From Bradyrhizobium sp. CB82 (GTDB lineage Bacteria; Pseudomonadota; Alphaproteobacteria; Rhizobiales; Xanthobacteraceae), in assembly GCF_029714405.1 (NCBI RefSeq), contig NZ_CP121650.1:3167001-3231000 (forward strand): a DNA stretch of 64,000 nucleotides, written 5' to 3'. The position numbers and the translations under genes were made by a program. Each line of letters starts with the position of its first letter. Positions within the stretch are counted from its first letter, which is position 1. The notes beneath the pieces are model-generated. The model was not told the origin of the DNA. It ran no database searches and saw nothing but the letters and a program-made list of their open reading frames with translations. Positions 1-64,000 of this stretch are shown in pieces.

Positions 1-617
1 CGGTGCGTCTCGTCGACGCGCCGGATGGTTGCCCGATCCATGTCTTCACAGAACAGGGTGTAGTTCACGAGAACGGTTGCGTTGAGCTCATCATGATCGG
101 ACTGTGCAATCCGCGTCAGGCGCAGCGGCGCTTGCGCGACGACCTTGACGCGCGTCTCGACGCCCTGCGCCAGCACCGCGCCGCCATACCAGTAGTCGAA
201 GAAGAACAAGCCGCCGGGTTTCAGAGCCGCATGCGCGGTCCTGAACATGCTCTCGAGCTTCTCATGGTCGTCCTGATAGCTTGCGACATGAAACAGCGAC
301 ACCACGACGTCGAAATCGCGCTCGGGACCCGTCTCGCAGGCGTCGCCCTGGCGAAAGGAGATGGCAAGGCCGGCCTGTTCGGCGCGTGCCTTCGCCCGCG
401 CGATCATGTCCCGGCTCAAATCGACGCCGGCGACGCGCCAGCCGCGGCGGGCGAATTCGATCGCGTGCACTCCCGTGCCGCAGCCGAGATCGAGCAGCTT
501 GCCCTGCGCCGCGCCATGATCGTGCAGGCGTCGTTCGACGAAGTCCACTTCCGCGGCGTAGTCCTTGTCCCGGTAGAGCAGATCGTACCAGGGGGCATAG
601 TCCGCGAACACTGTCAC
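1..617 (-). CDS. Class I SAM-dependent methyltransferase (C-terminus outside window)
   Basis: About 205 residues are visible, starting from a GTG at 617; the 3' part lies beyond the window edge. I translated this frame by hand. Residues 41-49 read LLDLGCGTG, the SAM-binding motif I of class I methyltransferases, followed by an acidic VAGVDLS strand and a DVVVSLFHV motif IV region. The GTG overlaps the stop of the upstream aminotransferase as GTGA, so the two are probably translationally coupled. In this context it likely methylates a sugar, perhaps the amino sugar made by the neighbouring aminotransferase. The acceptor and the atom methylated (N, O or C) cannot be told from sequence. Confidence 0.8.
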   Translation of the reverse strand, partial: MTVFADYAPWYDLLYRDKDYAAEVDFVERRLHDHGAAQGKLLDLGCGTGVHAIEFARRGWRVAGVDLSRDMIARAKARAEQAGLAISFRQGDACETGPERDFDVVVSLFHVASYQDDHEKLESMFRTAHAALKPGGLFFFDYWYGGAVLAQGVETRVKVVAQAPLRLTRIAQSDHDELNATVLVNYTLFCEDMDRATIRRVDETH

Positions 618-1735
618 GGCAAGATCTCCTTGAGCGCCTGCGCAGACCGCGCGATCTCGTCGTCGGTCAAGGCAAGCCCGCTTGGCAGGTAGAACCCGCG
701 GCGCGCGATCAGTTCCGCGTTGGGATGGGATTCGTTCAGCATGAAGCCCATCCGGCGCAGGACCGGCTGCTCGTGCATGCACCAGAAGAACGGCCGCGTC
801 CCGATGCCCTTCGTGGCGAGACGCCGCATCGCGTCCTTGGCATCGAACGGCACCTCGTCGTTGAGCACGACGCCGTAGACCCAATAGATGTTTTCGGCAT
901 AGTTGGTTCTAGCGACGGGACGGCGGATCCCCGGCACGTCGGCGAGTTGCTCATCGTACAGGCGGCCGATCCGACGCTTGAGCTCGACCGTCCGGGGCAG
1001 GCGCTCGACCTGTGCGACGCCAAGCGCCGCTTGCAAGTTGGTCATGCGCGCGTTCCAGCCGAGCTCTTCGTGGATGAAACGCTGCTGCGGCTGGAAGCAG
1101 AGGTTGCGCAAGCTTTGCAGGCGCTCGGCGAGAGCGGCGTCGTCGGTGAGAATCATACCGCCTTCGCCGGTCGTGACGTGCTTGTTGGGATAGAAGCTGA
1201 AGGTCGAGACATCGCCGAAACTGCCGCAGCGCACGCCGCGATAGGTCTGGCCGTGCATCTCGGCGGCATCCTCGATCACCTTGAGCCCGCGCGCACGCGC
1301 GAGTTCGAGGATCGGATCGAGATCGACCGGCAGGCCGTAGATGTGAACCAGCATGATGGCGCGCGTTCGCGGGGTCAGCGCTGCTTCCACGCCTTCGATG
1401 GTCATGTTCCAGGTCGCCGGATCGCAATCCACGGCGACCGGCACGAGGCCGGCCCTGACGACGGCTGCGGCGCAGCTGATGATCGTGAAGGTCGGAATGA
1501 TGACTTCATCGCCCGGTTCGAGTCCAAGGGCGTGAACAGCGATGTCGAGCGCGACGGAGCCGTTGGTGACGGCGACACCGTGGCGGCGCCCCGCCGCACC
1601 AGCCATCGCCTCTTCGAAGCGCTTGATGAAAGGACCTTCGGACGAAATCCAGCCGGTGCGGATGCACTCCGCCAGATAGTCAGCCTCGTTTCCGTCGAGC
1701 AGCGGCGTGTTGACGGGAATGAACGTTTCGGTCAC
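614..1735 (-). CDS. DegT/DnrJ/EryC1/StrS-family PLP-dependent sugar aminotransferase
   Basis: A 373-residue protein of normal length for the family. It transfers an amino group to a nucleotide-linked keto-sugar. Residue D156 in EDAAE and the lysine of FYPNKH at about 185, followed by TTGEGGM, match the PLP-pyridine-binding aspartate and Schiff-base lysine. The N-terminal DGNEADYL and WISSEGPFI segments resemble perosamine-synthase-like members, but substrate and C3 versus C4 regiochemistry are not decidable. The start ATG overlaps the stop of the upstream cupin gene as ATGA, and its own stop overlaps the methyltransferase GTG. The three genes therefore form one coupled unit for a modified amino sugar. 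Confidence 0.88.
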   Translation of the reverse strand: MTETFIPVNTPLLDGNEADYLAECIRTGWISSEGPFIKRFEEAMAGAAGRRHGVAVTNGSVALDIAVHALGLEPGDEVIIPTFTIISCAAAVVRAGLVPVAVDCDPATWNMTIEGVEAALTPRTRAIMLVHIYGLPVDLDPILELARARGLKVIEDAAEMHGQTYRGVRCGSFGDVSTFSFYPNKHVTTGEGGMILTDDAALAERLQSLRNLCFQPQQRFIHEELGWNARMTNLQAALGVAQVERLPRTVELKRRIGRLYDEQLADVPGIRRPVARTNYAENIYWVYGVVLNDEVPFDAKDAMRRLATKGIGTRPFFWCMHEQPVLRRMGFMLNESHPNAELIARRGFYLPSGLALTDDEIARSAQALKEILP

Positions 1736-2178
1736 AGGCCGGGACCTTTGATCCGTATCTCGGACGGCGCGGCCTCCGGAAAACGAGTCTTGTCGTTCTC
1801 TCCGGCATAGGGGCCTTGCTTGATCTCAAACATCTCGAGCGGCTCGAGGACATGGAAGCCGTGTGCGCCGCTGGAGAGCAGGATGATGTCGCCGGCGCAC
1901 AGCACGCGGCTTTCGAGGTACTCTTCGGCAAGCGTATAAAAATCGACTTGAAGTTTCCCCTTCTGGATGAGGAGCACTTCCTGCGTGTAGTGCACCTCCC
2001 GTGTCACCTTGTTGTGACGGTGGGGCGCAATGCTCTTGCCCTGCGGATGGCTCATGAAGGCGAGCTGCTGCGAGAGCTCCGGCGACGAAAAGAAATGGAT
2101 GCCCGGTTCGCGAAACGAAGCGCGCACGATGATCGCATAGAGTTCGTCGCCGAATCGAACGTGTTCGACGTGTTCCAT
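1732..2178 (-). CDS. Cupin-fold protein, possible sugar isomerase or regulator
   Basis: A 148-residue protein starting at MEHVEHVRFG. A longer same-frame ORF upstream looks like non-coding extension and lacks cupin sequence. The motif PHRHNKV (H53, H55), a glutamate in TQEVLL and the later GAHGFHV histidines (H106, H109) fit the two metal-binding cupin motifs. It is followed with an ATGA overlap by the DegT aminotransferase. Cupins paired with DegT enzymes are often sugar ketoisomerases or epimerases (FdtA/WxcM-like), but this protein is not clearly one of those. A role in preparing or binding the amino-sugar intermediate is inference from position only. Confidence 0.7.
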   Translation of the reverse strand: MEHVEHVRFGDELYAIIVRASFREPGIHFFSSPELSQQLAFMSHPQGKSIAPHRHNKVTREVHYTQEVLLIQKGKLQVDFYTLAEEYLESRVLCAGDIILLSSGAHGFHVLEPLEMFEIKQGPYAGENDKTRFPEAAPSEIRIKGPGL

Positions 2179-2293
2179 CGATTGGCCTCGAAAAACTCTG
2201 GAATTAGAGTGACATAGCCGTTCCGGCGCGGCACTTTGGCCATTTTGGCCTGCACCGTCAAGGGCGAGCGCTGATGACCCGGTGCCGCTCGAC

Positions 2294-3469
2294 TTAGCTG
2301 ACGAGCTGTAGGATCGTGCCGACACGTTGCCGGAACGTGTGGGTTGCGAGCGTGCGGGCCTGTCCGGCCGCGGCAATGGCCGTGCGTGCCTGATCATCCC
2401 TCAGATAGCGTTCGATCAACGCGCTGCATTCGTCGACTGAACGCCAGGCCGCGACCTCGCGGTCTGGGTCGAACAGCGCATGCAGATTGTCCTTGAAGTC
2501 CGTCAGCAGGAAAGTGCCGACGCCGGTGGCTTCGAACAGACGCATGTTTCCGGCCTCACGCCCCGCCTGGTCGATATGCGAGTTCAGCGTGATGCGGGAG
2601 GCGCGCAGCGCCTGATACATTTCCACGCCCCAGACCTCGCCCTGGTAGCAGCGGTGCAGCGGCGAGGAGGCGGGCAGGGTGTGCAATCCGCTGCCGAACA
2701 GTTTGAGATCGTAGCGCCGGGCCACCGCTTCGAGCTGGGCCACACGCTGCTGGTGGTCGGCCGAGATCGCGCCGACGAATGAGACGTCGACGTCGCGCGG
2801 CGGCGCCGGCGGAAGAATGTCGAGGATCTCCGGCTCGAACGCCAGATGGATCATCTCCGAACGCGCGCCATGGGCGCGGAAGGACTCGACCACGGCGGAG
2901 ATCTGCGAGATCAGGAGATCGTAGACCGACCAATCTTCGCCGCGTGACGGCAGAATCCCGACCTGGCCGACCAGGATGGGGCGGCCGATCTGCTTGATCC
3001 GGCGCGCCAGGCGCGTGTCGACGTGAAACAGATCCTGGTTGAGCACGAGGTCCGGCTTGAAGTCCTCGATCTGGGCCAGCAGGATCTGCTCCGACTGCGC
3101 GTCGAGGCGCGGGCTCAATCCGATCCTGCGCGCCAGCGGCCGCAGCGCCGGCTTGAACGGCGCGACAATGCGCTGCAGCCAGCCCGGAACGGCATCGCGA
3201 ACGGCGGTGCCGGGCGGCGGCGGTGGCTCGGCGGCGAGGCCATGTTCGCGCGCCCATGCCGTCTGCATCCAGGCGTTGTTGACGTGGATGTTGGCAGCGA
3301 CGTGCCCGAGAGCTGCGAAATTGCGCGAATAGAAATCGGCGACCCCGAACAGACTGGCGTTGCGCACTGCCATCTGCCCATCGTAGGCGGCGCCGTCGAG
3401 GCCCGAATGACGCCGGTAGAGCCAGGCGAGAAAGCGCGGATAGTCTGCGTTGAGGATGAGGACGCGCAC
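2294..3469 (-). CDS. CgeB-like glycosyltransferase
   Basis: A 391-residue protein read from a GTG (VRVLILNADYPRF). The frame stays open for a further 111 codons upstream, but that stretch overlaps the previous gene and has no family-like sequence, so I chose the GTG five bases after that gene's stop. The C-terminal third carries GNMRLFEATGVGTFLLTD, then a D-x-E-V-A-AWRS stretch and ALIERYLRDD, the hallmark of the Glyco_trans_1_2/CgeB group of GT-B enzymes. The role is probably addition of a sugar in repeat-unit assembly at the cytoplasmic face. Donor and acceptor are unknown. Confidence 0.75.
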   Translation of the reverse strand: MRVLILNADYPRFLAWLYRRHSGLDGAAYDGQMAVRNASLFGVADFYSRNFAALGHVAANIHVNNAWMQTAWAREHGLAAEPPPPPGTAVRDAVPGWLQRIVAPFKPALRPLARRIGLSPRLDAQSEQILLAQIEDFKPDLVLNQDLFHVDTRLARRIKQIGRPILVGQVGILPSRGEDWSVYDLLISQISAVVESFRAHGARSEMIHLAFEPEILDILPPAPPRDVDVSFVGAISADHQQRVAQLEAVARRYDLKLFGSGLHTLPASSPLHRCYQGEVWGVEMYQALRASRITLNSHIDQAGREAGNMRLFEATGVGTFLLTDFKDNLHALFDPDREVAAWRSVDECSALIERYLRDDQARTAIAAAGQARTLATHTFRQRVGTILQLVS

Positions 3470-3474
3470 GGCGG

Positions 3475-4782
3475 TTATTTTGTCCGTTCGAGATAGCTCC
3501 GCGGCATCACATACCAGAGCAGGAAGAGGATGGCGGTGCCGTGGGTGAGCAGGGCGACCGTGAGCGGCACGTTGAGCAGAACATGCGGCAAGACGCCTGC
3601 GGACACCACGATGAAGCGCCATGGCAGGCCGGCGGAGACGCGGTTGCCGAACGCCAGCACCAGGCCCGATGCGAGCGCCGTCAGCGGCGCAAGGTAGGGG
3701 CCGACCGATGCGACTCCTTCCGTCGCAAACAGCGACGCGTTGAGGTTGCCGAACCCATAGGTGTTCTGCATCACGACCGACAATGGATCCCGGTAGGGAC
3801 AATGCGTCACCGTCTTCAGGAACGAGACGTGACAGAACCAGGTGAGCGGATGGTGGGAAAAATAGTCGTTATAGATGTCGAGCGCGCTCGATGGCGTCGC
3901 GATCATTCGAATGTTGACGACATCGAAATATTTTCCGGCGAAACTCTCACCGAGCGACGTAGTCGCAATCGAGATGGCGATGATCCCCGCAAGAAGGGGA
4001 AGAAATATCGACAAGATGACCGATGTTCGTGCCTCGAACAGAAGAGCGAGGATTGCCAGGATGATCAGCCACGCCGGCGTAAACAAGGCGAACTTGGTCA
4101 GCGTGATCGGATACAGGAGCAGCAGTAGCAGCAGCACGGCGAGCAGGCGCCAGAAATGCCTCCGCATCCAGCAGCACGCAAAAACGAAGGGCAAGAGCGT
4201 GCTGGACGTCATACCGAGGAGGTAGCGGATCGCGCCCGGGAATTCGAGTTCATTACGATAGTCGTAGATGTGGCTGATCGATATCAGCCTGAAATTGTAG
4301 CTCGCGGCGACCGCGATGGTCGCCGCCGAGATCGCCAGGATCAGGTTCAGGAGGTGCTCGAAGTTCGCGTCCGACAGGGTGATGACCCGCCTGATCGGCG
4401 TCCTGATGAATAGCACCGGGATCAGGAACAGCACGAGCGAGAGCGCTGCCGACACGCCGGCTGCCACGCGCTCGTAGTTGTATTTTGAGAAGGTGTCGAT
4501 CCACAGGAAACCGAGGATCATGGTGTAGAGATAGAAGCCGACGAAATATCCGAGGCTGAAACGGGCCGCGACGAACAGCAGCGAGACGGTCGAAAAGCAC
4601 AGTGCGATCGTCACCGCCAGCCACAGCCGATCTTCGTTGAAGAAGATGTAGAATTGATAGTTGGCGACCTTGATCAGAGACAGGCACGTGATCGCACTGT
4701 GGAGGGCAACCAGCACAGCCAGTCCGGGCCGCGATTCAAGTCGCGATCGTACATCGGAGAAGACGCCGGAAACTGAAGCCAT
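3475..4782 (-). CDS. Polytopic membrane protein, candidate O-antigen/EPS polymerase (Wzy-like)
   Basis: A 435-residue hydrophobic protein with roughly ten to twelve membrane-spanning segments. It has a longer extracytoplasmic loop around residues 270-330 (DIYNDYFSHHPLTWFCH), the layout expected of Wzy polymerases. There is no conserved signature at primary-sequence level, as is usual for that family. It lies between a glycosyltransferase and a UDP-glucuronate decarboxylase, which fits a polymerase role. A second polymerase-like protein is encoded at 22254-23717. The alternative is a different membrane glycosyltransferase or acyltransferase, so the function is inference. Confidence 0.6.
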   Translation of the reverse strand: MASVSGVFSDVRSRLESRPGLAVLVALHSAITCLSLIKVANYQFYIFFNEDRLWLAVTIALCFSTVSLLFVAARFSLGYFVGFYLYTMILGFLWIDTFSKYNYERVAAGVSAALSLVLFLIPVLFIRTPIRRVITLSDANFEHLLNLILAISAATIAVAASYNFRLISISHIYDYRNELEFPGAIRYLLGMTSSTLLPFVFACCWMRRHFWRLLAVLLLLLLLYPITLTKFALFTPAWLIILAILALLFEARTSVILSIFLPLLAGIIAISIATTSLGESFAGKYFDVVNIRMIATPSSALDIYNDYFSHHPLTWFCHVSFLKTVTHCPYRDPLSVVMQNTYGFGNLNASLFATEGVASVGPYLAPLTALASGLVLAFGNRVSAGLPWRFIVVSAGVLPHVLLNVPLTVALLTHGTAILFLLWYVMPRSYLERTK

Positions 4783-4825
4783 GACGGACCGGGTACCTGC
4801 GAGCGGTCGGACGCCGTGTGCCCGG

Positions 4826-5785
4826 TCAGGCTTCGAGCGTGTGCTTGAAATAAGCGATCGTCTCCTTCAGTCCGTCCTCGAGCGCGACCTTCGGCTGCCA
4901 ATCCAGCAGCGTCTTTGCCTTGGTCAGGTCGGGTTGCCGCTGTCGCGGGTCGTCCTGCGGCAACGGCTTGAAGATCAGCTGCGAGCGCGAGCCGGTGAGC
5001 TTGATGACCTTCTCAGCGAGCTCGCGGATGGTGAACTCCGAATTGTTGCCGAGGTTGATCGGGCCGGTCACGGCCTCTTCAGTCGCCATCAGGCGGACGA
5101 TGGCTTCGACGAGGTCGTCGACATAGCAGAAGGAGCGGGTTTGCTCGCCGTCGCCGAACACGGTGATCGGCTCGCCCCTGAGCGCCTGGACGATGAACGA
5201 CGACACCACGCGTCCGTCATTGGGCTGCATGCGCGGACCATATGTGTTGAAGATGCGCGCGACCTTGATCGGCAGGCTATGCTGGCGCCAATAGTCGAAG
5301 AACAGCGTCTCGGCGCAGCGCTTGCCTTCGTCATAGCAGGAGCGGATCCCGATCGGGTTGACGTTACCCCAGTAGTCCTCGGTCTGCGGATGGATCAGGG
5401 GATCGCCATAGACCTCGCTGGTCGAGGCCTGGAATATCCGTGCCTTGAGCCGCTTGGCCAGCCCGAGCATGTTGATGGCGCCGTGCACGGACGTCTTGGT
5501 GGTCTGCACGGGGTCGCGCTGGTAGTGGATCGGGGAGGCCGGGCAGGCCAGATTGAAGATCGCGTCGACCTCGATATAAAGCGGGAAGGTGACGTCGTGC
5601 CTGACCGCCTCGAACAGCGGGTTTGCAATCAGATGGGCGATGTTGCGCCGGCTGCCGGTGAAATAGTTGTCCACCGAAACCACCTCTGCGCCTGTTTTGA
5701 GGAGTCGCTCGCAGAGATGCGATCCGATGAAGCCGGCGCCCCCGGTTACGAGGATGCGGCTATTCCTGTAGTTTTCAAACGACAT
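4826..5785 (-). CDS. UDP-glucuronic acid decarboxylase (UDP-xylose synthase)
   Basis: A 319-residue extended SDR converting UDP-glucuronate to UDP-xylose through a 4-keto intermediate. The NAD-binding motif GGAGFIGS is at 15-22 and the catalytic pair Y151/K155 lies in RSCYDEGKR, the signature that separates decarboxylases from other UDP-sugar epimerases. The start [10 protein letters not shown] was preferred over a frame opening 22 codons earlier that has no homologous-looking sequence. It supplies xylose donor for the polymer, or UDP-4-keto-pentose for further modification. A gap of 165 bases separates it from the next gene downstream, so a new transcription unit could begin there. Confidence 0.9.
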
Positions 5786-5950
5786 GATCGGTTCCAGATT
5801 TGTTCGGGCGGAGCGGCGTTGAGTGGTATCGAGAACGGCTGGGCTCGCCAATAGCCAAGTGGCCCTTCGGTTGGAGGTGTTTGAATACCTCGACTTTGCA
5901 TGGGGTTGTTTTCGTTATTTTTGTGTGGTCCCAAGAAGGACAGCGGGCGA

Positions 5951-6700
5951 CTAGAAGTCCCGGCGCTTCAGCCAGGCGCGCGCGCCCCAATGACCAAAGC
6001 ACCAGGCCGATTTGATCAGCGGCAGGTGCTCCACGTTGCGATAGATGTGCCAGACCCATTTGGCGGAGCGCATGGGACGACTGGAGACCGAGGTGCCCCT
6101 GACGCGGTAGCGTGCCAGATCCTCATTGAGGCCGAAGGCGGTGTGGCCGGGCCTGAGGATCGAGAGCCACAGGCAGAAATCGTCGTAACCTTCGTTCTTC
6201 ATGGCGACGGGGCCGGCGATCTCGCGGTCCACCAGCGCCGTCAAAGTCGCGATCGAGGTGTTCTTGAGCAGTTGCTCATAGCTGAGCGAGGTCGGCACCT
6301 CGATCAGGCGGCCGGTGGTTGTATTACTCTCGTCGATGCGGCGGAAAGCGGTGTAGCTGAGCGCAGCACGCTTCTCGCGAGCGAAGGCGAGCTGCCGCTC
6401 GAGCTTGTTCGGCAGCCACAGATCGTCACTGTCGAGGAAGGCGAGATAGCGACCCTGCGCGTGGTCGATCGAGGCCTGGCGCGCCAGCGCCGGACCGCCG
6501 TTCTTCTCCTGGCGGATCAGCTTGACGCGCGGATCGCGTGCGGAGGTCGCCTCGATCAGCTCGGGCGTCTTGTCGGTCGAGCAGTCGTCGGCGATCAGGA
6601 GCTCCCAATCCGCAAAGGTCTGGGCCTGGACCGAATGGATCGTCTCCTCGATGAAGCGCTCAACATTCCATGAGGGCGTGATGATCGAAACGAGCGGCAT
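5951..6700 (-). CDS. GT2-family glycosyltransferase
   Basis: A 249-residue GT-A fold enzyme. The N-terminus MPLVSIITPSWNVERFI is the nucleotide-binding start of family 2. D39 in LIADDCSTD and the LAFLDSDDLW motif at 87-95 supply the metal- and UDP-sugar-binding acidic residues. The short length and lack of membrane segments suggest a soluble or peripheral enzyme adding a single residue to a lipid-linked repeat unit. It lies 15 bases downstream of the capsule-type gene at 6716-8119 and is likely in the same transcript. The sugar transferred is unknown. Confidence 0.88.
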   Translation of the reverse strand: MPLVSIITPSWNVERFIEETIHSVQAQTFADWELLIADDCSTDKTPELIEATSARDPRVKLIRQEKNGGPALARQASIDHAQGRYLAFLDSDDLWLPNKLERQLAFAREKRAALSYTAFRRIDESNTTTGRLIEVPTSLSYEQLLKNTSIATLTALVDREIAGPVAMKNEGYDDFCLWLSILRPGHTAFGLNEDLARYRVRGTSVSSRPMRSAKWVWHIYRNVEHLPLIKSAWCFGHWGARAWLKRRDF

Positions 6701-6715
6701 TGATCCGATATCCGT

Positions 6716-8119
6716 TCAGGTCGCAGCGACAGGTTCGGCGATCGCGGTGCGTAGGGACGCCGCGAACGTATCGAGCAACTTTGGGTCGCTGACGTAGAGT
6801 TCGCCCGGATACGACCGGCGCCAGGCGGCTTCGAAAAAGTGGGCGCCCTCGGCGGGATCGAACGGGCCGGCGCGCAACGCCTCGCGCAACCGCGCAGGCA
6901 CGTCGCTCAGGCGATCGACGGCATGGACCAGCGGGCAGGAACGATAGAAGGCATCGCCCATCACCACGACCGGCTTGCCGAGCAACAGCGCCTCGGCGCC
7001 CGACTTGCTGTTGACGGAGATGACGACGTCGGAGCGGTTGAGCACGGTGTAGTTGTTGGTTTGCGGCGGCAGCAGGATGAAATTGTCGAAACGGCGCGCG
7101 AGCTCGAACAGACGGTCGGCCGAGATCGCGCCGATCTGGGCCGGATGCTCCTTCACCACCAGCAGATGCGAGTCCGGGATGGTGCGCAAAAGGAAATCGA
7201 CGGTCGCGACCTGGTCCAGATAGTCCGGCGAGCGCAGCGTCAGCGCCATGTCGGCGGGAACGTGGAAGGGATAATAGACGAAAGGCGTTTCCGGTATCGG
7301 CTTGTAGAGCTTGCGTAGCCGCGTCGCGTTGAGGGCCATCGCCGCGTGAACGCGGGCGTGGCGCAGATTGTGTCCGAACTCCTGATGCTTGCCGAGCGCG
7401 AACTGGTCCCAGAGCTTTTCGGCGAGGCGCTGCCCATTGCGCAGGTTCGCGACCTTCTTGAACGCTGCCGAATAATGATGCTGGTCCTTCTTGGGAATGA
7501 CGATCGCGCGCTGTTTCAGCGTGTCATCGAGATAGGCCTGGACCTCGGGCGACACGGTGTCCGCGGGCTTCGCCATCACGTCGGGCGCGGCGAGGCTGTC
7601 GGGCGTAAAGTACATCCGGCCGCGAAAGAATGACGGCTCGATGAACCAGTTGCGGATGCTGCGGCGCTTCGCGGCGTAGAAGCTCGCGATGACGGAAAGA
7701 AAGCCGCCGAGCTCCTGCACCAGCTCGGCGCGCTTGCCCTGCGCCTCCAGCCTGTCGAGCAGCACTTCCATGGCATTGCCATAGATCATGAACCGACGGC
7801 GCAGCGCTGCAGTGTCGCGAATGCCGAAGGTGAAGCGCTCGTGGCTGAAAAGGAAATTGGTGCCGTCGAGCCCATAAGCTGCAACGCGTGCGTCAAAGGC
7901 CGCCCGGTCCTCGGGCGCTGGCCCGACCTTGAGGCCCTCGCGATACATGTTGGTAACCGGCACGCCTTCCGTTTCCGACATCTCGGCGCTGCGATCATCA
8001 AAGGCGAGCAGAGCGACGTCATGTCCTGCGGCGCGCAGCCGCTGCGCCACCGGAATCCAGAACCGGGTCTGGTATTCAGCGAGCGTCGTGATGAGGATGG
8101 TCCTGGAAGATGCCGTCAT
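6716..8119 (-). CDS. Capsule-polysaccharide-synthesis-like protein (KpsS/KpsC type)
   Basis: A 467-residue protein starting at MTASSRTILITTLAEY, whose ATG overlaps the previous gene's stop as ATGA. A frame opening 20 codons earlier was rejected for that reason. The second half contains VVKEHPAQIG, NNYTVLNRSDVVISVNSKSGAEALLLGKPVVVMG and a final YRSCPLVH segment, which resemble the GT-B-like capsule-synthesis family (PF05159 type). That family includes Kdo transferases of capsule export, but only part of it has been assigned activities. Here it is probably a glycosyl- or glycerol-phosphate-transferase in surface polymer assembly. Confidence 0.68.
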   Translation of the reverse strand: MTASSRTILITTLAEYQTRFWIPVAQRLRAAGHDVALLAFDDRSAEMSETEGVPVTNMYREGLKVGPAPEDRAAFDARVAAYGLDGTNFLFSHERFTFGIRDTAALRRRFMIYGNAMEVLLDRLEAQGKRAELVQELGGFLSVIASFYAAKRRSIRNWFIEPSFFRGRMYFTPDSLAAPDVMAKPADTVSPEVQAYLDDTLKQRAIVIPKKDQHHYSAAFKKVANLRNGQRLAEKLWDQFALGKHQEFGHNLRHARVHAAMALNATRLRKLYKPIPETPFVYYPFHVPADMALTLRSPDYLDQVATVDFLLRTIPDSHLLVVKEHPAQIGAISADRLFELARRFDNFILLPPQTNNYTVLNRSDVVISVNSKSGAEALLLGKPVVVMGDAFYRSCPLVHAVDRLSDVPARLREALRAGPFDPAEGAHFFEAAWRRSYPGELYVSDPKLLDTFAASLRTAIAEPVAAT

Positions 8120-9513
8120 GCGCGTATTGGCGTTTTCTCGATCGCAATGCTGGCAAGCGGGACGCCGGTCGTCGCGCAATGGGCGCGGCGGGCAGCAAAC
8201 TGCGACGGGTCTGCGTGGTCGTGGGCGGCGATCCGATCGAGCAGGCCGGAAACGACGGCAGGCTCGATCCGCTTGTCGCGCCGAACCGGATTGAACTGGC
8301 TCCGTAGCCGTTCCGTCACGGCCGAGCCCAGCAGCGCGCTGGCAGCGCCCTTGGCGATCTGGCCGACACTCGGGTTCGCGCGCATGCCTTTCACGGTTGC
8401 GAGCAGCGAGACATAGGTCCGGCGCGAATTCGGCGTGTTGGTCAGTACATCCGCGACGCGTTCGGCCGCTAGTCCGTCATTGTGGTGGAAGAATGCCGCG
8501 ATATCGGCTGCATGAACCCGGTCGAAACCGAACGTTTCCGTCTCGCTGTCGATGCGATCGATCGCACTCAGGAGCTCGTCGAACGAGGTGACCGTCCGGC
8601 TGACGCGCGCCGGCAGAGCCGCATGGCCGGCGGTCGCCGGCGTGTTGAGATATTCGAGCTGCAGAGGCAGCTTGCCGAGCAGAACGGACTCGACTGCCGT
8701 GCCGCAATTGAGATGGACGATGGCCGCGGCGTTGCGGATGCGGTCGAGGACGTTGCCGGTGCCGTCGACCACGACGTTGGCACGATCGGAGAGCGCGTTG
8801 CGATAGACTTCCTCGTTCTCGAACGGATGCGGTCGAACGAGTATGCTGCGGTCGGGCCGGGCTGCGGCGAGGCGATCGATCTCGGCGAGGTAGTTGGCGA
8901 ACACGCGCTTCAAGTCCGCAATGAAATGGTCGACATAGGCGGCGTCCCATCCGGCGCGGATCATCGCCTCGCGTTCGCCGCCCGGCTTGCCGGCGAAACG
9001 GGAATTGACCAGCGGAAAATTGGCGTTGATGAGCAGATAGCCGCGCGGCTCGCCGTCGAGCATCGAGCGCCAGCGCGGCGCCGCGAAATCGAACCGGGGG
9101 CATCCGGTCAGGTGAAGCTGTTCGGGCTTCATCGTTCCGGCGGCGTTGAACGCCTCGTGGAGCCGGCTGCCCCAGAAGAAATAGCCGGAGAGGATGTCGG
9201 CATAGCCGCTGTCGCGAATATGCGCGGCCATCGCCGGAGGTGAGTTGCCGCCCTTTTCCGCCAGCACGCCGCCTTCCGTGTCCAACACGTAGAGAGCAAG
9301 GCCGGCTTTGGCGAAGCCGCGCATCAGATCGAGATTAGCGGCGCGCGCATAGTTGGCGACCAGCGCGTCGAGCCCCAGCCGCGGCACGTCGACGGCCTGC
9401 TCGTACATCGGCACCAGCGCGACCGAGACGCCGCGGCGCGCGAGCTGATACCCGAGCAGGACAGCTCCCGCCAAGTCACGCTTGGGGTGATCGACCACCA
9501 GGCCTATGCGCAA
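8116..9513 (-). CDS. Surface carbohydrate biosynthesis protein, GT-B-like
   Basis: A 465-residue protein with a GT-B-like layout. MRIGLVVDHPKRDLAGA opens an N-terminal Rossmann-like half. A central ILVRPHPFENEEVYR motif followed by AIVHLNCGTAVESVLLGKLPLQLE forms a donor-binding half of the type seen in capsule and CDP-glycerol-transferase-like families. The C-terminal 120 residues after about 345 are poorly conserved-looking. The gene is coupled by an ATGA overlap to the capsule-type gene downstream. The pair suggests two successive transfer steps or a heteromeric enzyme. The exact reaction is unknown. Confidence 0.62.
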   Translation of the reverse strand: MRIGLVVDHPKRDLAGAVLLGYQLARRGVSVALVPMYEQAVDVPRLGLDALVANYARAANLDLMRGFAKAGLALYVLDTEGGVLAEKGGNSPPAMAAHIRDSGYADILSGYFFWGSRLHEAFNAAGTMKPEQLHLTGCPRFDFAAPRWRSMLDGEPRGYLLINANFPLVNSRFAGKPGGEREAMIRAGWDAAYVDHFIADLKRVFANYLAEIDRLAAARPDRSILVRPHPFENEEVYRNALSDRANVVVDGTGNVLDRIRNAAAIVHLNCGTAVESVLLGKLPLQLEYLNTPATAGHAALPARVSRTVTSFDELLSAIDRIDSETETFGFDRVHAADIAAFFHHNDGLAAERVADVLTNTPNSRRTYVSLLATVKGMRANPSVGQIAKGAASALLGSAVTERLRSQFNPVRRDKRIEPAVVSGLLDRIAAHDHADPSQFAARRAHCATTGVPLASIAIEKTPIRA

Positions 9514-9538
9514 GATCGTTGCTCCCGGCAGATCCGGC

Positions 9539-10465
9539 TCAAAGGCGCATCGCGGCGCGCTCGATATCCGTCAGGGACCCCGTCGCGCGGAAGCGCGGAG
9601 GCGGTTCGGGGTACATGCGCGGCTGTTGAATGTAGGTCGCGGTATAGAGCAGTCGGTTGTGATCGGACTGGATGCGGCTTCCCATATGCAGGCAGCGGGC
9701 CGTGTTGACGATGAACGATGACAGGCGCGGCGCGACCATCTCCTTCACCGCGCCTTGTCCGGTCTTGGCGAACACCTGCGCGTCGCTCATATGGCTCTTC
9801 AGCGTGTTGCGGAACGGTTTCGAGGGACCTGCCGGAATGAACGTAAAGGGCCCGTCGGCGGTGTCGCGGACGTCGGTCAGGTAGATGAAGAGCTTGCAAA
9901 CGCGCTTGTCGTCGTGATCGAGATGCCAGAGCTGGGAATAGCTCAGCGCCTGGTTCGGCGTCGGCTGCGACAGGGTCAGCAGCACGTCGGAGAGCTGCGG
10001 CAGATCATGCATGAAATCGCCGATGATGCGCAGCGCCGCCGGCTGGAGTGCGTAACGCACGAAGGGATGGTCGGTCGCGAATGCACCCTTGACGAGGTCC
10101 TCGTCCAGGAGGCTCACCCAGAACGATTTGTGTCCGAGCTTCTGCTTGCCGGAGAGTTCGTTGAGGCGGCTCACCTTGTTGTCGGCGACCCCGGCCACGG
10201 CTTCTGCGAGGCTGCGGTCCACCAGCGAGGACACATCGACATAGCCGTCCCGGTCGAGCCTGCGGCTCGCCTCGCTCCATTCCGGTTTCGAGGGAAGCTT
10301 GTTCAGCAGCGCGACGCGCTTGGCCCGCGCGCCCGGTTGCAGAGTGGTCAGGGCCGCCTTGGTGACCCAGCCGAGATCGGTCCGGTTGATGTGCCACAAC
10401 AAACGGCGAAACTGGTTGATCTTCTGCTTCTTCGGTGTTTTCACGCCGGCATCGATGGTCGTCAT
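9539..10465 (-). CDS. Phytanoyl-CoA-dioxygenase (PhyH)-like Fe(II)/2-oxoglutarate oxygenase
   Basis: A 308-residue protein from MTTIDAGVKT; 17 upstream in-frame codons look non-coding. The iron-binding facial triad fits H181-x-D183 in LWHLDHDDKR and H260 in CLHMGSR, with R264 or R271 available for 2-oxoglutarate. GPFTFIPAGPS is the strand expected between them. Members of this family hydroxylate small molecules, lipids or sugars. Lying between a capsule-type gene and a flippase, it may hydroxylate a lipid-linked sugar or an acyl group on the polymer, which is inference. The N-terminal 60 residues are basic and unlike the catalytic domain. Confidence 0.75.
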   Translation of the reverse strand: MTTIDAGVKTPKKQKINQFRRLLWHINRTDLGWVTKAALTTLQPGARAKRVALLNKLPSKPEWSEASRRLDRDGYVDVSSLVDRSLAEAVAGVADNKVSRLNELSGKQKLGHKSFWVSLLDEDLVKGAFATDHPFVRYALQPAALRIIGDFMHDLPQLSDVLLTLSQPTPNQALSYSQLWHLDHDDKRVCKLFIYLTDVRDTADGPFTFIPAGPSKPFRNTLKSHMSDAQVFAKTGQGAVKEMVAPRLSSFIVNTARCLHMGSRIQSDHNRLLYTATYIQQPRMYPEPPPRFRATGSLTDIERAAMRL

Positions 10466-10528
10466 ATGGGGTCGCCCGATCGCAGGAAAGCAGGCCTCTT
10501 TAACCTCATGGCGCACCCTTTTGCTACC

Positions 10529-12064
10529 CTAAAGTGTTGCCGGCGAGACACCCTTTCGGCCGAAATAGGACCGCCCGAGACCGGCAACCAGGCTGCGTTG
10601 CTCCTGGTTCAAGACCAGGAAATATTGTGCTCCCCATGTGGCGGCGCAAAACGCGACCATCAGCGTCGCCAGGGTGCCGATTCCCGGGCTGGGCGCGAAA
10701 TACAGCATGGCGGCGAGAAAAAGCGCACCGATCAGGAGGATCGCCCAATGGGCCAGGATGGCGAACCAGAACCGCCTCGAGTCGATTTCGAGTTCCCTGA
10801 CGAAAATCATCAGCTGCCAAGGGACGATCGCGGCGGTTCCGATGGTCTGTCCGAGAATGAAGGCACGCTCGGCCAAAAGATGCACGGCCGCAAGGGTGAC
10901 CGCCGCCCAGATCATCAGATGGATCATCATCAGCATGTTCAGCCGTGCCTGAACTTTGGTACGGGTCATGAACAGCGTGTTGCCAAAGATGACGTATTGA
11001 AAACACATCGTGACCACGAACATCAGGCCCATCCAGTGGGCGAAAGGAACGATCTGCGGCCCGATCCAGATCTGCATGATGGCGGGTGACATGACCGCGG
11101 CCGCGACAAAGGGCGGCACGGTCACGATCGGCAGCATCATGATGCCGGCTTCGCCAAATCGATTGAACTGCCGGTGGTTGTTGCGCTGATCGAGCCGGCT
11201 CACGACGGGAAGCAGCGCGGACGTGAGCAGACTCGCGACCACCTTGGCGAGGCGCGGGATTCTCACGAGCGTATCGTAAATGCCCACGCTTTGCGGACCA
11301 ATGTAGATACCGATCAGAAAAGGCTGAATCGGCGCGATAATGCCGCCGATCAACTTGCCCTGCATGACGAGAATGCAGCGCGTCATCACCTCTCGGCTGA
11401 CCGTGGATGCGGGCATGGAGAGCCTGATCCGCGTGCGGCTGAGCGCGGCAATCGAGGCGCCAAGCAGGATCACCGCGCGCAACAGCGCGGCGACGACGAA
11501 ATAGTAGGTCACCGCCTCGTAGGGTTGTCCCGATCGTGCGGCATAGATGGTGGCACCGACGTAGAGAAGGGTGGTCAGGAACTCGCAGATCCGCAGCAGC
11601 CCATAGCGTTCGAAACCCTTGACGATGCCTTCCCACACCAATGCCGGGAAAAGCAGGAGATTGCTCGCAGCCGTCGCCAACAGCATATTGGTGAAGCTCG
11701 CGGCGTGAGCCGTTTCGACCTTGAATTGGGCGACGATCAGCGGAACGGCCAGCCAAATCGCAAGGCTCAGCACAATCCCCAGGAGCAAGGAGACCAGCGT
11801 CAACAACAGGATCTGGCTGCCGCCCAGCCGCCAGTCGCGGTGTTCCCTGGCACGCGCCACGACCTGCGTGGTCACTTCAGGCAGGCCGAAATCGATGATG
11901 CCGATCAGGCCCGAGGGCAGGAAAAGGCGGGTGAGGACGATCAGTCCAAACTCGGCAACGCCCCAGGTGCGGATGATGATGGGAATGACGACGACGCCGA
12001 GGACCGCGACAAGTCCGAAGACGATCGCGGACACCACGGTATTCTGAACCAGGCGCTTCAGCAT
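10529..12064 (-). CDS. Wzx/MOP-superfamily polysaccharide flippase
   Basis: A 511-residue membrane protein with about twelve to fourteen hydrophobic segments. The first, around residues 10-32, contains NTVVSAIVFGLVAVLG, and is followed by a GVAEFGLIVLTRLF segment typical of the N-terminus of MATE/Wzx-like lipid-linked oligosaccharide flippases. It is the only flippase-like protein in the window and would move the undecaprenyl-linked repeat unit to the periplasm. It sits between the legionaminate operon and the dioxygenase, 13 bases after the PtmA-like gene, and probably belongs to that transcript. Confidence 0.82.
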   Translation of the reverse strand: MLKRLVQNTVVSAIVFGLVAVLGVVVIPIIIRTWGVAEFGLIVLTRLFLPSGLIGIIDFGLPEVTTQVVARAREHRDWRLGGSQILLLTLVSLLLGIVLSLAIWLAVPLIVAQFKVETAHAASFTNMLLATAASNLLLFPALVWEGIVKGFERYGLLRICEFLTTLLYVGATIYAARSGQPYEAVTYYFVVAALLRAVILLGASIAALSRTRIRLSMPASTVSREVMTRCILVMQGKLIGGIIAPIQPFLIGIYIGPQSVGIYDTLVRIPRLAKVVASLLTSALLPVVSRLDQRNNHRQFNRFGEAGIMMLPIVTVPPFVAAAVMSPAIMQIWIGPQIVPFAHWMGLMFVVTMCFQYVIFGNTLFMTRTKVQARLNMLMMIHLMIWAAVTLAAVHLLAERAFILGQTIGTAAIVPWQLMIFVRELEIDSRRFWFAILAHWAILLIGALFLAAMLYFAPSPGIGTLATLMVAFCAATWGAQYFLVLNQEQRSLVAGLGRSYFGRKGVSPATL

Positions 12065-12077
12065 GGCATTGGCCAGG

Positions 12078-12899
12078 TCACCACGCGCTCAGGCCGCCAT
12101 CGACGGCGATATTCTGGCCGGTCACGTAAGACGCCGCATCGGACACCAGGAATAGCATTGCGCCCACCATCTCGTCGGCGCGCGCCATGCGGCCGAGCGG
12201 GATGCGGGCGCCATAGCGCTGCTTGAAGGTTTCGTTCTGTCCGCTCTCGACCCCGCCAGGCGTGAGGGTGTTGACACGAACGCCCTTGGCCGCCCAGTAG
12301 GTCGCCAGGTGCTTGGTCAGGCCGATCACGCCAGCCTTCGAGGCCGTGTACACCGCGGGCGTATTGATGGCGCGTCCGAGATATTCGGAGCCTTCATAGA
12401 TGCGCTGGTCGGGCGCCATCAGGCCGTAGATCGACGCGGTCTGCACAATCGCGCCATATCCGCGTTCGGCCATCAGCCCGCCGAATACCTGCGCGACGTT
12501 GAACATGCCGTCGAGATTGACGGACATGATTTCTCGCCAGGTTTCCTGCGAGAATCTCTCGACGGGCGCGAAGAAGGCGTCGACATCGCGGGTCTTGCTG
12601 GCGGCATTGTTGAGCAGGATCGAAACCGGTCCAAGATCGGTTTCAATGGCGCTCGCAGCGTTGCGTACCGCGTCCGGTCGGGTGATGTCGCAGGCATAGC
12701 CCCTGGCGCGGATGGAGTGGCGTGATGCGATCTCGGCTGCCGCACTTTCAGTCGCCGTCTGGTCGAGATCGACGAGCGCGACATTGGCGCCGAATTCCGC
12801 GAGGCCATCGGCGAATCGGCGTCCGAGAATGCCGCAGCCGCCGGTGATGACGGCCGTGCGGCCGGTGAGGTCGAACAGGGCCTTGAAGCTCGTGCTCAT
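12078..12899 (-). CDS. SDR oxidoreductase, PtmA-like member of the legionaminate cluster
   Basis: A 273-residue classical SDR. The cofactor motif is TGGCGILG near residues 18-25, a NNAAS strand follows, and the catalytic YxxxK is in VYTASKAG. It lies directly after legF, as ptmA (an SDR) follows ptmB/legF in Campylobacter jejuni. PtmA there has been linked to supplying the amino-sugar precursor of the GDP-branch, though its reaction is not settled. A close relative is encoded at 36645-37484, sharing the GLMAPDQRIYE / GVIAPDQRLYR segment and the same ending (TGQN.. DGG.S.W). The exact substrate is not deducible. Confidence 0.8.
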   Translation of the reverse strand: MSTSFKALFDLTGRTAVITGGCGILGRRFADGLAEFGANVALVDLDQTATESAAAEIASRHSIRARGYACDITRPDAVRNAASAIETDLGPVSILLNNAASKTRDVDAFFAPVERFSQETWREIMSVNLDGMFNVAQVFGGLMAERGYGAIVQTASIYGLMAPDQRIYEGSEYLGRAINTPAVYTASKAGVIGLTKHLATYWAAKGVRVNTLTPGGVESGQNETFKQRYGARIPLGRMARADEMVGAMLFLVSDAASYVTGQNIAVDGGLSAW

Positions 12900-12909
12900 C
12901 GCTCAGTCC

Positions 12910-13611
12910 TCAAGCCTTGAGCCGTTGACGGAGCAAGAGCTCCACCAAGGCGAAATCGAGATCGGAATCGATGTCGACCGAACGCTCTTCCGGCATTTCG
13001 AATAGGTGGGTGTCCGGATAGAACACCGCCGGATGTTGCAGGAACGGCCCGACACGCCAGACGTAGATTGACGCATTCATGTCGAAGCAGCGCGGCGCGT
13101 CCTGGCGTCGCACGATCGGAGGATCGGCCAATTTCGACAGGCCGACGCTGCCGTCGGCGCGCTGCTCGACCAAATTGAAATAGGGCGAACGGCGCGCCGG
13201 CGCACCGGTGATGACGTTGCGCGCCCCGGACTGTCGCAGCAGATTCACGGCGCCGGTGATGTCGGAGGCAAGGCGCAGCGGTGAGGTAACGTCGAGGTCG
13301 ACGAAGATCTCCGGCGTCTTGCCGGTGCGGGCGATCGCCTGTTCGAGGCAGTGGCGGATCGCCGGTAGCTTCGGCGCGGTGTCGGTCGCCATCTCGTCGG
13401 GACGCCTGACGGCGATGTCGGCGCCGGCCGTCAGCGCGGCCTCGAGCAGCGCGTCGGAATCGCTGCTGAAGGCGATCGCATCGAACAGCGCAGTCTCGCG
13501 TGCCTGTGCGATGCTCCAGGCGAGCACTGGCCTGCCCATCAGATCGCGGGAATTCTTGCCCACGACCCCCTTCGAGCCGCCGCGCGCGCAGATCGTGCAG
13601 ATCAGACTCAT
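12910..13611 (-). CDS. legF: CMP-N,N'-diacetyllegionaminate synthase (acylneuraminate cytidylyltransferase family)
   Basis: A 233-residue protein starting at MSLICTICARGGSKG. The same frame remains open for 131 codons upstream over the preceding gene, but the arginine-rich sequence there is an artefact. CARGGSKGVVGKN at 8-20 is the CTP-binding motif of CMP-sialate synthetases, and DLDVTSPLR and DSDLDF complete the pattern. The enzyme activates the nonulosonic acid made by LegI with CTP. The ATG overlaps the oxidoreductase stop as ATGA. The assignment to legionaminate rather than another nonulosonate rests on the neighbouring legB, legC, legG, legI and ptmE. Confidence 0.85.
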   Translation of the reverse strand: MSLICTICARGGSKGVVGKNSRDLMGRPVLAWSIAQARETALFDAIAFSSDSDALLEAALTAGADIAVRRPDEMATDTAPKLPAIRHCLEQAIARTGKTPEIFVDLDVTSPLRLASDITGAVNLLRQSGARNVITGAPARRSPYFNLVEQRADGSVGLSKLADPPIVRRQDAPRCFDMNASIYVWRVGPFLQHPAVFYPDTHLFEMPEERSVDIDSDLDFALVELLLRQRLKA

Positions 13612-14516
13612 GGCGAGATCCAGCTCTCCGAGTGCAGCGCGCGCTCGCTGGCATCGATCAGGTGCATGACGCCGAGAGCTTCCGGCAGAGAGCAGACCGG
13701 GCTCGCGCCGCGCATGGCCGCGACGTGCATGTCGCGATAGCTCTGGTCCCGCTCGCTGGCGATGTCCGTTGCCTTGCCATTGACCGTGAGGCGGCTGCTC
13801 ACGAGGTCGGCTTCGATGGTGTCGTTGTCGAGATTGACGCGGATGCGGCGGATGCCCTGGCGGTCCAGGTAATCCATGTGGACGTGAACCGATTGTGCCC
13901 GCTGCATGTCGAGCAGGAGGTCGAGGTGATCGTCGACGTCGATGTCGCGAGCCCCCGACGCGCCGCCAAGCGCCGCGACGCGGTGCCATGGGCCGAACAG
14001 CCACAACAGATAATCGAGCTCGTGACTTAAATCCCTGAGCACGCCGCCGCCGGCATCAGCAGTTGCGGAGGCTGTTGTGCGATGATCGCGGCCGGGCCGC
14101 CAATCCCTGATGTCCTGCCCGACATAGGCCGCGACGGTGATCGCCTCGCGCCCTCGGAGCCTTTCGGCGAGTGCGGTCATCACCGGGTGGAAGCGTAGAT
14201 TGTAGCCGACGCTTACATGGGCAAATGGGTAGTCGGGCGCGGGCGCGGGTTTTGCGAACAACGGCTTCTCGACCAGCACCGATCCGCGAAAGCCGGCCTG
14301 TGCAAGCGCCAGCAAATCGCCCGCGTGTCGCGCGGTCTCGGTGGCGACGACCGCGTAGTCGGGGCGCATCTGTGTGACTGCGGTCTCGATGGACCCGTGG
14401 TCGCCGCCGTCGCGGCGGCTCACGGTTGTCACTTGCAGACCGAGTTCACGCAGGACCCGCGCGTGGCGGAGTCCGATCGAGCCCAGGCCAATCACGACGG
14501 CGGTTCTGGAGGTCAC
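13608..14516 (-). CDS. Gfo/Idh/MocA-family NAD(P)-dependent oxidoreductase in ptmF position
   Basis: A 302-residue protein with an N-terminal Rossmann motif VIGLGSIGLRHARVL (about 8-22). It also has the family's EKPL motif in GSVLVEKPLFAKP, and GGGVLRDLSHELDYL, which holds the substrate-binding D-x-x-x-H. It is coupled at both ends by four-base ATGA overlaps, with the CBS-nucleotidyltransferase upstream and legF downstream. In Campylobacter jejuni this slot between ptmE and ptmB holds ptmF. I could not confirm homology between the two. A role in oxidation, reduction or epimerisation of a sugar or nonulosonate intermediate is likely. Confidence 0.82.
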   Translation of the reverse strand: MTSRTAVVIGLGSIGLRHARVLRELGLQVTTVSRRDGGDHGSIETAVTQMRPDYAVVATETARHAGDLLALAQAGFRGSVLVEKPLFAKPAPAPDYPFAHVSVGYNLRFHPVMTALAERLRGREAITVAAYVGQDIRDWRPGRDHRTTASATADAGGGVLRDLSHELDYLLWLFGPWHRVAALGGASGARDIDVDDHLDLLLDMQRAQSVHVHMDYLDRQGIRRIRVNLDNDTIEADLVSSRLTVNGKATDIASERDQSYRDMHVAAMRGASPVCSLPEALGVMHLIDASERALHSESWISP

Positions 14517-15562
14517 AGGAAGACCTCGTGAAACTCCGCATGCGCCTGCTCGAAATCCTCCATGCGGCCAATGTCGAGCCAGTATTCGCGGATCGGATAG
14601 ACCGCGACACGTCCCTTGCTGGCCATGACACGCTCCAACACGGCCGGCATGTCCACCCGGACGCCGGGTTCGACATGGCGAAACACCGAGCGCCCAATCA
14701 CATAGATGCCGGCGCTGACGAACCAGCTCTCCGTCGGCTTCTCGCGGATGGTTTGGAGAAAGCCTTCGGACGTCGAGATCACGCCATAGGGCACGTGCAC
14801 CTTGTGCTCGCGTACCGCCATCGTCGCTTCGGCCGGCGTTCCGTTGTGGAAGTCGAGAAGCGCGCCGTAATTGATCGTGGTGAGGATGTCGCCATTTGTG
14901 ACGACCATCGGCAGGTCCGGCGGCGTCGGCAACAGCCCGAGAGCGCCGGCGGTCCCCAAGCGCTCCGTTTCATGGACATACTGGATATTCGCGCCGAAAG
15001 CGGCGCCGTCGGCAAAATGGTCCTTGATCAGGTCGGCCTTGTAATTGACCGAGATGAGGATGTTGCCGAAGCCCTGCTGCACGATGTTGCGCACGATGGT
15101 CTCCAGCAGCGGCCGGCCGCCCACATTGAGCATCGGCTTCGGTACGTCCCGCGTCAGCGCACCGAGACGCTCGCCGAGCCCGCCGGCCATGATCAAAACC
15201 GGGTTCGGATAGTGGCGCGCCTCGAGCAGCTCATCGAGCGTCTCGACCAAGATCAGGTGGCCGCCCTCGTCCACGAGCGGGAGCTGCTTGATCGATTTTT
15301 GCCGCATCAGATGCAGACGGTCGTCGCGCGACAGCGTCGCCGGCGCCGATACCGGCGCGCGGTTCATCACGTCGGTCGCAAGTCCCGTGAGCGAAATGCC
15401 GCGGAGCAGGCCCCGCCGGACATCGCCGTCCGTGACCACGCCAAGCAGGCGATTCTGGTCGTCGAGCACGAGCGCAATCTGAATGCTGCCGCTTTCGATC
15501 GCCGCAATGGCCTCGCCCACAGTCGCCTGCGTTCCAACGATGGCTCTGCGCCAGGATTTCAT
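14513..15562 (-). CDS. ptmE: CBS-domain-fused sugar-phosphate nucleotidyltransferase (PtmE type)
   Basis: A 349-residue fusion. Residues 1-118 form a CBS pair, with GVVTDGDVRRGLL at 41-53 and IKQLPLVDEGG at 91-101. Residues 120-349 are an NTP-transferase domain with IMAGGLGERL at 124-133 and KPMLNVGGRP. PtmE of Campylobacter jejuni has the same architecture and guanylates glucosamine-1-phosphate to open a GDP-linked legionaminate route. The position among leg genes supports the same call here. The specificity for GTP cannot be seen by eye. The CBS module, which usually binds adenine nucleotides, suggests allosteric control. It is the 5' gene of the ptmE-ptmA block and lies divergent from the neuD-type gene. 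Confidence 0.83.
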   Translation of the reverse strand: MKSWRRAIVGTQATVGEAIAAIESGSIQIALVLDDQNRLLGVVTDGDVRRGLLRGISLTGLATDVMNRAPVSAPATLSRDDRLHLMRQKSIKQLPLVDEGGHLILVETLDELLEARHYPNPVLIMAGGLGERLGALTRDVPKPMLNVGGRPLLETIVRNIVQQGFGNILISVNYKADLIKDHFADGAAFGANIQYVHETERLGTAGALGLLPTPPDLPMVVTNGDILTTINYGALLDFHNGTPAEATMAVREHKVHVPYGVISTSEGFLQTIREKPTESWFVSAGIYVIGRSVFRHVEPGVRVDMPAVLERVMASKGRVAVYPIREYWLDIGRMEDFEQAHAEFHEVFL

Positions 15563-15760
15563 GGCAATCTGCCTCGTATACGCCGGTTTTTTGGGGGCGC
15601 CCCGCGGGTGATTGAGCTATATCGCGGCTGGGCGGGGCGGCGTCAACCCCAAGGGGCGCTACGTCGGATTGTCGTTGTTGACGTACGCGATTTCCGGTCC
15701 GGATCGGTGGTTTGAAGGCCCGAAACCCGGGCAGTAGGATGAGGGCGCAGGGGAGTGGTA

Positions 15761-16372
15761 ATGGACGATCTCATCATCATCGGCGGCGGCGAGCACGCCG
15801 TCATGGTTTACGAGGCGGCGCTGCTGTCCGGTCAGTTCAATATCGTCGGGTTCGTCGATCGCCAGTTCGTCAGGCTCGGCGAGCTTCCCTACCTCGGAAC
15901 CGATGCGGACGTGCCGAACTACCCGGATGCCGCCTTCGTGGTCGGAATTGGGACGCTGCAGGCCGGGCCGGCGCGCGCGCAGATGATCGGCCGTGTGCGG
16001 GTCAAGCGCTGGGCTTGCGTCATTCATCCACGCGCATTCGTCTCGCCATCGGCCAGGATCGGAGTGGGCACCGTCGTCATGCCGGGTGCCATCGTGAATG
16101 CGAGGGCCGTGATCGGCGATCATTGCATCATCAATTCCGGCGTCATCATCGAGCACGACGTGCGTATCGGGGACTGCACCCATCTGTCGCCTGGAACCGT
16201 TGCCGGTGGTGGCGCGGAGATCGGCGAGAACTGCTTCGTTGGTCTCGGAAGCCGGGTGCGGGATCACATCACCATCGGCAAGGACACGTTTATTGCGATG
16301 GGCTCGGTGGTCACGGCCTCCTGTCCCGACGGATCGGCGCTCAGCGGTGTTCCGGCAAAGCCTCGCGGCTAG
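15761..16372 (+). CDS. NeuD/PglD-type sugar O/N-acyltransferase, candidate LegH
   Basis: A 203-residue protein. The ATG at 15761 has an AGGGGAG ribosome-binding site six bases upstream, so it is preferred over the GTG at 15755. The N-terminal [10 protein letters not shown] is a PglD-N Rossmann motif. From about residue 85 there are left-handed beta-helix hexapeptide repeats ([27 protein letters not shown]) with the H-x-x-L-S-P-G motif. Relatives acetylate the 4-amino group of UDP-linked 4-amino sugars (PglD) or O-acetylate sialic acid (NeuD). Since the pathway here otherwise lacks an N-acetyltransferase between LegC and LegG, LegH is the best guess. It is the only plus-strand gene in its block. 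Confidence 0.8.
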
Positions 16373-17442
16373 ACAGGATCGTCCGGCTCGAGCGCGCGCG
16401 ACGCTGCCGTCCCGATCAGCGACCAATAGTCGATTGGAGGACGGCCGGATCCTGGACGTTTGGCAATGATGTCCTCCGGGCCAATGATTTCGCCAGGCTT
16501 CAGCGACCGCGCCGCAACCAGGCTCTTGCGCGCCACGGGCACATTGCCGATCTCCGAGGATTTTGGCGCCTTTACGCCATCGCCAAGTGAGCTCTCGACA
16601 TTGCGGATCGCCACCACCATCCGCTTGAATTCTTCCGGCTCGATCGATGCAGCATGATCGGGGCCTTCGGCCTTTCGATCGAGCGTCAGGTGCTTTTCGA
16701 TGATGCTCGCGCCGAGCGCGACCGCGGCGAGCGAAATCTCGAATCCGTCGGTATGATCGGAATAGCCGACCGGCAGCTGGAATGCAGCCCGCATCGTCGT
16801 CATTGCAGCGAGATTCACATCGGCGGTCGGGCAGGGATATTCGGTGGTACAATGAAGCAGGCTGACGTGCCGCCCGAGCGTGGCGCGCGCGGCCGGATCG
16901 CGCCATGCCGCGCGGAAGGCGGCAATGCCCGGCGGATCGCTGTGGCGGGCATAACCATGTGCCAGCACGCCCAGCGCCTCCTCGATCTCTCCCAACGTCG
17001 CCATGCCGGTCGAAAGGATCAGCGTCGCGCCGGCCCTCGCCACTGCGTGCAGCAGCGGTGCATTGGTGAGATCGCCGGAGCCGAGCTTGATGCGCGGCAG
17101 CTTCAACGACAAAAGAAAGGCGAGCGAGGCATGGTCGAACGGGGTCGACAGGAACTCGATGTTGCGGGCGGCAGCGCGCGCGATCAGGGCCTGATGTGCG
17201 GCGTGCGGCAGTTCGAGTCGCGTCAGCATGGCCAGCTGGCTCTCGGCAGCATCCGTCGTACGTTGTTGATAGTCCGCCTTTTTCGCAGCGCTGGCCGCGA
17301 GCGACTTCGCGTTGAACGTCTGGAACTTGACGACGTCGGCACCGGCCTCTGCTGCAGCATCGACCAGCGCCAGCGCCTTCTCCAGGCTGCCGTCGTGATT
17401 GACGCCCGCTTCCGCGATGATCAGCGTACGGCTTGCCGTCAT
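16369..17442 (-). CDS. legI: Legionaminic acid synthase (NeuB family)
   Basis: A 357-residue protein of normal NeuB length. It condenses an N-acyl-hexosamine derivative with phosphoenolpyruvate. [11 protein letters not shown] opens the TIM barrel, and [20 protein letters not shown] and STGMATLGE are the family's PEP and substrate segments. [11 protein letters not shown] and EKHLTLDR follow. Residues from about 290 form the antifreeze-like SAF domain ([17 protein letters not shown]). The gene is ATGA-coupled to legG and its 3' end overlaps the convergent neuD-type gene by four bases. The second NeuB in the window (40545-42464) has an extra C-terminal barrel that this one lacks. Confidence 0.9.
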
Positions 17443-18608
17443 GGGCGCGCTCCAGGCTCGTAAAATCCCTTCCTCAGGAGCGGCCTGAAATCGGGGATGC
17501 CGGCGACGATCTCCGCAAATCGCCGGCTGGATTCGCCGTCACCGTAGGGATTGACCGTCGCCTGGCGCCCGCGCGCCAGAGCCTGCGCAATGGCGGCGGC
17601 GATCGCGGCGTGCCCGGGCGGTGTATGAAACACCGACGCAGCGCGCTCGCGGCCCTGCTGACGCTCGCCGATGTCGACCGTTGGAATGCCGAGCGAGGGC
17701 GCTTCGAGGATGCCGCTCGACGAGTTGCCGATCACGACATCCACCTGGTTCATGAGGCTGAGATAGCGAAGCTGGCCGAGCGATGCGACGGCGACGCTCT
17801 TGGGCCGTCCGGCTACGAATGCCTCGATCCGGTCGTTCAGTGCGCGCCCCTCGGCATCGGCGTTGGCGAGCGTGAAGACCAGACCGAAGGCAGGATCGAG
17901 CGTCGAGAGCGCAGCGAACAGCTCCTCCAGTTCAGCGACCGACCGTCCCGCTTCGACCGTGACAGGATGGAACGTCACCAGCGCATTGCGGCTCGCGAGC
18001 GCCATCCCTACCGCGCGACCGGTGCCGTCGCGATCCAGCAATGCCAGGCGCTTGATCGCGTCGATGCCGACCGAGCCGATGGTGTGAATCCGCGACGGAT
18101 GCTCGCCGAGCTGGATCAGCCGCCGGGTCGAACCCTCGTTGCTGGTGAAATGCAGATGCGACATCTTGCTGATGGCGTGACGCGTCGATTCATCGACTGC
18201 ACCTTCGGTGACGTCGCCGCCGAACAGATGTGCCATCGGCAGACGCATGAACATCGCGGCCTGCGCGGCTGCGAATGTCTCGAAACGGTCGCCGAGCACG
18301 ACCACGAGATCGGGCCTCAGTCGCGCAAACGCGTCGGCAAATCCGATCACCCCCAGTCCGACCGATTTTGCAACACCGGCGCCGGTGTCGCTGCTGAGCA
18401 GCGTTTCGATGGTTTCGTCGACGGTAAATCCTTCGTCGCGGATGTTGTTGAAGGTGTAGCCGAACTCCGGCGCGAGATGCATGCCGGTCGCAACGAGCTG
18501 AAGTGTCAGGCCGGGGGTTTCCCGGATCGCGCGCATCGGCCAGGCCAGCAGCCCGAAATCAGCCCGACTGCCGGTGACGAAGCAGATCTTGCGCGCGGCG
18601 TCACTCAT
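17439..18608 (-). CDS. legG: Hydrolysing NDP-2,4-diacetamido-2,4,6-trideoxyglucose 2-epimerase (NeuC/LegG)
   Basis: A 389-residue GT-B-fold epimerase of the WecB/NeuC group. KICFVTGSRADFGLL is the N-terminal nucleotide-sugar motif and VVVLGDRFETFAAAQAA is characteristic of the hydrolysing NeuC branch. LFGGDVTEGAVDES and VIGNSSSGILEAPSLGIPTVDIG follow in the second domain. The enzyme removes the nucleotide and inverts C2, giving the hexosamine that LegI condenses. It starts with an eight-base overlap into legC and ends ATGA-coupled to legI. GDP versus UDP specificity is inferred only from the nearby ptmE. Confidence 0.88.
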   Translation of the reverse strand: MSDAARKICFVTGSRADFGLLAWPMRAIRETPGLTLQLVATGMHLAPEFGYTFNNIRDEGFTVDETIETLLSSDTGAGVAKSVGLGVIGFADAFARLRPDLVVVLGDRFETFAAAQAAMFMRLPMAHLFGGDVTEGAVDESTRHAISKMSHLHFTSNEGSTRRLIQLGEHPSRIHTIGSVGIDAIKRLALLDRDGTGRAVGMALASRNALVTFHPVTVEAGRSVAELEELFAALSTLDPAFGLVFTLANADAEGRALNDRIEAFVAGRPKSVAVASLGQLRYLSLMNQVDVVIGNSSSGILEAPSLGIPTVDIGERQQGRERAASVFHTPPGHAAIAAAIAQALARGRQATVNPYGDGESSRRFAEIVAGIPDFRPLLRKGFYEPGARP

Positions 18609-19812
18609 CGCGGGCCCTGATACTGGCGCTGCTCGGCAAATTGATCAGCCGCCGCTCGATCGATTCCGCCGTCGGCAAGTCGCCGCGCGGGCTTGTCGCA
18701 TACATCGGCAGCTTGTGCATCAGTGTCCATACCGGACGCGCGCCGAAACCCGCGTCGTTCAGCGCGGCGAGCACGTCGTCGCGCTGGTCGGCATGAGCCT
18801 CGTCGAGCAGGATCGCATTCAGCCAATAGTTGCTCGTGGTGCCCGCAGGCTCGCGCGAGAAGCGCACGCCGGGAACATGCGCGAAGGCGTGCTCATAGGC
18901 TGCAGCGAGCTTGCGCTTGCTCTTGAGGAATCCGTCGAGCTGCTCGAGCTGAGCGCAGCCCAGCGCCGCATTCAGGTTGGGCAGGCGGTAGTTGAAGCCG
19001 ACCTCGTCATGCATGAAGGCCCATTTGTGCGGTAGCTTCGCCGTCGTCGTCAGATGTTTCGCGCGTCGCCCGAGCTCTTCGTCATCGGTGAGGATGGCGC
19101 CGCCGCCGCCGGTCGTGACGATCTTGTTGCCGTTGAAGCTGAGCGCCGCCAGGCGGGCCTGGGACCCGACGGCGTGGCCCTTGTAGGTCGAGCCGAGCGA
19201 TTCGGCGGCGTCCTCGACCAGCGCGATGTTCCAGTCTCTTGCCAGCGCGGCGATCCCGTCCATGTCCACGGGGTGACCGAAGGTGTGCATCGGCGCGATG
19301 GCGGCGATCCGGCGGCCGGTCTCGCGGTTGATCGTGCCGTTCGCGGTCCGCTCCGCAACCGCATCGAGGCGCGCGGCGAGCGCGCGCGGGTCCATGCCGA
19401 GCGTTTCGAGGGAACTGTCGACGAAATGCGGAGTCGCACCGCAATAGGCGATGGCGTTCGTCGTCGCGATGAAGGTCAGCGCCGGCGAGATCACTTCATC
19501 GCCGGGCTCGACGCGCGCGAGCCGGAAGCAGGCGTGAAGTGCCGCCGTTCCGTTGACCACCGCGACGGCGCGACGGGCGCCGGTCACCTCCTCGAGCATG
19601 CGCTCGAAGCGGTCGACGAACTTTCCGACCGAGGAGACGAAGGTGCTCTTGATGCATTCCTCGAGATAGGCAATCTCGTTGCCGGCAAAGACCGGCTCGT
19701 GCAGGCCGAGCACGCCGTTCGGCGTTCCTACGGCGCGCCGCACCGCGTCGACGACGGCTCTTGGTTCGAAAATGGACCTGGTCACGACGATGCCCACTGC
19801 CTCCTCAGACAT
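18601..19812 (-). CDS. legC: PLP-dependent 4-aminotransferase of the legionaminate pathway (LegC)
   Basis: A 403-residue DegT-family enzyme that aminates C4 of the NDP-4-keto-6-deoxy-GlcNAc made by LegB. It has ALVEDAAESLGSTYKG with the PLP aspartate, then LSFNGNKIVTTGGGGAIL carrying the Schiff-base lysine. LegC members have N-terminal extensions compared with other DegT enzymes, and this protein has about 35 extra residues before the LHEPVFAGNEIAYL segment. It overlaps legB by eight bases and legG by eight bases, supporting translational coupling. It is a different subfamily from the DegT enzyme at 614-1735. Confidence 0.88.
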   Translation of the reverse strand: MSEEAVGIVVTRSIFEPRAVVDAVRRAVGTPNGVLGLHEPVFAGNEIAYLEECIKSTFVSSVGKFVDRFERMLEEVTGARRAVAVVNGTAALHACFRLARVEPGDEVISPALTFIATTNAIAYCGATPHFVDSSLETLGMDPRALAARLDAVAERTANGTINRETGRRIAAIAPMHTFGHPVDMDGIAALARDWNIALVEDAAESLGSTYKGHAVGSQARLAALSFNGNKIVTTGGGGAILTDDEELGRRAKHLTTTAKLPHKWAFMHDEVGFNYRLPNLNAALGCAQLEQLDGFLKSKRKLAAAYEHAFAHVPGVRFSREPAGTTSNYWLNAILLDEAHADQRDDVLAALNDAGFGARPVWTLMHKLPMYATSPRGDLPTAESIERRLINLPSSASIRARDE

Positions 19813-20824
19813 TGTAGACGTCAGCCTTGTAGCGGCTGAGATTGGATGGATTGGTGAACCAGCTCACCGTCTTCTCGATGCCACGGCGCATGCCGTCCAC
19901 GCCGCCGAATGCTGGAACCCAGCCGAGCTGCTGGCGCGCCCTGGAATTGTCGGCCCACAGGCGCTCGACCTCGCTGCCAGCCGGCCGCAAGCGCGCTTCG
20001 TCGGTCTCGATCTCGATGGTCGTTCCCATCGTGTCAGCGATCATCTGCGCGGTCGCACCAACCGAGATTTCGAAGCCGCTGCCAAGATTGATGGTTTGGC
20101 CGAGCACCTGGTCGGAGGGCGCGGTAAGACCCGCAATCAGGCCGCGCGCGGTGTCGGTGACGAACGAGAAGTCGCGCGTCGGGCTGACGGCACCGAGGCG
20201 GATCTTACGCTTGCCGGTTGCGATCTGACTGATGATGGTGGGGATGACCGCGCGCGCCGATTGCCGGGGGCCAAAAGTGTTGAATGGCCGGATGACGACG
20301 ACGGGCATGTCGAACGAGGCGTGGAAGGACAGCGCCATCTGGTCAGATGCGATCTTGGAGGCGGAGTAGGGCGATTGGCCCACCAGCGGATGGCTCTCCT
20401 TGATCGGAACGCTCTGTGCCGTGCCGTAGACTTCGCTGGTCGAGGTTTGCACGAAGCGCCGCACGCCGGCCATGCGCGCAGCCTGCAGCACGTTCACGGT
20501 GCCGCGGACATTGGTCTCGACGTACGAGTCGGGCGCGACGTAGGAGAACGGGATCGCGATCAGCGCCGCCAGATGCAGCACGTCGGTGCAGCCGCTCGCC
20601 GCGCCAATCATGAAATGGGGATCGCGGATATCGCCGGCGACGACTTCGACCGATGCCATCACGTCGGATGCAACGGTGTCGAGCCAGCCCCACGAGTTGA
20701 AGGAGTTGTAGTAGACGACAGCCTTGACGCGGGCCCCGGCCTTCACCAGCTCCTCGACGACATGCGAGCCGATGAAGCCGTCGCTGCCGGTGACGAGGAC
20801 GCGGGCGTCCTTAAGTTCTTTCAT
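19805..20824 (-). CDS. legB: NDP-N-acetylglucosamine 4,6-dehydratase (LegB)
   Basis: A 339-residue extended SDR starting at MKELKDARVLVTG; a TTG four codons upstream is a weaker alternative. The GSDGFIGSHV NAD-binding motif is near residues 14-23 and SPYSASKIASD holds the catalytic Y and K. TSTSEVYGTAQ supplies the T and E needed for the dehydration half-reaction. It makes the 4-keto-6-deoxy intermediate aminated by LegC and retains C5 configuration, unlike PseB-type inverting enzymes. It is the first gene of the leg operon; the 155 bases upstream separate it from the heptose-type fusion gene. Confidence 0.88.
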   Translation of the reverse strand: MKELKDARVLVTGSDGFIGSHVVEELVKAGARVKAVVYYNSFNSWGWLDTVASDVMASVEVVAGDIRDPHFMIGAASGCTDVLHLAALIAIPFSYVAPDSYVETNVRGTVNVLQAARMAGVRRFVQTSTSEVYGTAQSVPIKESHPLVGQSPYSASKIASDQMALSFHASFDMPVVVIRPFNTFGPRQSARAVIPTIISQIATGKRKIRLGAVSPTRDFSFVTDTARGLIAGLTAPSDQVLGQTINLGSGFEISVGATAQMIADTMGTTIEIETDEARLRPAGSEVERLWADNSRARQQLGWVPAFGGVDGMRRGIEKTVSWFTNPSNLSRYKADVYNV

Positions 20825-20979
20825 GCCGGACCCCAAACGCGATTAATCCAGTCTTCCCAATAGGATGGCGCTATAGCACACTGGCGGTTGCGTGCAACAG
20901 AGCAGCCTTTTCGTCAGCGCCAAGTGCCCGCTTATGCTGCACTTTTTGATGGCACGTCGGATCGGGCTGGCCGGCCCGC

Positions 20980-22182
20980 CTAGGCCTTGCCGGTCGAACC
21001 GAGTCGTTCCCTGACGTATGCCTCGAGGTTGCCGCCCTCGAACAGATGGCCAGCCACGCCAGCGGCCTGAGCGGCCTCCATGTCGCTTGCCTTGTCACCG
21101 ATCACCATGCTGCGCGACATGTCGACCGGGAAGCGCGTGACGAGGTCGGTAATCATGCCGGGTGCCGGCTTGCGGCGATCGCTGGTACGGCAATAGCGCG
21201 CAATGGTGCCGTCCGGGTGGTCCGGGCAATACTCGAACGCGTCGATATGGGCGCCGATCAGCGCCATCTGGTCCGCCATCCAGCGATGCAGCGCCACGAC
21301 GTGCTGCTCCTCGTAATAGCCGCGCGCGATGCCGGACTGGTTGGTGATGACAAAGGCGAAGTATCCGGCATCGTTGACGGCTTTCACGGCTTCGCGCGCG
21401 CCGTCGATCCATTCGAGCTTGTCTGCCTCGTAGGCATAGCCGGAATCATGGTTGAGCACGCCGTCGCGATCGAAGAACACGGCCGGCCGCCGCAGCTTCT
21501 CGCGCAGCTCGCGGTCGGCGCGCGCGAGATCCTCAGGAATGCCGATGTCGATGAAATAGCCCCGATAGGCCGTGCCGTGCAGCGCGTCCTGTGCAACAAG
21601 AGAGGGGAACACGTCCTGCTCGAGCGAGGCGGGAAGCGTTGTGATGCCTGCTACGACGGATTTATTGACGACGTAGACGCCTGCGTTCACAGGCCCCGTG
21701 GCGCCCGCACCGGGCGCGACAAATGCCCGCACGACGTCGCCCTCCAGTACGACGCGGCCGTAGCGGTCGCCCTCGACGCCGGCGCGCAGCGCCATGTGGA
21801 CGCCGTCAGCGCGCGCGTGGGCGATCAGGTCCAGCAGGTTGAAGTCGAACAGCGAGTCGCCATTGAGCAGCAAAAAGCGGTCATGGAGAAGAGGGCTCGC
21901 ATGAACCAGCGCGCCCGCAGTGCCGAGCGGCTCCGTTTCCCGCGACACGATGATTCGTGCGCGGCCCCGGCTTGCCCCGGAATACCGCGTCTCGACGAGT
22001 TCGGCCTTGTGGCCTGCGAGGAGCAGGATCTCGTCGAACAAATCGTAGCGGGCGACTTCATCGATCAGCGTGTCCAGGAACGGCTGCCCGCCGACCTCAA
22101 GCATCGGCTTGGGCACGGCCCTGGTTCGCTCGCCAAGCCGCGTGCCGAGCCCGCCGACGAGAATGACGGCCTGTCTCAGCAT
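20980..22182 (-). CDS. Bifunctional sugar-phosphate nucleotidyltransferase / GmhB-like phosphatase
   Basis: A 400-residue fusion. Residues 1-230 are an NTP-transferase (ILVGGLGTRLGERT at 7-20, KPMLEVGGQP, LNGDSLFD). Residues 232-400 are a HAD phosphatase of the histidinol-phosphatase/GmhB group (VFFDRDGVLN at 235-244, VITNQSGIARGYY at 278-290, MVIGDKASDM). The pair matches HddC and GmhB, the guanylyl-transfer and C7-dephosphorylation steps of GDP-D-glycero-D-manno-heptose synthesis. The GmhB zinc loop is altered: YCPDHPDG and YCRTSDRRKP keep C, H and one cysteine, but an arginine stands where the last CRKP cysteine is expected. A general sugar-1-phosphate function remains possible. Confidence 0.8.
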   Translation of the reverse strand: MLRQAVILVGGLGTRLGERTRAVPKPMLEVGGQPFLDTLIDEVARYDLFDEILLLAGHKAELVETRYSGASRGRARIIVSRETEPLGTAGALVHASPLLHDRFLLLNGDSLFDFNLLDLIAHARADGVHMALRAGVEGDRYGRVVLEGDVVRAFVAPGAGATGPVNAGVYVVNKSVVAGITTLPASLEQDVFPSLVAQDALHGTAYRGYFIDIGIPEDLARADRELREKLRRPAVFFDRDGVLNHDSGYAYEADKLEWIDGAREAVKAVNDAGYFAFVITNQSGIARGYYEEQHVVALHRWMADQMALIGAHIDAFEYCPDHPDGTIARYCRTSDRRKPAPGMITDLVTRFPVDMSRSMVIGDKASDMEAAQAAGVAGHLFEGGNLEAYVRERLGSTGKA

Positions 22183-22253
22183 GGGGGATGGCCGTTACAT
22201 AGCAACGCCATTGCCAGCGCGAAGCATCTCGGATGGGTTGAGATCATCTTCAA

Positions 22254-23717
22254 CTATTGCGTTGCCCTAGGTTGGAAGTGTTGTCCAATGAACCCGAACT
22301 TAGTCGCAAGCCAGCGGGGGCGGACCATGGCAATGGCCCATGGTACGAGTGGTAATCCGGCACGAGCAAGTCTGGATTCCAGAATCAGAGCGATCGCCAG
22401 TGCGGCGACCTTGATCCAGTAGCTTTCCACGGTCACGAAATTGAGCATGCCGCCGATGTACATCACGTGGAAGCCGTACAGCACGTAGAGGGCCAGAAAT
22501 GCGGATGAATATCGTCCGAGCATCGCGCCTTTCACGATCAGGGCGGTCAATAATGCGGCAGTGAAGCCGCAGCCGAAAAGAAATGGCCAGGCGTAGATGG
22601 GACCGAACAATTCAAAGAAGATCTCCGGAAATCCGCCGGCAAACTGGAAGCCTCCGAATATGTGTTCGGACGTGCGGGGCTCGCCGATTGTTTCCAGCAT
22701 CAGATATTGCGGTGTTGTGTTCTTGTTAGGATCCAGCGGGCGCTGAAATAGGAAATCGTAGACAGAATCGGGCTGCCAATGATTAAGGACGAACACGCGC
22801 TCGTAGGAAATCCAACCCATTTCGCTCGGCTGGATCAGCAGGCGCTCCCAGAATTGGGACGCGACCTGAGAGCCTTCATAACCGCGGACACTGACCAGAT
22901 TGTTATAGATGGCTGTGGCGGCCAAGAGGGCGGCGAGCGAAATGCCCGCGCCGATTATTGCAATCTCGCGCGTGCCAAATACTTGTCTAATCCAGTCAAA
23001 CGGCACCTTCGATCGCTCGGCGGCACCCTGTGCAACGATTGCAGATGACGGAATGACGAAGAAGCTCAGCAGGCTGTAGAATGCCGAAAAACGATTGCCA
23101 GTAAGGAACATGTAGGCGAGCAGGATCACGAGCAGTCCCAGATAGCGGACATCGGTCCTGCGATTTCGCAACCATTCCGCGGCAAACATGATGCCCCACC
23201 AGAATGTGAGGAAATTGCCGTACCTAACGAGCCACCGGTGCGCCGCGCCGGCCATCTCCGCCGTGTAAGCATAGCGCTCAACGTGCGCAAACAGCGGAAT
23301 GGAGCCGTGGCGCAGCATGTCAACAAACACGTAACCGAGGAACAGGGCCGACAGCACGATCGTCAGATCCGAGAGCGTCAGCATCCCCTGCTGCGCTCGG
23401 CGGCGGTCGATCGCGTCACGCCAGGAGCTGATCACGCTCGGCCGCAGCACCATGACAAAGGGTATAAGTGTCACGAAATAGGCCAGCACGTGCAGCGGCG
23501 TTGCAAGGCCAGGGCCGATGTAGCGAAGGGTCTGGGACGACCATACGGGACCAGCCAAGTCGATGAAGGTGGTCGATGCTGTGCGCCAGACAAAGGTGAA
23601 CAGGATGAAGAAGAACCCCAGAAAGATCACAGGCCGGTAGGCTGCCAGGAAAAGAACAAACAAGCAGAATGCGCTCGTCGAAAAAGCGACTGCGACCTGG
23701 TCTGGGAGGGCAGACAT
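22254..23717 (-). CDS. Polytopic membrane protein, second candidate polymerase (Wzy-like)
   Basis: A 487-residue protein with about ten to twelve hydrophobic segments. Two large loops stand out: residues 85-115 (cytoplasmic-looking, basic) and roughly 275-365, the latter polar and rich in aromatic residues (SEMGWISYERVF, QRPLDPNKNTTPQ). Such a long periplasmic loop late in the protein fits O-antigen polymerase topology. It lies immediately upstream in transcription of nothing related but downstream of the Wzz-like gene, an arrangement in keeping with polymerase plus chain-length regulator. No family motif is visible, so the call is from topology and context. Confidence 0.58.
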   Translation of the reverse strand: MSALPDQVAVAFSTSAFCLFVLFLAAYRPVIFLGFFFILFTFVWRTASTTFIDLAGPVWSSQTLRYIGPGLATPLHVLAYFVTLIPFVMVLRPSVISSWRDAIDRRRAQQGMLTLSDLTIVLSALFLGYVFVDMLRHGSIPLFAHVERYAYTAEMAGAAHRWLVRYGNFLTFWWGIMFAAEWLRNRRTDVRYLGLLVILLAYMFLTGNRFSAFYSLLSFFVIPSSAIVAQGAAERSKVPFDWIRQVFGTREIAIIGAGISLAALLAATAIYNNLVSVRGYEGSQVASQFWERLLIQPSEMGWISYERVFVLNHWQPDSVYDFLFQRPLDPNKNTTPQYLMLETIGEPRTSEHIFGGFQFAGGFPEIFFELFGPIYAWPFLFGCGFTAALLTALIVKGAMLGRYSSAFLALYVLYGFHVMYIGGMLNFVTVESYWIKVAALAIALILESRLARAGLPLVPWAIAMVRPRWLATKFGFIGQHFQPRATQ

Positions 23718-23762
23718 CTTCTTGAAATCAACACGACGTGGATAGGCGCATCTTTACGCTTT

Positions 23763-24629
23763 TCACGCTCCGGATCCTCTACGTGGGCCCACGGCCAGAG
23801 CGAGAATGCTCATCGCCGCAATCATAACAAGGCCGGCCAAAATGGACGCCCTCAGCGTTCCGATCGAGCGAGAGGCCATGGGAGAAATAGCGGCGTTTAG
23901 CTGCACAACCGTAGGCTCGCTCATCTCTGCCAGATTCTCGCCGGTCTGAATACGATCCTTCAACTGGTTCCAGGCTGGAATCGCCGCAGTTACGGTGGGC
24001 ACGATCGGCGGGCGGATATTGTCGGCGGGCTCCGGGGTCAGGATACGGGCGTTGATACTGTCGTTCGATTTCTCGATTTGAGCCACCCGTGCTTTGGCGT
24101 CCTCGATCTGGGCCCGCAGGGGTTGCAGGCGCTGCTTGAGCAGGGCGCCGTGCGCCTCGCTGATTTCCGCAGCCAGGGCGGCGAGCGCCGCCTGAACATC
24201 GGCGGAAGAGCCTGCCGAAAGTTCGACTGCTATGTCACGGTCGCTTTCCAGAATTATGCCGCGCAGGCTGGACGCGACCATGATCTTGGAAAAGCTCGAG
24301 GTCTTAGGATCAAGGGCCGCGCGACTGGCGACCTTTTCCTTGAAGGCCTGATCCGAAATCCGTGCGACCAGGCTCCGCGGAGGCTCGAGCGGAGCCAGCG
24401 GAGGGCCAGACAGCTGCAAGACAAAAGCGGCCGGCGGGGCCATTCCGATCGTCACGGTTGTCTTGCCGGTCCAGGCTTGTACGGGTTTCGGCTCGTAGAG
24501 GGCAAATGTCAGCACGGCGGCGGCCAAGGCCGCGCCTGCGATCGGGAGTTTGAATTTCCAGAGCCGCGCTCCGATGAACTTCAAAACACTCCTCGCATCC
24601 GGTGCTGTGTCCGAATTGTACTGATCCAC
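23763..24629 (-). CDS. Wzz-like polysaccharide chain-length determinant / copolymerase
   Basis: A 288-residue protein read from a GTG at 24629 preceded by AGGGGC five bases upstream. The frame is open 23 codons further, but with arginine-rich non-homologous-looking sequence. There is one membrane segment at about 30-48 and a second near the C-terminus (LRASILAGLVMIAAMSILAL). A periplasmic domain of about 200 residues lies between them, containing a coiled-coil-like stretch (LLKQRLQPLRAQIEDAKARVAQ). This two-helix layout is that of Wzz/PCP proteins that set polymer length. No C-terminal tyrosine kinase domain is present. A weak hairpin (24739-24756) lies in the upstream gap. Confidence 0.68.
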   Translation of the reverse strand: MDQYNSDTAPDARSVLKFIGARLWKFKLPIAGAALAAAVLTFALYEPKPVQAWTGKTTVTIGMAPPAAFVLQLSGPPLAPLEPPRSLVARISDQAFKEKVASRAALDPKTSSFSKIMVASSLRGIILESDRDIAVELSAGSSADVQAALAALAAEISEAHGALLKQRLQPLRAQIEDAKARVAQIEKSNDSINARILTPEPADNIRPPIVPTVTAAIPAWNQLKDRIQTGENLAEMSEPTVVQLNAAISPMASRSIGTLRASILAGLVMIAAMSILALAVGPRRGSGA

Positions 24630-24794
24630 GATGCCCCTGACAAAAGTCGTAGCGCCCCCGCCACGTGGATTTCTAGCTGTGGTTCTCCTCCAGGGCAACC
24701 CCGCGAAGCAGTCTTATTGAGCCGGCCATCGTCTTTGCCGTCCCTGCGAGGGGACGAGCCGAACAAACGATGATCAAGTCGTTACGCAAACGTC

Positions 24795-26300
24795 TTAGTG
24801 GGCGAGCACCACCGTGGACTTGTTGTAAAAGCGTGCAATGCAGTCGTTCGGCAGCTGCAGTGGGGTTTCCTTGAGTTCATCACCCGCCAAGAGGTGCGGC
24901 ATCGCGGTGCGGCGGGAGATAGTGACGTCTGCGTCGCTGGTTGTGGAGAGAAGCGAGTTTCTGGCGAGGCTCTCACGCCAGTAGACGACAAGCTGCGGCC
25001 ATTCGTCTCTCAGCTGTACGTAGGTAGGGGCCCCGGTTACCGGCAGGATCTGCCACGTTCCGAACGCGACGACGAGGAGGGCGGCGACGCCTGCCGTTCG
25101 TGGCATTTCGTTCTTCTGAAATTGAAGCAATGCGCCCAAGACGGCTTGGACCCAGATGACAATGCAGGTCGTCAGGAGCATGACCTCAACAGCAACAAGT
25201 TCGTTTCTCGCTCTGAGCGCAAGCACCTCGCCAGTGCTATAGGCGCCGATGAAGTAGGACGAGAATGCCCACAGCGCACCGAGGCAGAGCAGGCCGATGG
25301 CAAACAGGGTATTCTGCGCGGCCGTCTTGAACGATAACCGACTGGCGGTGGCGATGCCAAAGCAGACGGCCAGAATTCCGAACGACTGAACAGCCTCCAG
25401 CCCGCCCAGAAAGATCGCGTAATCGGCGAGATAGATGAGCGCGCTATCCAGTGACGCGCCGATGTTGCCGCTTTGCTGATAGGCTGCGAGCCGAATGGCA
25501 TTGCTGGGTGAAAAAAACACGACGCAATAGCTCAGGAGGATGGTCGCGATGATGGCCACGTGGTACCCGGCCTGAGCCTCGCGCCGCATTACCAAAACCC
25601 TGAACAGCAGCGACAACACGGCTGCGCCGAGGAGGAAGAATGCCGTGAATTCATTGAACATGGCGGTGAACGCGCAGACGAGAATGACAAGACAAATCGA
25701 AAAAATGCCGATCCGACTTCGGTTCAGCGCGACACTGGTTGCCCAGGCCGCAAAGAGCGACGCGCCGACAGCAGCCGTCAAATAGCAGGCTTCGCCCGTC
25801 ACCCAGTAGACGAACTCGCTGATGTTTGGGACAAGGCTCAAAATCAGAGTGCTCGACAGCAAGCCAAGCAGGCCGCCGAGGAGATAATCGTCCGTCCGTA
25901 ACAGCAATATTGCCGAAATCGTCATGGCTGCAGCGAACAGGACGATGACGAAGGCGTTGAAGATCGGATAGACGACAAAAAGATCGAGCCCGGTGGCGCT
26001 CGCCAGCAGGGAAGGGATGGTGATGATCACCAGCGCGGGCAATCGTCCAGTCACCGACACGTAATATTGGTGGACGGCCCCGACTGCCTGCCCGAGGGTG
26101 CTTGAGGCCAGGCAGAAATCGTCGGTCGATGGACTGCTGTAGAGCGCGGCTGAGGCGAAGGGCAGAAGATACCACAGGGGGATAAACCAAAGCAGGGCGT
26201 ATCCGAACCGTGTGACAATCGAAATTGCGGGGGGGACTTTGGTACGATCGGGCATTGCAGCTGATCGATCCGCTTCGGTGCCGGCTTGCAGCGAGTTCAT
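24795..26300 (-). CDS. GT-C-like integral membrane protein
   Basis: A 501-residue protein with about eleven membrane segments. An acidic pair, D60-D61, lies in the first extracytoplasmic loop (SPSTDDFCLAS), the place where GT-C glycosyltransferases keep their catalytic aspartates. The last 90 residues are soluble. It may transfer a sugar from a polyprenyl-phosphate donor to the polymer in the periplasm, like GtrC/OafT-type proteins. The GtrB-like enzyme at 28106-29050 in the same transcript could make that donor. Substrate unknown, and no strong family signature is visible. The ATG at 26255 is an alternative start. Confidence 0.62.
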   Translation of the reverse strand: MNSLQAGTEADRSAAMPDRTKVPPAISIVTRFGYALLWFIPLWYLLPFASAALYSSPSTDDFCLASSTLGQAVGAVHQYYVSVTGRLPALVIITIPSLLASATGLDLFVVYPIFNAFVIVLFAAAMTISAILLLRTDDYLLGGLLGLLSSTLILSLVPNISEFVYWVTGEACYLTAAVGASLFAAWATSVALNRSRIGIFSICLVILVCAFTAMFNEFTAFFLLGAAVLSLLFRVLVMRREAQAGYHVAIIATILLSYCVVFFSPSNAIRLAAYQQSGNIGASLDSALIYLADYAIFLGGLEAVQSFGILAVCFGIATASRLSFKTAAQNTLFAIGLLCLGALWAFSSYFIGAYSTGEVLALRARNELVAVEVMLLTTCIVIWVQAVLGALLQFQKNEMPRTAGVAALLVVAFGTWQILPVTGAPTYVQLRDEWPQLVVYWRESLARNSLLSTTSDADVTISRRTAMPHLLAGDELKETPLQLPNDCIARFYNKSTVVLAH

Positions 26301-26328
26301 GCCCGGAACGCTTTCTTCGTCGAGCTCG

Positions 26329-28026
26329 TCAAGGGGCCGCCTTTCCGTCGAGCGGAACGATATTAGGGATCGGGCCGATACGAACCGAGGTGCTTGCCTC
26401 CGCGTCGAGGAATGCCTGCCGGTCGCAAAAGCGGATCAGGCAGCCATAATAGCGGGTGGATAATTCATAGTTGCTCAGGACCGGCGCCTTCGGAACAAAC
26501 TCGATCGTCGCCTGCGGACCGCGCAAATCCATGTTGCGAAACGCTGTCCCGTCCATCCGCATGGCCAGGTCTATTTCCTGAAGAACCGTCGGGCGCTCAT
26601 TTCTCCCGGTGAAGCCGAACAGGGGACGGTTGTCCCAGGCGACGTGCAAGGCGCCGGTTATCTCGCTGATCCCGTAATAGGTATGCCCGGGATAGTCGAG
26701 GAAGCCATCGACCAGATTGAACACCGCCGCAGGCGGCTCGCGATAACCGCGCTGCAGCTGGTCGATCATGGCTGACTGCCGAATCCATCTGGCCTGCTGA
26801 TGGAAATAGCTGTTCCAGAGCGAGCAAAGATTGACCGAGAGAACCAGTGCGCAGAGGGCATAACCGACGAATTTGTTGGAAGCGTGCTGCACGACACGAA
26901 GGATCGAGACGAGAATGAAGCCAAGAGGAATACCAAAAAGGATCAAGTGCCGTGATTCGTAAAAATGACCGGTCGGCGAGATGCCGACGCTGATATAGGG
27001 CAGCGCGCAGACGATGAAGAGCATGATCCCGGCGACGGCCGGCCAGATCAGGTCGCGTGGCAACGTCTGCGGACGGCTTACGGCAATCCTGCTCTGCCAC
27101 AAAGCCAAGGCCACAAACGCGACGCCGGCAACAAGCGACAGGATGACAGGCAAGCGGGATTGCGCGGCAAGATCGATCGCGTTGAGGAAGGGTTCGCAGG
27201 TGCCCCATCGCACGAATTGCCGCAGCTGAACAAGCGTATCGCCAAGCGCGGGGATCCGGATCAGATAGTAGTCGCGGTAAGGACCGACCTTGGGAAAGAA
27301 ATAGTTGGTCGAGACCCAGTAAACGAAGGGAACCGCAAGGTAGTCTGCAAAGCGTTTTGCCGATTGAGCGAGGCGGCGCGCTATCGACTGCTTGCGGCCT
27401 TCGTCGGGTTTGATCAGCCAAATGCCGGCCAGCAAGCCAACGAAGTAGACGACGATCATCGAGTTGATCGCGAAGCTGCAGAAGATTGCAACGAGGCTCA
27501 CGAGCCGTAAACCGACGTTTGGACGGCGTGAACTTGCGATGCCGGCAAAGAGATCGAGCCCGAGGCAGAGCAGAGCGAAGCTGAAGATATATGGAGCGGT
27601 GATCTTGGTCGCCCAGTCACGGAAGCCTGCGTAGGTCCACACGAGGAAGACAACGCACGACGTCTCGAAGTCGGAAAGAATCCGCAGGTGAGTCAGAAAA
27701 GATCGCAGGCTCAGGGCGCCGATTGCGATCCCCGCCAGCGCAAGCCCGTTCATGAAGAGCGTCGGATAGCCGGTAAAGTTGGCCATCGCGCAGTAAATGT
27801 AGGTGATCGGATGCCCAGCGCCATGCAGCAGGAAGGAAATCAGCGTTTGGTATCCTGGCTTGATCTCGAACATCAGCCAATCGTCGCCGAACAGCCCATT
27901 GTTGAAGGCAAGGGGGACGTGCACGATCAGCAGGAAACCGACGAGAAGGCAGCTCGTTCGGTCCAGCAAGGCGGCGCGCGGCAGGTCGCTGTGTGCGTCG
28001 GCGCGGGACGGATTCGGCGTCAACAT
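26329..28026 (-). CDS. GT-C-like integral membrane protein
   Basis: A 565-residue protein with about twelve membrane segments, starting at the ATG at 28026, which has AGGGG five bases upstream; a GTG nine codons earlier is possible. The loop after the first membrane segment reads NNGLFGDDWLMF, placing a D48-D49 pair where GT-C enzymes have catalytic acids. The C-terminal 130 residues form a soluble domain (HTYYGISEITGALHVAW). It is followed by another GT-C-like gene and preceded by the GtrB-like enzyme, giving a one-donor, two-transferase arrangement. The function in polymer side-chain glycosylation is inference. Confidence 0.62.
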   Translation of the reverse strand: MLTPNPSRADAHSDLPRAALLDRTSCLLVGFLLIVHVPLAFNNGLFGDDWLMFEIKPGYQTLISFLLHGAGHPITYIYCAMANFTGYPTLFMNGLALAGIAIGALSLRSFLTHLRILSDFETSCVVFLVWTYAGFRDWATKITAPYIFSFALLCLGLDLFAGIASSRRPNVGLRLVSLVAIFCSFAINSMIVVYFVGLLAGIWLIKPDEGRKQSIARRLAQSAKRFADYLAVPFVYWVSTNYFFPKVGPYRDYYLIRIPALGDTLVQLRQFVRWGTCEPFLNAIDLAAQSRLPVILSLVAGVAFVALALWQSRIAVSRPQTLPRDLIWPAVAGIMLFIVCALPYISVGISPTGHFYESRHLILFGIPLGFILVSILRVVQHASNKFVGYALCALVLSVNLCSLWNSYFHQQARWIRQSAMIDQLQRGYREPPAAVFNLVDGFLDYPGHTYYGISEITGALHVAWDNRPLFGFTGRNERPTVLQEIDLAMRMDGTAFRNMDLRGPQATIEFVPKAPVLSNYELSTRYYGCLIRFCDRQAFLDAEASTSVRIGPIPNIVPLDGKAAP

Positions 28027-28105
28027 GTTGCCCCTAGACGGTTGTGCCGGCACGGCGCCTGTTTGCTGTCAGTTCGACATCAGCGCCCGAGCGCCAGAGA
28101 ACAGC

Positions 28106-29050
28106 TCAGTCAAAATTGATTCGTTCGCGTTCGACGACAATCGGCCTGCGCCGAACCTGATTGAAGATGGCCACGATGTACTCGCCCATCACGCCTAGGA
28201 AGAACAATTGGACGCCGCCGAAAAAGAACAGCCCGATCACGATCGTCGGAATACCGCGCGGCCCGATATCGAAACCAGCGATCTTGAGTAGGAAAACGGC
28301 GAAGGCGTAGACGAAGCTCAAGGACGAAATGATCAATCCGAAAAAGAAGGCGCTGCGCAGCGGGACCGTGCTGAAGCTGATTGCTCCCAACAGACCCTGG
28401 TCGATCAGGCTCGACAGCCGGTTCCGCGAGATCCCATGCTTGCGCGACTGCCAGGTGTAGGGCACGCCGATCGAGCGGAAACCGCACTCGAACGGCATCA
28501 TCCGCATGAAGGGCTGGACGTCGTCGAATTGCTTCATGGCGTCGAGTACCTTGCGGTCGACCAGCTGATAGTCGCCGACGTCGGCGGGGTAGTCGACATA
28601 GGACATGCGGCTGATTAGCTTGTAATACAAATGCCGCGCCGTGCGGCCCAAGAGCGGCTCCTCGCGCCGCGCCCGGATGCCGAACACGATCTCGTAGCCT
28701 TGCTCCCAGTGTTTGACGAAGGTCGGAATGAGCGACGGCGGATCTTGCAAATCGGCCGGCAGGAACAATATGGTCGCGTCGCCGGTTGAAGCCAGCACGC
28801 CGTTATACGTGTTTCGCAGCACGCCAAAATTCCGGGCGTTCACGATCACCTTGACCGAGGGGTCTTCGGCCGCGATCTCCTTCAAGATCTCCACCGTCCG
28901 GTCGGTGGAGGCATTGTCGCAGAAGATATGCTCGCGGTCATAGCCCGGGAGCTCGGTATCCATGATCCTCTTGACAGTCGCATAACACTCGCGAATACCT
29001 GCCTCTTCATTGTAGCAGGGGGTCACAAGGCTGATCCTCTTGCGCATCAA
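28106..29050 (-). CDS. Polyprenyl-phosphate glycosyltransferase (GtrB/DPM1-like GT2)
   Basis: A 314-residue enzyme. The GT2 domain has SLVTPCYNEEAGIRE at 7-21, CDNASTDRT with D45, and FLPADLQDPP with the D100-x-Q-D103 motif typical of bactoprenol-phosphate glucosyltransferases. Two C-terminal membrane segments (about 232-256 and 266-298) match GtrB/ArnC topology. It would attach a sugar to undecaprenyl phosphate at the inner face, to be flipped and used by GT-C transferases. The two downstream genes are such candidates. The double ATG at the start leaves residue 1 or 2 as the initiator. Confidence 0.85.
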   Translation of the reverse strand: MMRKRISLVTPCYNEEAGIRECYATVKRIMDTELPGYDREHIFCDNASTDRTVEILKEIAAEDPSVKVIVNARNFGVLRNTYNGVLASTGDATILFLPADLQDPPSLIPTFVKHWEQGYEIVFGIRARREEPLLGRTARHLYYKLISRMSYVDYPADVGDYQLVDRKVLDAMKQFDDVQPFMRMMPFECGFRSIGVPYTWQSRKHGISRNRLSSLIDQGLLGAISFSTVPLRSAFFFGLIISSLSFVYAFAVFLLKIAGFDIGPRGIPTIVIGLFFFGGVQLFFLGVMGEYIVAIFNQVRRRPIVVERERINFD

Positions 29051-29220
29051 TCCTCCAACACGTCCATCGAGAAAGATCAGTCGCTTATGGGCTGAGATCG
29101 GGCAGACCGCCGCCTGGGGTGGTTAGCTCGCTGGGGTTGCCATCGTTCAATCGCCTCTTTAGCAGGTAAGCCGGCAACTTCAACCGTTCCCGGAACTGGG
29201 CTGTGGAGGTTTGGATCATA

Positions 29221-29226
29221 TTGACA
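29221..29226 (+). promoter_or_regulatory. Possible -35 element upstream of the rfbF module
   Basis: A perfect TTGACA lies in the 228-base gap between the divergent GtrB-like gene and rfbF, about 50 bases before the rfbF start. No good -10 hexamer follows at 16-18 bases, so this is only a candidate for the promoter of the four-gene plus-strand module. Confidence 0.25.
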
Positions 29227-29278
29227 AGACAGAGCCAATCGTTCTGATGTGGCCTCTTTCAGCGGGGCGAGTATGAGC

Positions 29279-30049
29279 ATGAAGGCCGTGATCTTGGCGG
29301 GCGGTTTCGGGACGCGCATCACCGAGGAGAGCCACGTCAAGCCGAAGCCCATGATCGAGATCGGCGGCAAGCCGATCTTGTGGCACATCATGAAGATTTT
29401 CTCGTCATATGACATCAACGAGTTCATCATCTGCTGCGGCTACAAGTCGTACGTCATCAAGGAATATTTCGCGAACTATTTCCTCCACATGGCGGACGTG
29501 ACATTCGACCTCGCGACCAATTCGATGGCGGTCCACAACAAGTTCGCCGAGCACTGGAAGGTGACGCTGGTCGACACCGGCCTCAATACGATGACCGGGG
29601 GGCGCCTCAAGCGCGTCAAGGACTATGTCGGCAACGAGACGTTCTGCATGACCTACGGCGACGGGCTCGCGGACGTCGATATCGGGAAGCTCCAAGCCTT
29701 TCATCGCGCCCATGGACGCCATGCGACGGTAACGGCCATTCAGCCGCCGGCCCGCTTTGGCGCGCTCGATATCGACGACGACGTCGTCCAGCATTTCGAG
29801 GAGAAGCCGCGCGGCGACGGCCGCTGGATTAATGGCGGTTTCTTCGTACTGGAGCCCGCGATCTTCGACTATCTCGGCGACGATACGACGATCTGGGAGC
29901 AGGAGCCGCTGAAGCGGTTGTCCCAAGACGGACAGTTGGCGGCCTACCGTCATTCGGGCTTCTGGGAAGCCATGGATACGCTGCGGGACAAGCTGCACCT
30001 GGAGCAGCTTTGGGACGCCGGGCGGGCCCCGTGGAAGAGCTGGCAATGA
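29279..30049 (+). CDS. rfbF: Glucose-1-phosphate cytidylyltransferase
   Basis: A 256-residue enzyme making CDP-glucose from CTP and glucose-1-phosphate. MKAVILAGGFGTRI is the nucleotide-binding start and HVKPKPMIEIGGKPILWHIM is specific to the RfbF/DdhA group. YGDGLADVD and WINGGFFVLEP supply metal and sugar contacts. The ATG at 29279 matches the usual MKAVILAGG start; an ATG two codons earlier (29273) is also served by the GGGGCGAG sequence upstream. The stop overlaps the rfbG ATG as ATGA. It opens the CDP-deoxysugar module and is the first plus-strand gene after a long minus-strand run. Confidence 0.95.
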   Translation: MKAVILAGGFGTRITEESHVKPKPMIEIGGKPILWHIMKIFSSYDINEFIICCGYKSYVIKEYFANYFLHMADVTFDLATNSMAVHNKFAEHWKVTLVDTGLNTMTGGRLKRVKDYVGNETFCMTYGDGLADVDIGKLQAFHRAHGRHATVTAIQPPARFGALDIDDDVVQHFEEKPRGDGRWINGGFFVLEPAIFDYLGDDTTIWEQEPLKRLSQDGQLAAYRHSGFWEAMDTLRDKLHLEQLWDAGRAPWKSWQ

Positions 30050-31131
30050 CTCCCTCCTTCTGGAAGCACAAACGCGTTCTCGTCACTGGTCACACCGGCT
30101 TCAAGGGCGGCTGGCTGGTCGCGTGGCTGCGCCATCTCGGGGCGGAGGTCGCGGGGCTCGCTTTGCCGCCTGCGACGACCCCCAATTTGTTCGATCTGAC
30201 CGAAAGCGCGCAGGATGTCGTCTCTGTGTTCGGCGACATCCGCGATCTTGCCGCCGTCAAGGCGGTATTTGACCAGTTCCAGCCCGAGATCGTGTTTCAC
30301 ATGGCAGCGCAGGCGATCGTGCGCGCCTCGTATGAAGATCCGGTCGGCACCTACGCAACCAACGTCATGGGAACCGTTCACGTATTTGAGGCGGTGCGGA
30401 CAGCCGGCGTACGCGTGCTGGTCAATATTACCAGCGACAAGTGCTACGACAACAAGGAGTGGGTCTGGGGCTACCGCGAGTCCGACCCGCTCGGCGGCAA
30501 GGATCCGTATTCGAGCAGCAAGGGCTGTGCTGAGTTGGTCACGGCGGCCTATCGAGCATCGTTCTTTTGCGGAGCCAATCGAATCGGCTTTGCCAGCGCC
30601 AGGGCAGGCAACGTGATCGGGGGCGGGGACTGGGCGCCCGACCGGCTGGTCCCCGATATCATCGCGGCAATCCGCAACGGGCAGCCGGTGCCGGTGCGTA
30701 ATCCCGATGCGGTGCGGCCGTGGCAGCACGTGCTCGAGCCGTTGTCCGGCTATCTTCTGCTCGCCGAGCATCTCTGGCGGGATCCCGTCGCCTACTCAAG
30801 CGAATGGAATTTTGGTCCTGATCCCGACAGTGTCCGCTCGGTGCGCTGGCTGGTCGACCGCATGGCCGTCTTGTGGGGCGTTCAGCCGCAGCAGATGCCG
30901 CAGCCTGGACAGCACCCGCACGAGGCGCGCCTCCTGGCGCTGGACAGCGCCAAGGCGCGGGCGCATCTCGGCTGGTCGCCACGATGGGGCTTGGAGCGCG
31001 CTGCAGCGGCTGTGGTGGAGTGGTACAAGGCGTTCGATCGCGGCGCCGCAGTCAGGCCGGTCATGATTGACCAGATCGACTCTTTCATGAACACGAAGCG
31101 GGACGAGCCCGCTACTTCCCGGCCCGAATAG
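30046..31131 (+). CDS. rfbG: CDP-glucose 4,6-dehydratase
   Basis: A 361-residue extended SDR that converts CDP-glucose to CDP-4-keto-6-deoxyglucose. VTGHTGFKGGW at 13-23 is the distinctive NAD-binding motif of RfbG/DdhB. Y155 and K159 in DPYSSSKG are catalytic, and NITSDKCYDNKEW is also typical. It is ATGA-coupled to rfbF. In Yersinia and Salmonella the next step is RfbH/DdhC 3-deoxygenation, but no such gene follows here. Instead a methyltransferase and an oxidoreductase do, so the 4-keto-6-deoxy product is probably C-methylated directly. Confidence 0.95.
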   Translation: MTPSFWKHKRVLVTGHTGFKGGWLVAWLRHLGAEVAGLALPPATTPNLFDLTESAQDVVSVFGDIRDLAAVKAVFDQFQPEIVFHMAAQAIVRASYEDPVGTYATNVMGTVHVFEAVRTAGVRVLVNITSDKCYDNKEWVWGYRESDPLGGKDPYSSSKGCAELVTAAYRASFFCGANRIGFASARAGNVIGGGDWAPDRLVPDIIAAIRNGQPVPVRNPDAVRPWQHVLEPLSGYLLLAEHLWRDPVAYSSEWNFGPDPDSVRSVRWLVDRMAVLWGVQPQQMPQPGQHPHEARLLALDSAKARAHLGWSPRWGLERAAAAVVEWYKAFDRGAAVRPVMIDQIDSFMNTKRDEPATSRPE

Positions 31132-31147
31132 GCCCAAACCGGATCAA

Positions 31148-32401
31148 ATGAACATGACGACCACGTCGACGAGACCGCTCACCGAGATCAGAGGCTGCGA
31201 GGTCTGCGGCAATACGCAGCTCGTTCCCGTACTCGATCTGGGGCTGCATCCGCTGTGCGACGATCTCGTGACGGTCGGCGATTCCCGTCAGTGTCGCGAA
31301 TACCCGATCAAGATCGATTTCTGTCCGACCTGCGCCACGGCGCATCAGCGCTTCCAGGTGCCGAAGGAGGACCTGTTCCCCAAGAACTACCACTATCGCT
31401 CGCGCTTCACCGCAGACGTGCTGTCGGGCATGCGAGGACTGGTGGCGACCTGCGCGGAGCGGATGGGGCCCTTGACCGGCAAGGTCGTGCTCGACATCGG
31501 CTGCAATGACGGCAGCCTGCTCGACTTCTTCCGTGAAGCCGGCGCGAAGACGGCCGGCATCGAGCCGACGGGCGCGGCCCAGGACGCGGCGGCCAAAGGT
31601 CATTTCGTGGTGCAGAACTATCTCGGCACAGACACCGCCGCGGAGATCCGTCGCGGCGTCGGCACGCCCGACATCATCACCTTCACCAACGTGTTCGCCC
31701 ACATCGAGGATCTTTCGGGTGTGCTGTCAGCGCTGAAGTCGCTGCTCGGGCCGAACACCGCCATCGTGATCGAAAATCACTATCTCGGCGCGGTGCTGGA
31801 CCGGCATCAGTTCGACACCTTCTATCACGAACATCCGCGCACCTATTCGTACAACTCGTTCAGCTTCATCGCCAAGTCGCTCGGCCTCGACATCGTGAAC
31901 GCGGAATTCCCTGCGCGCTATGGCGGCAACATTCGCGTGATCCTCGGCCGAGCTGCTCAGAAGACGAGCGATCCCGTCGAGGACGGTGTGATCGCACGGG
32001 AAAGCAATTTTCTCACCGACTTCGGAAAGCTCGCGCGCGATGTCGATCTCTGGAAGGCCCGCAAGGGCGAGGAGTTGAAGCGGATTTTCGCCACCCATGG
32101 CCCGATCCGGGCCAAGGCGTTCCCCGGTCGTGCGGCGATCCTGGTCAAGCTACTCGGTCTGACCGAAAGCGAGATCGTCGCTGTTCACGAGAAGCCCGGC
32201 TCGATCAAGATCGGAACTTATGTGCCGGGTACCCGCATTCCGATCGTCTCCGACGACGAGCTATTCGCGCGCGGCGACCAGGGCAAGCCGCTGCTCAATC
32301 TCGCCTGGCACATTTCCCGCGAAATCCGGCAATATCTCTCCGACAACGGATACGGAGGACCGGTGATCGACGTTCTCAGCTCCGACGACTTCGATGCCTG
32401 A
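31148..32401 (+). CDS. Sugar C-methyltransferase (NovU/TylC3 type, zinc-binding N-terminus)
   Basis: A 417-residue three-part protein. The N-terminal zinc-binding region has C17/C20 in CEVCG and C59/C62 in FCPTCA. The SAM domain has VLDIGCNDGSLLDF at 114-127. The C-terminal domain (from about 250) carries the GGNIRVILG and KIGTYVPGTRIP segments. This architecture belongs to C-methyltransferases acting on NDP-4-keto-6-deoxysugars at C3 or C5, with a conserved histidine/tyrosine region such as FYHEHPRTYSYNSF. Following rfbG it most likely makes a methyl-branched CDP-4-keto-6-deoxyhexose. The methylated carbon cannot be told here. Confidence 0.87.
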   Translation: MNMTTTSTRPLTEIRGCEVCGNTQLVPVLDLGLHPLCDDLVTVGDSRQCREYPIKIDFCPTCATAHQRFQVPKEDLFPKNYHYRSRFTADVLSGMRGLVATCAERMGPLTGKVVLDIGCNDGSLLDFFREAGAKTAGIEPTGAAQDAAAKGHFVVQNYLGTDTAAEIRRGVGTPDIITFTNVFAHIEDLSGVLSALKSLLGPNTAIVIENHYLGAVLDRHQFDTFYHEHPRTYSYNSFSFIAKSLGLDIVNAEFPARYGGNIRVILGRAAQKTSDPVEDGVIARESNFLTDFGKLARDVDLWKARKGEELKRIFATHGPIRAKAFPGRAAILVKLLGLTESEIVAVHEKPGSIKIGTYVPGTRIPIVSDDELFARGDQGKPLLNLAWHISREIRQYLSDNGYGGPVIDVLSSDDFDA

Positions 32402-33326
32402 GGCCGCCGTATTCACGATCCTCGGATCGGGTTTCGGGATGTACGGATATTTGCCCGCGCTCATCGAGTGCGGGACGAAGGTGGTGTTGCCGGAGCGCTA
32501 TCGATCTACCGTCGGTGGGCGGCCGGAGTTGGTTCAGTACGTGTCGCAGGTCGCGTGGTGCGCAACCACGGAGCAGGCGCTGGCGCGAGCCAACGGCGCA
32601 GTGGTTGCGCTCCGCCCGGCCGACCAGGCCGACTGGATTCCGCGGCTCGCCCGTATGACTGATATCCGCGACCTGATCCTGGAAAAGCCGGTCGCGCCCA
32701 CGCCGCAGCACGCCGCCTCCCTGCTCGACGAGTTGGAGCGGGCCGGAAAGCGCTACCGTGTCGGTTACACCTTCCGCTTCCTACCCTGGGCAGAGCGGCT
32801 CCGCGTAGCCCTCGGTTCAGGTGTCGACGGCATTTCTCTCGACTGGATGTTCCTTGCGCACCATTACCGCGCCAATCTCGACAACTGGAAGCGGTTCGAC
32901 GCCAGCGGTGGCGGCGCACTTCGCTTCTACGGCATCCACCTGATCGCGCTCTTGGCCGAGTGCGGTTACGACGAGGTATCGGAGTCAGCACTCTCCGGAC
33001 CCTCGGACGCCGAGACGGTTGCCTGGGAAGCGACCTTCACCGGAAAGGCTTTGAGCCCCTTCGTGCTGAAGATCGATACCCGCGCGGGGGAAACGTGCTT
33101 CAGGATCAACGCGCGACAGCGCGCTGAAGGAGACAGGATCATCGCGGACCAGGCCGATCCATTCTCCTCGGTGCAGCAAACGACCGTGCACGTCCGCGAC
33201 CCTCGCGTCGAAGTGCTGAACCGGCTATGCCGATCGCTGGACGAGGCGGACGGCGGCTACACGCAGCGTCAGCGCGCCATTGTCCGACTCTGGACGCATG
33301 TGGAGGAGCAGTCGCGGCGCCGCTAA
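32394..33326 (+). CDS. Gfo/Idh/MocA-family oxidoreductase, probable 4-keto-sugar reductase
   Basis: A 310-residue protein overlapping the methyltransferase by eight bases. FTILGSGFGMYGYLPAL is a Rossmann-type nucleotide-binding start, DLILEKPVAP is the EKP motif that marks the family, and GGGALRFYGIHLIALL holds the substrate-binding histidine. As last gene of the CDP-sugar module it may reduce the branched 4-keto-sugar to the final CDP-deoxysugar, although 4-reductases of such pathways are usually SDRs, so a different redox step is possible. Its stop codon lies inside the stem of a 14-bp hairpin that may end the transcript. Confidence 0.75.
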   Translation: MPEAAVFTILGSGFGMYGYLPALIECGTKVVLPERYRSTVGGRPELVQYVSQVAWCATTEQALARANGAVVALRPADQADWIPRLARMTDIRDLILEKPVAPTPQHAASLLDELERAGKRYRVGYTFRFLPWAERLRVALGSGVDGISLDWMFLAHHYRANLDNWKRFDASGGGALRFYGIHLIALLAECGYDEVSESALSGPSDAETVAWEATFTGKALSPFVLKIDTRAGETCFRINARQRAEGDRIIADQADPFSSVQQTTVHVRDPRVEVLNRLCRSLDEADGGYTQRQRAIVRLWTHVEEQSRRR

Positions 33327-33454
33327 AGCGCGATGAGATGAGGATGAATCGTCATCGCGCTTTAGGTGGTTGTTCGCGCATGATCTCCGCGCAAACGCGT
33401 TCCGCGTTTGTCGCGAGGGAAAACCGCTTCGCACTTTTCCGGATCATGCTTTAG
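33323..33454. repeat. Interspersed composite palindromic repeat, copy 1
   Basis: Two parts are visible. A perfect 14-bp stem (33323-33336 with 33352-33365, loop 15) overlaps the stop of the preceding gene. A conserved block of about 75 bases follows, containing CAAACGCGTTCCGCGTTTG and bounded by GCATGATC and GATCATGC. The block recurs almost base for base at 44564-44634, also preceded by an AAGCGCGA/TCGCGCTT hairpin. It lies between convergent genes, so the first hairpin may serve as a bidirectional terminator. Confidence 0.8.
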
Positions 33455-33463
33455 GTTTCTGGG

Positions 33464-34798
33464 CTATCGAGGTGCCAGGTCCAGCGCCTGCCGACGCGCG
33501 GCCGTCCAGATGTCGCTGTCCACCCTTGGATTCTGGACCTCGGGATAAGGCCGATAGCTTTTCTCCACAACCTCGAGCGAAGAGCCGGGAAGCAGGATGG
33601 CGGACCTGTAGGCCTCATACGACCACGTCAGCCACAGCCAGAAAATTATGGATGTCGTCGCCAAGCGCGACCGCATCGACTGCCCGAGTTCGCAACAAGA
33701 AACGACCAGGAGGATACCGTAAGCGAAGGCGGGAAGCGCAAGGTGACGGTCACGCGCGTAAGAGTATGAAAACAACGTGCCGCCGAGAATCGTAAGCACC
33801 AAAATCACCAACCACACGGGAACATCCCGTCTTTTGATCCGCATAGCTAGTCCGATGGCGATCAGGACAGTTGAGGCGGTATGCAACAGCATGTGATAGG
33901 TCACGTGCGAGATGATGATGCCCCATTGGGTTGCGCGAAACAGCAGCGCCGCGAGCTGCGCGGTCACATTATAGACGTAGAGCCTGTAGACGGCATGCCC
34001 GGGAAACAGGCTCATTCGCTGCTCGTGAGTCAGATAATCGAAGAAGTATCCGACCGACTCGTTGACCCCGCCGGCCCCGATGGATGGGCCGAGCACGAGG
34101 GCGCGCAAGAGCAGATAGCCCGCCGTTATGCCGCCAAACACAAGCGCCGCCCTGATCGGCGCGGTGCGCAGGAAATAGAGATAGAAGATCGCGAGTGCGA
34201 GACCGTTCTCTTTCGATAGCACTGCAACCGCAAAGGCCAGCGCGCAGAGCACAAGCTTGGTGTTGATGGACTGCTCGGACAAAATCGTGGTCAGGGCGGC
34301 CGCAAAGCAGATCAAGATGATGACGTGCGGCAGCTCGCTGATCCAAATGAGGGAGCCAGGCAGGAAGGGAGATCCAAGCGTAAAGGTTACCAGCAGGAGG
34401 GAAGATTCCCAGGGCAGGCGAAGTTGCCGAACAACGACAAAGCCGAGCCACATCAGCAAGAGGAACGCGGCGAATTGCACCCAGCGATAGGGTGCGAGTT
34501 CCATGCCGAACAGAAGGTACAGACTCTTCAGAAAGATTTCCGCCACCGGCCGGTAGAACGGGCTCTGCAGGATCCAGGCGGGCGAAAGCGGGAGTTCCCA
34601 AAAACTCTGCTTTCGCAGCTTGGTGAACCAAATGAGATCGTCGTTCGGCTCGAAGGGCTGCTTGAGCATGACGTAAAAGAGCAACCCGGCGAGCAAGACG
34701 GTTCCGATCGCCATGACGGTGAGCAGGGCTGCGCGAGGTTCGATCCGCCCAGTCCAGCCTTGCAGCTCGATCCGCTCATCCACGGTCTTTTCACTCAT
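33464..34798 (-). CDS. GT-C-like integral membrane protein
   Basis: A 444-residue protein with about ten to eleven hydrophobic segments. After the first (about 24-44) comes PFEPNDDLIWF, with D53-D54 where GT-C enzymes keep catalytic aspartates. Further features are FYRPVAEIF and a central GPSIGAGGVNESVGYFFDYL loop. It forms a pair with the related-looking gene at 34918-36591. Probably a periplasmic glycosyltransferase acting on a polyprenyl-linked donor. Identity of the sugar is unknown and no donor-making GtrB lies in this transcript, so the enzyme at 28106-29050 or another may serve it. Confidence 0.6.
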   Translation of the reverse strand: MSEKTVDERIELQGWTGRIEPRAALLTVMAIGTVLLAGLLFYVMLKQPFEPNDDLIWFTKLRKQSFWELPLSPAWILQSPFYRPVAEIFLKSLYLLFGMELAPYRWVQFAAFLLLMWLGFVVVRQLRLPWESSLLLVTFTLGSPFLPGSLIWISELPHVIILICFAAALTTILSEQSINTKLVLCALAFAVAVLSKENGLALAIFYLYFLRTAPIRAALVFGGITAGYLLLRALVLGPSIGAGGVNESVGYFFDYLTHEQRMSLFPGHAVYRLYVYNVTAQLAALLFRATQWGIIISHVTYHMLLHTASTVLIAIGLAMRIKRRDVPVWLVILVLTILGGTLFSYSYARDRHLALPAFAYGILLVVSCCELGQSMRSRLATTSIIFWLWLTWSYEAYRSAILLPGSSLEVVEKSYRPYPEVQNPRVDSDIWTAARRQALDLAPR

Positions 34799-34917
34799 TG
34801 TTTCGACCTAGGGGCATGGAGGTATCCTCGGGATGCGGGATCGGCAGCGGGGCCGCCACTGCATTACCAAAGGCGATCGGTGCGGTCGATTTGTTTTCGG
34901 CTGCGGGGGCGCGGCTA

Positions 34918-36591
34918 TCATCGATTGCTGCAGCATGGCGCCTGACAGACGCCCCCGATCGCCGCGGTCTCTCGCTCCACGCGAATGGCGCGGTCGCCCG
35001 ATGCGCCAAGCCACTGGCCGATGGTCCGAAAAAAGCCCGGCGGCTCTCGGATGGCAACCAGGCTGGCCGTTTCGATCTGGCCGTTCGAGGTAAAGCCGCC
35101 GAACCCATATTGCGGATCGGAGCGATGGCTCTCGCAAAGTGCGGCGAGGGCGGTGATCACGGGCGGAACGGCAGATTTGGCGTAGTCGTTCGTCGCGGGG
35201 TCAAGAACTTCCCGGTTAGAGATCGCAAGGTTCGGGCCGCTCTTTCCTGCGTTGACCAGGAAGGAAAGTTCGTAGAACGGGAAGAAGCGGCCGAACGCGC
35301 GGTACTCCCTGTCCGCCTCCACGACCAGCATCATCGTCCCCGGAGGCGAGGGATTCTGCGTGAACTCTTCGAGCAGCATGTGGGTCTCGCGCGCGTCCGC
35401 GAGCAGCCGTTGCGTGAAGGACAAGTCGAGCAGCAGAAACCCCGCCGCGATTGCCGCGGCTGCCCGCCATAAGAACCGCGGGGGCATGATCAACCGCAAT
35501 ACAGCAACGATGACGAATCCGCTCACCATCAACAGCGTCGTCTGGTGGCGCGTTTCCCATAATCCGGTAAAGCGAGGCGGCTGACCGACCATCACGTAGG
35601 GGAATAGCGCGCAAATGATGAGCGCTCCTGCGGCGGCGAGCGTCACGGCCGTGACGATCCAGCGCGGCCTGTCCAGATGATCGCCCTTTGTCGCCAGGGG
35701 CAGCCGCCAGAGCCATGCCAATGCGGCGAAGGCCGTGATTGCCATTGCAGCCGCGACTACAAGCTCCGGCAGGTCGCCCCGCGTGGGCAGAAGCGTGCCG
35801 GCATCCCTGAACTGGTCGATGAAGGCGACGGCTGTTTGCTTGAGCGCGGCCGGAATGCTCATCCTGAACTTGTTGTAGTTCGCGTAGAGACCGCTGGTCG
35901 GCTCGAGCAGCTGCTTTGCCGGCCAATAGACAAGGGGCAGCAAGAGGAGTTCGCCCCTGCCGGCCACGCCCCACAGCATCGCGCTGATGCGCTGATCGAG
36001 CGGAGAGGAATGCTCCGTTTCCCGCCAAGCCGCGAGCGCGACGATCGCAGGGGCAACCCATGCCAGCACAAGAAACGAGTTGGTCGAAAAGGCCATCGTC
36101 AGAAGAACGACGATCGCGACTCGTTGCGGGATCGAGGAGCGGTTCAGATCGCGCAGCAAAAGCACGAGCCCAAGCGCGAAAAACAGGCTTGAGAACGCGT
36201 ATGGGATGGTCGACAGAATGAAGCGCGCCTGGTTGAGCGGCGCCAGGGCGGTCAACAGCGCAGCCCAGAATGCACTCGCCGCCGACCATTGGGTGACCCG
36301 TCTGATGATGTTGTAGATTAGTGGCGGCAGGGCGCACCACAGTACCAGCGCGGCAATGATCCAGACGCGCGGCTGTGCCAGGTCCGCAAAGGGGGCGGCC
36401 AACACAAATTGTTCGCGGCGCCCCATCTGCTTGAAGAACTCCCAGAACGTGCCGAGTTCGGAATACGCCAGCAAAACCCAGTCATCCCAGAGCGCCTGGT
36501 TGATCAGGATGATCGGCCCCCAGGCGGCAAGGACGGCAAGTACCAGCAAAGCCTGGTATTTGACGTCACAATCTGCAGCTTTCATGCTCAT
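34918..36591 (-). CDS. GT-C-like integral membrane protein
   Basis: A 557-residue protein read from MSMKAADCDV; upstream codons overlap the previous gene and look non-coding. About twelve hydrophobic segments are followed by a soluble C-terminal domain of about 120 residues. The first loop reads NQALWDDWVLLAY with D36-D37, the same acidic pair seen in the three other GT-C-like proteins of this window. It lies 53 bases after the SDR at 36645-37484 and may be the tail of the second nonulosonate operon. If so, it could be the transferase that uses or decorates that operon's product. Confidence 0.6.
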   Translation of the reverse strand: MSMKAADCDVKYQALLVLAVLAAWGPIILINQALWDDWVLLAYSELGTFWEFFKQMGRREQFVLAAPFADLAQPRVWIIAALVLWCALPPLIYNIIRRVTQWSAASAFWAALLTALAPLNQARFILSTIPYAFSSLFFALGLVLLLRDLNRSSIPQRVAIVVLLTMAFSTNSFLVLAWVAPAIVALAAWRETEHSSPLDQRISAMLWGVAGRGELLLLPLVYWPAKQLLEPTSGLYANYNKFRMSIPAALKQTAVAFIDQFRDAGTLLPTRGDLPELVVAAAMAITAFAALAWLWRLPLATKGDHLDRPRWIVTAVTLAAAGALIICALFPYVMVGQPPRFTGLWETRHQTTLLMVSGFVIVAVLRLIMPPRFLWRAAAAIAAGFLLLDLSFTQRLLADARETHMLLEEFTQNPSPPGTMMLVVEADREYRAFGRFFPFYELSFLVNAGKSGPNLAISNREVLDPATNDYAKSAVPPVITALAALCESHRSDPQYGFGGFTSNGQIETASLVAIREPPGFFRTIGQWLGASGDRAIRVERETAAIGGVCQAPCCSNR

Positions 36592-36644
36592 GGAATCAGT
36601 CACGCTGGCTTTCGGCGCTCGTGGGCAGTCGGACGCGGCCGCCT

Positions 36645-37484
36645 CTACCACACGCTCCTGCCGCCATCCATGACCAGGTTCTGTCCGGTCATGTAGCTCG
36701 ACGCGTCCGAGCAGAGGAACTGCACGGCGGCGCGGTATTCGTCGACGTCGGCCATGCGGCCCATCGGGATCAGCCGCGTGAGCCGCTCGACGAAAGCGGG
36801 ATCCTGGTTATTGAAGACGCCGCCGGGCGAGATCGCATTGACGCGGACGCCGTGGTCTGCCCAGTACGTCGCAAGGTATTTCGTCAACCCGATCAGGCCG
36901 TGCTTGATCACGGAGTAGGTCACGGGCTTGACCGGCTGTTCCTCCTCGCGCGTGACACCGGGCTGGCGATAGAGCCGTTGGTCCGGCGCGATCACGCCGA
37001 GATCGGAGGCAATGTTGAGGATCACGCCTCCGCCGCGCCTGGCCATCTCGCCGCCGAACATCTGGGCGCACAGCATCGCGCCGGTGAGGCCGACGGCGAT
37101 TTCGGTTTGCCATTGCGGCACCGGAAATGCCTCGAAGCGTGAGGAGTGCATGACGCCGGGCGCCGACGTCACCTTCGGATCGATCGCGGCGTTGTTGACC
37201 AGGATGCCGACGGCGATGCCGCGGCTCGCGAGCTGTTCGTGCGCGGCACGCACCGAGTCCTGTGACGTGACGTTGATCTCAAGCGCAATCAGATCGGCCT
37301 CGGGCATGGCCTGCTTCAGTGCCGCGATGGCGGCTTCAGCCTGCGCCAGGCCGACGTCGGTGACGACCACGCGAGCGCCTGCTTCCGCGAGTGCTGCGAC
37401 ATGCTGCTTGCCGAGCAGTCCACCAGCACCGGTCACGAGCGCCGTTCGTCCGGTCAGGTCGTAGCGGGAGGAGGGGCTTGCCAT
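36645..37484 (-). CDS. SDR oxidoreductase, PtmA-like paralogue
   Basis: A 279-residue classical SDR with TGAGGLLGK at about 19-27, LVNNAAID, and YSVIK as catalytic YxxxK. It closely resembles the SDR at 12078-12899: both have a (G)(L/V)(M/I)APDQR(I/L)Y segment, K(H/Y)LATYWA, GVRVN..(T/S)PGGV and the same C-terminus. It is the last clear biosynthetic gene of the second nonulosonate-like operon, 14 bases after the SDR at 37499-38260. An equivalent redox step in two parallel pathways is the simplest reading. The substrate is unknown. Confidence 0.8.
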   Translation of the reverse strand: MASPSSRYDLTGRTALVTGAGGLLGKQHVAALAEAGARVVVTDVGLAQAEAAIAALKQAMPEADLIALEINVTSQDSVRAAHEQLASRGIAVGILVNNAAIDPKVTSAPGVMHSSRFEAFPVPQWQTEIAVGLTGAMLCAQMFGGEMARRGGGVILNIASDLGVIAPDQRLYRQPGVTREEEQPVKPVTYSVIKHGLIGLTKYLATYWADHGVRVNAISPGGVFNNQDPAFVERLTRLIPMGRMADVDEYRAAVQFLCSDASSYMTGQNLVMDGGRSVW

Positions 37485-37498
37485 GAAAATGCTCCTGT

Positions 37499-38260
37499 TC
37501 AGCTCCGCAACTGGCCGCCATCGGCTACCATCACGCTGCCGGTGATGAAGGAGGCGCGGGGCGAGGCGAGGAAGGCAACGAGGTCTGCGATCTCCTCAGG
37601 TCTGCCGAGGCGGCGCAGCGCCACCTCGCGTTGGAGCATGTCGTCGACCGCCTGCCTGTTCTCGGCCATCCTGCGGGCCCAGGTGCCGTCAACCGCCAGT
37701 ATGTTGCCGGGCGCCACCGCATTGATGCGGATGCCTTCGAGGCCGAGCGGCCGCGCAAGTCCACGCACCGTCGCGTTCAGTGCAGCCTTCGCGGCATAAT
37801 AGGTAACGGGCGCCCCGATCGCGGCCATTCCCGCGATCGATGAAATGCAGATGATGGCGCGATCGCCGCTGCCGCGGGCCATCAGCGGACGCGCGGCTTC
37901 GATCATGTTGGTCGCTGCGAACAGATTGAGGTCCATCATCCGCGACCATTCCGCCGCTGTTTCCTTGCCGGGCGGGACGGAAGCGCCACTGCCGACATTG
38001 CAGACGAGGATGTCGATCTGGCCCCATTGCTTTTCGACATCCTGCACCAGTGCGCTCGCGGCCCCCGGGTCGGTGACGTCTGCGACATGAGCCGAAGTGC
38101 TGCCGGTGATCGTCGCGCGCGCCGCATGCAACGCTTCCGCCCCGCGCGCGGCAAGCGCGACTCTTGCCCCCTCGAACGCGAGCGTCGTCGCAATCGCAAG
38201 CCCGATTCCCCGGCTGGCGCCGGTGACGAGCGCGACGCGGTTCTCGAGCTCGAGCTTCAT
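37499..38260 (-). CDS. SDR oxidoreductase
   Basis: A 253-residue classical [15 protein letters not shown] near residue 14 binds NAD(P), then VCNVGSG stands where NNAG is usual, and [10 protein letters not shown] supplies Y and K. It is ATGA-coupled with the TIM-barrel isomerase upstream. Its role would be a ketone/alcohol interconversion on a sugar or ulosonic acid intermediate. FabG-like fatty acid function is less likely given the operon. Three SDRs in one operon suggest several positions of the sugar are inverted or oxidised. Confidence 0.82.
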
Positions 38261-39105
38261 CGCGCGGCGTCCTCGATCCAGCCCACGGTCATGTCGCGAT
38301 ACCTGGCGAGCGCGCCGGCGTGATCGCCGTCGGCCGCGCGTGCGGTCTGGAGAATATACTGTCCCTTGTAGCCGGAGCGCTCGATGAGCCGGATCGTCTT
38401 GGCGAGGTCTGCGTTGCCGGTGCCGAGCGGCACGGTGGTGCCGCCGCGAATGCGATCCTTCACATGGACGTTGAGGATGCGTGGCGCGTAGGCCTCGATC
38501 TCCTCGTCGCTGTCATAACCGAGTGAGGCGCTGTTGCCGCTGTCGTAGTTGATGCCGAACGTTTCGGCTGGAAAGGCCTGCATGAACCGGGCGAGCTCGC
38601 GCGGCGGCAGATCGGATTCGAAGATGATCTTGACGTTCTGCCGTGCGAGCGCCTCGCGGCGGGCGAGCAGCACCCGCTTGAGCGTATCGCTCTCGCTCTC
38701 GCGCTCGATCCTGCCGTTGTCGACCAGCGGAATCACGACGAATTCGATGCCGAGCCGGCTGCAGGCGGCGAGCAGGAGGTCGAGGTCGGCAACAAGCGCG
38801 TCGCGTACCACGGCGTCGACCTTCCAGAACGGTGCCTGCATGAAGCAGTCGCCGGTCAGGCTCGGGATGCGCATGCCGTTGGCGCGCGACAGCGCGATGA
38901 TCTCGTTCTGCCCCTGCGTGGTCATCAACGGATTTTCGCGCAGCCGCTCCTGGTCGATGGTCCATTCCATCCGCGTCAGGCCGAGAGCTTTCGCGCGCGA
39001 AAATTCCTCGCGCCATTCATTCCAGGGAAATGCCTGGATCTTGCCGTCGACGAGCGCCGACAGCCTGCCTTGCATGAAGCCGATGCGTTCGAGTGTTGCG
39101 GTCAC
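38257..39105 (-). CDS. TIM-barrel sugar isomerase/epimerase (xylose-isomerase-like superfamily)
   Basis: A 282-residue AP-endonuclease-2-type barrel. Acidic and histidine residues expected to bind a divalent metal occur in [24 protein letters not shown] and LNVHVKDR; the start [11 protein letters not shown] is common among such sugar isomerases. It is ATGA-coupled on both sides. Members interconvert aldoses and ketoses or epimerise ketoses and inososes. A second barrel of the same superfamily is fused to NeuB two genes upstream, so the operon has two isomerase domains. Confidence 0.8.
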
Positions 39106-39863
39106 GGTTGTCTGTCCAAACTGGTGGCGAGGCCTTTGGCGGTCCAGCCGCCGTCGACGAAGATTTCCTGGCCGGTCACATAGGCCGACGCTGGCGATGC
39201 CAGAAACACGGCCGCGCCGACCATGTCGGCGGGTTGGCCCCAGCGCCCGAGCATGGTGTGGCGGCGCCGGTCTTCATGCATCGCCGGATCGGCGAAGCTC
39301 TTTGCGGTCATCTCGGTCGCGACATAGCCGGGCGCCAGCGCATTGACGCGGATGCCGTCGGCAGCGAAGTCGGCGGCAAGCGCCCGCGTCAGCCCGGCGA
39401 GGCCCGCTTTCGCAGCGACGTAGCCGGGATTGCCCGGGAAGCCGCGCACTGAATTGATGCTGGTGACGTTGATGATCGAGCCGCCGGCCGTCTTCATCAG
39501 CGGATGGGCGGCGAGGATGGTTGCATAGACGCCGGTGAGATCGGTCGCGACCGTACTGCGGAAGCGCGCGAGCTCGCTCTCGGCGCTTTGGGCGGGAAGG
39601 CTGATGCCGGCCGCGTTGACCAGCACGTCAAGCCGCCCGTGCTGCGCGCTGACAATGGCAACCGCACGCGCGATCGCGGCATCGTCGGAGAGATCGCAGG
39701 CGATCGGCGTCACGCCCTGTGGCGCGGTGCCGGAACGGCTGAGCCCAAAGACCTCGGCGCCGCCATCCTTCAGGCCTGCCGCAATCGCAGCCCCGATACC
39801 GCGCGAGGCGCCGGTGACGACCGCGATCTTGCCGGCAAGCGAGAAGGCGCCGAGGTCAGGCAT
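39102..39863 (-). CDS. SDR oxidoreductase
   Basis: A 253-residue classical SDR with [12 protein letters not shown] near residue 18, VNAAGIS and catalytic YVAAK in GNPGYVAAKAGLAG. The C-terminus ASAYVTGQEIFVDGG is standard for NAD(P)-dependent sugar or keto-acid SDRs. It overlaps the cytidylyltransferase upstream by eight bases and is ATGA-coupled to the isomerase downstream. Probable oxidation or reduction of a ring hydroxyl of the operon's sugar. Substrate unresolved. Confidence 0.82.
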   Translation of the reverse strand: MPDLGAFSLAGKIAVVTGASRGIGAAIAAGLKDGGAEVFGLSRSGTAPQGVTPIACDLSDDAAIARAVAIVSAQHGRLDVLVNAAGISLPAQSAESELARFRSTVATDLTGVYATILAAHPLMKTAGGSIINVTSINSVRGFPGNPGYVAAKAGLAGLTRALAADFAADGIRVNALAPGYVATEMTAKSFADPAMHEDRRRHTMLGRWGQPADMVGAAVFLASPASAYVTGQEIFVDGGWTAKGLATSLDRQP

Positions 39864-40545
39864 AGCCGTAAGCCTGTATGATCGCGGCGCAGAGCTTGAC
39901 GTCCTCGGGGCGGTCGATCTGGAACATCTTGTGACGCTCCATCACGTGAAAGCCGATCTTGCCGCCCAGGCGATTGCTCTGCTCGCGCAGGAGTGAGGGG
40001 ATCAGGACGTAGAACGAGCCGTTTTCGAGATAGCGCTTCTCGATCTGCTGCCGCATGCGGCGATTGCGGAAGTCGTAGTTGATCGGCTCTGGTCCGTCCG
40101 CGCCGATCCGCCAGTTGAAATAGTCCTCGACCTCGCAGACCGAGAGCAGGCTGTCGAGCTTTTCCCGCTCGAAGGTGTCGAGCGCTTGTTCGATATCGCG
40201 GGGCTCGCGGATCGGAGAGGTCGCTTGGAGCGCGACGATGCGCTCGAAGCGGCCCATGCGCTCGTCGATCGCGTCGAGCGCGTGCAGCCAGGCGGATTCG
40301 GACGAGGCGAGATCGCCGGAGATGTCGTCCGGGCGGCGCACGCCGACGGCGCCGGCGGCTTCGGCTGCGGCCAAAATCTTGTCGCTGTCGGAGGACACCG
40401 CGACCACGTCGACGCCGCGCGCCGCGCGCGCCTGCTCGACCGTCCAGGCGATCAGCGGCTTGCCGCAGAGATCGAGCAGGTTCTTGTGCGGAATGCCCTT
40501 GGAGCCGCCGCGCGCGGCGATCACGGCCAGCGTCTTGCGCGCCAT
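39856..40545 (-). CDS. CMP-sugar synthetase of the acylneuraminate cytidylyltransferase family
   Basis: A 229-residue NeuA-like enzyme. LAVIAARGGSKGIPHKN at 6-22 is the CTP-binding motif, VVAVSSDSDKIL and LQATSPIRE follow, and FQIDRPEDVKL ends the domain. It activates a 3-deoxy-ulosonic acid to its CMP form. The start overlaps the NeuB-fusion stop as TGATG. It differs clearly from LegF at 12910-13611, for example in the VEDYFNWRIG and YLENGSFYV substrate-side segments, so it probably handles a different acid. Confidence 0.85.
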   Translation of the reverse strand: MARKTLAVIAARGGSKGIPHKNLLDLCGKPLIAWTVEQARAARGVDVVAVSSDSDKILAAAEAAGAVGVRRPDDISGDLASSESAWLHALDAIDERMGRFERIVALQATSPIREPRDIEQALDTFEREKLDSLLSVCEVEDYFNWRIGADGPEPINYDFRNRRMRQQIEKRYLENGSFYVLIPSLLREQSNRLGGKIGFHVMERHKMFQIDRPEDVKLCAAIIQAYGYA

Positions 40546-42464
40546 CAGATGTGCCCCTCGAGCCGCTCGAGCGCCGTCCAGAAGCCTTCGCCCATGTTCT
40601 TGTGGCCCTGCCAGATTTCCGGAATGAAGGATGCGCTGGGCGCGTGCTTGCGCAACACCTCGCCGACTTCATCGAAATCGATCTCGCCTTCGCCGACCTG
40701 AAGGCCTTCGCCGTCCAGCCCCTTGGCGTCGCCGAAATGCAGATGCGCGGTGTGCGGGCCGAGCTGTGCCAGGCCTTGCGCGAAGTCGAAGCCGAAGTGA
40801 TTGGCGGCGAGCTTGGTGTGGGAGATGTCGACGCACATCCGCAAGTCATGCTTGGCGCAGAATGCGGCGGACTCTTCCGGGAAGATGAAGATGTTCTGGT
40901 GGCGCTGTCCGCCGAAGTGCCATGGGAACGGCGCCATGGTCTGGGGCGTCAGCTCGACGCCGTCCATATCGAGCTCCTTCAGGCTTCGCGCAAAGATGCG
41001 GTAGCGTTCGGCTTTCTCTTCCGGCGGCAGCGGCTCGTCCATGGTGAAGCCGCCGATATTGGCGACGATCGGCGGGCGCTTCGTCTTCGGGAAGAATTTC
41101 TTCAGGCCGCGGGTGATGTCGATCACCGCCTGTGTCTGCTCGAGCGAGTAGCGCCGCAGCGTCTCGTCGGGCGTCGCGAGATCCATCAGCTTGGAGCCGG
41201 CGAACAGCTCCGGCGCGTGCACGACGAAGCCGAGATCGTAGGTGCCGGACAGATAGGCCGCCGGATCGCGCTCCATATCGCTATAGCTGAGGTGGAACTC
41301 GATGATGTCAGGCTCGCAGATTTCGAGGAAGCGCTCCGTGTCGTGATAGCGCACCGGGACGCCCCACGGGCGGTCGAAGCGGTAGCGCCGCGCTTTCGCG
41401 GCGCCCTCGTCGAGGTCGCTCTGAAAGAAATAATCGTCTGCTGCCATTTGCCGCTTGAGGACCTTGCCGATCAGTGCCGGCATTTTCAGCGGCGACAGGC
41501 CCTGGCCCGGGCTCTTCACGGCGATGTCGTCGTCGGAGATGACCGTGCCGGGCGAGATGTCGCGCGCAGCGACGAGGCTCTTGGCGAGGTTCTCGCGATT
41601 GATCAATTCGCCCTGGCTCAGCGCACGCTCGGCGAGCTTTTCGCCTCGTGCCGCTTCCACCTCGCGGATGCCTGCGACGAGCGCCTTGAATTCTTCCGGC
41701 TCCAGGCTCGCAGCATGGTCCGGGCCTTCCATCTCGCGGTCGAGCGTGATGTGGCGCTCGATCACGACGGCGCCGAGTGCCACTGCTGCCGTCGACACCG
41801 CGGTGCCGCGTTCGTGGCCGGAGTATCCCACGATCGGATGGATTTCGCGCAGCGTCTGCATGAAGCGCAGATGGATGTTGTGAAGCGCCGCCGGGTAGGT
41901 GCTCTGGCAATGCAGGAGCACATAGCTCGCCTTGCGCTCGTCGAGGAATTTTGCCGCGGTCTTGATTTCGTCCGTCGTGCTCATGCCGGTCGAGACGATC
42001 AGCGTCTTGCCGGTGGCGATCAGCTTGGCGAGCAGTGGAAGGTTGGTGAGGTCGGCGGAGGCGACCTTGTAGGCCGCAACGCCAAAACCTTCGAGCACCG
42101 CGACGCTTCTGGCGTCCCAGGGCGTGCAGAGATATTGAATGCCCTTCGAGGAGCAATAGTCGGCGATCTTCTTCTGCTGCTCCGTCGTCAACTCGAACCG
42201 GCGGAGCAGATCGAGCGTGTATTCGACGGCGAGGTCATCATCCTTTCCGGACAGCGAGGAAGCGCGATAGACCTCGTCGAGCTTGCGCATCTGGAACTTG
42301 GCGCAATCTGCCCCGGCAGCGACCGCAGCATCGACCAGCGCGATGGCGCGGTCGAAATCGCCGTTGTGGTTGTTGCCGATCTCGGCGATCACGTAACAGG
42401 GCTCGCCATCGCCGACCAGGCGGTCGCCGATGCGGATCGGGGCGGTCTTATGGGGCGAAGTCAT
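40545..42464 (-). CDS. NeuB-family ulosonic acid synthase fused to a C-terminal TIM-barrel isomerase
   Basis: A 639-residue protein, nearly twice a normal NeuB. The start ATG at 42464 is preferred over 30 arginine-rich codons upstream. Residues 20-275 are the NeuB barrel (VIAEIGNNHNGD at 25-36, AKFQMRK, STGMSTTDE, GYSGHERGT, ERHITLDR at 236-243). Residues 288-345 are a SAF domain (KSLVAARDISPGTVIS). Residues 365-639 are an AP-endonuclease-2-like barrel with likely metal ligands in VVHAPEL, GVELTPQ, CVDISHTKL, LHFGDAKG and IPEIWQG. The SAF domain is kept, so NeuB activity is expected; the second barrel may isomerise the substrate or product. Confidence 0.85.
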   Translation of the reverse strand: MTSPHKTAPIRIGDRLVGDGEPCYVIAEIGNNHNGDFDRAIALVDAAVAAGADCAKFQMRKLDEVYRASSLSGKDDDLAVEYTLDLLRRFELTTEQQKKIADYCSSKGIQYLCTPWDARSVAVLEGFGVAAYKVASADLTNLPLLAKLIATGKTLIVSTGMSTTDEIKTAAKFLDERKASYVLLHCQSTYPAALHNIHLRFMQTLREIHPIVGYSGHERGTAVSTAAVALGAVVIERHITLDREMEGPDHAASLEPEEFKALVAGIREVEAARGEKLAERALSQGELINRENLAKSLVAARDISPGTVISDDDIAVKSPGQGLSPLKMPALIGKVLKRQMAADDYFFQSDLDEGAAKARRYRFDRPWGVPVRYHDTERFLEICEPDIIEFHLSYSDMERDPAAYLSGTYDLGFVVHAPELFAGSKLMDLATPDETLRRYSLEQTQAVIDITRGLKKFFPKTKRPPIVANIGGFTMDEPLPPEEKAERYRIFARSLKELDMDGVELTPQTMAPFPWHFGGQRHQNIFIFPEESAAFCAKHDLRMCVDISHTKLAANHFGFDFAQGLAQLGPHTAHLHFGDAKGLDGEGLQVGEGEIDFDEVGEVLRKHAPSASFIPEIWQGHKNMGEGFWTALERLEGHI

Positions 42465-42477
42465 CGACAATCTCGTC

Positions 42478-43860
42478 TCACTCGTCGGCCGGCTGGGCCG
42501 GGAAGCGCGATTTCCAGGTCCTGAGGCCGTTCTCCTCGAACATGATGCGCGCACAGCGCAGGCCCTTCTGCTCCAGCGCGGAGATCAGCGGGTAGCGCTC
42601 GAACGGGCGCACGAAAAACATGAAATAGCCGCCGCCGCCGGCGCCAAGCAGTTTTCCGCCGACCGCGCCGTGCGACTTGGCGAAGTCATAGATATCGTCG
42701 AGCTCGTCCGAGGAGATCTTGGAGCTAAACTTGCGCTTGGCGTGCCAGGCCTCGTCGATCAGCCGGCCGCATTCGAGAAGCCGGCCGCGCAGGAGATGCT
42801 TGCGTATCTCGCGCGTCACCTCCTTCTGCTTGGCGGCGGCGGCGACCGCGTCCGAGGTCTCGTGCTGCGCCTTCTGGTCGCGGTGGATCGCGCCGGAGTC
42901 ATGCCCTGCGCCGGTGTAGCAGAGCACCAGACTCTCCTCGAGCTCGGCGATGATGTTGGGGTCGAGGCGCAGCGGCACGATGGTATTCTGGTCGGAGGAG
43001 AACTCCATGTGATTGAAGCCGCCGAACACGGTGGCATATTGATCCTGCCAGCCGCCGGGGATGTTGAGCATCAGCCGCTCGGCCTGGAATGCCATCTCCG
43101 CGATCTCGTGGCGGTCCCATTGATCGCTGCGGAATTCGTTGAAGCAGCCGATGATGGCGGAGGACACCACGGCCGAGCCGCCGAGCCCGGAGCCGACCGG
43201 GAAGTCGGCGGAGACCTCGAGCTCGAACCCGTAAGTAGGCTTGATCAGGCGGATCACCGATCTGATCAAGGCGAGATCGCCGCCCGCGCCGAGCTCGGCG
43301 AGACTGTTTGCCTCGACCGTGCAGCGGAAGTCGTGCGAGTAGATCCAGATCCGGGCGTCGCTGCGTCGCCTGAGCGTCGCATGGGCGTACATCTTGATCG
43401 TGGCATTGATGACCGCGCCGCCGTCGTTCGCCACGAAGTAGTGGGTGAGGTCCGTGCCGCCGCCGGAAAAGCTGATACGCACTGGAGAGCGGGCACGTGC
43501 GAACACCTCGCTCTCTTCCGACAGGTTGAACAGCTCGCGGCTGAACACGTCGACCAGCCGGCCCTCGGCGTCGAGGATCGGGACCACGTGGACACGCTGA
43601 TCGAGCAGTTTGAGGATTTGCTCGCGCGGTCCGCCGGCGCGCGCCCAGACGAACTTGCGATTGACGCAGGCTGCGACGCTGTCGTGGATGGTGATGCCGG
43701 TCAACATCCGCCTGCGGATGTCGCCGTCGGTCACCGCGCCGACGATCCGCCCGCCGGCATCCTGCGCAAAGAGGATGCCGAGCATGTTGGCATTGAGGCG
43801 CCGGAAGGCTTCCTCAATCGTCTCGGTCTCGGCGATGGTGACGAGTGTTCGCTCAAGCAC
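42478..43860 (-). CDS. CBS-domain-fused GHMP sugar kinase (HddA-like)
   Basis: A 460-residue fusion. Residues 1-115 are a CBS pair (GAVTDGDIRRRML at 41-53, VHVVPILDAEG at 90-100). Residues 124-460 are a GHMP kinase: RSPVRISFSGGGTD at 124-137, ATP-binding PVGSGLGGSA at 221-230, GGWQDQYA, and C-terminal GGKLLGAGGGGYF. The kinase part resembles heptose-7-phosphate 1-kinases such as HddA. It is the first gene of the operon, 13 bases before the NeuB fusion. It would phosphorylate the sugar that enters the pathway, with adenine nucleotides sensed by the CBS pair. Which sugar is unknown. Confidence 0.83.
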   Translation of the reverse strand: MLERTLVTIAETETIEEAFRRLNANMLGILFAQDAGGRIVGAVTDGDIRRRMLTGITIHDSVAACVNRKFVWARAGGPREQILKLLDQRVHVVPILDAEGRLVDVFSRELFNLSEESEVFARARSPVRISFSGGGTDLTHYFVANDGGAVINATIKMYAHATLRRRSDARIWIYSHDFRCTVEANSLAELGAGGDLALIRSVIRLIKPTYGFELEVSADFPVGSGLGGSAVVSSAIIGCFNEFRSDQWDRHEIAEMAFQAERLMLNIPGGWQDQYATVFGGFNHMEFSSDQNTIVPLRLDPNIIAELEESLVLCYTGAGHDSGAIHRDQKAQHETSDAVAAAAKQKEVTREIRKHLLRGRLLECGRLIDEAWHAKRKFSSKISSDELDDIYDFAKSHGAVGGKLLGAGGGGYFMFFVRPFERYPLISALEQKGLRCARIMFEENGLRTWKSRFPAQPADE

Positions 43861-43912
43861 GTCAATAGGGTCCGGAAAAGGCCGATTTCCGCGGCGGCAA
43901 CGAGGGCGTGGA

Positions 43913-44170
43913 TCAACCTGCTAATACGGTAGCCCTTGGGGCGATGCAAGGTTCCCGGTCCGACGGTCCCAGATACATGATCCGGCTCGCAAAATCGCTG
44001 CGGTGACATGCCGGGGAAGGTGCGAATCTGGAATGCTCGATTTGGAGCGCAAATTGCTTTGCAATGCCATCACGATCGAAGGTGACTGCAGGGCTCACAA
44101 GCCAAACGGCGGCCTGTAGGGCCGCACTGCCGGCCAACATGGCAAGAAGTTCGCGCGGCGACCAAGTCAT
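43913..44170 (-). CDS. Small hypothetical protein with N-terminal hydrophobic segment
   Basis: An 85-residue ORF starting at MTWSPRELLAMLAG, with one hydrophobic stretch at residues 7-25 that could be a membrane anchor or uncleaved signal. Its ATG overlaps the stop of the zinc-ribbon ORF as ATGA, the same coupling used by real genes throughout the window. I recognise no family. It lies upstream of the CBS kinase gene on the same strand, 52 bases before it, and could be cotranscribed. The codon use is less biased than its neighbours, so confidence is limited. Confidence 0.45.
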   Translation of the reverse strand: MTWSPRELLAMLAGSAALQAAVWLVSPAVTFDRDGIAKQFALQIEHSRFAPSPACHRSDFASRIMYLGPSDREPCIAPRATVLAG

Positions 44171-44394
44171 TGATGCGCGGCGTGCGACGGGGAATGCGGG
44201 CTTGGAGGTATTGTGGCTCCGGCAATCCGCCAACCAGCAACATCGCTTTTCTGGCCGCAATTTTCACATGTGAGGTCGCCGTGGACGATAAAGCGCGCCC
44301 GTGACGCGCTTTTGGGGGAAGCTGCACTGGCGCAATGCGGACAAGCTAACGGGAGTTTGCGCGTTCGCCACCGCTGGAAAATCATTGAAAACAC
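44167..44394 (-). CDS. Small zinc-ribbon-like hypothetical protein
   Basis: A 75-residue ORF from a GTG at 44394 with AGAGG seven bases upstream; an ATG at 44385 is a weaker alternative. Two cysteine pairs, CPHC at 18-21 and CENC at 43-46, spaced 21 residues apart, form a plausible treble-clef or rubredoxin-like zinc ribbon. The basic N-terminus (FQRWRTRK) suggests nucleic acid or membrane contact. Its stop overlaps the next ORF as ATGA. The function is unknown. It may be the first gene of the transcript leading into the second nonulosonate operon. Confidence 0.5.
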   Translation of the reverse strand: MFSMIFQRWRTRKLPLACPHCASAASPKSASRARFIVHGDLTCENCGQKSDVAGWRIAGATIPPSPHSPSHAAHQ

Positions 44395-44787
44395 AGTCTA
44401 ACCTCTAAGGACAACATTATCGCAACGAGAAATCGGGGTCAAACGAGTAGTACTCCACAGGAATACAAAGATCAAAAATCCGAAATTTCAAATGGCGTGC
44501 CCGGTCCAATCGCCTCAAACGGGGACTGAAGCGCGATGAGATTGGGGTCGCGCTTTGTTTGAGCATGATCTCCGCGCAAACGCGTTCCGCGTTTGTCGCG
44601 AGGGAAAACCGCTGCGCACTTTTCCGGATCACGCTCGAGCACCGCTCGCGAGGTGGACGTGTCCTGTGGCGGACTTGATCCGAGTGGTCCGAATCGTCGT
44701 GATCTCCCGCTGGTTGCCCTGTTCGCTTGCACGCCAGCGTGAGCTGGCCGTCGAGCCCGGCGATGGGCTCGCGGCATAGCCACTAGC
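44395..44787. other. Gap of about 390 bases without a gene
   Basis: It lies between the zinc-ribbon ORF and the PaaK-like gene, both on the minus strand. The first 125 bases are AT-richer than the surroundings and could hold a promoter for the minus-strand small genes. The middle holds copy 2 of the composite palindromic repeat. The remaining 150 bases show nothing I can interpret. Confidence 0.6.
44529..44640. repeat. Interspersed composite palindromic repeat, copy 2
   Basis: An AAGCGCGA/TCGCGCTT hairpin (44529-44536 with 44548-44555) is followed by the same block of about 70 bases found in copy 1 at 33378-33450. That block includes CAAACGCGTTCCGCGTTTG and the GAGGGAAAACCGC stretch. Only a few bases differ (for example CGCTGCGC instead of CGCTTCGC). 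It is intergenic here too. Confidence 0.8.
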
Positions 44788-46011
44788 CTAGCGCTCGTCG
44801 GCAATCACCTTGCCGTCGTTCGGCAGCGCGCCCGGGCTCACCAGCTCGACATTGCCACCAAGCTTCGTCACCGCGCGCAACGTGGTGGCGATCTCCTCGC
44901 GGAGCGCCTCGTTCAATCCCGCCGTCTCGGCCATCAACGTCATCGAATCCGTCTCGTGCTCGCGGGTGACGACGAGGCGCAGGCGCCCGAGTGCGGGATG
45001 GCGCTTGCCGATCTCGGCGATCTGCTCGGGGCGGACGAACATGCCCTTGACCTTGGTGGTCTGGTCGGCGCGACCCATCCAGCCCTTGATACGCATGTTG
45101 GTGCGACCGCAGGAGCTCCTGCCCGGCAGCGCCGCGGTGAGGTCGCCGAGCGCAAGTCTGATCCAGGGATGATGCGGGTCGAGCGAGGTCACCACGATCT
45201 CGCCGACGTCTCCCGGCGCAACGGGATCGCCGGTGCCTGGCTTGACGATCTCCATGATCAGGTCCTCGTTGACGACCATGCCTTCGCGCGCCTCGCTCTC
45301 GAAGGCGATGAGACCGAGATCGGCGGTGCCGAACGCCTGGTAGGCGTCGATGCCGCGCGCCTTGATCTCGGCCTGGAGCGAGGGCGGAAACGCGGCGCCC
45401 GAGACCAGCGCGCGCTTGATCGAGGCGGCATCGCGCCCCGCGCTCGCGGCGGCGTCGAGCAGGATCTTCAGAAAGTCCGGCGTGCCGCTATAGCCGATCG
45501 GCCGGTAGGCCTCGATCAGTTCGAACTGCGCTTCCGTGTTGCCTGGGCCCGCAGGGATCACCGCGCAACCCAGCGCTCGCGCGGAGGCGTCGAAAATGAA
45601 GCCGCCGGGGGTCAGATGGTAGCCGAATGTGTTGAGCACGACGTCCCCGGGCCGAAAACCCGCGGCGAACAATGCTCGCGCCCCGCGCCAGGGGTCGGCC
45701 TGGGTTCCCTCCGGTTCGAAGATCGGTCCGGGCGAGGTGAAGAGTCGTGCGAATGCCCCGGGCGGAAGTGCCACGAAGCCGCCGAAGGGCAGGGAGGCCT
45801 TGTGCAGGGCCGGCAGTTCCGACTTGCGCAGCACGGGCAGCCGCGCCAGCGCCGCCCGTGAGGTCACGGAAGCCGGCTCGAAGCCCTTCAGGCGCTCGGC
45901 ATAGGCCGGAGCGGCCATGGCATGGTGCAGGATGCCCGGCAGGCGCGAGAACAGATCGGCCTCGCGCTCGTCAGGCGCGCGCGTCTCAAGGGCGTCGTAA
46001 TGGGCGGTCAT
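44788..46011 (-). CDS. Phenylacetate-CoA ligase (PaaK)-like adenylate-forming protein
   Basis: A 407-residue protein of PaaK length. AYQAFGTADLGLIAFES, then DPVAPGDVGEIVVTSLD, IRLALGDLTAALPG and GRADQTTKVKGMFVRPEQIAEI are PaaK-family signatures, including the C-terminal domain. The usual serine/threonine-glycine-rich P-loop is replaced at 91-102 by FTSPGPIFEPEG, so ATP binding may be altered. The gene lies near a Liv transporter and another acyl-CoA synthetase, which suggests activation of an imported aromatic or fatty acid. It is divergent from the epimerase gene, with 84 bases between their starts. Confidence 0.78.
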   Translation of the reverse strand: MTAHYDALETRAPDEREADLFSRLPGILHHAMAAPAYAERLKGFEPASVTSRAALARLPVLRKSELPALHKASLPFGGFVALPPGAFARLFTSPGPIFEPEGTQADPWRGARALFAAGFRPGDVVLNTFGYHLTPGGFIFDASARALGCAVIPAGPGNTEAQFELIEAYRPIGYSGTPDFLKILLDAAASAGRDAASIKRALVSGAAFPPSLQAEIKARGIDAYQAFGTADLGLIAFESEAREGMVVNEDLIMEIVKPGTGDPVAPGDVGEIVVTSLDPHHPWIRLALGDLTAALPGRSSCGRTNMRIKGWMGRADQTTKVKGMFVRPEQIAEIGKRHPALGRLRLVVTREHETDSMTLMAETAGLNEALREEIATTLRAVTKLGGNVELVSPGALPNDGKVIADER

Positions 46012-46095
46012 GGCTGGTCCTCAACTGGTTCGCATCCGTTGCGCCGCCTCGCGCGCGTCGCTATCAGGGCGGCAACCGGAGCTGGAGAAGATGGA

Positions 46096-47247
46096 ATGGC
46101 CAACGAACAGGGGATCACGACGGACGAGGCCGCCGATGTCGTCGCCAGATTGAAGCAGCGGATGATCGGCGAGGCGCTGCCGTTGTGGTCGGGCGAGGGC
46201 TGGGATGCCGCTTCGGGCGGCTTCATCGACCGTCTGCACAAGGATGGCTCGGCGGATCGTGCGGCGCCGCGCCGGGTTTTCGTGCAGGCCCGCCAGATCT
46301 ACTGCTACGCCAAGGCGGCGCAGATGGGCTGGTATCCGGATGGCCGTGCGATCGCAGTGAAGGGCCTCGAATACATGCTGGCGCGTGCCAAGGCGCCGGA
46401 CGGCCGTCCCGGCTATGTGCACCGGCTGACGCCGGAGGGTACCGTGCTGGACGGCAAGCGCGACGCCTACGACCACGCCTTCATCCTGCTCGCACTTGCG
46501 ACCGTCTACGCGCTGGACAAGGACGCGCAAATTCGCGCCGAGATCGACGCGCTGCTCGCCTTTATCGACGCGCATCTGCGCTCGCCACATGGCGGCGTTC
46601 ACGAGAGCCTGCCGACGGCGATGCCGCGCCGGCAGAATCCGCACATGCATTTGTTCGAGTCGATGATCGCGTGCTTTGATGCGACGCACGATCTGTCGTT
46701 CCAGAATCGCGCCGGCGAGTTCTTCGCGTTGTTTCTGGCCAATCTCTACGACAAGCAGAAGCGCGTGCTCGGCGAATATTTCGAGGAGGACTGGTCGAAG
46801 ATCGAGCCGGCCAGCGTCGAGCCCGGGCACCAGGCCGAATGGGTCTGGCTTCTGAAAGGGTTCGAGCGCATCACTGGCTGCCCGACGGGGCGCTATCGCG
46901 GCGAATTGCTTGAGACGGCGGTGCGCAGTTACGATACCGCCACCGGCTGCCTCATCGACGAAGCCGACGTCGACGGCAACATCCGTCGGCATTCGCGGCG
47001 GCTGTGGCCGCAGACCGAGATCGCGAAAGCGTGGATCGCGCAAGCCGAATCGGGCGAGCCGGGCGCAGCGGACAAGGCGCGCGCGGCGCTGGTTCGGCTT
47101 GAACGGCACTATCTCAGCCATCCCGTGAGGGGCGGCTGGTACGATCAATTCGACCGCGAAGGCAAGTCGCTGGTCGAGACCATTCCTGCGTCGTCGTTCT
47201 ATCATGTTCTCTGCGCGGTGACGGAAGCCGAGCAAGTGCTGGCCTAG
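46096..47247 (+). CDS. N-acylglucosamine 2-epimerase / mannose isomerase (AGE) family protein
   Basis: A 383-residue alpha/alpha-barrel protein. The ATG at 46096 has GGAGAAG five bases upstream; the frame is open further but without homologous-looking sequence. The family's histidine motifs are visible: YDHAFILLAL, PHMHLFESMIACFDATHD, and the hallmark EPGHQAEWVWLL, with WPQTEIAKAWI near the end. AGE enzymes epimerise N-acylglucosamine at C2 or isomerise mannose to fructose or mannose-6-phosphate analogues. Which one applies cannot be decided. The gene stands alone and is followed by a strong terminator hairpin. Confidence 0.83.
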   Translation: MANEQGITTDEAADVVARLKQRMIGEALPLWSGEGWDAASGGFIDRLHKDGSADRAAPRRVFVQARQIYCYAKAAQMGWYPDGRAIAVKGLEYMLARAKAPDGRPGYVHRLTPEGTVLDGKRDAYDHAFILLALATVYALDKDAQIRAEIDALLAFIDAHLRSPHGGVHESLPTAMPRRQNPHMHLFESMIACFDATHDLSFQNRAGEFFALFLANLYDKQKRVLGEYFEEDWSKIEPASVEPGHQAEWVWLLKGFERITGCPTGRYRGELLETAVRSYDTATGCLIDEADVDGNIRRHSRRLWPQTEIAKAWIAQAESGEPGAADKARAALVRLERHYLSHPVRGGWYDQFDREGKSLVETIPASSFYHVLCAVTEAEQVLA

Positions 47248-47249
47248 GA

Positions 47250-47277
47250 GGCTTGGTTCTGATTCCAGAACCAAGCC
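47250..47277 (+). terminator. Rho-independent-type terminator after the AGE gene
   Basis: A perfect 12-bp stem (GGCTTGGTTCTG with CAGAACCAAGCC) and a four-base loop start three bases after the AGE stop and are followed by TGATTTGTTTTG. It could also act for the convergent livF transcript. Confidence 0.75.
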
Positions 47278-47280
47278 TGA

Positions 47281-47339
47281 TTTGTTTTGACGCGTTTTCT
47301 TCACGCGAACCGGTTTCCACTTTGCTCGAAAACGCTATG
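47281..47339. repeat. Short interspersed repeat of bradyrhizobial type
   Basis: The stretch contains GACGCGTTTTCTTCACGCG followed by AACCGGTTTCCACTTTGC and TCGAAAACGC. I recognise this as a sequence found scattered between genes of Bradyrhizobium and relatives. It lies between the terminator hairpin and the end of livF. Only one copy is in this window, so the call rests on recollection. Confidence 0.5.
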
Positions 47340-47344
47340 GATGC

Positions 47345-48184
47345 TCACAGCCAGCGCTTGCGCCGCTTGAAGCTCTTGAGGTTCTTGAAGCTCTTGCGTT
47401 GGTCGCCGGCGCCACCGAGGTAGAACTCCTTGACGTCCTCGTTGTCGCGCAGCTCGTCGGCGGTGCCGTCGAGCACGACCTTGCCCTGCTCCATGATGTA
47501 GCCATGGCTCGCAACCGAGAGCGCGGCGCGCGCATTCTGCTCGACCAGCAGGATGGTGACACCGAGGTCGCGATTGATCTTCTTGATGATCGCGAACACT
47601 TCCTTCACGAGCAGCGGCGACAGCCCCATCGACGGCTCGTCCATCAAGATCATCTTCGGGCGCGCCATCAGCGCGCGACCGATCGCGAGCATCTGCTGTT
47701 CGCCGCCGGACAGATATCCGGCGAGGCCCGTGCGCTCCTTCAGACGCGGGAAATAGTTGAAGACCATGGCGAGATCGGCATCGACTTCGCGGTCGCTGCG
47801 GGTGAAGGCGCCGAGCTTGAGGTTCTCCAGCGACGTCATGTCGGCCACGATGCGTCGGCCCTCCATCACCTGGAAGATGCCGCGGCGGACGATCTTGTCG
47901 GGATCGATGCCGTTGATGCGGTCGCCGTCGAACATGATCTCGCCGCGCGTGACCTCACCGTCTTCGGTTTTGAGCAGGCCGGAGATCGCCTTCAGCGTCG
48001 TCGATTTGCCGGCGCCATTGGCGCCCAGCAGCGCCACGATCGCACCCTTGGGTACCTCGAGGCTCAAGCCCCGCAGCACCAGGATCACGTCGTCGTAGAC
48101 GACCTCGATGTTGCGCACGCTGAGCAGCGGCGGCGTGGGAACGACGCTCGGGGAGGGGCGCTCGATATGAGCCACGTCACTCAT
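47345..48184 (-). CDS. livF: Branched-chain amino acid-type ABC transporter ATP-binding protein LivF
   Basis: A 279-residue ATPase: Walker A GANGAGKST near 54-62, signature LSGGEQQMLAIGRAL, Walker B MILMDEPSMGL and the LVEQNARAAL switch region typical of LivF. It is longer than typical LivF because of about 20 N-terminal residues and a basic C-terminal tail (KSFKNLKSFKRRKR). It pairs with LivG (53777-54601) to energise LivH/LivM. A repeat element of about 100 bases lies between livK and this gene, so it may have partly separate expression. Confidence 0.92.
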   Translation of the reverse strand: MSDVAHIERPSPSVVPTPPLLSVRNIEVVYDDVILVLRGLSLEVPKGAIVALLGANGAGKSTTLKAISGLLKTEDGEVTRGEIMFDGDRINGIDPDKIVRRGIFQVMEGRRIVADMTSLENLKLGAFTRSDREVDADLAMVFNYFPRLKERTGLAGYLSGGEQQMLAIGRALMARPKMILMDEPSMGLSPLLVKEVFAIIKKINRDLGVTILLVEQNARAALSVASHGYIMEQGKVVLDGTADELRDNEDVKEFYLGGAGDQRKSFKNLKSFKRRKRWL

Positions 48185-48202
48185 GGTCAGTTACTCTCTC
48201 GA

Positions 48203-48304
48203 TGTCGTGACCCGCGAAGGCGGGTGACCCAGTATTCCAGAGACGCCTGAGGTTCCCTGAGAAGCGGCGGCGTACTGGATCCCCCACCTGCGCGGGGGAT
48301 GACA
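48203..48304. repeat. MITE-like inverted-repeat element between livK and livF
   Basis: Two hairpin-forming ends of about 30 bases (left containing CCCGCGAAGGCGGG, right containing CCCCCACCTGCGCGGGGG) are partly complementary to each other. They lie inward to a GACCCAGTAT / GTACTGGATC pair. The layout is that of small non-autonomous elements common between bradyrhizobial genes. No ORF is present. Confidence 0.65.
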
Positions 48305-48328
48305 GTTGTATGTGGGGTAATGATCGGC

Positions 48329-49612
48329 TCACCACCCGAACCATTCCCGCTTACGCGGCAGCTCGACGGTCTTCACCTTCTCGAGCTTGATCGCGCCCTT
48401 GGCCATGAGGTCGTTGAGGTCGCCGTCGGTCGCACCGGTCACCTTGGCGCGATAGAGGTCGACCTTCATTGTGCCGCGGTGATCCTTCTCGGTGTAGGTC
48501 GAGGGGTTGCAGACGCCCTCCATGCCTGCCGGCACCCAGTCCTTCTTCTGGTAGTAGCCCTTGGCGACGTTCTCGCCGGTCGCGCCCCCGTTCTTGACGG
48601 CCCAGTCCAGCGCCTCCCTCATGTACATCGCCGAACACACGGCTGCGACGTAATGCACGGGGCGATACACCTTGCCGGTCGGATCCGACATCTTCGAGAT
48701 TTCCATCACCGTTTTCATGCCGGGCGCGTCGCCGCCCCAACTGACCGCGGTGCGCAAGGGGAAGATTACGCCGTCGGCGGCATCGCCTGCGGTCTTGGCG
48801 GCGTTCTCGTCCATGCCCCAGACATTGCCCAGGAACTGGATGTCGAGGCCGGCCGACTTGCAGGCCTTCATCACCGAGATGTTGGAGGCCGCGGTGTTGC
48901 CGAGATAGGCGTAGTTGGCGCCCGAGGACTTCAGGCTGAGGCACTGGGCGCTGTAGTCGCCCGGCGTCAGCGCGAACACCAACGGCGGCAGCACCTCGAA
49001 GCCGAGCTCCTGCGCCAGCGCCTCGCCGGCGGCCTTCGGCGCGTTCGGGTAGGGGTGGTTCGCGCCCATATGGACGAACTTCGGCTTGCCGCTCTTGCCC
49101 TTGGCTTTCCAATCTTCAGCCGCCCACATCAGCATCGCGCGCAGCGCATCCGAATAGGTCGGACCGTAGAAGAAATTATAGGGCGCGGCCTTCGCCTTGC
49201 CGCTGGTGCCTTCGGGATCGGTCAGCGCGGCGGCATAGGAGCCCGACATGTCGGGGATCTTGTCCTGCGCGAGGAAGCCGGTCAGTGCCTCGGTGTCGGC
49301 GGTGCCCCAGCCCATGATCGCTGCGACCTTGGTGTCGGGCGCCGACCACTTCTTGTACAGCGCGATCGCGCGCGGCACCTGATAACCGTAATCATTGGTA
49401 TCGAGTTTGAGCTGCTTGCCGCCGATGCCGCCGCTCTTGTTGATCCACGCAAACGTGTCGGCGACCGCCTGGCCGTAAGGCGTGCCGACGTCGGACGTGC
49501 CGCCGGAATAATCGGCGAGGTGACCGATCGCGATCTGCGCCCGCGCGCTGGCCGAAAAGGCTGCGATCGCAAGCGCGAGCGACGCGGTGCTCAAAAAGGA
49601 TTTCGTCTTCAT
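48329..49612 (-). CDS. livK: Periplasmic substrate-binding protein of the Liv-type ABC transporter
   Basis: A 427-residue type-1 periplasmic binding protein. The start MKTKSFLSTASLALAIAA has an AGGAGG site nearby and a classical signal peptide, with probable cleavage after ARA-Q at about residue 25. IAIGHLADYSGGTSDVG follows, and AAIMGWGTADTEALT, YAYLGNTAASNIS and LDIQFLGNVWGMDEN are family-like segments. It delivers the ligand to LivH/LivM. It lies 43 bases after livM. The subfamily is one often linked to aromatic or dicarboxylate-like ligands rather than leucine itself, but specificity cannot be read from sequence. Confidence 0.87.
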   Translation of the reverse strand: MKTKSFLSTASLALAIAAFSASARAQIAIGHLADYSGGTSDVGTPYGQAVADTFAWINKSGGIGGKQLKLDTNDYGYQVPRAIALYKKWSAPDTKVAAIMGWGTADTEALTGFLAQDKIPDMSGSYAAALTDPEGTSGKAKAAPYNFFYGPTYSDALRAMLMWAAEDWKAKGKSGKPKFVHMGANHPYPNAPKAAGEALAQELGFEVLPPLVFALTPGDYSAQCLSLKSSGANYAYLGNTAASNISVMKACKSAGLDIQFLGNVWGMDENAAKTAGDAADGVIFPLRTAVSWGGDAPGMKTVMEISKMSDPTGKVYRPVHYVAAVCSAMYMREALDWAVKNGGATGENVAKGYYQKKDWVPAGMEGVCNPSTYTEKDHRGTMKVDLYRAKVTGATDGDLNDLMAKGAIKLEKVKTVELPRKREWFGW

Positions 49613-49655
49613 CGGTTGGTTCCTCCTGTTATCGTTTCCGTCCAATTGCCCGCGC

Positions 49656-50729
49656 TCAATGCGAGAACGGGTAGAGTTTCCAGTAGGCCTTGATCTGCCG
49701 CCAGCGATGCGCGAGCCCATCCGGCTCGAACATCAGGAACGCGATGATGATGAGGCCGATCGCGATCTCGCGCAGGAACGTAATGTTGGTGTTGAGCGAC
49801 AGCGCATGATCGATCGCGCCGCCCTTCAGATGCAGGCTGAGCCACTCCATCGATTCCGGCAGCAGCACCACGAAGGCGGTGCCCATCAGCGTACCCATGA
49901 TCGAACCGGTGCCGCCGATGATGATCATGGCGAGGAACAGAATCGATCGCTCGATGCCGAAACCCTCCTGCGAGACGACCTGCTGGTAGTGCGCATAGAG
50001 CGCACCGGCAATGCCGGCGAAGAAGGCGGCGAGCGCAAACGACAGCGTGCGGTATTTCGTCAGGTTGATGCCCATGATCTCCGCGGAGAGATAGTGGTCG
50101 CGGATCGCGACCAGCGCGCGGCCGTCGCGCGTGCGCATCAGATTGGTGACGAGGATGTAGCTCGCGAGCACGTAGGCGAGCACGACGTAGAAATATTGCT
50201 TATCGCCACGCAGCGTATAGCCGAAGATCGAGAACGGTTCGGCGCTGGCCGGCACCGAACCGCCGGAGAACCATTCGGCGCGCGAGAAGAAGTCGAGCAG
50301 GATGTATTGCGCCGCGAGCGTCGCGATGACGAGATAGAGCCCCTTCAGCCGCGCCGCCGGAATGCCGAAGATCAGACCAACGAGCGCGGTGACGATGCCG
50401 GCGAGCGGGATCGCGAAGAACACCGGGATCGGCGCGTTGTTGGAGATATAGGCCGAGGTGAAGGCGCCCAGCAGGAAGAAGGCGGCGTGGCCGATCGAGA
50501 TCTGGCCGGTGAAGCCGACCAGGATGTTGAGGCCAAGTGCCGCGATCGAGAAGATGCCGATCTGGATCAGGATGCTGAGCCAGTAGCCGCCGAAGAATTG
50601 CGGTGCGAGGCAGAGCAGGAGCACGCCGGCGATCGCAAAGTTGCGGCTGGTCCTGGTCGGGAAGATCGTGGTGTCGGCCGCGTAGGTCGTGCGGAAATCA
50701 CCAGCAGGGATGAGGGCAGGGCCGGCCAT
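49656..50729 (-). CDS. livM: Liv-type ABC transporter permease LivM
   Basis: A 357-residue permease starting at MAGPALIPAG, two bases after livH. About ten hydrophobic segments are present. LNILVGFTGQISIGHAAFFLLGAFTSAY is the conserved LivM segment, and RDHYLSAEIMGINLTKYRTLSFALAAFFAGIAGAL contains the EAA-like coupling loop for the ATPases. IERSILFLAMIIIGGTGSIMG follows. The longer frame upstream overlaps livH and is an artefact. It forms the channel with LivH. Confidence 0.92.
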   Translation of the reverse strand: MAGPALIPAGDFRTTYAADTTIFPTRTSRNFAIAGVLLLCLAPQFFGGYWLSILIQIGIFSIAALGLNILVGFTGQISIGHAAFFLLGAFTSAYISNNAPIPVFFAIPLAGIVTALVGLIFGIPAARLKGLYLVIATLAAQYILLDFFSRAEWFSGGSVPASAEPFSIFGYTLRGDKQYFYVVLAYVLASYILVTNLMRTRDGRALVAIRDHYLSAEIMGINLTKYRTLSFALAAFFAGIAGALYAHYQQVVSQEGFGIERSILFLAMIIIGGTGSIMGTLMGTAFVVLLPESMEWLSLHLKGGAIDHALSLNTNITFLREIAIGLIIIAFLMFEPDGLAHRWRQIKAYWKLYPFSH

Positions 50730-50731
50730 GG

Positions 50732-51625
50732 TCAAATCCGCTCGATGTCGTGGGTGCCGAACAGGCCGTAAGGCTTGATCATCAGCACGATGATCAGGAC
50801 GTAGAAGGGCGCGATCTCGTAGAGATTGCCCCAGTGCAGATACTGGCTGTCGACATATTGCGCGAAGTTCTCGAGAAGTCCGATGATGATGCCGCCGAGC
50901 ACGGCGCCACCGACCGAATCGAGCCCGCCGAGGATCGCCGCTGGAAACACCTTGATGCCGTAGGCGGCCAGCCCCGACGATACGCCGTTCACCACGGCGA
51001 CGACGACGCCAGCGACTGCCGACACCGTCGCCGAGATCGCCCAGGCCATCGCGAACACGCTTTTCACGGAAATGCCGAGCGACTGCGCCACTTGCTGATT
51101 GAACGCGGTCGCTCGCATCGCAAGGCCATATTTCGAGGCGCGGAAGAACCAGGCCATGCCGATCATCATTGCGACCGACACGACGAGGCTCATGATATAG
51201 ACGGTCTGGATCTGAAGCCCGAACAGGTTCAACGACTGGCTCTCGAACACGCGCGGGAAGGGCTGCGGGTTGACGCCGAACATCCACTTCAGCGCGGCCT
51301 GGAACACGGTGGAGAGACCGATCGTCACCATGATCACCGAGATGATCGGCTCACCGATCATCGGCCTGAGGATCAGCACCTGGATCGCGATTCCGAAGAC
51401 GAACATGAAGACGAGTGTCATCGGCATGCCGATCCAGAACGGCACCTGGTATTTTGCCAGCAGCGCCCAGCACACCCAGGCGCCGACCAGCAGCAATTCA
51501 CCTTGCGCGAAGTTGACGACCTGCGTTGCCTTGTAGATCAGCACAAACGACATCGCGACGACGCCATAGAGCGTGCCGACCACGAGGCCGTTGACCAGGA
51601 GCTGTATGAGGAATGCGGTGTTCAT
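50732..51625 (-). CDS. livH: Liv-type ABC transporter permease LivH
   Basis: A 297-residue permease of standard LivH length with about eight hydrophobic segments. QLLVNGLVVGTLYGVVAMSF opens it and the VNFAQGELLLVGAWVCW segment is diagnostic. QSLGISVKSVFAMAWAISATVSAVAGVV contains the coupling region. It precedes livM by two bases. The upstream gene (acyl-CoA synthetase) is separated by 223 bases containing a long inverted-repeat element, so livH may have its own promoter or depend on read-through. Confidence 0.92.
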   Translation of the reverse strand: MNTAFLIQLLVNGLVVGTLYGVVAMSFVLIYKATQVVNFAQGELLLVGAWVCWALLAKYQVPFWIGMPMTLVFMFVFGIAIQVLILRPMIGEPIISVIMVTIGLSTVFQAALKWMFGVNPQPFPRVFESQSLNLFGLQIQTVYIMSLVVSVAMMIGMAWFFRASKYGLAMRATAFNQQVAQSLGISVKSVFAMAWAISATVSAVAGVVVAVVNGVSSGLAAYGIKVFPAAILGGLDSVGGAVLGGIIIGLLENFAQYVDSQYLHWGNLYEIAPFYVLIIVLMIKPYGLFGTHDIERI

Positions 51626-51659
51626 GTCGAGGCCTGCGCAGAATGCAGAAGCGGTGGCG

Positions 51660-51813
51660 GTGCACCCTCTCCCCTTGTGGGAGAGGGTGGCTTCGCGAAG
51701 CGAAGACGGGTGAGGGGTTGTCTCGGCGGTGACGATGCGGAGAGAGAACCCCTCACCCGAGTGGGGGTATGGCCGATGGCGGAGATGCCCTCTCCCACAA
51801 GGGGAGGGGGCAC
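51660..51813. repeat. MITE-like long inverted repeat between the acyl-CoA synthetase and livH
   Basis: A 154-base element with nearly perfect terminal inverted repeats: GTGCACCCTCTCCCCTTGTG at the left and its near complement ending in GGGGAGGGGGCAC at the right. Nested complementary segments (GGGTGAGGGGTT with AACCCCTCACCC) allow the whole element to fold into one long hairpin. No ORF is present. The CTCTCCC...GGGAGAG core is of a kind I know as abundant in Bradyrhizobium. Confidence 0.8.
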
Positions 51814-51848
51814 AGCAACGCGCACTGCGCTCATTGCTCGGAGAGTGC

Positions 51849-53780
51849 TCACTCCGCCGCCTCCGCCAAGTGGCCGCGCCCGCCCAGGTCGACCACGCGC
51901 AGCGTGGTGCGGACGCGCTGGGTGGTGCCGTCCTGGAAGCGGATCACGGTGTCGACGGGGATGTTGGCATCGCCACGGTAGATGGCGTCGATGATATCGG
52001 CGTATTTCTCGTTGATGACGCCGCGGCGTACCTTTCGGGTGCGGGTCAGTTCGCCGTCGTCGGCGTCGAGCTCCTTGTAGAGCAGGAGGAAGCGTGAGAT
52101 GCGCTGCGCCGGAGGCAAGGTCGCGTTGACCGTCACGACCTCCTTCTGAAGCAGCTCATACACCTCGGGCCGCGAGGCGAGGTCGCTATAGGTCGTGAAG
52201 GAGAGGCGGTTTTTCTCCGCCCATTTCGAGATGATGGAGTAGCGGATGCAGATCATGGTCGCGAGTGCGTCGCGTCCCGCGCCGAGCACCACGGCTTCCG
52301 CGATATAGGGCGAGAATTTCAGCTTGTTCTCGATGAATTGCGGCGAGAAGCGCTCGCCGCGCGAGGTCTCCGCGAGGTCCTTGATGCGGTCGATGACGAC
52401 GAGCTGCCCATGAGCGTTGAAGTAGCCGGCATCGCCCGAGAACATCCAGCCATCCCGGATATCGGCGACGCTCGCCTCGGGGTTCTTGTAGTACCCTAGG
52501 AACATGTTGGGATGCCGCACCACGATCTCGCCGACGCCATGAATATCGGCATTGTCGATGCGGATCTCGATATCGTCGGCCATCGGCACGCCGGTGGTGT
52601 CGGGGTCGACCTTGCCTTCCGGGTGCAGCGTATAGGCCCCGAGCAGCTCGGTCTGGCCGTAAAGCGTGCGCAGCGGCACGCCCATCGCCTGGAAGAACTT
52701 GAAGGTGTCCGGCCCAAGCGCCGCGCCACCTGTCGCTGCCGAGCGCAGCCGCGTGAAGCCGAGGCGGTCGCGCAACGCGCGGAACAGGATCATGTCGGCG
52801 AGGCCCGAATGCTTGCCTTGCGCGAGCGCAGCCAGCCCGGTCTTCATGCCGAGATCGAACAGCCGCTGCTTGAACGGCGTCGCATCCATCACCTTCGCAC
52901 GGACATCGGCAGCGATCGACTCCCATACTCTCGGGGCAAAGAGCACAAACGTCGGCGCAATCTCGCGCAGATCGTTCATCATTGTGTCGGGCTCTTCGAC
53001 GAAATTGATCTTCATCCGGCAGAGCAAACCTTTGCCGAGCGCATAGACCTGTTCCATGATCCACGGCAGCGGCAGCACCGAGACGTATTCATCTTCCGGC
53101 CCCTTCGGATCGAAAGCGAGATAGGTCGCGCAATGGCCGAGCACACGGCCGGCGGCGAGCATCGCGAGCTTGGGATGCGAAGTGGTGCCCGACGTCGTGC
53201 AGAGGATCGCGACGTCCTCGCCCTTGGTTGCGTCTACCAGCTTGTCGTACAGCTCCGGCTCGTGTGCCGCGCGCGCACGGCCGAGCTCGGCGAGCTTTTC
53301 GGCCGGCATCAGGCGCGGATCGTCATATTTCCGCATGCCGCGCGGATCGGAATAGATGATGTGCTTCAGTTTCGGCACGCGGTCCGCAAGCCCCAAAAGC
53401 TTGTCGACCTGCTCCTCGTCCTCGGCGAAGACGAGCTGCGCCTCGCCATAGTTGAGGAGATAGCAGGCCTCCTCATCCAGCACGTCGCGGTACAGCCCGA
53501 GGCTCAAGCCGCCGATCGCGTGCGTCGCCACTTCCGCCGCGACCCAGTCCGGCCGGTTGTCGCCGATGATGCCGATGACATCGCCACGCCCAAGGCCGAG
53601 CTCGACGAGGCCGAGTGCGAAATCGCGCACCCGCTTCTGGTAGTCGCTCCAGGTGAAGAGACGCCAGAGCCCAAAATCCTTCTCGCGCAGGGCGACTTCG
53701 CTGCCGTGCTCCGTCGCATTCAGCCGCAGCAGTTTCGGATAGGTGTCGGCCTGCGCGACGCGCCCCGCATAATCCATCAT
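51849..53780 (-). CDS. AMP-forming long-chain acyl-CoA synthetase-like protein
   Basis: A 643-residue ligase converting a carboxylic acid, ATP and CoA into an acyl-CoA. The P-loop CTTSGTTSHPK is at 194-204, with S where G is usual. YGQTELLGAYTLH, GWMFSGDAGYFNAHGQLVVIDRIKD and a later LTRTRKVRRG contain the adenylate-forming A5, A7 and A10 regions. The ATG at 53780 overlaps the livG stop as ATGA and is preferred over one three codons earlier. Its place inside a Liv transporter operon suggests it activates the imported substrate, perhaps an aromatic or medium-chain acid. Confidence 0.88.
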   Translation of the reverse strand: MMDYAGRVAQADTYPKLLRLNATEHGSEVALREKDFGLWRLFTWSDYQKRVRDFALGLVELGLGRGDVIGIIGDNRPDWVAAEVATHAIGGLSLGLYRDVLDEEACYLLNYGEAQLVFAEDEEQVDKLLGLADRVPKLKHIIYSDPRGMRKYDDPRLMPAEKLAELGRARAAHEPELYDKLVDATKGEDVAILCTTSGTTSHPKLAMLAAGRVLGHCATYLAFDPKGPEDEYVSVLPLPWIMEQVYALGKGLLCRMKINFVEEPDTMMNDLREIAPTFVLFAPRVWESIAADVRAKVMDATPFKQRLFDLGMKTGLAALAQGKHSGLADMILFRALRDRLGFTRLRSAATGGAALGPDTFKFFQAMGVPLRTLYGQTELLGAYTLHPEGKVDPDTTGVPMADDIEIRIDNADIHGVGEIVVRHPNMFLGYYKNPEASVADIRDGWMFSGDAGYFNAHGQLVVIDRIKDLAETSRGERFSPQFIENKLKFSPYIAEAVVLGAGRDALATMICIRYSIISKWAEKNRLSFTTYSDLASRPEVYELLQKEVVTVNATLPPAQRISRFLLLYKELDADDGELTRTRKVRRGVINEKYADIIDAIYRGDANIPVDTVIRFQDGTTQRVRTTLRVVDLGGRGHLAEAAE

Positions 53781-54601
53781 GCCGCGCACTCCGGGGCAGC
53801 GGGCTTGTCGTCGGGATCGACCAGCACCTCGTCCTCCTCGCCGAGATAGGCGCGCTTGACGTGGGGATCGGCCAGCACCGCGGCCGGATCGCCCTCGGCG
53901 ATCTTGCGGCCGAAGTCCAGCACCATCACGCGATGGGAAATATCCATCACCACGCCCATGTCGTGCTCGATCATCACCACCGTCATCCCGAACTCCTCGT
54001 TGAGGTCGACGATGTAGCGGGCCATGTCCTCCTTCTCCTCGAAGTTCATGCCGGCCATCGGCTCGTCGAGGAGAATGAGCCGCGGCTCCAGCGCCATGGC
54101 GCGCGCAAGCTCGACGCGCTTGCGCAGGCCATAGGGCAGGGTGCCGGCTTGCGCTTTTCGAACCGATTGCAGGTCGAGGAAGTCGATGATCTCCTCGACC
54201 TTGCGGCGGTGCGCGAGTTCCTCCTTGCGTGCGCCGGTCAGCCAGTACAGCGAGCCCGTGATGAAATTGTTCTTCAAGAGGTGATGGCGGCCGACCATGA
54301 TGTTGTCGAGCACGCTCATATGGTGGAACAGCGCGAGATTCTGGAAGGTGCGGCCGATGCCGAGCGAGGCGCGGGCGTTCGGCGTCAATCCGGTGATGTC
54401 GCGGTCCCGATAGAGGAGCTGGCCTTCGGTCGGCTTGTAGCGACCGGAAATACAGTTCACGATCGAGGTCTTGCCGGCGCCGTTGGGGCCGATGATCGAG
54501 AACAGCTCGCCGTCCTTGATGGAAAAGCTGACGTCGGTCAGCGCGCGGACACCGCCGAACCGCAAGGACACGCCGCGCACTTCAAGACTGGTTGCCACCA
54601 A
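53777..54601 (-). CDS. livG: Branched-chain amino acid-type ABC transporter ATP-binding protein LivG
   Basis: A 274-residue ATPase: Walker A IGPNGAGKTS near 37-46, the LFHHMSVLDNIMVGRHH segment typical of LivG, and a variant signature LPYGLRKRVELARAM in place of LSGGQ. Walker B is LILLDEPMAGM and an IEHDMGVVM switch follows. The last 20 residues (EVLVDPDDKPAAPE) are acidic. It heads the operon livG - acyl-CoA synthetase - livH - livM - livK - livF and is divergent from the Crp/Fnr gene. Confidence 0.92.
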   Translation of the reverse strand: MVATSLEVRGVSLRFGGVRALTDVSFSIKDGELFSIIGPNGAGKTSIVNCISGRYKPTEGQLLYRDRDITGLTPNARASLGIGRTFQNLALFHHMSVLDNIMVGRHHLLKNNFITGSLYWLTGARKEELAHRRKVEEIIDFLDLQSVRKAQAGTLPYGLRKRVELARAMALEPRLILLDEPMAGMNFEEKEDMARYIVDLNEEFGMTVVMIEHDMGVVMDISHRVMVLDFGRKIAEGDPAAVLADPHVKRAYLGEEDEVLVDPDDKPAAPECAA

Positions 54602-54926
54602 TAATTCCCTCCCCGGCGACGGCGCTTTGGCGCTCTTTCGTCCACTTCCTTGGGCCGATCCTATATCGGCCGTTCGGACGAAACCATGCAGCCGATGGTC
54701 CCGTCCCGATCACGCGACGCGGCGTTGTCCCCATTGGGAACAAAAGCCGCATCGCGCGAGGTGGTCCTCAATAGGGTAAAGCGCTATTTTGAAATGTCTT
54801 GTGCCTGACAATTCGTGGGCAAAGTTTTTCGCGGGGCTGGTCCTGCTTCTTTCGGCGCAGGGCAGATGCTTGTTGCGGTGCAGCAATCGGGCGGGGTGAC
54901 GTTACGGTGCGGTTGGCTTCGGGATC
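54602..54926. promoter_or_regulatory. Divergent intergenic region between livG and a Crp/Fnr gene
   Basis: This 325-base gap separates two divergent starts and must hold promoters for both. Two dyads are visible: GGCCGAT-ccTAT-ATCGGCC at 54653-54671, about 55 bases upstream of livG, and a 19-base near-palindrome at 54725-54743. The region around 54775-54810 is AT-richer than its surroundings. No gene is seen in it. Confidence 0.6.
54725..54743. promoter_or_regulatory. Near-palindromic candidate operator
   Basis: TTGTCCCCATTGGGAACAA is symmetric at all but one base pair on each side of its centre. It lies about midway between livG and the Crp/Fnr start. It does not match the classical FNR/FixK box (TTGAT-N4-ATCAA), so binding by the adjacent regulator is a guess from position. 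Confidence 0.35.
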
Positions 54927-55601
54927 ATGATTTCAGAGGATCAATTGAAGCGCATCGCCGCCTGGTCGCGCGAGCTCACGATACGTGAGATCGGGGTCGC
55001 CCGTGCCGGGATCATCGAAAAATCCTACGTCAACGGCGAGACGGTCTTCATGCGCGGCGACAAGTTCGACTATTGGGCCGGCGTGGTCAGTGGGCTCGCG
55101 CGGATGGGCGGGGTCTCGCGCGATGGCAAGGAGACGAGTTTGGCGGGGCTCACCGCGGGGGCCTGGTTCGGTGAGGGCAGCGTGCTCAAGAACGAGCCGC
55201 GGCGCTACGACGTGGTCGCGCTCCGCGACAGCCGCCTGGCGCTGATGGAGCGCAGTGCCTTCCTCTGGCTGTTCGAGAATAGCGTCGGCTTCAACCGCTT
55301 CCTGGTGCGCCAGCTCAACGAGCGGCTCGGCCAGTTCATCGGCATGCTCGAGGTGAACCGCACGCTGGACGCCACCGCACGCCTTGCCCGCAGCATCGCC
55401 TCGCTGTTCAACCCGATCCTCTATCCGGATTCCAAAACGCATCTGGAGATCACGCAGGAGGAGATCGGCGCACTCTCGGGTATGTCGCGGCAGAATGCGA
55501 ACCGCGCGCTGAACCGGCTCGAGAGGGAGGGGCTGCTGCGGCTCGAATATGGCGGCGTCACGATCCTCGATGTCGAGCGGCTGCGCGGGTATGGGGATTA
55601 G
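54927..55601 (+). CDS. Crp/Fnr-family transcriptional regulator
   Basis: A 224-residue regulator with an N-terminal cNMP-binding-like barrel (about 20-125: GETVFMRGDKFDYWAGVVSG, GAWFGEGSVLKNEPR). A dimer helix follows, then a C-terminal winged helix with EITQEEIGALSGMSRQNANRALNRLE (recognition helix about 188-202). The arginine/serine pair that binds cAMP in Crp is only partly matched. No FNR-type cysteines are seen at the N-terminus, so the ligand is unclear. Divergent transcription from livG suggests it controls the Liv operon, itself, or both. Confidence 0.85.
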   Translation: MISEDQLKRIAAWSRELTIREIGVARAGIIEKSYVNGETVFMRGDKFDYWAGVVSGLARMGGVSRDGKETSLAGLTAGAWFGEGSVLKNEPRRYDVVALRDSRLALMERSAFLWLFENSVGFNRFLVRQLNERLGQFIGMLEVNRTLDATARLARSIASLFNPILYPDSKTHLEITQEEIGALSGMSRQNANRALNRLEREGLLRLEYGGVTILDVERLRGYGD

Positions 55602-55619
55602 GGCTTGAGGTGCCCCCCA

Positions 55620-56882
55620 TCATCGCGCATTGGCTGGCGCATGCGCCGGCCACAGATCGTCGCGCCAGCGCACGGCAATTGCCATCATCGCAATGAACCC
55701 CGAGATCGCATACAGCGAGCCCGTCGCCGAATAGCCGATGCGATCGATCAAGCTGCCTGCCGCCAGCAGCCCGAGTGGCAAGCCGTAGATCACCATCATG
55801 CGCACCCCCATCACGCGGCCCCGGAGGTGCGCGCTTGCCGCACGCATCAGGATCACGGCGGCCGCAATCATCGACATGCTCTGGGCGATGCCGGCGAGCA
55901 CGAGGCAGGCCATGGCAACCGGCATGGTCCTCAGCCCCACGAACACGAGCAACATCGCGTACCAGGCGAGTGTCGCGCCGATCAGAAGCCGGGCGATGCG
56001 CAAGCCGCCCACAAGGCTGAGCGTGATCGAACCGATGAGCGAGCCCACGGCGAAACTCGCCGACAGATAGCCAAGACCGGTCTGATCGGTATGAAAGATG
56101 TCGCGCGCGACGAAAGGTAATAGTCCGTTCGTCAGCGGAAAGGCCGTGAGATTGGCCAAGAATGCGACACAGAGCGCCGCTCTCATCCCCGGGCCATTCC
56201 AGGCATAAACGATGCCCTCCTTCAGGTCGCGCAGCAGTCTCGTGCTGGCGCGGTCGCCCGTCGGGTGATGGTTTGCGGCAGAGGACTTTGGCGGCCGGGT
56301 CAGGCAGAGCATCAGGATCGCGGCCGCGAAATAGAGACCGGCGATCGCCACATAAACGAGGCCGATGCCAAGCGCGGCAAACAGTCCGGCGCCGCTCAGG
56401 GCGCCGGCGATGCGCGCGCTATCCTGGGTCGTGCGCGACAGGCTGATGGCACCAACCAGTTGTTCGGCCGGCATGATGCTGGCGAGCAGCGCGCCGCGAA
56501 TGCCGAGATCGGAAGGACGGATCAGGCCCATGACCGCGACGATGATCATCACATTGAGCGGCGCCAGATGGCCGGTGAGGGCCAACGCCATGACGGTCGA
56601 AGACAGTGCCGTATAGGCAAGACGCATGGCGACGAGAAGATCCCTGTGACCCATGCGGTCTCCGATCATCCCGAACACCGGCGCAATCAGCGTTCCGACA
56701 TATTGCAGCGATGCCAGGATGGTCAGCAGCAGCACCGAGCCCGTCTCCACCATGATGTACCAGCCGAGCACCAGCGTCTCGACCTCGAACGCCCAGGAGG
56801 TGAGCAGATCGGATGGCCATTGAAAGCGATAGTTGCGGATGCGGAATGGCGCGAGCGGGGAAGGTCGTGCGGCTGTGTTCAA
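55620..56882 (-). CDS. MFS transporter (EntS/DHA3-like)
   Basis: A 420-residue major facilitator protein with twelve predicted membrane segments. After the first segment, FGMIGDRMGHRDLLVA holds the family's loop 2-3 D-R-x-G motif. A long central loop (PPKSSAANHHPTGDRAST) divides the two halves. The start FRIRNYRFQWPSDLLTSWAFEVETLVLGWY is typical of the DHA3 drug-export branch. It faces the Crp gene convergently, 18 bases apart. Substrate unknown; multidrug or metabolite export is the default family role. Confidence 0.85.
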   Translation of the reverse strand: MNTAARPSPLAPFRIRNYRFQWPSDLLTSWAFEVETLVLGWYIMVETGSVLLLTILASLQYVGTLIAPVFGMIGDRMGHRDLLVAMRLAYTALSSTVMALALTGHLAPLNVMIIVAVMGLIRPSDLGIRGALLASIMPAEQLVGAISLSRTTQDSARIAGALSGAGLFAALGIGLVYVAIAGLYFAAAILMLCLTRPPKSSAANHHPTGDRASTRLLRDLKEGIVYAWNGPGMRAALCVAFLANLTAFPLTNGLLPFVARDIFHTDQTGLGYLSASFAVGSLIGSITLSLVGGLRIARLLIGATLAWYAMLLVFVGLRTMPVAMACLVLAGIAQSMSMIAAAVILMRAASAHLRGRVMGVRMMVIYGLPLGLLAAGSLIDRIGYSATGSLYAISGFIAMMAIAVRWRDDLWPAHAPANAR

Positions 56883-57211
56883 GATGAGATGAAGGGCTTC
56901 ACGGCGATTCCCTGCCCATATTATCTGTTCTTCTGTTCGTCAGCGTAGTGCCGGCGATGCGCGTGTCAATTGACGCTGCCGCATGCCGCCATGCTCGCCG
57001 ACAACTCGCGATGCACGTGGGGCCGCCCTTCGATACGCCAGTGCACCCGCAGCATCTGCTCGCTGTCCAAATTGTTTCGTGGAGGGACAGGGCAGGCGCC
57101 GCTTGCTCTTCCGGCGCGCCGAGCCCATTCTGGTCCAAACCCTGGACCCATTCGGCAGGGTCCAGGAGATCGCGGCTTTCCGCGAGGACTTGGGCCATAA
57201 GGACTTGGGCC
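56883..57211. other. Gap of about 330 bases between divergent genes
   Basis: It separates the MFS start and the cyclase start. A plus-strand frame in phase with the cyclase is open here, but its sequence has no family character. At 57185-57213 a 14-base unit, AGGACTTGGGCCAT, occurs twice in tandem 15 bases apart; the second copy supplies the ribosome-binding site and part of the start codon of the cyclase. No other feature was recognised. Confidence 0.55.
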
Positions 57212-60200
57212 ATGAAGTGCTCGGGGTGCAGTTTCGAGGTTCAGAGCGGCTTTGCCTTCTGCCCGAAGTGCGGCACGAAGCAGCCGAACCCGTGCCCTGC
57301 CTGCGGCTTTCCATGCGCGCCGGATTTCGCCTATTGCCCGAAATGCGGCGCCCTCGTCTGTGAGGACCCCCAAGGCGGCGGGCAGGCATCGGTGCGGACG
57401 AGCCCGAAAACACTCCCAACGCCACTGCTCGTGCCGACAGTCGAGGCTGAACGCTCATTTCGACCGCCGGCGGATAAAATCGATAGCGAAGCAAATCGCC
57501 GTACCATCACCGTGCTGTTTGCCGATCTCAGCGGTTTCACTTCGATGAGCGAGCGGCTCGACCCCGAGGTCATGCAGACGCTTCAGAACGAACTGTTCGA
57601 GGAACTGACGGCCGCGGTGCAAAGCTTTGGCGGCTTCGTGGACAAGTTCATCGGCGATGCGCTGCTTGCTCTGTTCGGTGCGCCGGCCGCGCACGAGGAC
57701 GATCCGGAGCGGGCGGTCCGCTCTGCCCTCGACATGATCAGCCGGACGGCGCGCCTCAGCGAGCGCGTGAAGGCCTACGCCGGTTCACCGCTGCTGCTCC
57801 ATGTCGGTATCAACACCGGACACGTCGTTGCGGGGGGGCTGGGCGTAGGTGTTGCCAAATCCTACTCGGTGACGGGCGACACGGTGAATACTGCCCAGCG
57901 ATTGCAGTCGATGGCGTCTCCGGGCGAGGTGCTGGTCGGACCGTTGACCCACCGTCTGACGCGGCATGCGTTCTCCTACGACTCGCTTGGCGAGGTCTCG
58001 CTCAAGGGGAAGATGGGCAGCGTTCTGGTTCACCGTCTGAACGCGCCGCTCGAGGCGCCCCGTGCGGCACGAGGCCTCGACACGCTGGGCCTCAATGCGC
58101 CGCTGATAGGGCGCGACGCCGAGCTTGCGCGCACGATCGGCAGCCTTGACCTCGCGTGCGGCGGCGCGGCCCAATTGGTGCGGCTGGTCGGTGAGGCGGG
58201 TATCGGGAAAACCCGTCTGGTCAACGAATTCGTCGGCCGTATCCGCGATGAGGATCGCTTTGCGGGCGTGGCGATCCGGCAGGCGGTCTGCTCGCCGCTG
58301 GGCGAACAATCCTACGGCACTCTCGCCGCAGTGCTGCGCAGTGCCTATGGTATCGCACAGAAGGCCGGCGCCGCAGAGGCGGCGGCGAAGGTTGCCGAAG
58401 CGCTGTCAGAGCTTGGCCTCCCGGCCGAGGAGGCCGACCGCTTGATGCCTCTCTATTTGCACGTTCTTGGCCTCGGCGACCCGAACGCCGTGCTGAGGCA
58501 TGTCGAGCCGGAGCAGCTCCGCCGACAGATCTTTTTCGCGATCCGCACCGTCTTCGAACGGCGCCTCGCTTTGTCGCCGCTTCTGATCATCGTCGAGGAC
58601 CTGCATTGGGCCGATGCGGTGTCGCTTGAAGCACTACGGTTTCTGATGGACCGGCTGGAGCGGACGCGACTGATGCTGCTGTTCACACATCGGCCAATGC
58701 TCGAACTGGATCGGTTCGGTTCGAGCCGGATCAGCCATACAACCCTTCGATTGCCTCCGCTCGGCGACGTAGACGGACAAAGGCTGCTGGCGGCCTATTT
58801 CAGTCCCAGCTGGCGTGAAGCGCCGGGACATTTGTTCAGTCGAATCCTCGAGCGCGCGAGCGGCAATCCACTTTTCCTCGAGGAAATCATCCGCGGACTC
58901 ATCGAAGCCGGTACCCTGGAGCGTGACGGTGCGCAGTGGCGGATCAAGTCGGATGAAGCCGCCGCCGATATCCCGGCAAGCATTCAGGCGCTGTTGCTGG
59001 CGCGCCTGGACCGGCTGCCGCATGATGTGCGCCGGCTGGCCCAGGAGGCCGCGGTGATCGGCCCGCGCTTTGATGCGGCTGTTCTCCGTGCGACCGCAAC
59101 CGAGCGGGAGAGGGTCGAAGCAGGGCTCGAACTTCTGTGCGACGCCGAGATCGTCGAGGAGGTCGCGGGCTCGAACTCGAGTTCGTTGCGATCCTATCGC
59201 TTTACGCAAACCATGCTTCAGGACGTGATCTACCAGAACCTGCTGTTGCAGCGCCGAATCGAACTCCACGGACGGATTGGTGCCGCTCTAGAGCGGCTCT
59301 ATGGCAAGGAGCCCGAACGGCTCGAAGACCTGATTCTGCTCGGGCATCATTTCAGCCTGAGCGCAAGCAAGCTGAGAGGCGCGCGCTATCTACGCGTGGC
59401 CGGCGATCGCGCACGCGCGAGCTATGCCAATGACGATGCCCTTCGTTTCTACCAGCAGTCCCTGTCTGTGCTGTCGACCGGTAGCGAACGACAGCCGGAG
59501 CACCTGGTCCTGTACGAGCGCATTGCGGACCTCTGTCGCGTGGCCGGCCGCCGAAGCACGGCCGAGGAGCACTATCAGAGCGCGCTGGAGGGGCACCGTG
59601 CCGCTGGGGACCGCATCGGCGAAGCCCGGATTCTTCGCAAGCTCGGCCGATTGTTGTGGGACGCCGGCAAGCGCACCAAGGCAGAGGCGCACTACGCCGA
59701 AGCGGCTGAGCGGCTTGGCGGGATCGAGGCACCGATCGAATGGGCGCACCTCCTGCAAGAGCGCGGCCGCCTCGCGTTTCGTGTGGGCGATCACGTCGCC
59801 GCCGCGAGATGGGCAGACGAGGCGCTCGGCTACGCGCGGTCCGTGCCGGCGGACGCGGACGGGCAGGCCGGGCTCGAGGCGGCGCGTGCCGTTGCGGAGG
59901 CGCTCAACACCAAGGCGGTTGCGCTGGCGCGGCTTGGACGGCACCAGGAGGCGGTGCGCGAGGTGGAGCAAAGTGTCGCGGCAGCCGAAGCCGCTGGCCT
60001 CCTCAACGTGGCGTGTCGCGGCTACACCAACCTTGGCGTGCTCTATACGATCGTCGACCCGGCGCAAGCCATGGAGGTTTGCCGGCGCGGCCTAGGTATT
60101 GCGCTTCGCATCGCCGATCTCGGCTTCCAGGCACGACTCCTCGCCAACTTTGCCGTCGCCTGTTGCACTTTCACGGACAGATGCACCGAGGAGGGCGTGC

Positions 60201-60523
60201 CGGCTGCCGAAAAGGCGGTCGAGATCGACCGTGCGCTCGATCAGCGCGAGCATCTCCCGGTACCTTTGATCGTGCTCGGGCAGATCCATCAATGCCATTT
60301 CCGCCCCGATCTCGCCGCCCGCTGCTACAAGGAGGCCATCGACGTGGCGAGCGAGACCGGCGAGCCGCAGCTGCTCTTTCCATGCTATGATGGTCTTGCG
60401 ACGCTGAACCTTGATCGCGGCGACATGCCCGAGGCCGAGCGGTATTTCGCGCTCGCCCATGAGGTCTGCGCCCGGCACGGGCTCGATCCGGCAGGGCTGA
60501 TCGTCCTGCCGTTTCTTGACTAG
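57212..60523 (+). CDS. Zinc-ribbon / class III adenylate cyclase / ATPase / TPR signalling protein
   Basis: A 1,103-residue multidomain protein from MKCSGCSFEV. Residues 1-50 form a double zinc ribbon (CSGC, CPKC, CPAC, CPKC). Residues 95-280 are a class III cyclase domain with metal aspartates D105 (LFADLSGFT) and D149 (FIGDALLALFG) and the transition-state N226 and R230 in GDTVNTAQR. Residues 320-690 are a STAND-like ATPase (GEAGIGKT at 327-334, IIVEDLHWAD). The remainder is helical TPR repeats. The likely role is a cAMP-making signal integrator, with the ATPase and TPRs as a sensor. The longer upstream frame was rejected. Confidence 0.88.
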   Translation: MKCSGCSFEVQSGFAFCPKCGTKQPNPCPACGFPCAPDFAYCPKCGALVCEDPQGGGQASVRTSPKTLPTPLLVPTVEAERSFRPPADKIDSEANRRTITVLFADLSGFTSMSERLDPEVMQTLQNELFEELTAAVQSFGGFVDKFIGDALLALFGAPAAHEDDPERAVRSALDMISRTARLSERVKAYAGSPLLLHVGINTGHVVAGGLGVGVAKSYSVTGDTVNTAQRLQSMASPGEVLVGPLTHRLTRHAFSYDSLGEVSLKGKMGSVLVHRLNAPLEAPRAARGLDTLGLNAPLIGRDAELARTIGSLDLACGGAAQLVRLVGEAGIGKTRLVNEFVGRIRDEDRFAGVAIRQAVCSPLGEQSYGTLAAVLRSAYGIAQKAGAAEAAAKVAEALSELGLPAEEADRLMPLYLHVLGLGDPNAVLRHVEPEQLRRQIFFAIRTVFERRLALSPLLIIVEDLHWADAVSLEALRFLMDRLERTRLMLLFTHRPMLELDRFGSSRISHTTLRLPPLGDVDGQRLLAAYFSPSWREAPGHLFSRILERASGNPLFLEEIIRGLIEAGTLERDGAQWRIKSDEAAADIPASIQALLLARLDRLPHDVRRLAQEAAVIGPRFDAAVLRATATERERVEAGLELLCDAEIVEEVAGSNSSSLRSYRFTQTMLQDVIYQNLLLQRRIELHGRIGAALERLYGKEPERLEDLILLGHHFSLSASKLRGARYLRVAGDRARASYANDDALRFYQQSLSVLSTGSERQPEHLVLYERIADLCRVAGRRSTAEEHYQSALEGHRAAGDRIGEARILRKLGRLLWDAGKRTKAEAHYAEAAERLGGIEAPIEWAHLLQERGRLAFRVGDHVAAARWADEALGYARSVPADADGQAGLEAARAVAEALNTKAVALARLGRHQEAVREVEQSVAAAEAAGLLNVACRGYTNLGVLYTIVDPAQAMEVCRRGLGIALRIADLGFQARLLANFAVACCTFTDRCTEEGVPAAEKAVEIDRALDQREHLPVPLIVLGQIHQCHFRPDLAARCYKEAIDVASETGEPQLLFPCYDGLATLNLDRGDMPEAERYFALAHEVCARHGLDPAGLIVLPFLD

Positions 60524-60544
60524 CCAATGTGAGGGAGTTCGACC

Positions 60545-61225
60545 ATGTCCGAAACTCATGTCGATGGACCACTTCAACCGGGCGATCGTGCACCGAACAT
60601 CGTGCTGGACGCCATCACACGCGAAGGAAAGATCGCGCTCGAAGATTTCCGCGGACAAAGTCCGATATTGATCGGCTTGTTTCGGGGGCTCCATTGCCCG
60701 TTCTGCCGCCGCCATATCGCGGCACAGGCGCAACTTGACGCCGCCCTGCACGAGAAAGGCGTCGAAAGCCTCACGGTGGTCAACACGCCGATCGAGCGCG
60801 CGCGACTCTATTTCCGGTACCACCCGTTGCCCAATCTGCTTGCCGCATCCGATCCCGAGCGCAAGTCGCACCGCGCGTTCGGCTTGCCCAATCTCGAGTT
60901 TACCGAAAGCGAAACCGAGTGGCCGCACAAGGTAGGCATGGATGTGGTGAGGAGCATGCAGGTCGAAATTCCGGGCGAATTGTCCGGACCGATGAATCGA
61001 CTGGCGGCGTTTGACTACCTCAACAACAAGGACGGTTACGAGATCATGGAAGCCGACAAGCGCATGGAAGCAACCGGCCTTGGCCAGTTGTTCGGTCAGT
61101 TCCTGCTCGACCGCGAGGGGATCGTGCGCTGGACCTTCACCGAGGTTCCTGACGGCGGCCAGCGCATGTTCGGAGCGCCGAACCCTCGGGAGTTGATGTC
61201 GGCGGCCTCTCAGATGGCAGGCTAG
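60545..61225 (+). CDS. Redoxin (AhpC/TSA-like) protein, copy 1
   Basis: A 226-residue thioredoxin-fold protein. QPGDRAPNIVLDA starts the fold and GLHCPFCRRH at 48-57 has a C51-x-x-C54 pair where peroxiredoxins keep their peroxidatic cysteine. The C-terminal half (LFGQFLLDREGIVRWTFTE) has the usual thioredoxin-fold cis-Pro region replaced by family-specific sequence. It lies 21 bases after the cyclase gene, with GAGGGAG before the ATG. It is followed 31 bases later by a near-identical copy. Likely thiol-based peroxide reduction, not proven. Confidence 0.78.
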   Translation: MSETHVDGPLQPGDRAPNIVLDAITREGKIALEDFRGQSPILIGLFRGLHCPFCRRHIAAQAQLDAALHEKGVESLTVVNTPIERARLYFRYHPLPNLLAASDPERKSHRAFGLPNLEFTESETEWPHKVGMDVVRSMQVEIPGELSGPMNRLAAFDYLNNKDGYEIMEADKRMEATGLGQLFGQFLLDREGIVRWTFTEVPDGGQRMFGAPNPRELMSAASQMAG

Positions 61226-61256
61226 GCACCGCTAGCTAACGTGAGGGAGTTCAACC

Positions 61257-61937
61257 ATGTCAGAGCGTCATGTCGATGGACCACTTCAACCGGGCGATCG
61301 TGCACCGAATATCGTGCTGGACGCCATCACACGCGAGGGAAAGATCGCGCTCGAAGATTTTCGCGGGCATAGTCCGATATTGGTCGGCTTGTTTCGTGGC
61401 TTGCACTGCCCGTTCTGCCGGCGCCACATCGCGGCACAGGCACAGCTTGATGCAGCTCTGCGCGACAAGGGCGTCGAAAGCCTCACCGTGGTCAATACGC
61501 CGATCGAGCGCGCGCGGCTCTACTTCCGCTATCATCCATTGCCAAACCTGCTCGCCGCGTCCGACCCCGAGCGGGTCTCGCATCGCGCCTTCGGCCTGCC
61601 CAATCTCGAATTCACGGAGAACGAGACCGAGTGGCCGCGCAAGGTTGGCATGGATGTGGTCATGAGCATGCCGGTCGCGATGCCGGGCGAATTGCCCGGG
61701 CCGATGACCCGGCCGGCGGCGGCCGAGTACCTCAACAACAAGGACGGCTACGAGATGATGGAAGCCGATCAGCGCATGGCGGCAACCGGCCAGGGCCAGC
61801 TATTCGGCCAATTCCTGCTCGATCGGGAGGGGATCGTGCGCTGGACTTTTACCGAGGTTCCTGACGGCGGCCAGCGCATGTTCGGGGCGCCGAGCCCACA
61901 GGAGTTGATGTCGGCTGCCTCGCAGGTGGCAGGCTAG
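61257..61937 (+). CDS. Redoxin (AhpC/TSA-like) protein, copy 2
   Basis: A 226-residue paralogue of the preceding gene, same length and same C-P-F-C motif at 51-54. Differences cluster in the middle (NETEWPRKVGMDVVMSMPVAMPGELPGPMTRPAAAEYL). The ribosome-binding site GAGGGAG is also conserved. Both copies probably belong to one transcript behind the cyclase. Whether the two have different partners or only raise gene dosage cannot be told from sequence. Confidence 0.78.
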   Translation: MSERHVDGPLQPGDRAPNIVLDAITREGKIALEDFRGHSPILVGLFRGLHCPFCRRHIAAQAQLDAALRDKGVESLTVVNTPIERARLYFRYHPLPNLLAASDPERVSHRAFGLPNLEFTENETEWPRKVGMDVVMSMPVAMPGELPGPMTRPAAAEYLNNKDGYEMMEADQRMAATGQGQLFGQFLLDREGIVRWTFTEVPDGGQRMFGAPSPQELMSAASQVAG

Positions 61938-61954
61938 GCACCGGTGTCCGGCGA

Positions 61955-62794
61955 TTAACCCGCTACCTTCGGCCGCTTCTCGGCGAGCGCCGCCGCCATC
62001 GCCGTGATGAGCGGACGCATGAAGTAGTGGTCTTCCACCGGCGCAATGTCGGTGCGCAAGCCGTGCGCCGCGAGTTCGCCGGAGACCGCCGGTCCCACCG
62101 ACGCAATCAGCGTCCGTTCTAATCCTGCGCGCAGGCGCGCCTCGCTGCCATGCGCCTTCGCGGCTTCGACCAGGCGACGGACCTGGCCCAGATTGGTGAG
62201 CGCGATGGCATCGATCCGTCCCGCCGCCATGTCGTCGATCGCAGTGACGATATTCGCATCCGCCGCCTTGGGATCGTAGACGTAGGGCAACACGCTATCG
62301 ACTTCGGCGCCTTGCGCCTCGAGCGAGCCGATCAGCGCGCTGTGATCCTTGTCCGGATAAAGCTGAATCCCGAGCCGATGCCCCCGGAGATCGATCTTCG
62401 ATAGCATCTCGATGACGCCCTCGGTGGTCGGCTTCTCCGTGGTCTGCTGCGAATCCAGCCCGACCTCGCGGAGGGCTTTGCCGGGCTTGGGGCCACGGGT
62501 GAATTTGCGCGACTTCGCCAACGCCGCGACAAACGCCTGGTCGATCCCGCGCTCGCGCGCGAGCTTCATCATCCGCCGCAGGCCTTCGCCGGTCATCAGC
62601 ACGAGGTCGTCGAACGGCCTGTCGACAGAGCGTCGGATCCACGCCTCGACCGGCGCGGGGTCCGGCGCGTCGTGAATGGCGAACATCGGGCATTGCACGA
62701 CGTCGGCGCCTTGTTCAGCGAGAAGCTTGGAAAATTGGGCCTCCTCGCGCGTTTCCAGGATCAGGATGCGGTAGCCGTTCAGCCGGTCGGCCAT
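61955..62794 (-). CDS. hemD: Uroporphyrinogen-III synthase-like protein
   Basis: A 279-residue HemD-fold protein from [14 protein letters not shown]; 45 codons upstream were rejected. The first half has [24 protein letters not shown], and the second has [19 protein letters not shown] and [18 protein letters not shown], the region of HemD that closes over hydroxymethylbilane. No other haem genes are adjacent, so it might be a paralogue recruited for sirohaem or another tetrapyrrole, not the housekeeping enzyme. It lies convergent to the redoxin pair. Confidence 0.78.
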
Positions 62795-62934
62795 GGTCGA
62801 GCCTCGGTTTGGAATTGCAATGTTGCGTTCATCCTGACTCCGGTCTTGGGATTGGCGCAAGGCCGGCACCGGTGATAGAGCAGGACGCAAATCGACCTGT
62901 TCCGTATCGCTTGCCCAAACCTTCATCAACGCTC

Positions 62935-63798
62935 ATGCCCGACCATCAATATGTTCTGACGCTCTCCTGTCCGGATCGCCCGGGCATCGTCTCGGCGGTG
63001 TCGACCTTCCTCGCCCATAACGGACAGAACATCCTCGACGCCCAGCAGTTCGACGATATCGAGACCAAGAAGTTCTTCATGCGGGTGGTGTTCACGGCCG
63101 CCGATCTCGCCGTCGAGCTGTCGGCCTTGCAGACCGGTTTCGCCGCGATCGCGGAGCGCTTCGGCATGGAGTGGCAGATGCGCGACCGCGCGGTGCATCG
63201 CCGCGCGATGCTGCTGGTGTCGAAGTCCGACCACTGCCTGGTCGATATCCTCTATCGCTGGCGCACCGGCGAGTTACCGATGATCCTGACCGCGATCGTC
63301 TCCAACCATCCGCGCGAGGCCTATTCCGGGCTCGATTTCGGCGAGATCCCGTTCCATCATCTACCTATCACCAGGGAAACCAAGCGCGAGCAGGAGGCGC
63401 AGATCCTCGATCTCGTCGCCAAGACGAAGACCGATCTCGTGGTGCTCGCGCGCTACATGCAAATCCTGTCGGACGATCTTTCCGCAAAGCTGTCGGGGCG
63501 CTGCATCAACATTCACCACTCATTCCTGCCGGGCTTCAAGGGCGCAAAGCCCTATCACCAGGCCCATGAGCGCGGGGTCAAGCTGATCGGCGCGACCGCG
63601 CACTACGTGACGCACGATCTCGACGAGGGCCCGATCATCGACCAGGACGTCGAGCGCATCAGCCATCGCGACATGCCCGGCGATCTCGTCCGCAAGGGCC
63701 GCGACATCGAGCGGCGCGTGCTCGCGCGGGCGATCCGCTACCACCTGGACGACCGCGTCATTCTCAACGGCCGTAAGACCGTGGTGTTCATGGATTAG
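62935..63798 (+). CDS. purU: Formyltetrahydrofolate deformylase PurU
   Basis: A 287-residue enzyme that hydrolyses 10-formyl-tetrahydrofolate to formate and THF. Residues 1-80 form an ACT domain ([21 protein letters not shown]). The formyltransferase-like domain contains [11 protein letters not shown], then [19 protein letters not shown] with the catalytic N and H, and [18 protein letters not shown] with the catalytic D. The start [11 protein letters not shown] was chosen over 42 upstream codons. It helps balance one-carbon units. It is divergent from the hemD-like gene. Confidence 0.93.
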
Positions 63799-63825
63799 TA
63801 AGTGGAGGAGTGGCGAGTCGCCATC

Positions 63826-64000
63826 CTAATGCACGGCGTCGCCGGAGGTGGCGCCCGTGGCGCCCTTCTGCGCCTGCTCTTCCTTTTCGCGGTCCGCGGC
63901 CGGCATCATCCGCTTGCGTTCGCGCTCCTTCATCCAGGCGTCGTATTGCGGCGTGCCGGGGCGTGGAGGGGCGTCGGCCGGCAGGCCGCCGGCCCAGTGC
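63826..64000 (-). CDS. C-terminal end of a hydrophilic hypothetical protein (cut by window edge)
   Basis: Reading the minus strand, an open frame of 57 codons ends at a TAG at 63826. It gives PADAPPRPGTPQYDAWMKE and an alanine- and glutamate-rich charged tail (ADREKEEQAQKG). Third positions are strongly G/C, as in the neighbours, which supports coding. I recognise no family. The start lies outside the window. It faces purU convergently. Confidence 0.55.
   Translation of the reverse strand, partial: HWAGGLPADAPPRPGTPQYDAWMKERERKRMMPAADREKEEQAQKGATGATSGDAVH

Follow-up and report, generated by a model that had tools for sequence, protein, structure and literature searches.

The seven genes at positions 36645-43860 on the minus strand of the 64,000-nucleotide stretch of Bradyrhizobium sp. 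CB82 DNA analysed here (the window) form an operon that, on the reading of the sequence we tentatively favour, quite possibly makes a surface-used, CMP-activated 3-deoxy-ulosonic acid that is not 5-N-acylated, depends on a separate branch of NeuB and is plausibly heptose-derived (C10). Directly supported are the gene content, order, conservation and co-inheritance, the intact catalytic residues and the lost N-acetyl contact. The gene set is widely shared but uncharacterised; its likely product is an unusual sialic-acid-like sugar for the cell surface, with a seven-carbon sugar as a possible starting point. Sialic-acid-like sugars affect the encounters of bacteria with hosts, phages and plants. 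If the heptose reading is true, the operon would represent a new size class of ulosonic acid beyond the 8- and 9-carbon acids, as well as a new way of feeding NeuB.

Gene content and spread of the operon

Domain matches agree with the original prediction of seven tightly packed minus-strand genes, all of which we found in the order it gave. Four of the six junctions overlap, the spacings from the kinase to sdrC being +13, -1, -8, -4, -4 and +14 bases. The genes, and one partner gene outside the operon, are as follows.

42478-43860, minus strand: CBS-pair and GHMP sugar kinase, HddA-like, the first gene (Pfam CBS 3.2e-10, GHMP_kinases_N 1.7e-17, GHMP_kinases_C 7.1e-08)
40545-42464, minus strand: NeuB-SAF-AP_endonuc_2 fusion, ending in a xylose-isomerase-like TIM barrel (Pfam NeuB, PF03102, 5.6e-84; SAF 7.3e-14; AP_endonuc_2 1.2e-17)
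39856-40545, minus strand: CMP-ulosonate synthetase (Pfam CTP_transf_3 1.9e-21)
39102-39863, minus strand: SDR oxidoreductase A, sdrA (Pfam adh_short_C2 9.8e-59)
38257-39105, minus strand: stand-alone xylose-isomerase-like barrel with a UlaE-like fold, tim (Pfam AP_endonuc_2 5.5e-20)
37499-38260, minus strand: SDR oxidoreductase B, sdrB (Pfam adh_short_C2 2e-55)
36645-37484, minus strand: SDR oxidoreductase C, sdrC, which we take to be PtmA-like (Pfam adh_short_C2 5.4e-43)
20980-22182, minus strand, outside the operon: HddC-GmhB-type fusion of a sugar-1-phosphate nucleotidyltransferase and a HAD phosphatase (NCBIfam)

We set the start of the NeuB fusion at ATG 42464 because the longest-ORF start, GTG 42554, would overlap the kinase gene by 77 bases. 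Consensus scans for promoters and terminators did no better than shuffles. Glycosyltransferase and flippase-type genes lie near the operon. As predicted, Pfam searches of the seven proteins matched no 4,6-dehydratase, aminotransferase or hydrolysing 2-epimerase. Membership of the Kdo8N pathway (presumably KdnA/KdnB, with a DegT-type aminotransferase in the set) was rejected, as none of the seven proteins is an aminotransferase.

The search for this gene order in other genomes that the original prediction called for recovered it intact from 36 of 38 loci of the Bradyrhizobium type, the remaining two being interrupted by contig ends; the gene set is therefore beyond chance. Identical order also occurs in Devosia (locus L037), and three loci (L043, L047 and L072) keep it except that an additional GmhA-like gene follows neuB. 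Among 117 sampled Bradyrhizobium genomes, 30 hold the NeuB fusion (hereafter holders) and 87 do not, so that this NeuB branch is present in about a quarter of them; it is also found in environmental genomes. Outside Bradyrhizobium, the kinase gene lies directly upstream of the fusion in all 39 loci whose upstream sequence reaches 700 bases or more, and the 24 loci with 8 kb or more of downstream sequence carry sdrC in 23 cases, an aminotransferase in 17 and sdrA in two. The gene content had been called novel, which overstates the case: the set is widespread and merely uncharacterised. Searches confined to open-licence papers, which cannot prove absence, gave no match for a nonulosonic acid combined with a GHMP kinase or for six names of a C10 ulosonic acid. 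Among the papers listed by wider searches (PMC4743980, PMC6795526, PMC4481668, PMC7874193 and PMC7371886 included), none describes the seven-gene set as judged by title and start of abstract.

A separate NeuB branch with a fused barrel

In our tree, the NeuB domains of the fusion family form one separate, barrel-fused clade with support of 100/100. The operon's NeuB scores below the cut-offs for both N-acetylneuraminate synthase (TIGR03569; 335.1 bits, cut-off 399.65) and the pseudaminic acid synthase PseI (TIGR03586; 226.4 bits, cut-off 340.25) in NCBIfam. Eleven PEP-, metal- and catalysis-side positions, numbered as in Neisseria meningitidis NeuB (PDB 1xuu), were compared, and all (E25, K53, Q55, K129, S154, Y186, S213, H215, E234, H236 and D247) are shared with that enzyme and identical in 81 of 81 fusion sequences. 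The fusion differs from 1xuu in its C-terminal barrel and in Arg314→Ser, Phe288→Asn, Gly133→Ala, Asn184→Ser and Glu134→Asp. The position of Arg314 is Ser in all 81 fusion sequences, as against Arg in all nine other NeuB proteins from the window and the loci that reach it. PMC6795526 describes Arg314 of the known synthase as contacting the N-acetyl group of the substrate.

The low scores and the missing N-acetyl-binding Arg bear out the proposal of a NeuB/NeuA-type pathway outside the sialic, legionaminic and pseudaminic routes, and here, too, the product could not be matched to a known acid. The whole branch is nevertheless annotated as sialic acid synthase, despite loss of the residue that recognises sialic-type substrates; named relatives among the 120 matches listed are called N-acetylneuraminate synthase, acetylneuraminic acid synthetase or SpsE/sugar phosphate isomerase.

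Both operon barrels share the fold of ketose 3-epimerases, UlaE and xylose isomerases. The fused barrel has a complete and conserved E-D-H-E metal set, and its predicted structure (pLDDT 89) is distant from theirs (TM-scores about 0.6-0.7). The stand-alone barrel (pLDDT 95.3; best Foldseek match UlaE, 3cqj, 5.8e-15) differs from these enzymes at the fourth metal-ligand position, where, among 68 relatives, 63 have Gln and five Glu. The CMP synthetase comes closest to PseF (104.6 bits, below the NCBIfam cut-off of 205.7).

The same NeuB clade includes a sister branch, with named sequences from Aeromonas, Magnetococcales, Rheinheimera and Rhizobium among others, in which CBS is fused straight to NeuB-SAF-barrel in proteins of about 750 residues. 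The signature residues are those of the operon's fusion; the differences are the CBS on NeuB and position 288, mostly Val in the sister branch and Asn in the operon's. No kinase gene adjoins the fusion in the three sister-branch loci seen. Two of these (L103 and L106) contain little besides a CMP synthetase and the CBS-NeuB-barrel gene; sister-branch locus G043 has degenerate HddC motifs.

Heptose-type partner genes and a possible pathway

The original prediction had left the entry sugar quite open and treated the seven genes as a complete set. Neither view is supported: the kinase's closest counterparts are heptose-7-phosphate kinases, and in relatives HddC-, GmhB- and GmhA-like genes accompany the kinase and the NeuB fusion, which together indicate, without proving, a heptose. 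The kinase's best NCBIfam family is the heptose-7-phosphate kinase HddA (NF049969; 254.3 bits, below the cut-off of 600); the best two PDB matches, led by 3k85 (3.8e-58), are named heptose kinases and the next two putative sugar kinases. The HddC-GmhB-type protein contains the motifs GGLGTRL...PKPM and DRDGVLN and likewise scores below family cut-offs (GmhB 154.9 bits, cut-off 178; HddC 108.9, cut-off 300). A full-length homologue occurs on the same contig as the fusion in 30 of 30 holders, compared with 3 of 87 other Bradyrhizobium genomes (Fisher p 7.7e-25), although one holder (G072) has a stop within it. In one genome (G021) it immediately follows sdrC, and in another (G031) it stands beside a GmhA gene (206 bits, cut-off 209). 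The functional unit is thus likely to be wider than 36645-43860 and to include this co-inherited gene. Among the 34 non-Bradyrhizobium loci with enough flanking sequence, an HddC-like gene lies near the kinase in 29 and a GmhA-like gene in 25; the GmhA-like protein of one locus aligns with solved phosphoheptose isomerases across the catalytic stretch.

HddA, HddC, GmhB and GmhA make up the known GDP-heptose set. The operon resembles it in its HddA-like kinase and HddC-GmhB-type partner, and in the GmhA-like genes of its relatives. It departs from that set in the linkage to NeuB and a CMP synthetase, in the CBS pair on the kinase, in the sub-cut-off scores of the kinase, HddC and GmhB parts, and in the lack of GmhA: no sedoheptulose-7-phosphate isomerase was recognisable in the CB82 genome (0 of 1; controls were matched in 9 of 14), whose best SIS_2 protein resembles N-acetylmuramate-6-phosphate etherase. 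Strong GmhA matches (E < 1e-40) show no enrichment among holders, with 3 of 30 having one as against 16 of 87 other genomes. A weaker SIS protein, encoded away from the operon, is found in 22 of 30 holders against 11 of 87 others, an enrichment that genome kinship may explain; seven holders, CB82 included, have neither. We rejected this protein as the source of heptose phosphate, as it reaches 84 bits with GmhA (cut-off 209; one tested) and is absent from CB82. Of the copies inspected in three genomes (reading frames in two), the one tested has an epimerase-like neighbour and lies away from the operon.

In the following scheme every substrate is inferred, as are the sequence of reactions and the number of carbons. 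The HddA-like kinase would phosphorylate a C7 sugar phosphate at C1, with its CBS pair perhaps sensing the CMP-acid as feedback, and the HddC-GmhB protein would strip the 7-phosphate and then attach a nucleotide. The SDRs and the stand-alone barrel could alter stereochemistry by oxidation, isomerisation and reduction; in many relatives the aminotransferase would yield an amino product. The NeuB-fused barrel might next supply the active site of NeuB with free aldose, a task that falls to NeuC, LegG or PseG in known routes; this role for the barrel is a guess from its position. NeuB would then condense the aldose with PEP and the cytidylyltransferase would form the CMP-acid. Were the aldose a heptose, the product would be a C10 (3-deoxy-dec-2-ulosonic) acid. 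The full version of this scheme, in which a CMP-activated C10 acid comes from a heptose, a metal-dependent sugar-isomerase-type barrel replaces the NeuC/LegG/PseG step and the relatives called N-acetylneuraminate synthase are misnamed, is possible if rather doubtful. Several points count against the heptose reading: the missing GmhA, the sub-cut-off kinase, HddC and GmhB, the nucleotidyltransferase's slight leaning to a mannose-1-phosphate guanylyltransferase model, the degenerate HddC motifs of G043, the stop in G072 and the lack of an adjoining kinase gene in the three sister-branch loci. Photosynthetic Bradyrhizobium have a ten-carbon sugar, bradyrhizose, in their O-antigen; a link to the operon is unsupported.

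Alternative products and neighbouring genes

The lost N-acetyl contact is compatible with any 2-hydroxy aldose, and the sparse sister-branch loci mean that a common metabolite could feed the CBS-NeuB-barrel. An alternative we consider unlikely is a Kdn-type C9 acid, for which NeuB would take a neutral hexose (mannose or mannose-6-phosphate), the fused barrel would isomerise fructose or fructose-6-phosphate, and the heptose-like enzymes would have drifted to hexoses. The absence of GmhA from CB82 and the weak family scores fit this proposal, as does the nucleotidyltransferase, which slightly favours a mannose-1-phosphate guanylyltransferase model (114.8 bits, cut-off 440) over HddC. However, a hexose route does not need a GmhB-type phosphatase, yet every holder has the HddC-GmhB gene, and the GmhA-like genes of related loci, one of them aligning with phosphoheptose isomerases, also argue against it.

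That the partner genes mirror the GDP-heptose set, and that the sister-branch fusion manages without an adjoining kinase gene, would also suit two separate products: an NDP-heptose for the same glycan, made by the kinase together with HddC-GmhB and, in relatives, GmhA, and an unrelated C9 acid made by the other six operon proteins (fusion, CMP synthetase, stand-alone barrel and three SDRs). We regard this as improbable, as the kinase is linked to the fusion more tightly than are the HddC- or GmhA-like genes, and the CBS pair belongs to the kinase in one branch but to the NeuB fusion in the other, as if marking the entry enzyme of a single pathway.

Beyond the heptose-derived acid that we prefer and these two alternatives, it is very improbable that the operon follows a modified legionaminic, pseudaminic or sialic route with borrowed enzymes. 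The lender would be a separate legionaminic-type operon (12-21 kb of the window), which encodes a dehydratase, an aminotransferase and a hydrolysing epimerase (17439-20836), its own NeuB (16369-17442), a CBS-nucleotidyltransferase and Gfo/Idh proteins, and whose last SDR is 42% identical to sdrC. However, the operon's NeuB has Ser at the N-acetyl contact and falls under the NnaB and PseI cut-offs, a LegG-type epimerase occurs in just 2 of 42 non-Bradyrhizobium loci (some with short flanks, and with PseG outside the search), and eight Bradyrhizobium loci have pseudaminic-type genes in place of legionaminic-type ones. HddC-GmhB accompanies both pairings. PseB exceeds its cut-off in loci L015 and L030, and PseC in L030.

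The legionaminic pathway (presumably LegB/C/G/I, PtmE/F/A and LegF) nonetheless has a NeuB-type synthase, a CMP synthetase and a PtmA-like SDR in common with the operon, and in each an early enzyme bears a CBS pair: a PtmE-type protein in the legionaminic pathway and the kinase in the operon, with 31% identity between the CBS regions over 96 residues. The operon differs in having no dehydratase, aminotransferase or hydrolysing epimerase, and in a NeuB with a fused barrel and without Arg314. A cytidylyltransferase-like frame within 12910-14004 is 39% identical to the operon's cytidylyltransferase; the ORF at 12899-13654 was rejected as a shadow frame.

Among viral contigs, none of 23 pattern stretches was confirmed as a fused-barrel relative, and the CBS-NeuB-barrel gene had no match in E. 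coli genomes. Among plasmids, 94 records match the gene; in one, from Ensifer canadensis, the match covers 80% or more of it.

Layout and distribution of the operon

The seven minus-strand genes at 36645-43860 are arranged as the original prediction described, with junction spacings of +13, -1, -8, -4, -4 and +14 bases. Their Pfam domains are, in order, CBS and GHMP kinase (kinase), NeuB-SAF-AP_endonuc_2 (neuB-barrel, the NeuB fusion), CTP_transf_3 (cmp), SDR (sdrA), AP_endonuc_2 (tim, the stand-alone barrel), SDR (sdrB) and SDR (sdrC). The next gene, which overlaps the operon by 7 bases if its GTG start is right, has no Pfam match. Two large proteins encoded directly after the operon (33464-36651, minus strand) match no Pfam or NCBIfam model and look hydrophobic by eye; homologues of one or other adjoin the operon in genome G031 and loci L008 and L017.

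The host genome comprises 10.1 Mb in two contigs. With the NeuB fusion as query, a scan of genome contigs yielded 165 confirmed relatives, and the set studied here is the best 80 of them; the operon's nearest relatives are in Bradyrhizobium. The gene order recurs in other genomes: all seven genes are in order in 36 of 38 Bradyrhizobium-type loci (including the MAGs L009 and L078), the two exceptions, L024 and L029, being truncated by contig ends. The same seven are present in a Devosia locus (L037) and in three further loci (L043, L047 and L072), where neuB is followed by an additional GmhA-like gene. As the barrel is found in only 3/149 genomes of the host's family (3/3 in the same genus) and 5/398 across the phylum (four in the same genus), this is a patchily distributed and probably horizontally moved gene set. 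In a MAG binned as Mycolicibacterium (L040, 8547-12820), kinase, NeuB-barrel and sdrC are the only operon genes found, and the neighbours, by eye, are ribosomal protein L1-like and transposase-like; the segment is either mobile or mis-binned.

The synthase and barrel domains

When the NeuB fusions are mapped onto Neisseria meningitidis NeuB, 81/81 share eleven of its residues on the PEP, metal and catalytic sides but differ from it at positions 133, 134, 184, 288 and 314. Position 288 is Asn in 80 fusions and Ser in one. Arg314 contacts the N-acetyl group of ManNAc, according to PMC6795526; the position is Ser in all 81 fusions and Arg in the N. meningitidis enzyme, in a solved pseudaminic acid synthase (at the equivalent position) and in all nine TIM-less NeuB proteins, out of 11 from the window and the loci, whose sequence extends that far. 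The missing N-acetyl contact points to a neutral aldose as substrate. PMC7371886 reports a position at which Neu/Leg-type synthases have Gly and Pse-type synthases Phe; by our own equating this would be position 133, where the NeuB fusion has Ala.

The fused barrel keeps Glu504 in 80/81 proteins and Asp546, His576 and Glu616 in 81/81; the closest structures to its model (pLDDT 89) are ketose 3-epimerases, xylose isomerases and endonuclease IV. For the stand-alone barrel (pLDDT 95) the closest is UlaE, but Gln occupies the fourth metal-ligand position in 63/68 proteins, so the chemistry of this barrel may differ. BLASTP found no similarity between the two barrels.

A sister branch consists of CBS-NeuB-SAF-barrel proteins of about 750 residues, with names among the best 120 matches listed that include Aeromonas, Magnetococcales, Rheinheimera and Rhizobium. 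All 122 aligned proteins keep the eleven residues, and position 314 is Ser in 120 and Gly in 2. A tree of the NeuB domains of 28 selected fusions, drawn from both types, and of 11 other NeuB proteins, three of them long branches of unsure placement, unites the fusions in a single clade with 100/100 support and a long stem. A CMP synthetase adjoins the CBS-NeuB-barrel gene in three sister-branch loci; the stretches covered at these loci turned up no GHMP kinase. We infer that the CBS pair sits on the pathway's entry enzyme, whichever that is, and senses the CMP-acid. The small cluster in L103 (genome G293) combines a CMP synthetase, a CBS-NeuB-barrel protein identical to a Magnetococcales record and, by eye, a Maf-like protein, a combination that suggests use in flagellin glycosylation.

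Partner genes and the nature of the acid

Partner genes, defined by tblastn, were counted in 42 non-Bradyrhizobium loci, with loci having enough flank as denominators. The kinase gene immediately precedes the NeuB fusion in 39/39, with an HddC-like nucleotidyltransferase in 29/34, a GmhA-like SIS protein in 25/34, CMP synthetase in 27/34, the stand-alone barrel in 20/24, sdrB in 17/24, sdrC in 23/24, sdrA in 2/24 and an aminotransferase in 17/24. The names HddC-like and GmhA-like rest on two loci run against NCBIfam. The L049 nucleotidyltransferase has HddC as top model (115 bits, below the cut-off of 300); that of L037 scores 108.6 bits with mannose-1-phosphate guanylyltransferase against 104.6 with HddC, both below cut-off. 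Against the phosphoheptose isomerase model, their SIS proteins reach 181.4 and 206.3 bits, short of the cut-off of 276, and that of L049 aligns with solved phosphoheptose isomerases at 1.2e-57. The Devosia genes run gmhA, hddC-gmhB, kinase, neuB-barrel, cmp, sdrA, tim, sdrB, sdrC. In L042, L049, L059, L062, L063, L077 and L083, a class III aminotransferase and a VOC protein, sometimes with a methyltransferase, replace sdrA between CMP synthetase and barrel; such loci perhaps make the acid in an amino or methylated form.

In the window, a partner gene of this kind lies outside the operon:

20980-22182, minus strand, HddC-GmhB-type fusion (nucleotidyltransferase and HAD phosphatase) by NCBIfam profile matches

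Its phosphatase half scores 154.9 bits with GmhB (cut-off 178), and its nucleotidyltransferase half 114.8 with mannose-1-phosphate guanylyltransferase against 108.9 with HddC. Across 117 genomes of the genus, the NeuB domain (E <=1e-100) occurs in 30 and a full-length homologue of this gene, judged from aligned range, in 33: all 30 holders of the NeuB fusion, on the same contig and 5.9 to 24.9 kb away, and 3/87 non-holders (Fisher p 7.7e-25, overstated, given the relatedness of the genomes and their overlap with the contig-scan loci). The gene directly follows sdrC in G021 and adjoins a gmhA in G031. One non-holder, G043, has a divergent NeuB fusion (47% identity); in the other two, G112 and G100 (81% complete), our search found none. 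In G043 the HddC part lacks the GTRL and PK motifs and the GmhB part is intact:

L091 (genome G043), 9289-10416 and 13402-15840, CBS-NeuB-barrel, with no kinase found, near the HddC-GmhB gene with degenerate HddC

We examined as a confound that many HddC-GmhB copies adjoin the legionaminic-type operon. In L015, L020, L021, L027, L028, L030, L032 and L060, a homologue of 52-58% identity lies near distant LegB/LegC matches; of those tested, PseB is above cut-off in L015 and L030, and PseC in L030. In 19.9 kb around the G112 copy, no legionaminic-type query gene was found at the threshold used, nucleotidyltransferase self-matches aside.

The HddA-, HddC-, GmhB- and GmhA-like partners argue for a heptose, and hence a C10 acid. 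Against this stand a stop within HddC-GmhB in one holder (G072), the sister branch in which no kinase was seen, and the host genome, where no GmhA was recognised and the best SIS_2 protein is etherase-like (242.6 bits, cut-off 168). Strong GmhA matches (E <1e-40) are not enriched in holders (3/30 versus 16/87 others). A weaker, unlinked SIS protein is commoner in holders (22/30 versus 11/87; Fisher p 1.2e-9, relatedness ignored) and absent from the host; seven holders, the host included, have neither. Two examples, distant from the operon, each adjoin an epimerase-like gene:

L107 (G068), 2757-3458, weak GmhA-like SIS protein
L109 (G115), 2767-3369, weak GmhA-like SIS protein

Our tentative reading, which falls somewhat short of an even chance, is a CMP-activated 3-deoxy-ulosonate that is not 5-N-acylated and plausibly derives from a heptose; a C10 product as such is doubtful. 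The operon and HddC-GmhB proteins fall below all cut-offs tested for known synthases, kinases, cytidylyltransferases and nucleotidyltransferases, and our searches of open-licence papers found no description of this gene set. The operon is a new variant among NeuB-dependent CMP-ulosonate pathways.

Other sugar gene sets in the window

12078-20836, minus strand, legionaminic-type operon
29249-33326, plus strand (opposite to the seven-gene operon), cytidylyltransferase, CDP-glucose 4,6-dehydratase, methyltransferase and oxidoreductase set, by eye

The first encodes a dehydratase, a DegT aminotransferase, Epimerase_2, NeuB, a CBS-nucleotidyltransferase, a Gfo/Idh protein and an SDR, the last three of which we take to be PtmE-, PtmF- and PtmA-like, and has a cytidylyltransferase-like frame in 12910-14004. 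The second, by eye, would serve a deoxy sugar.
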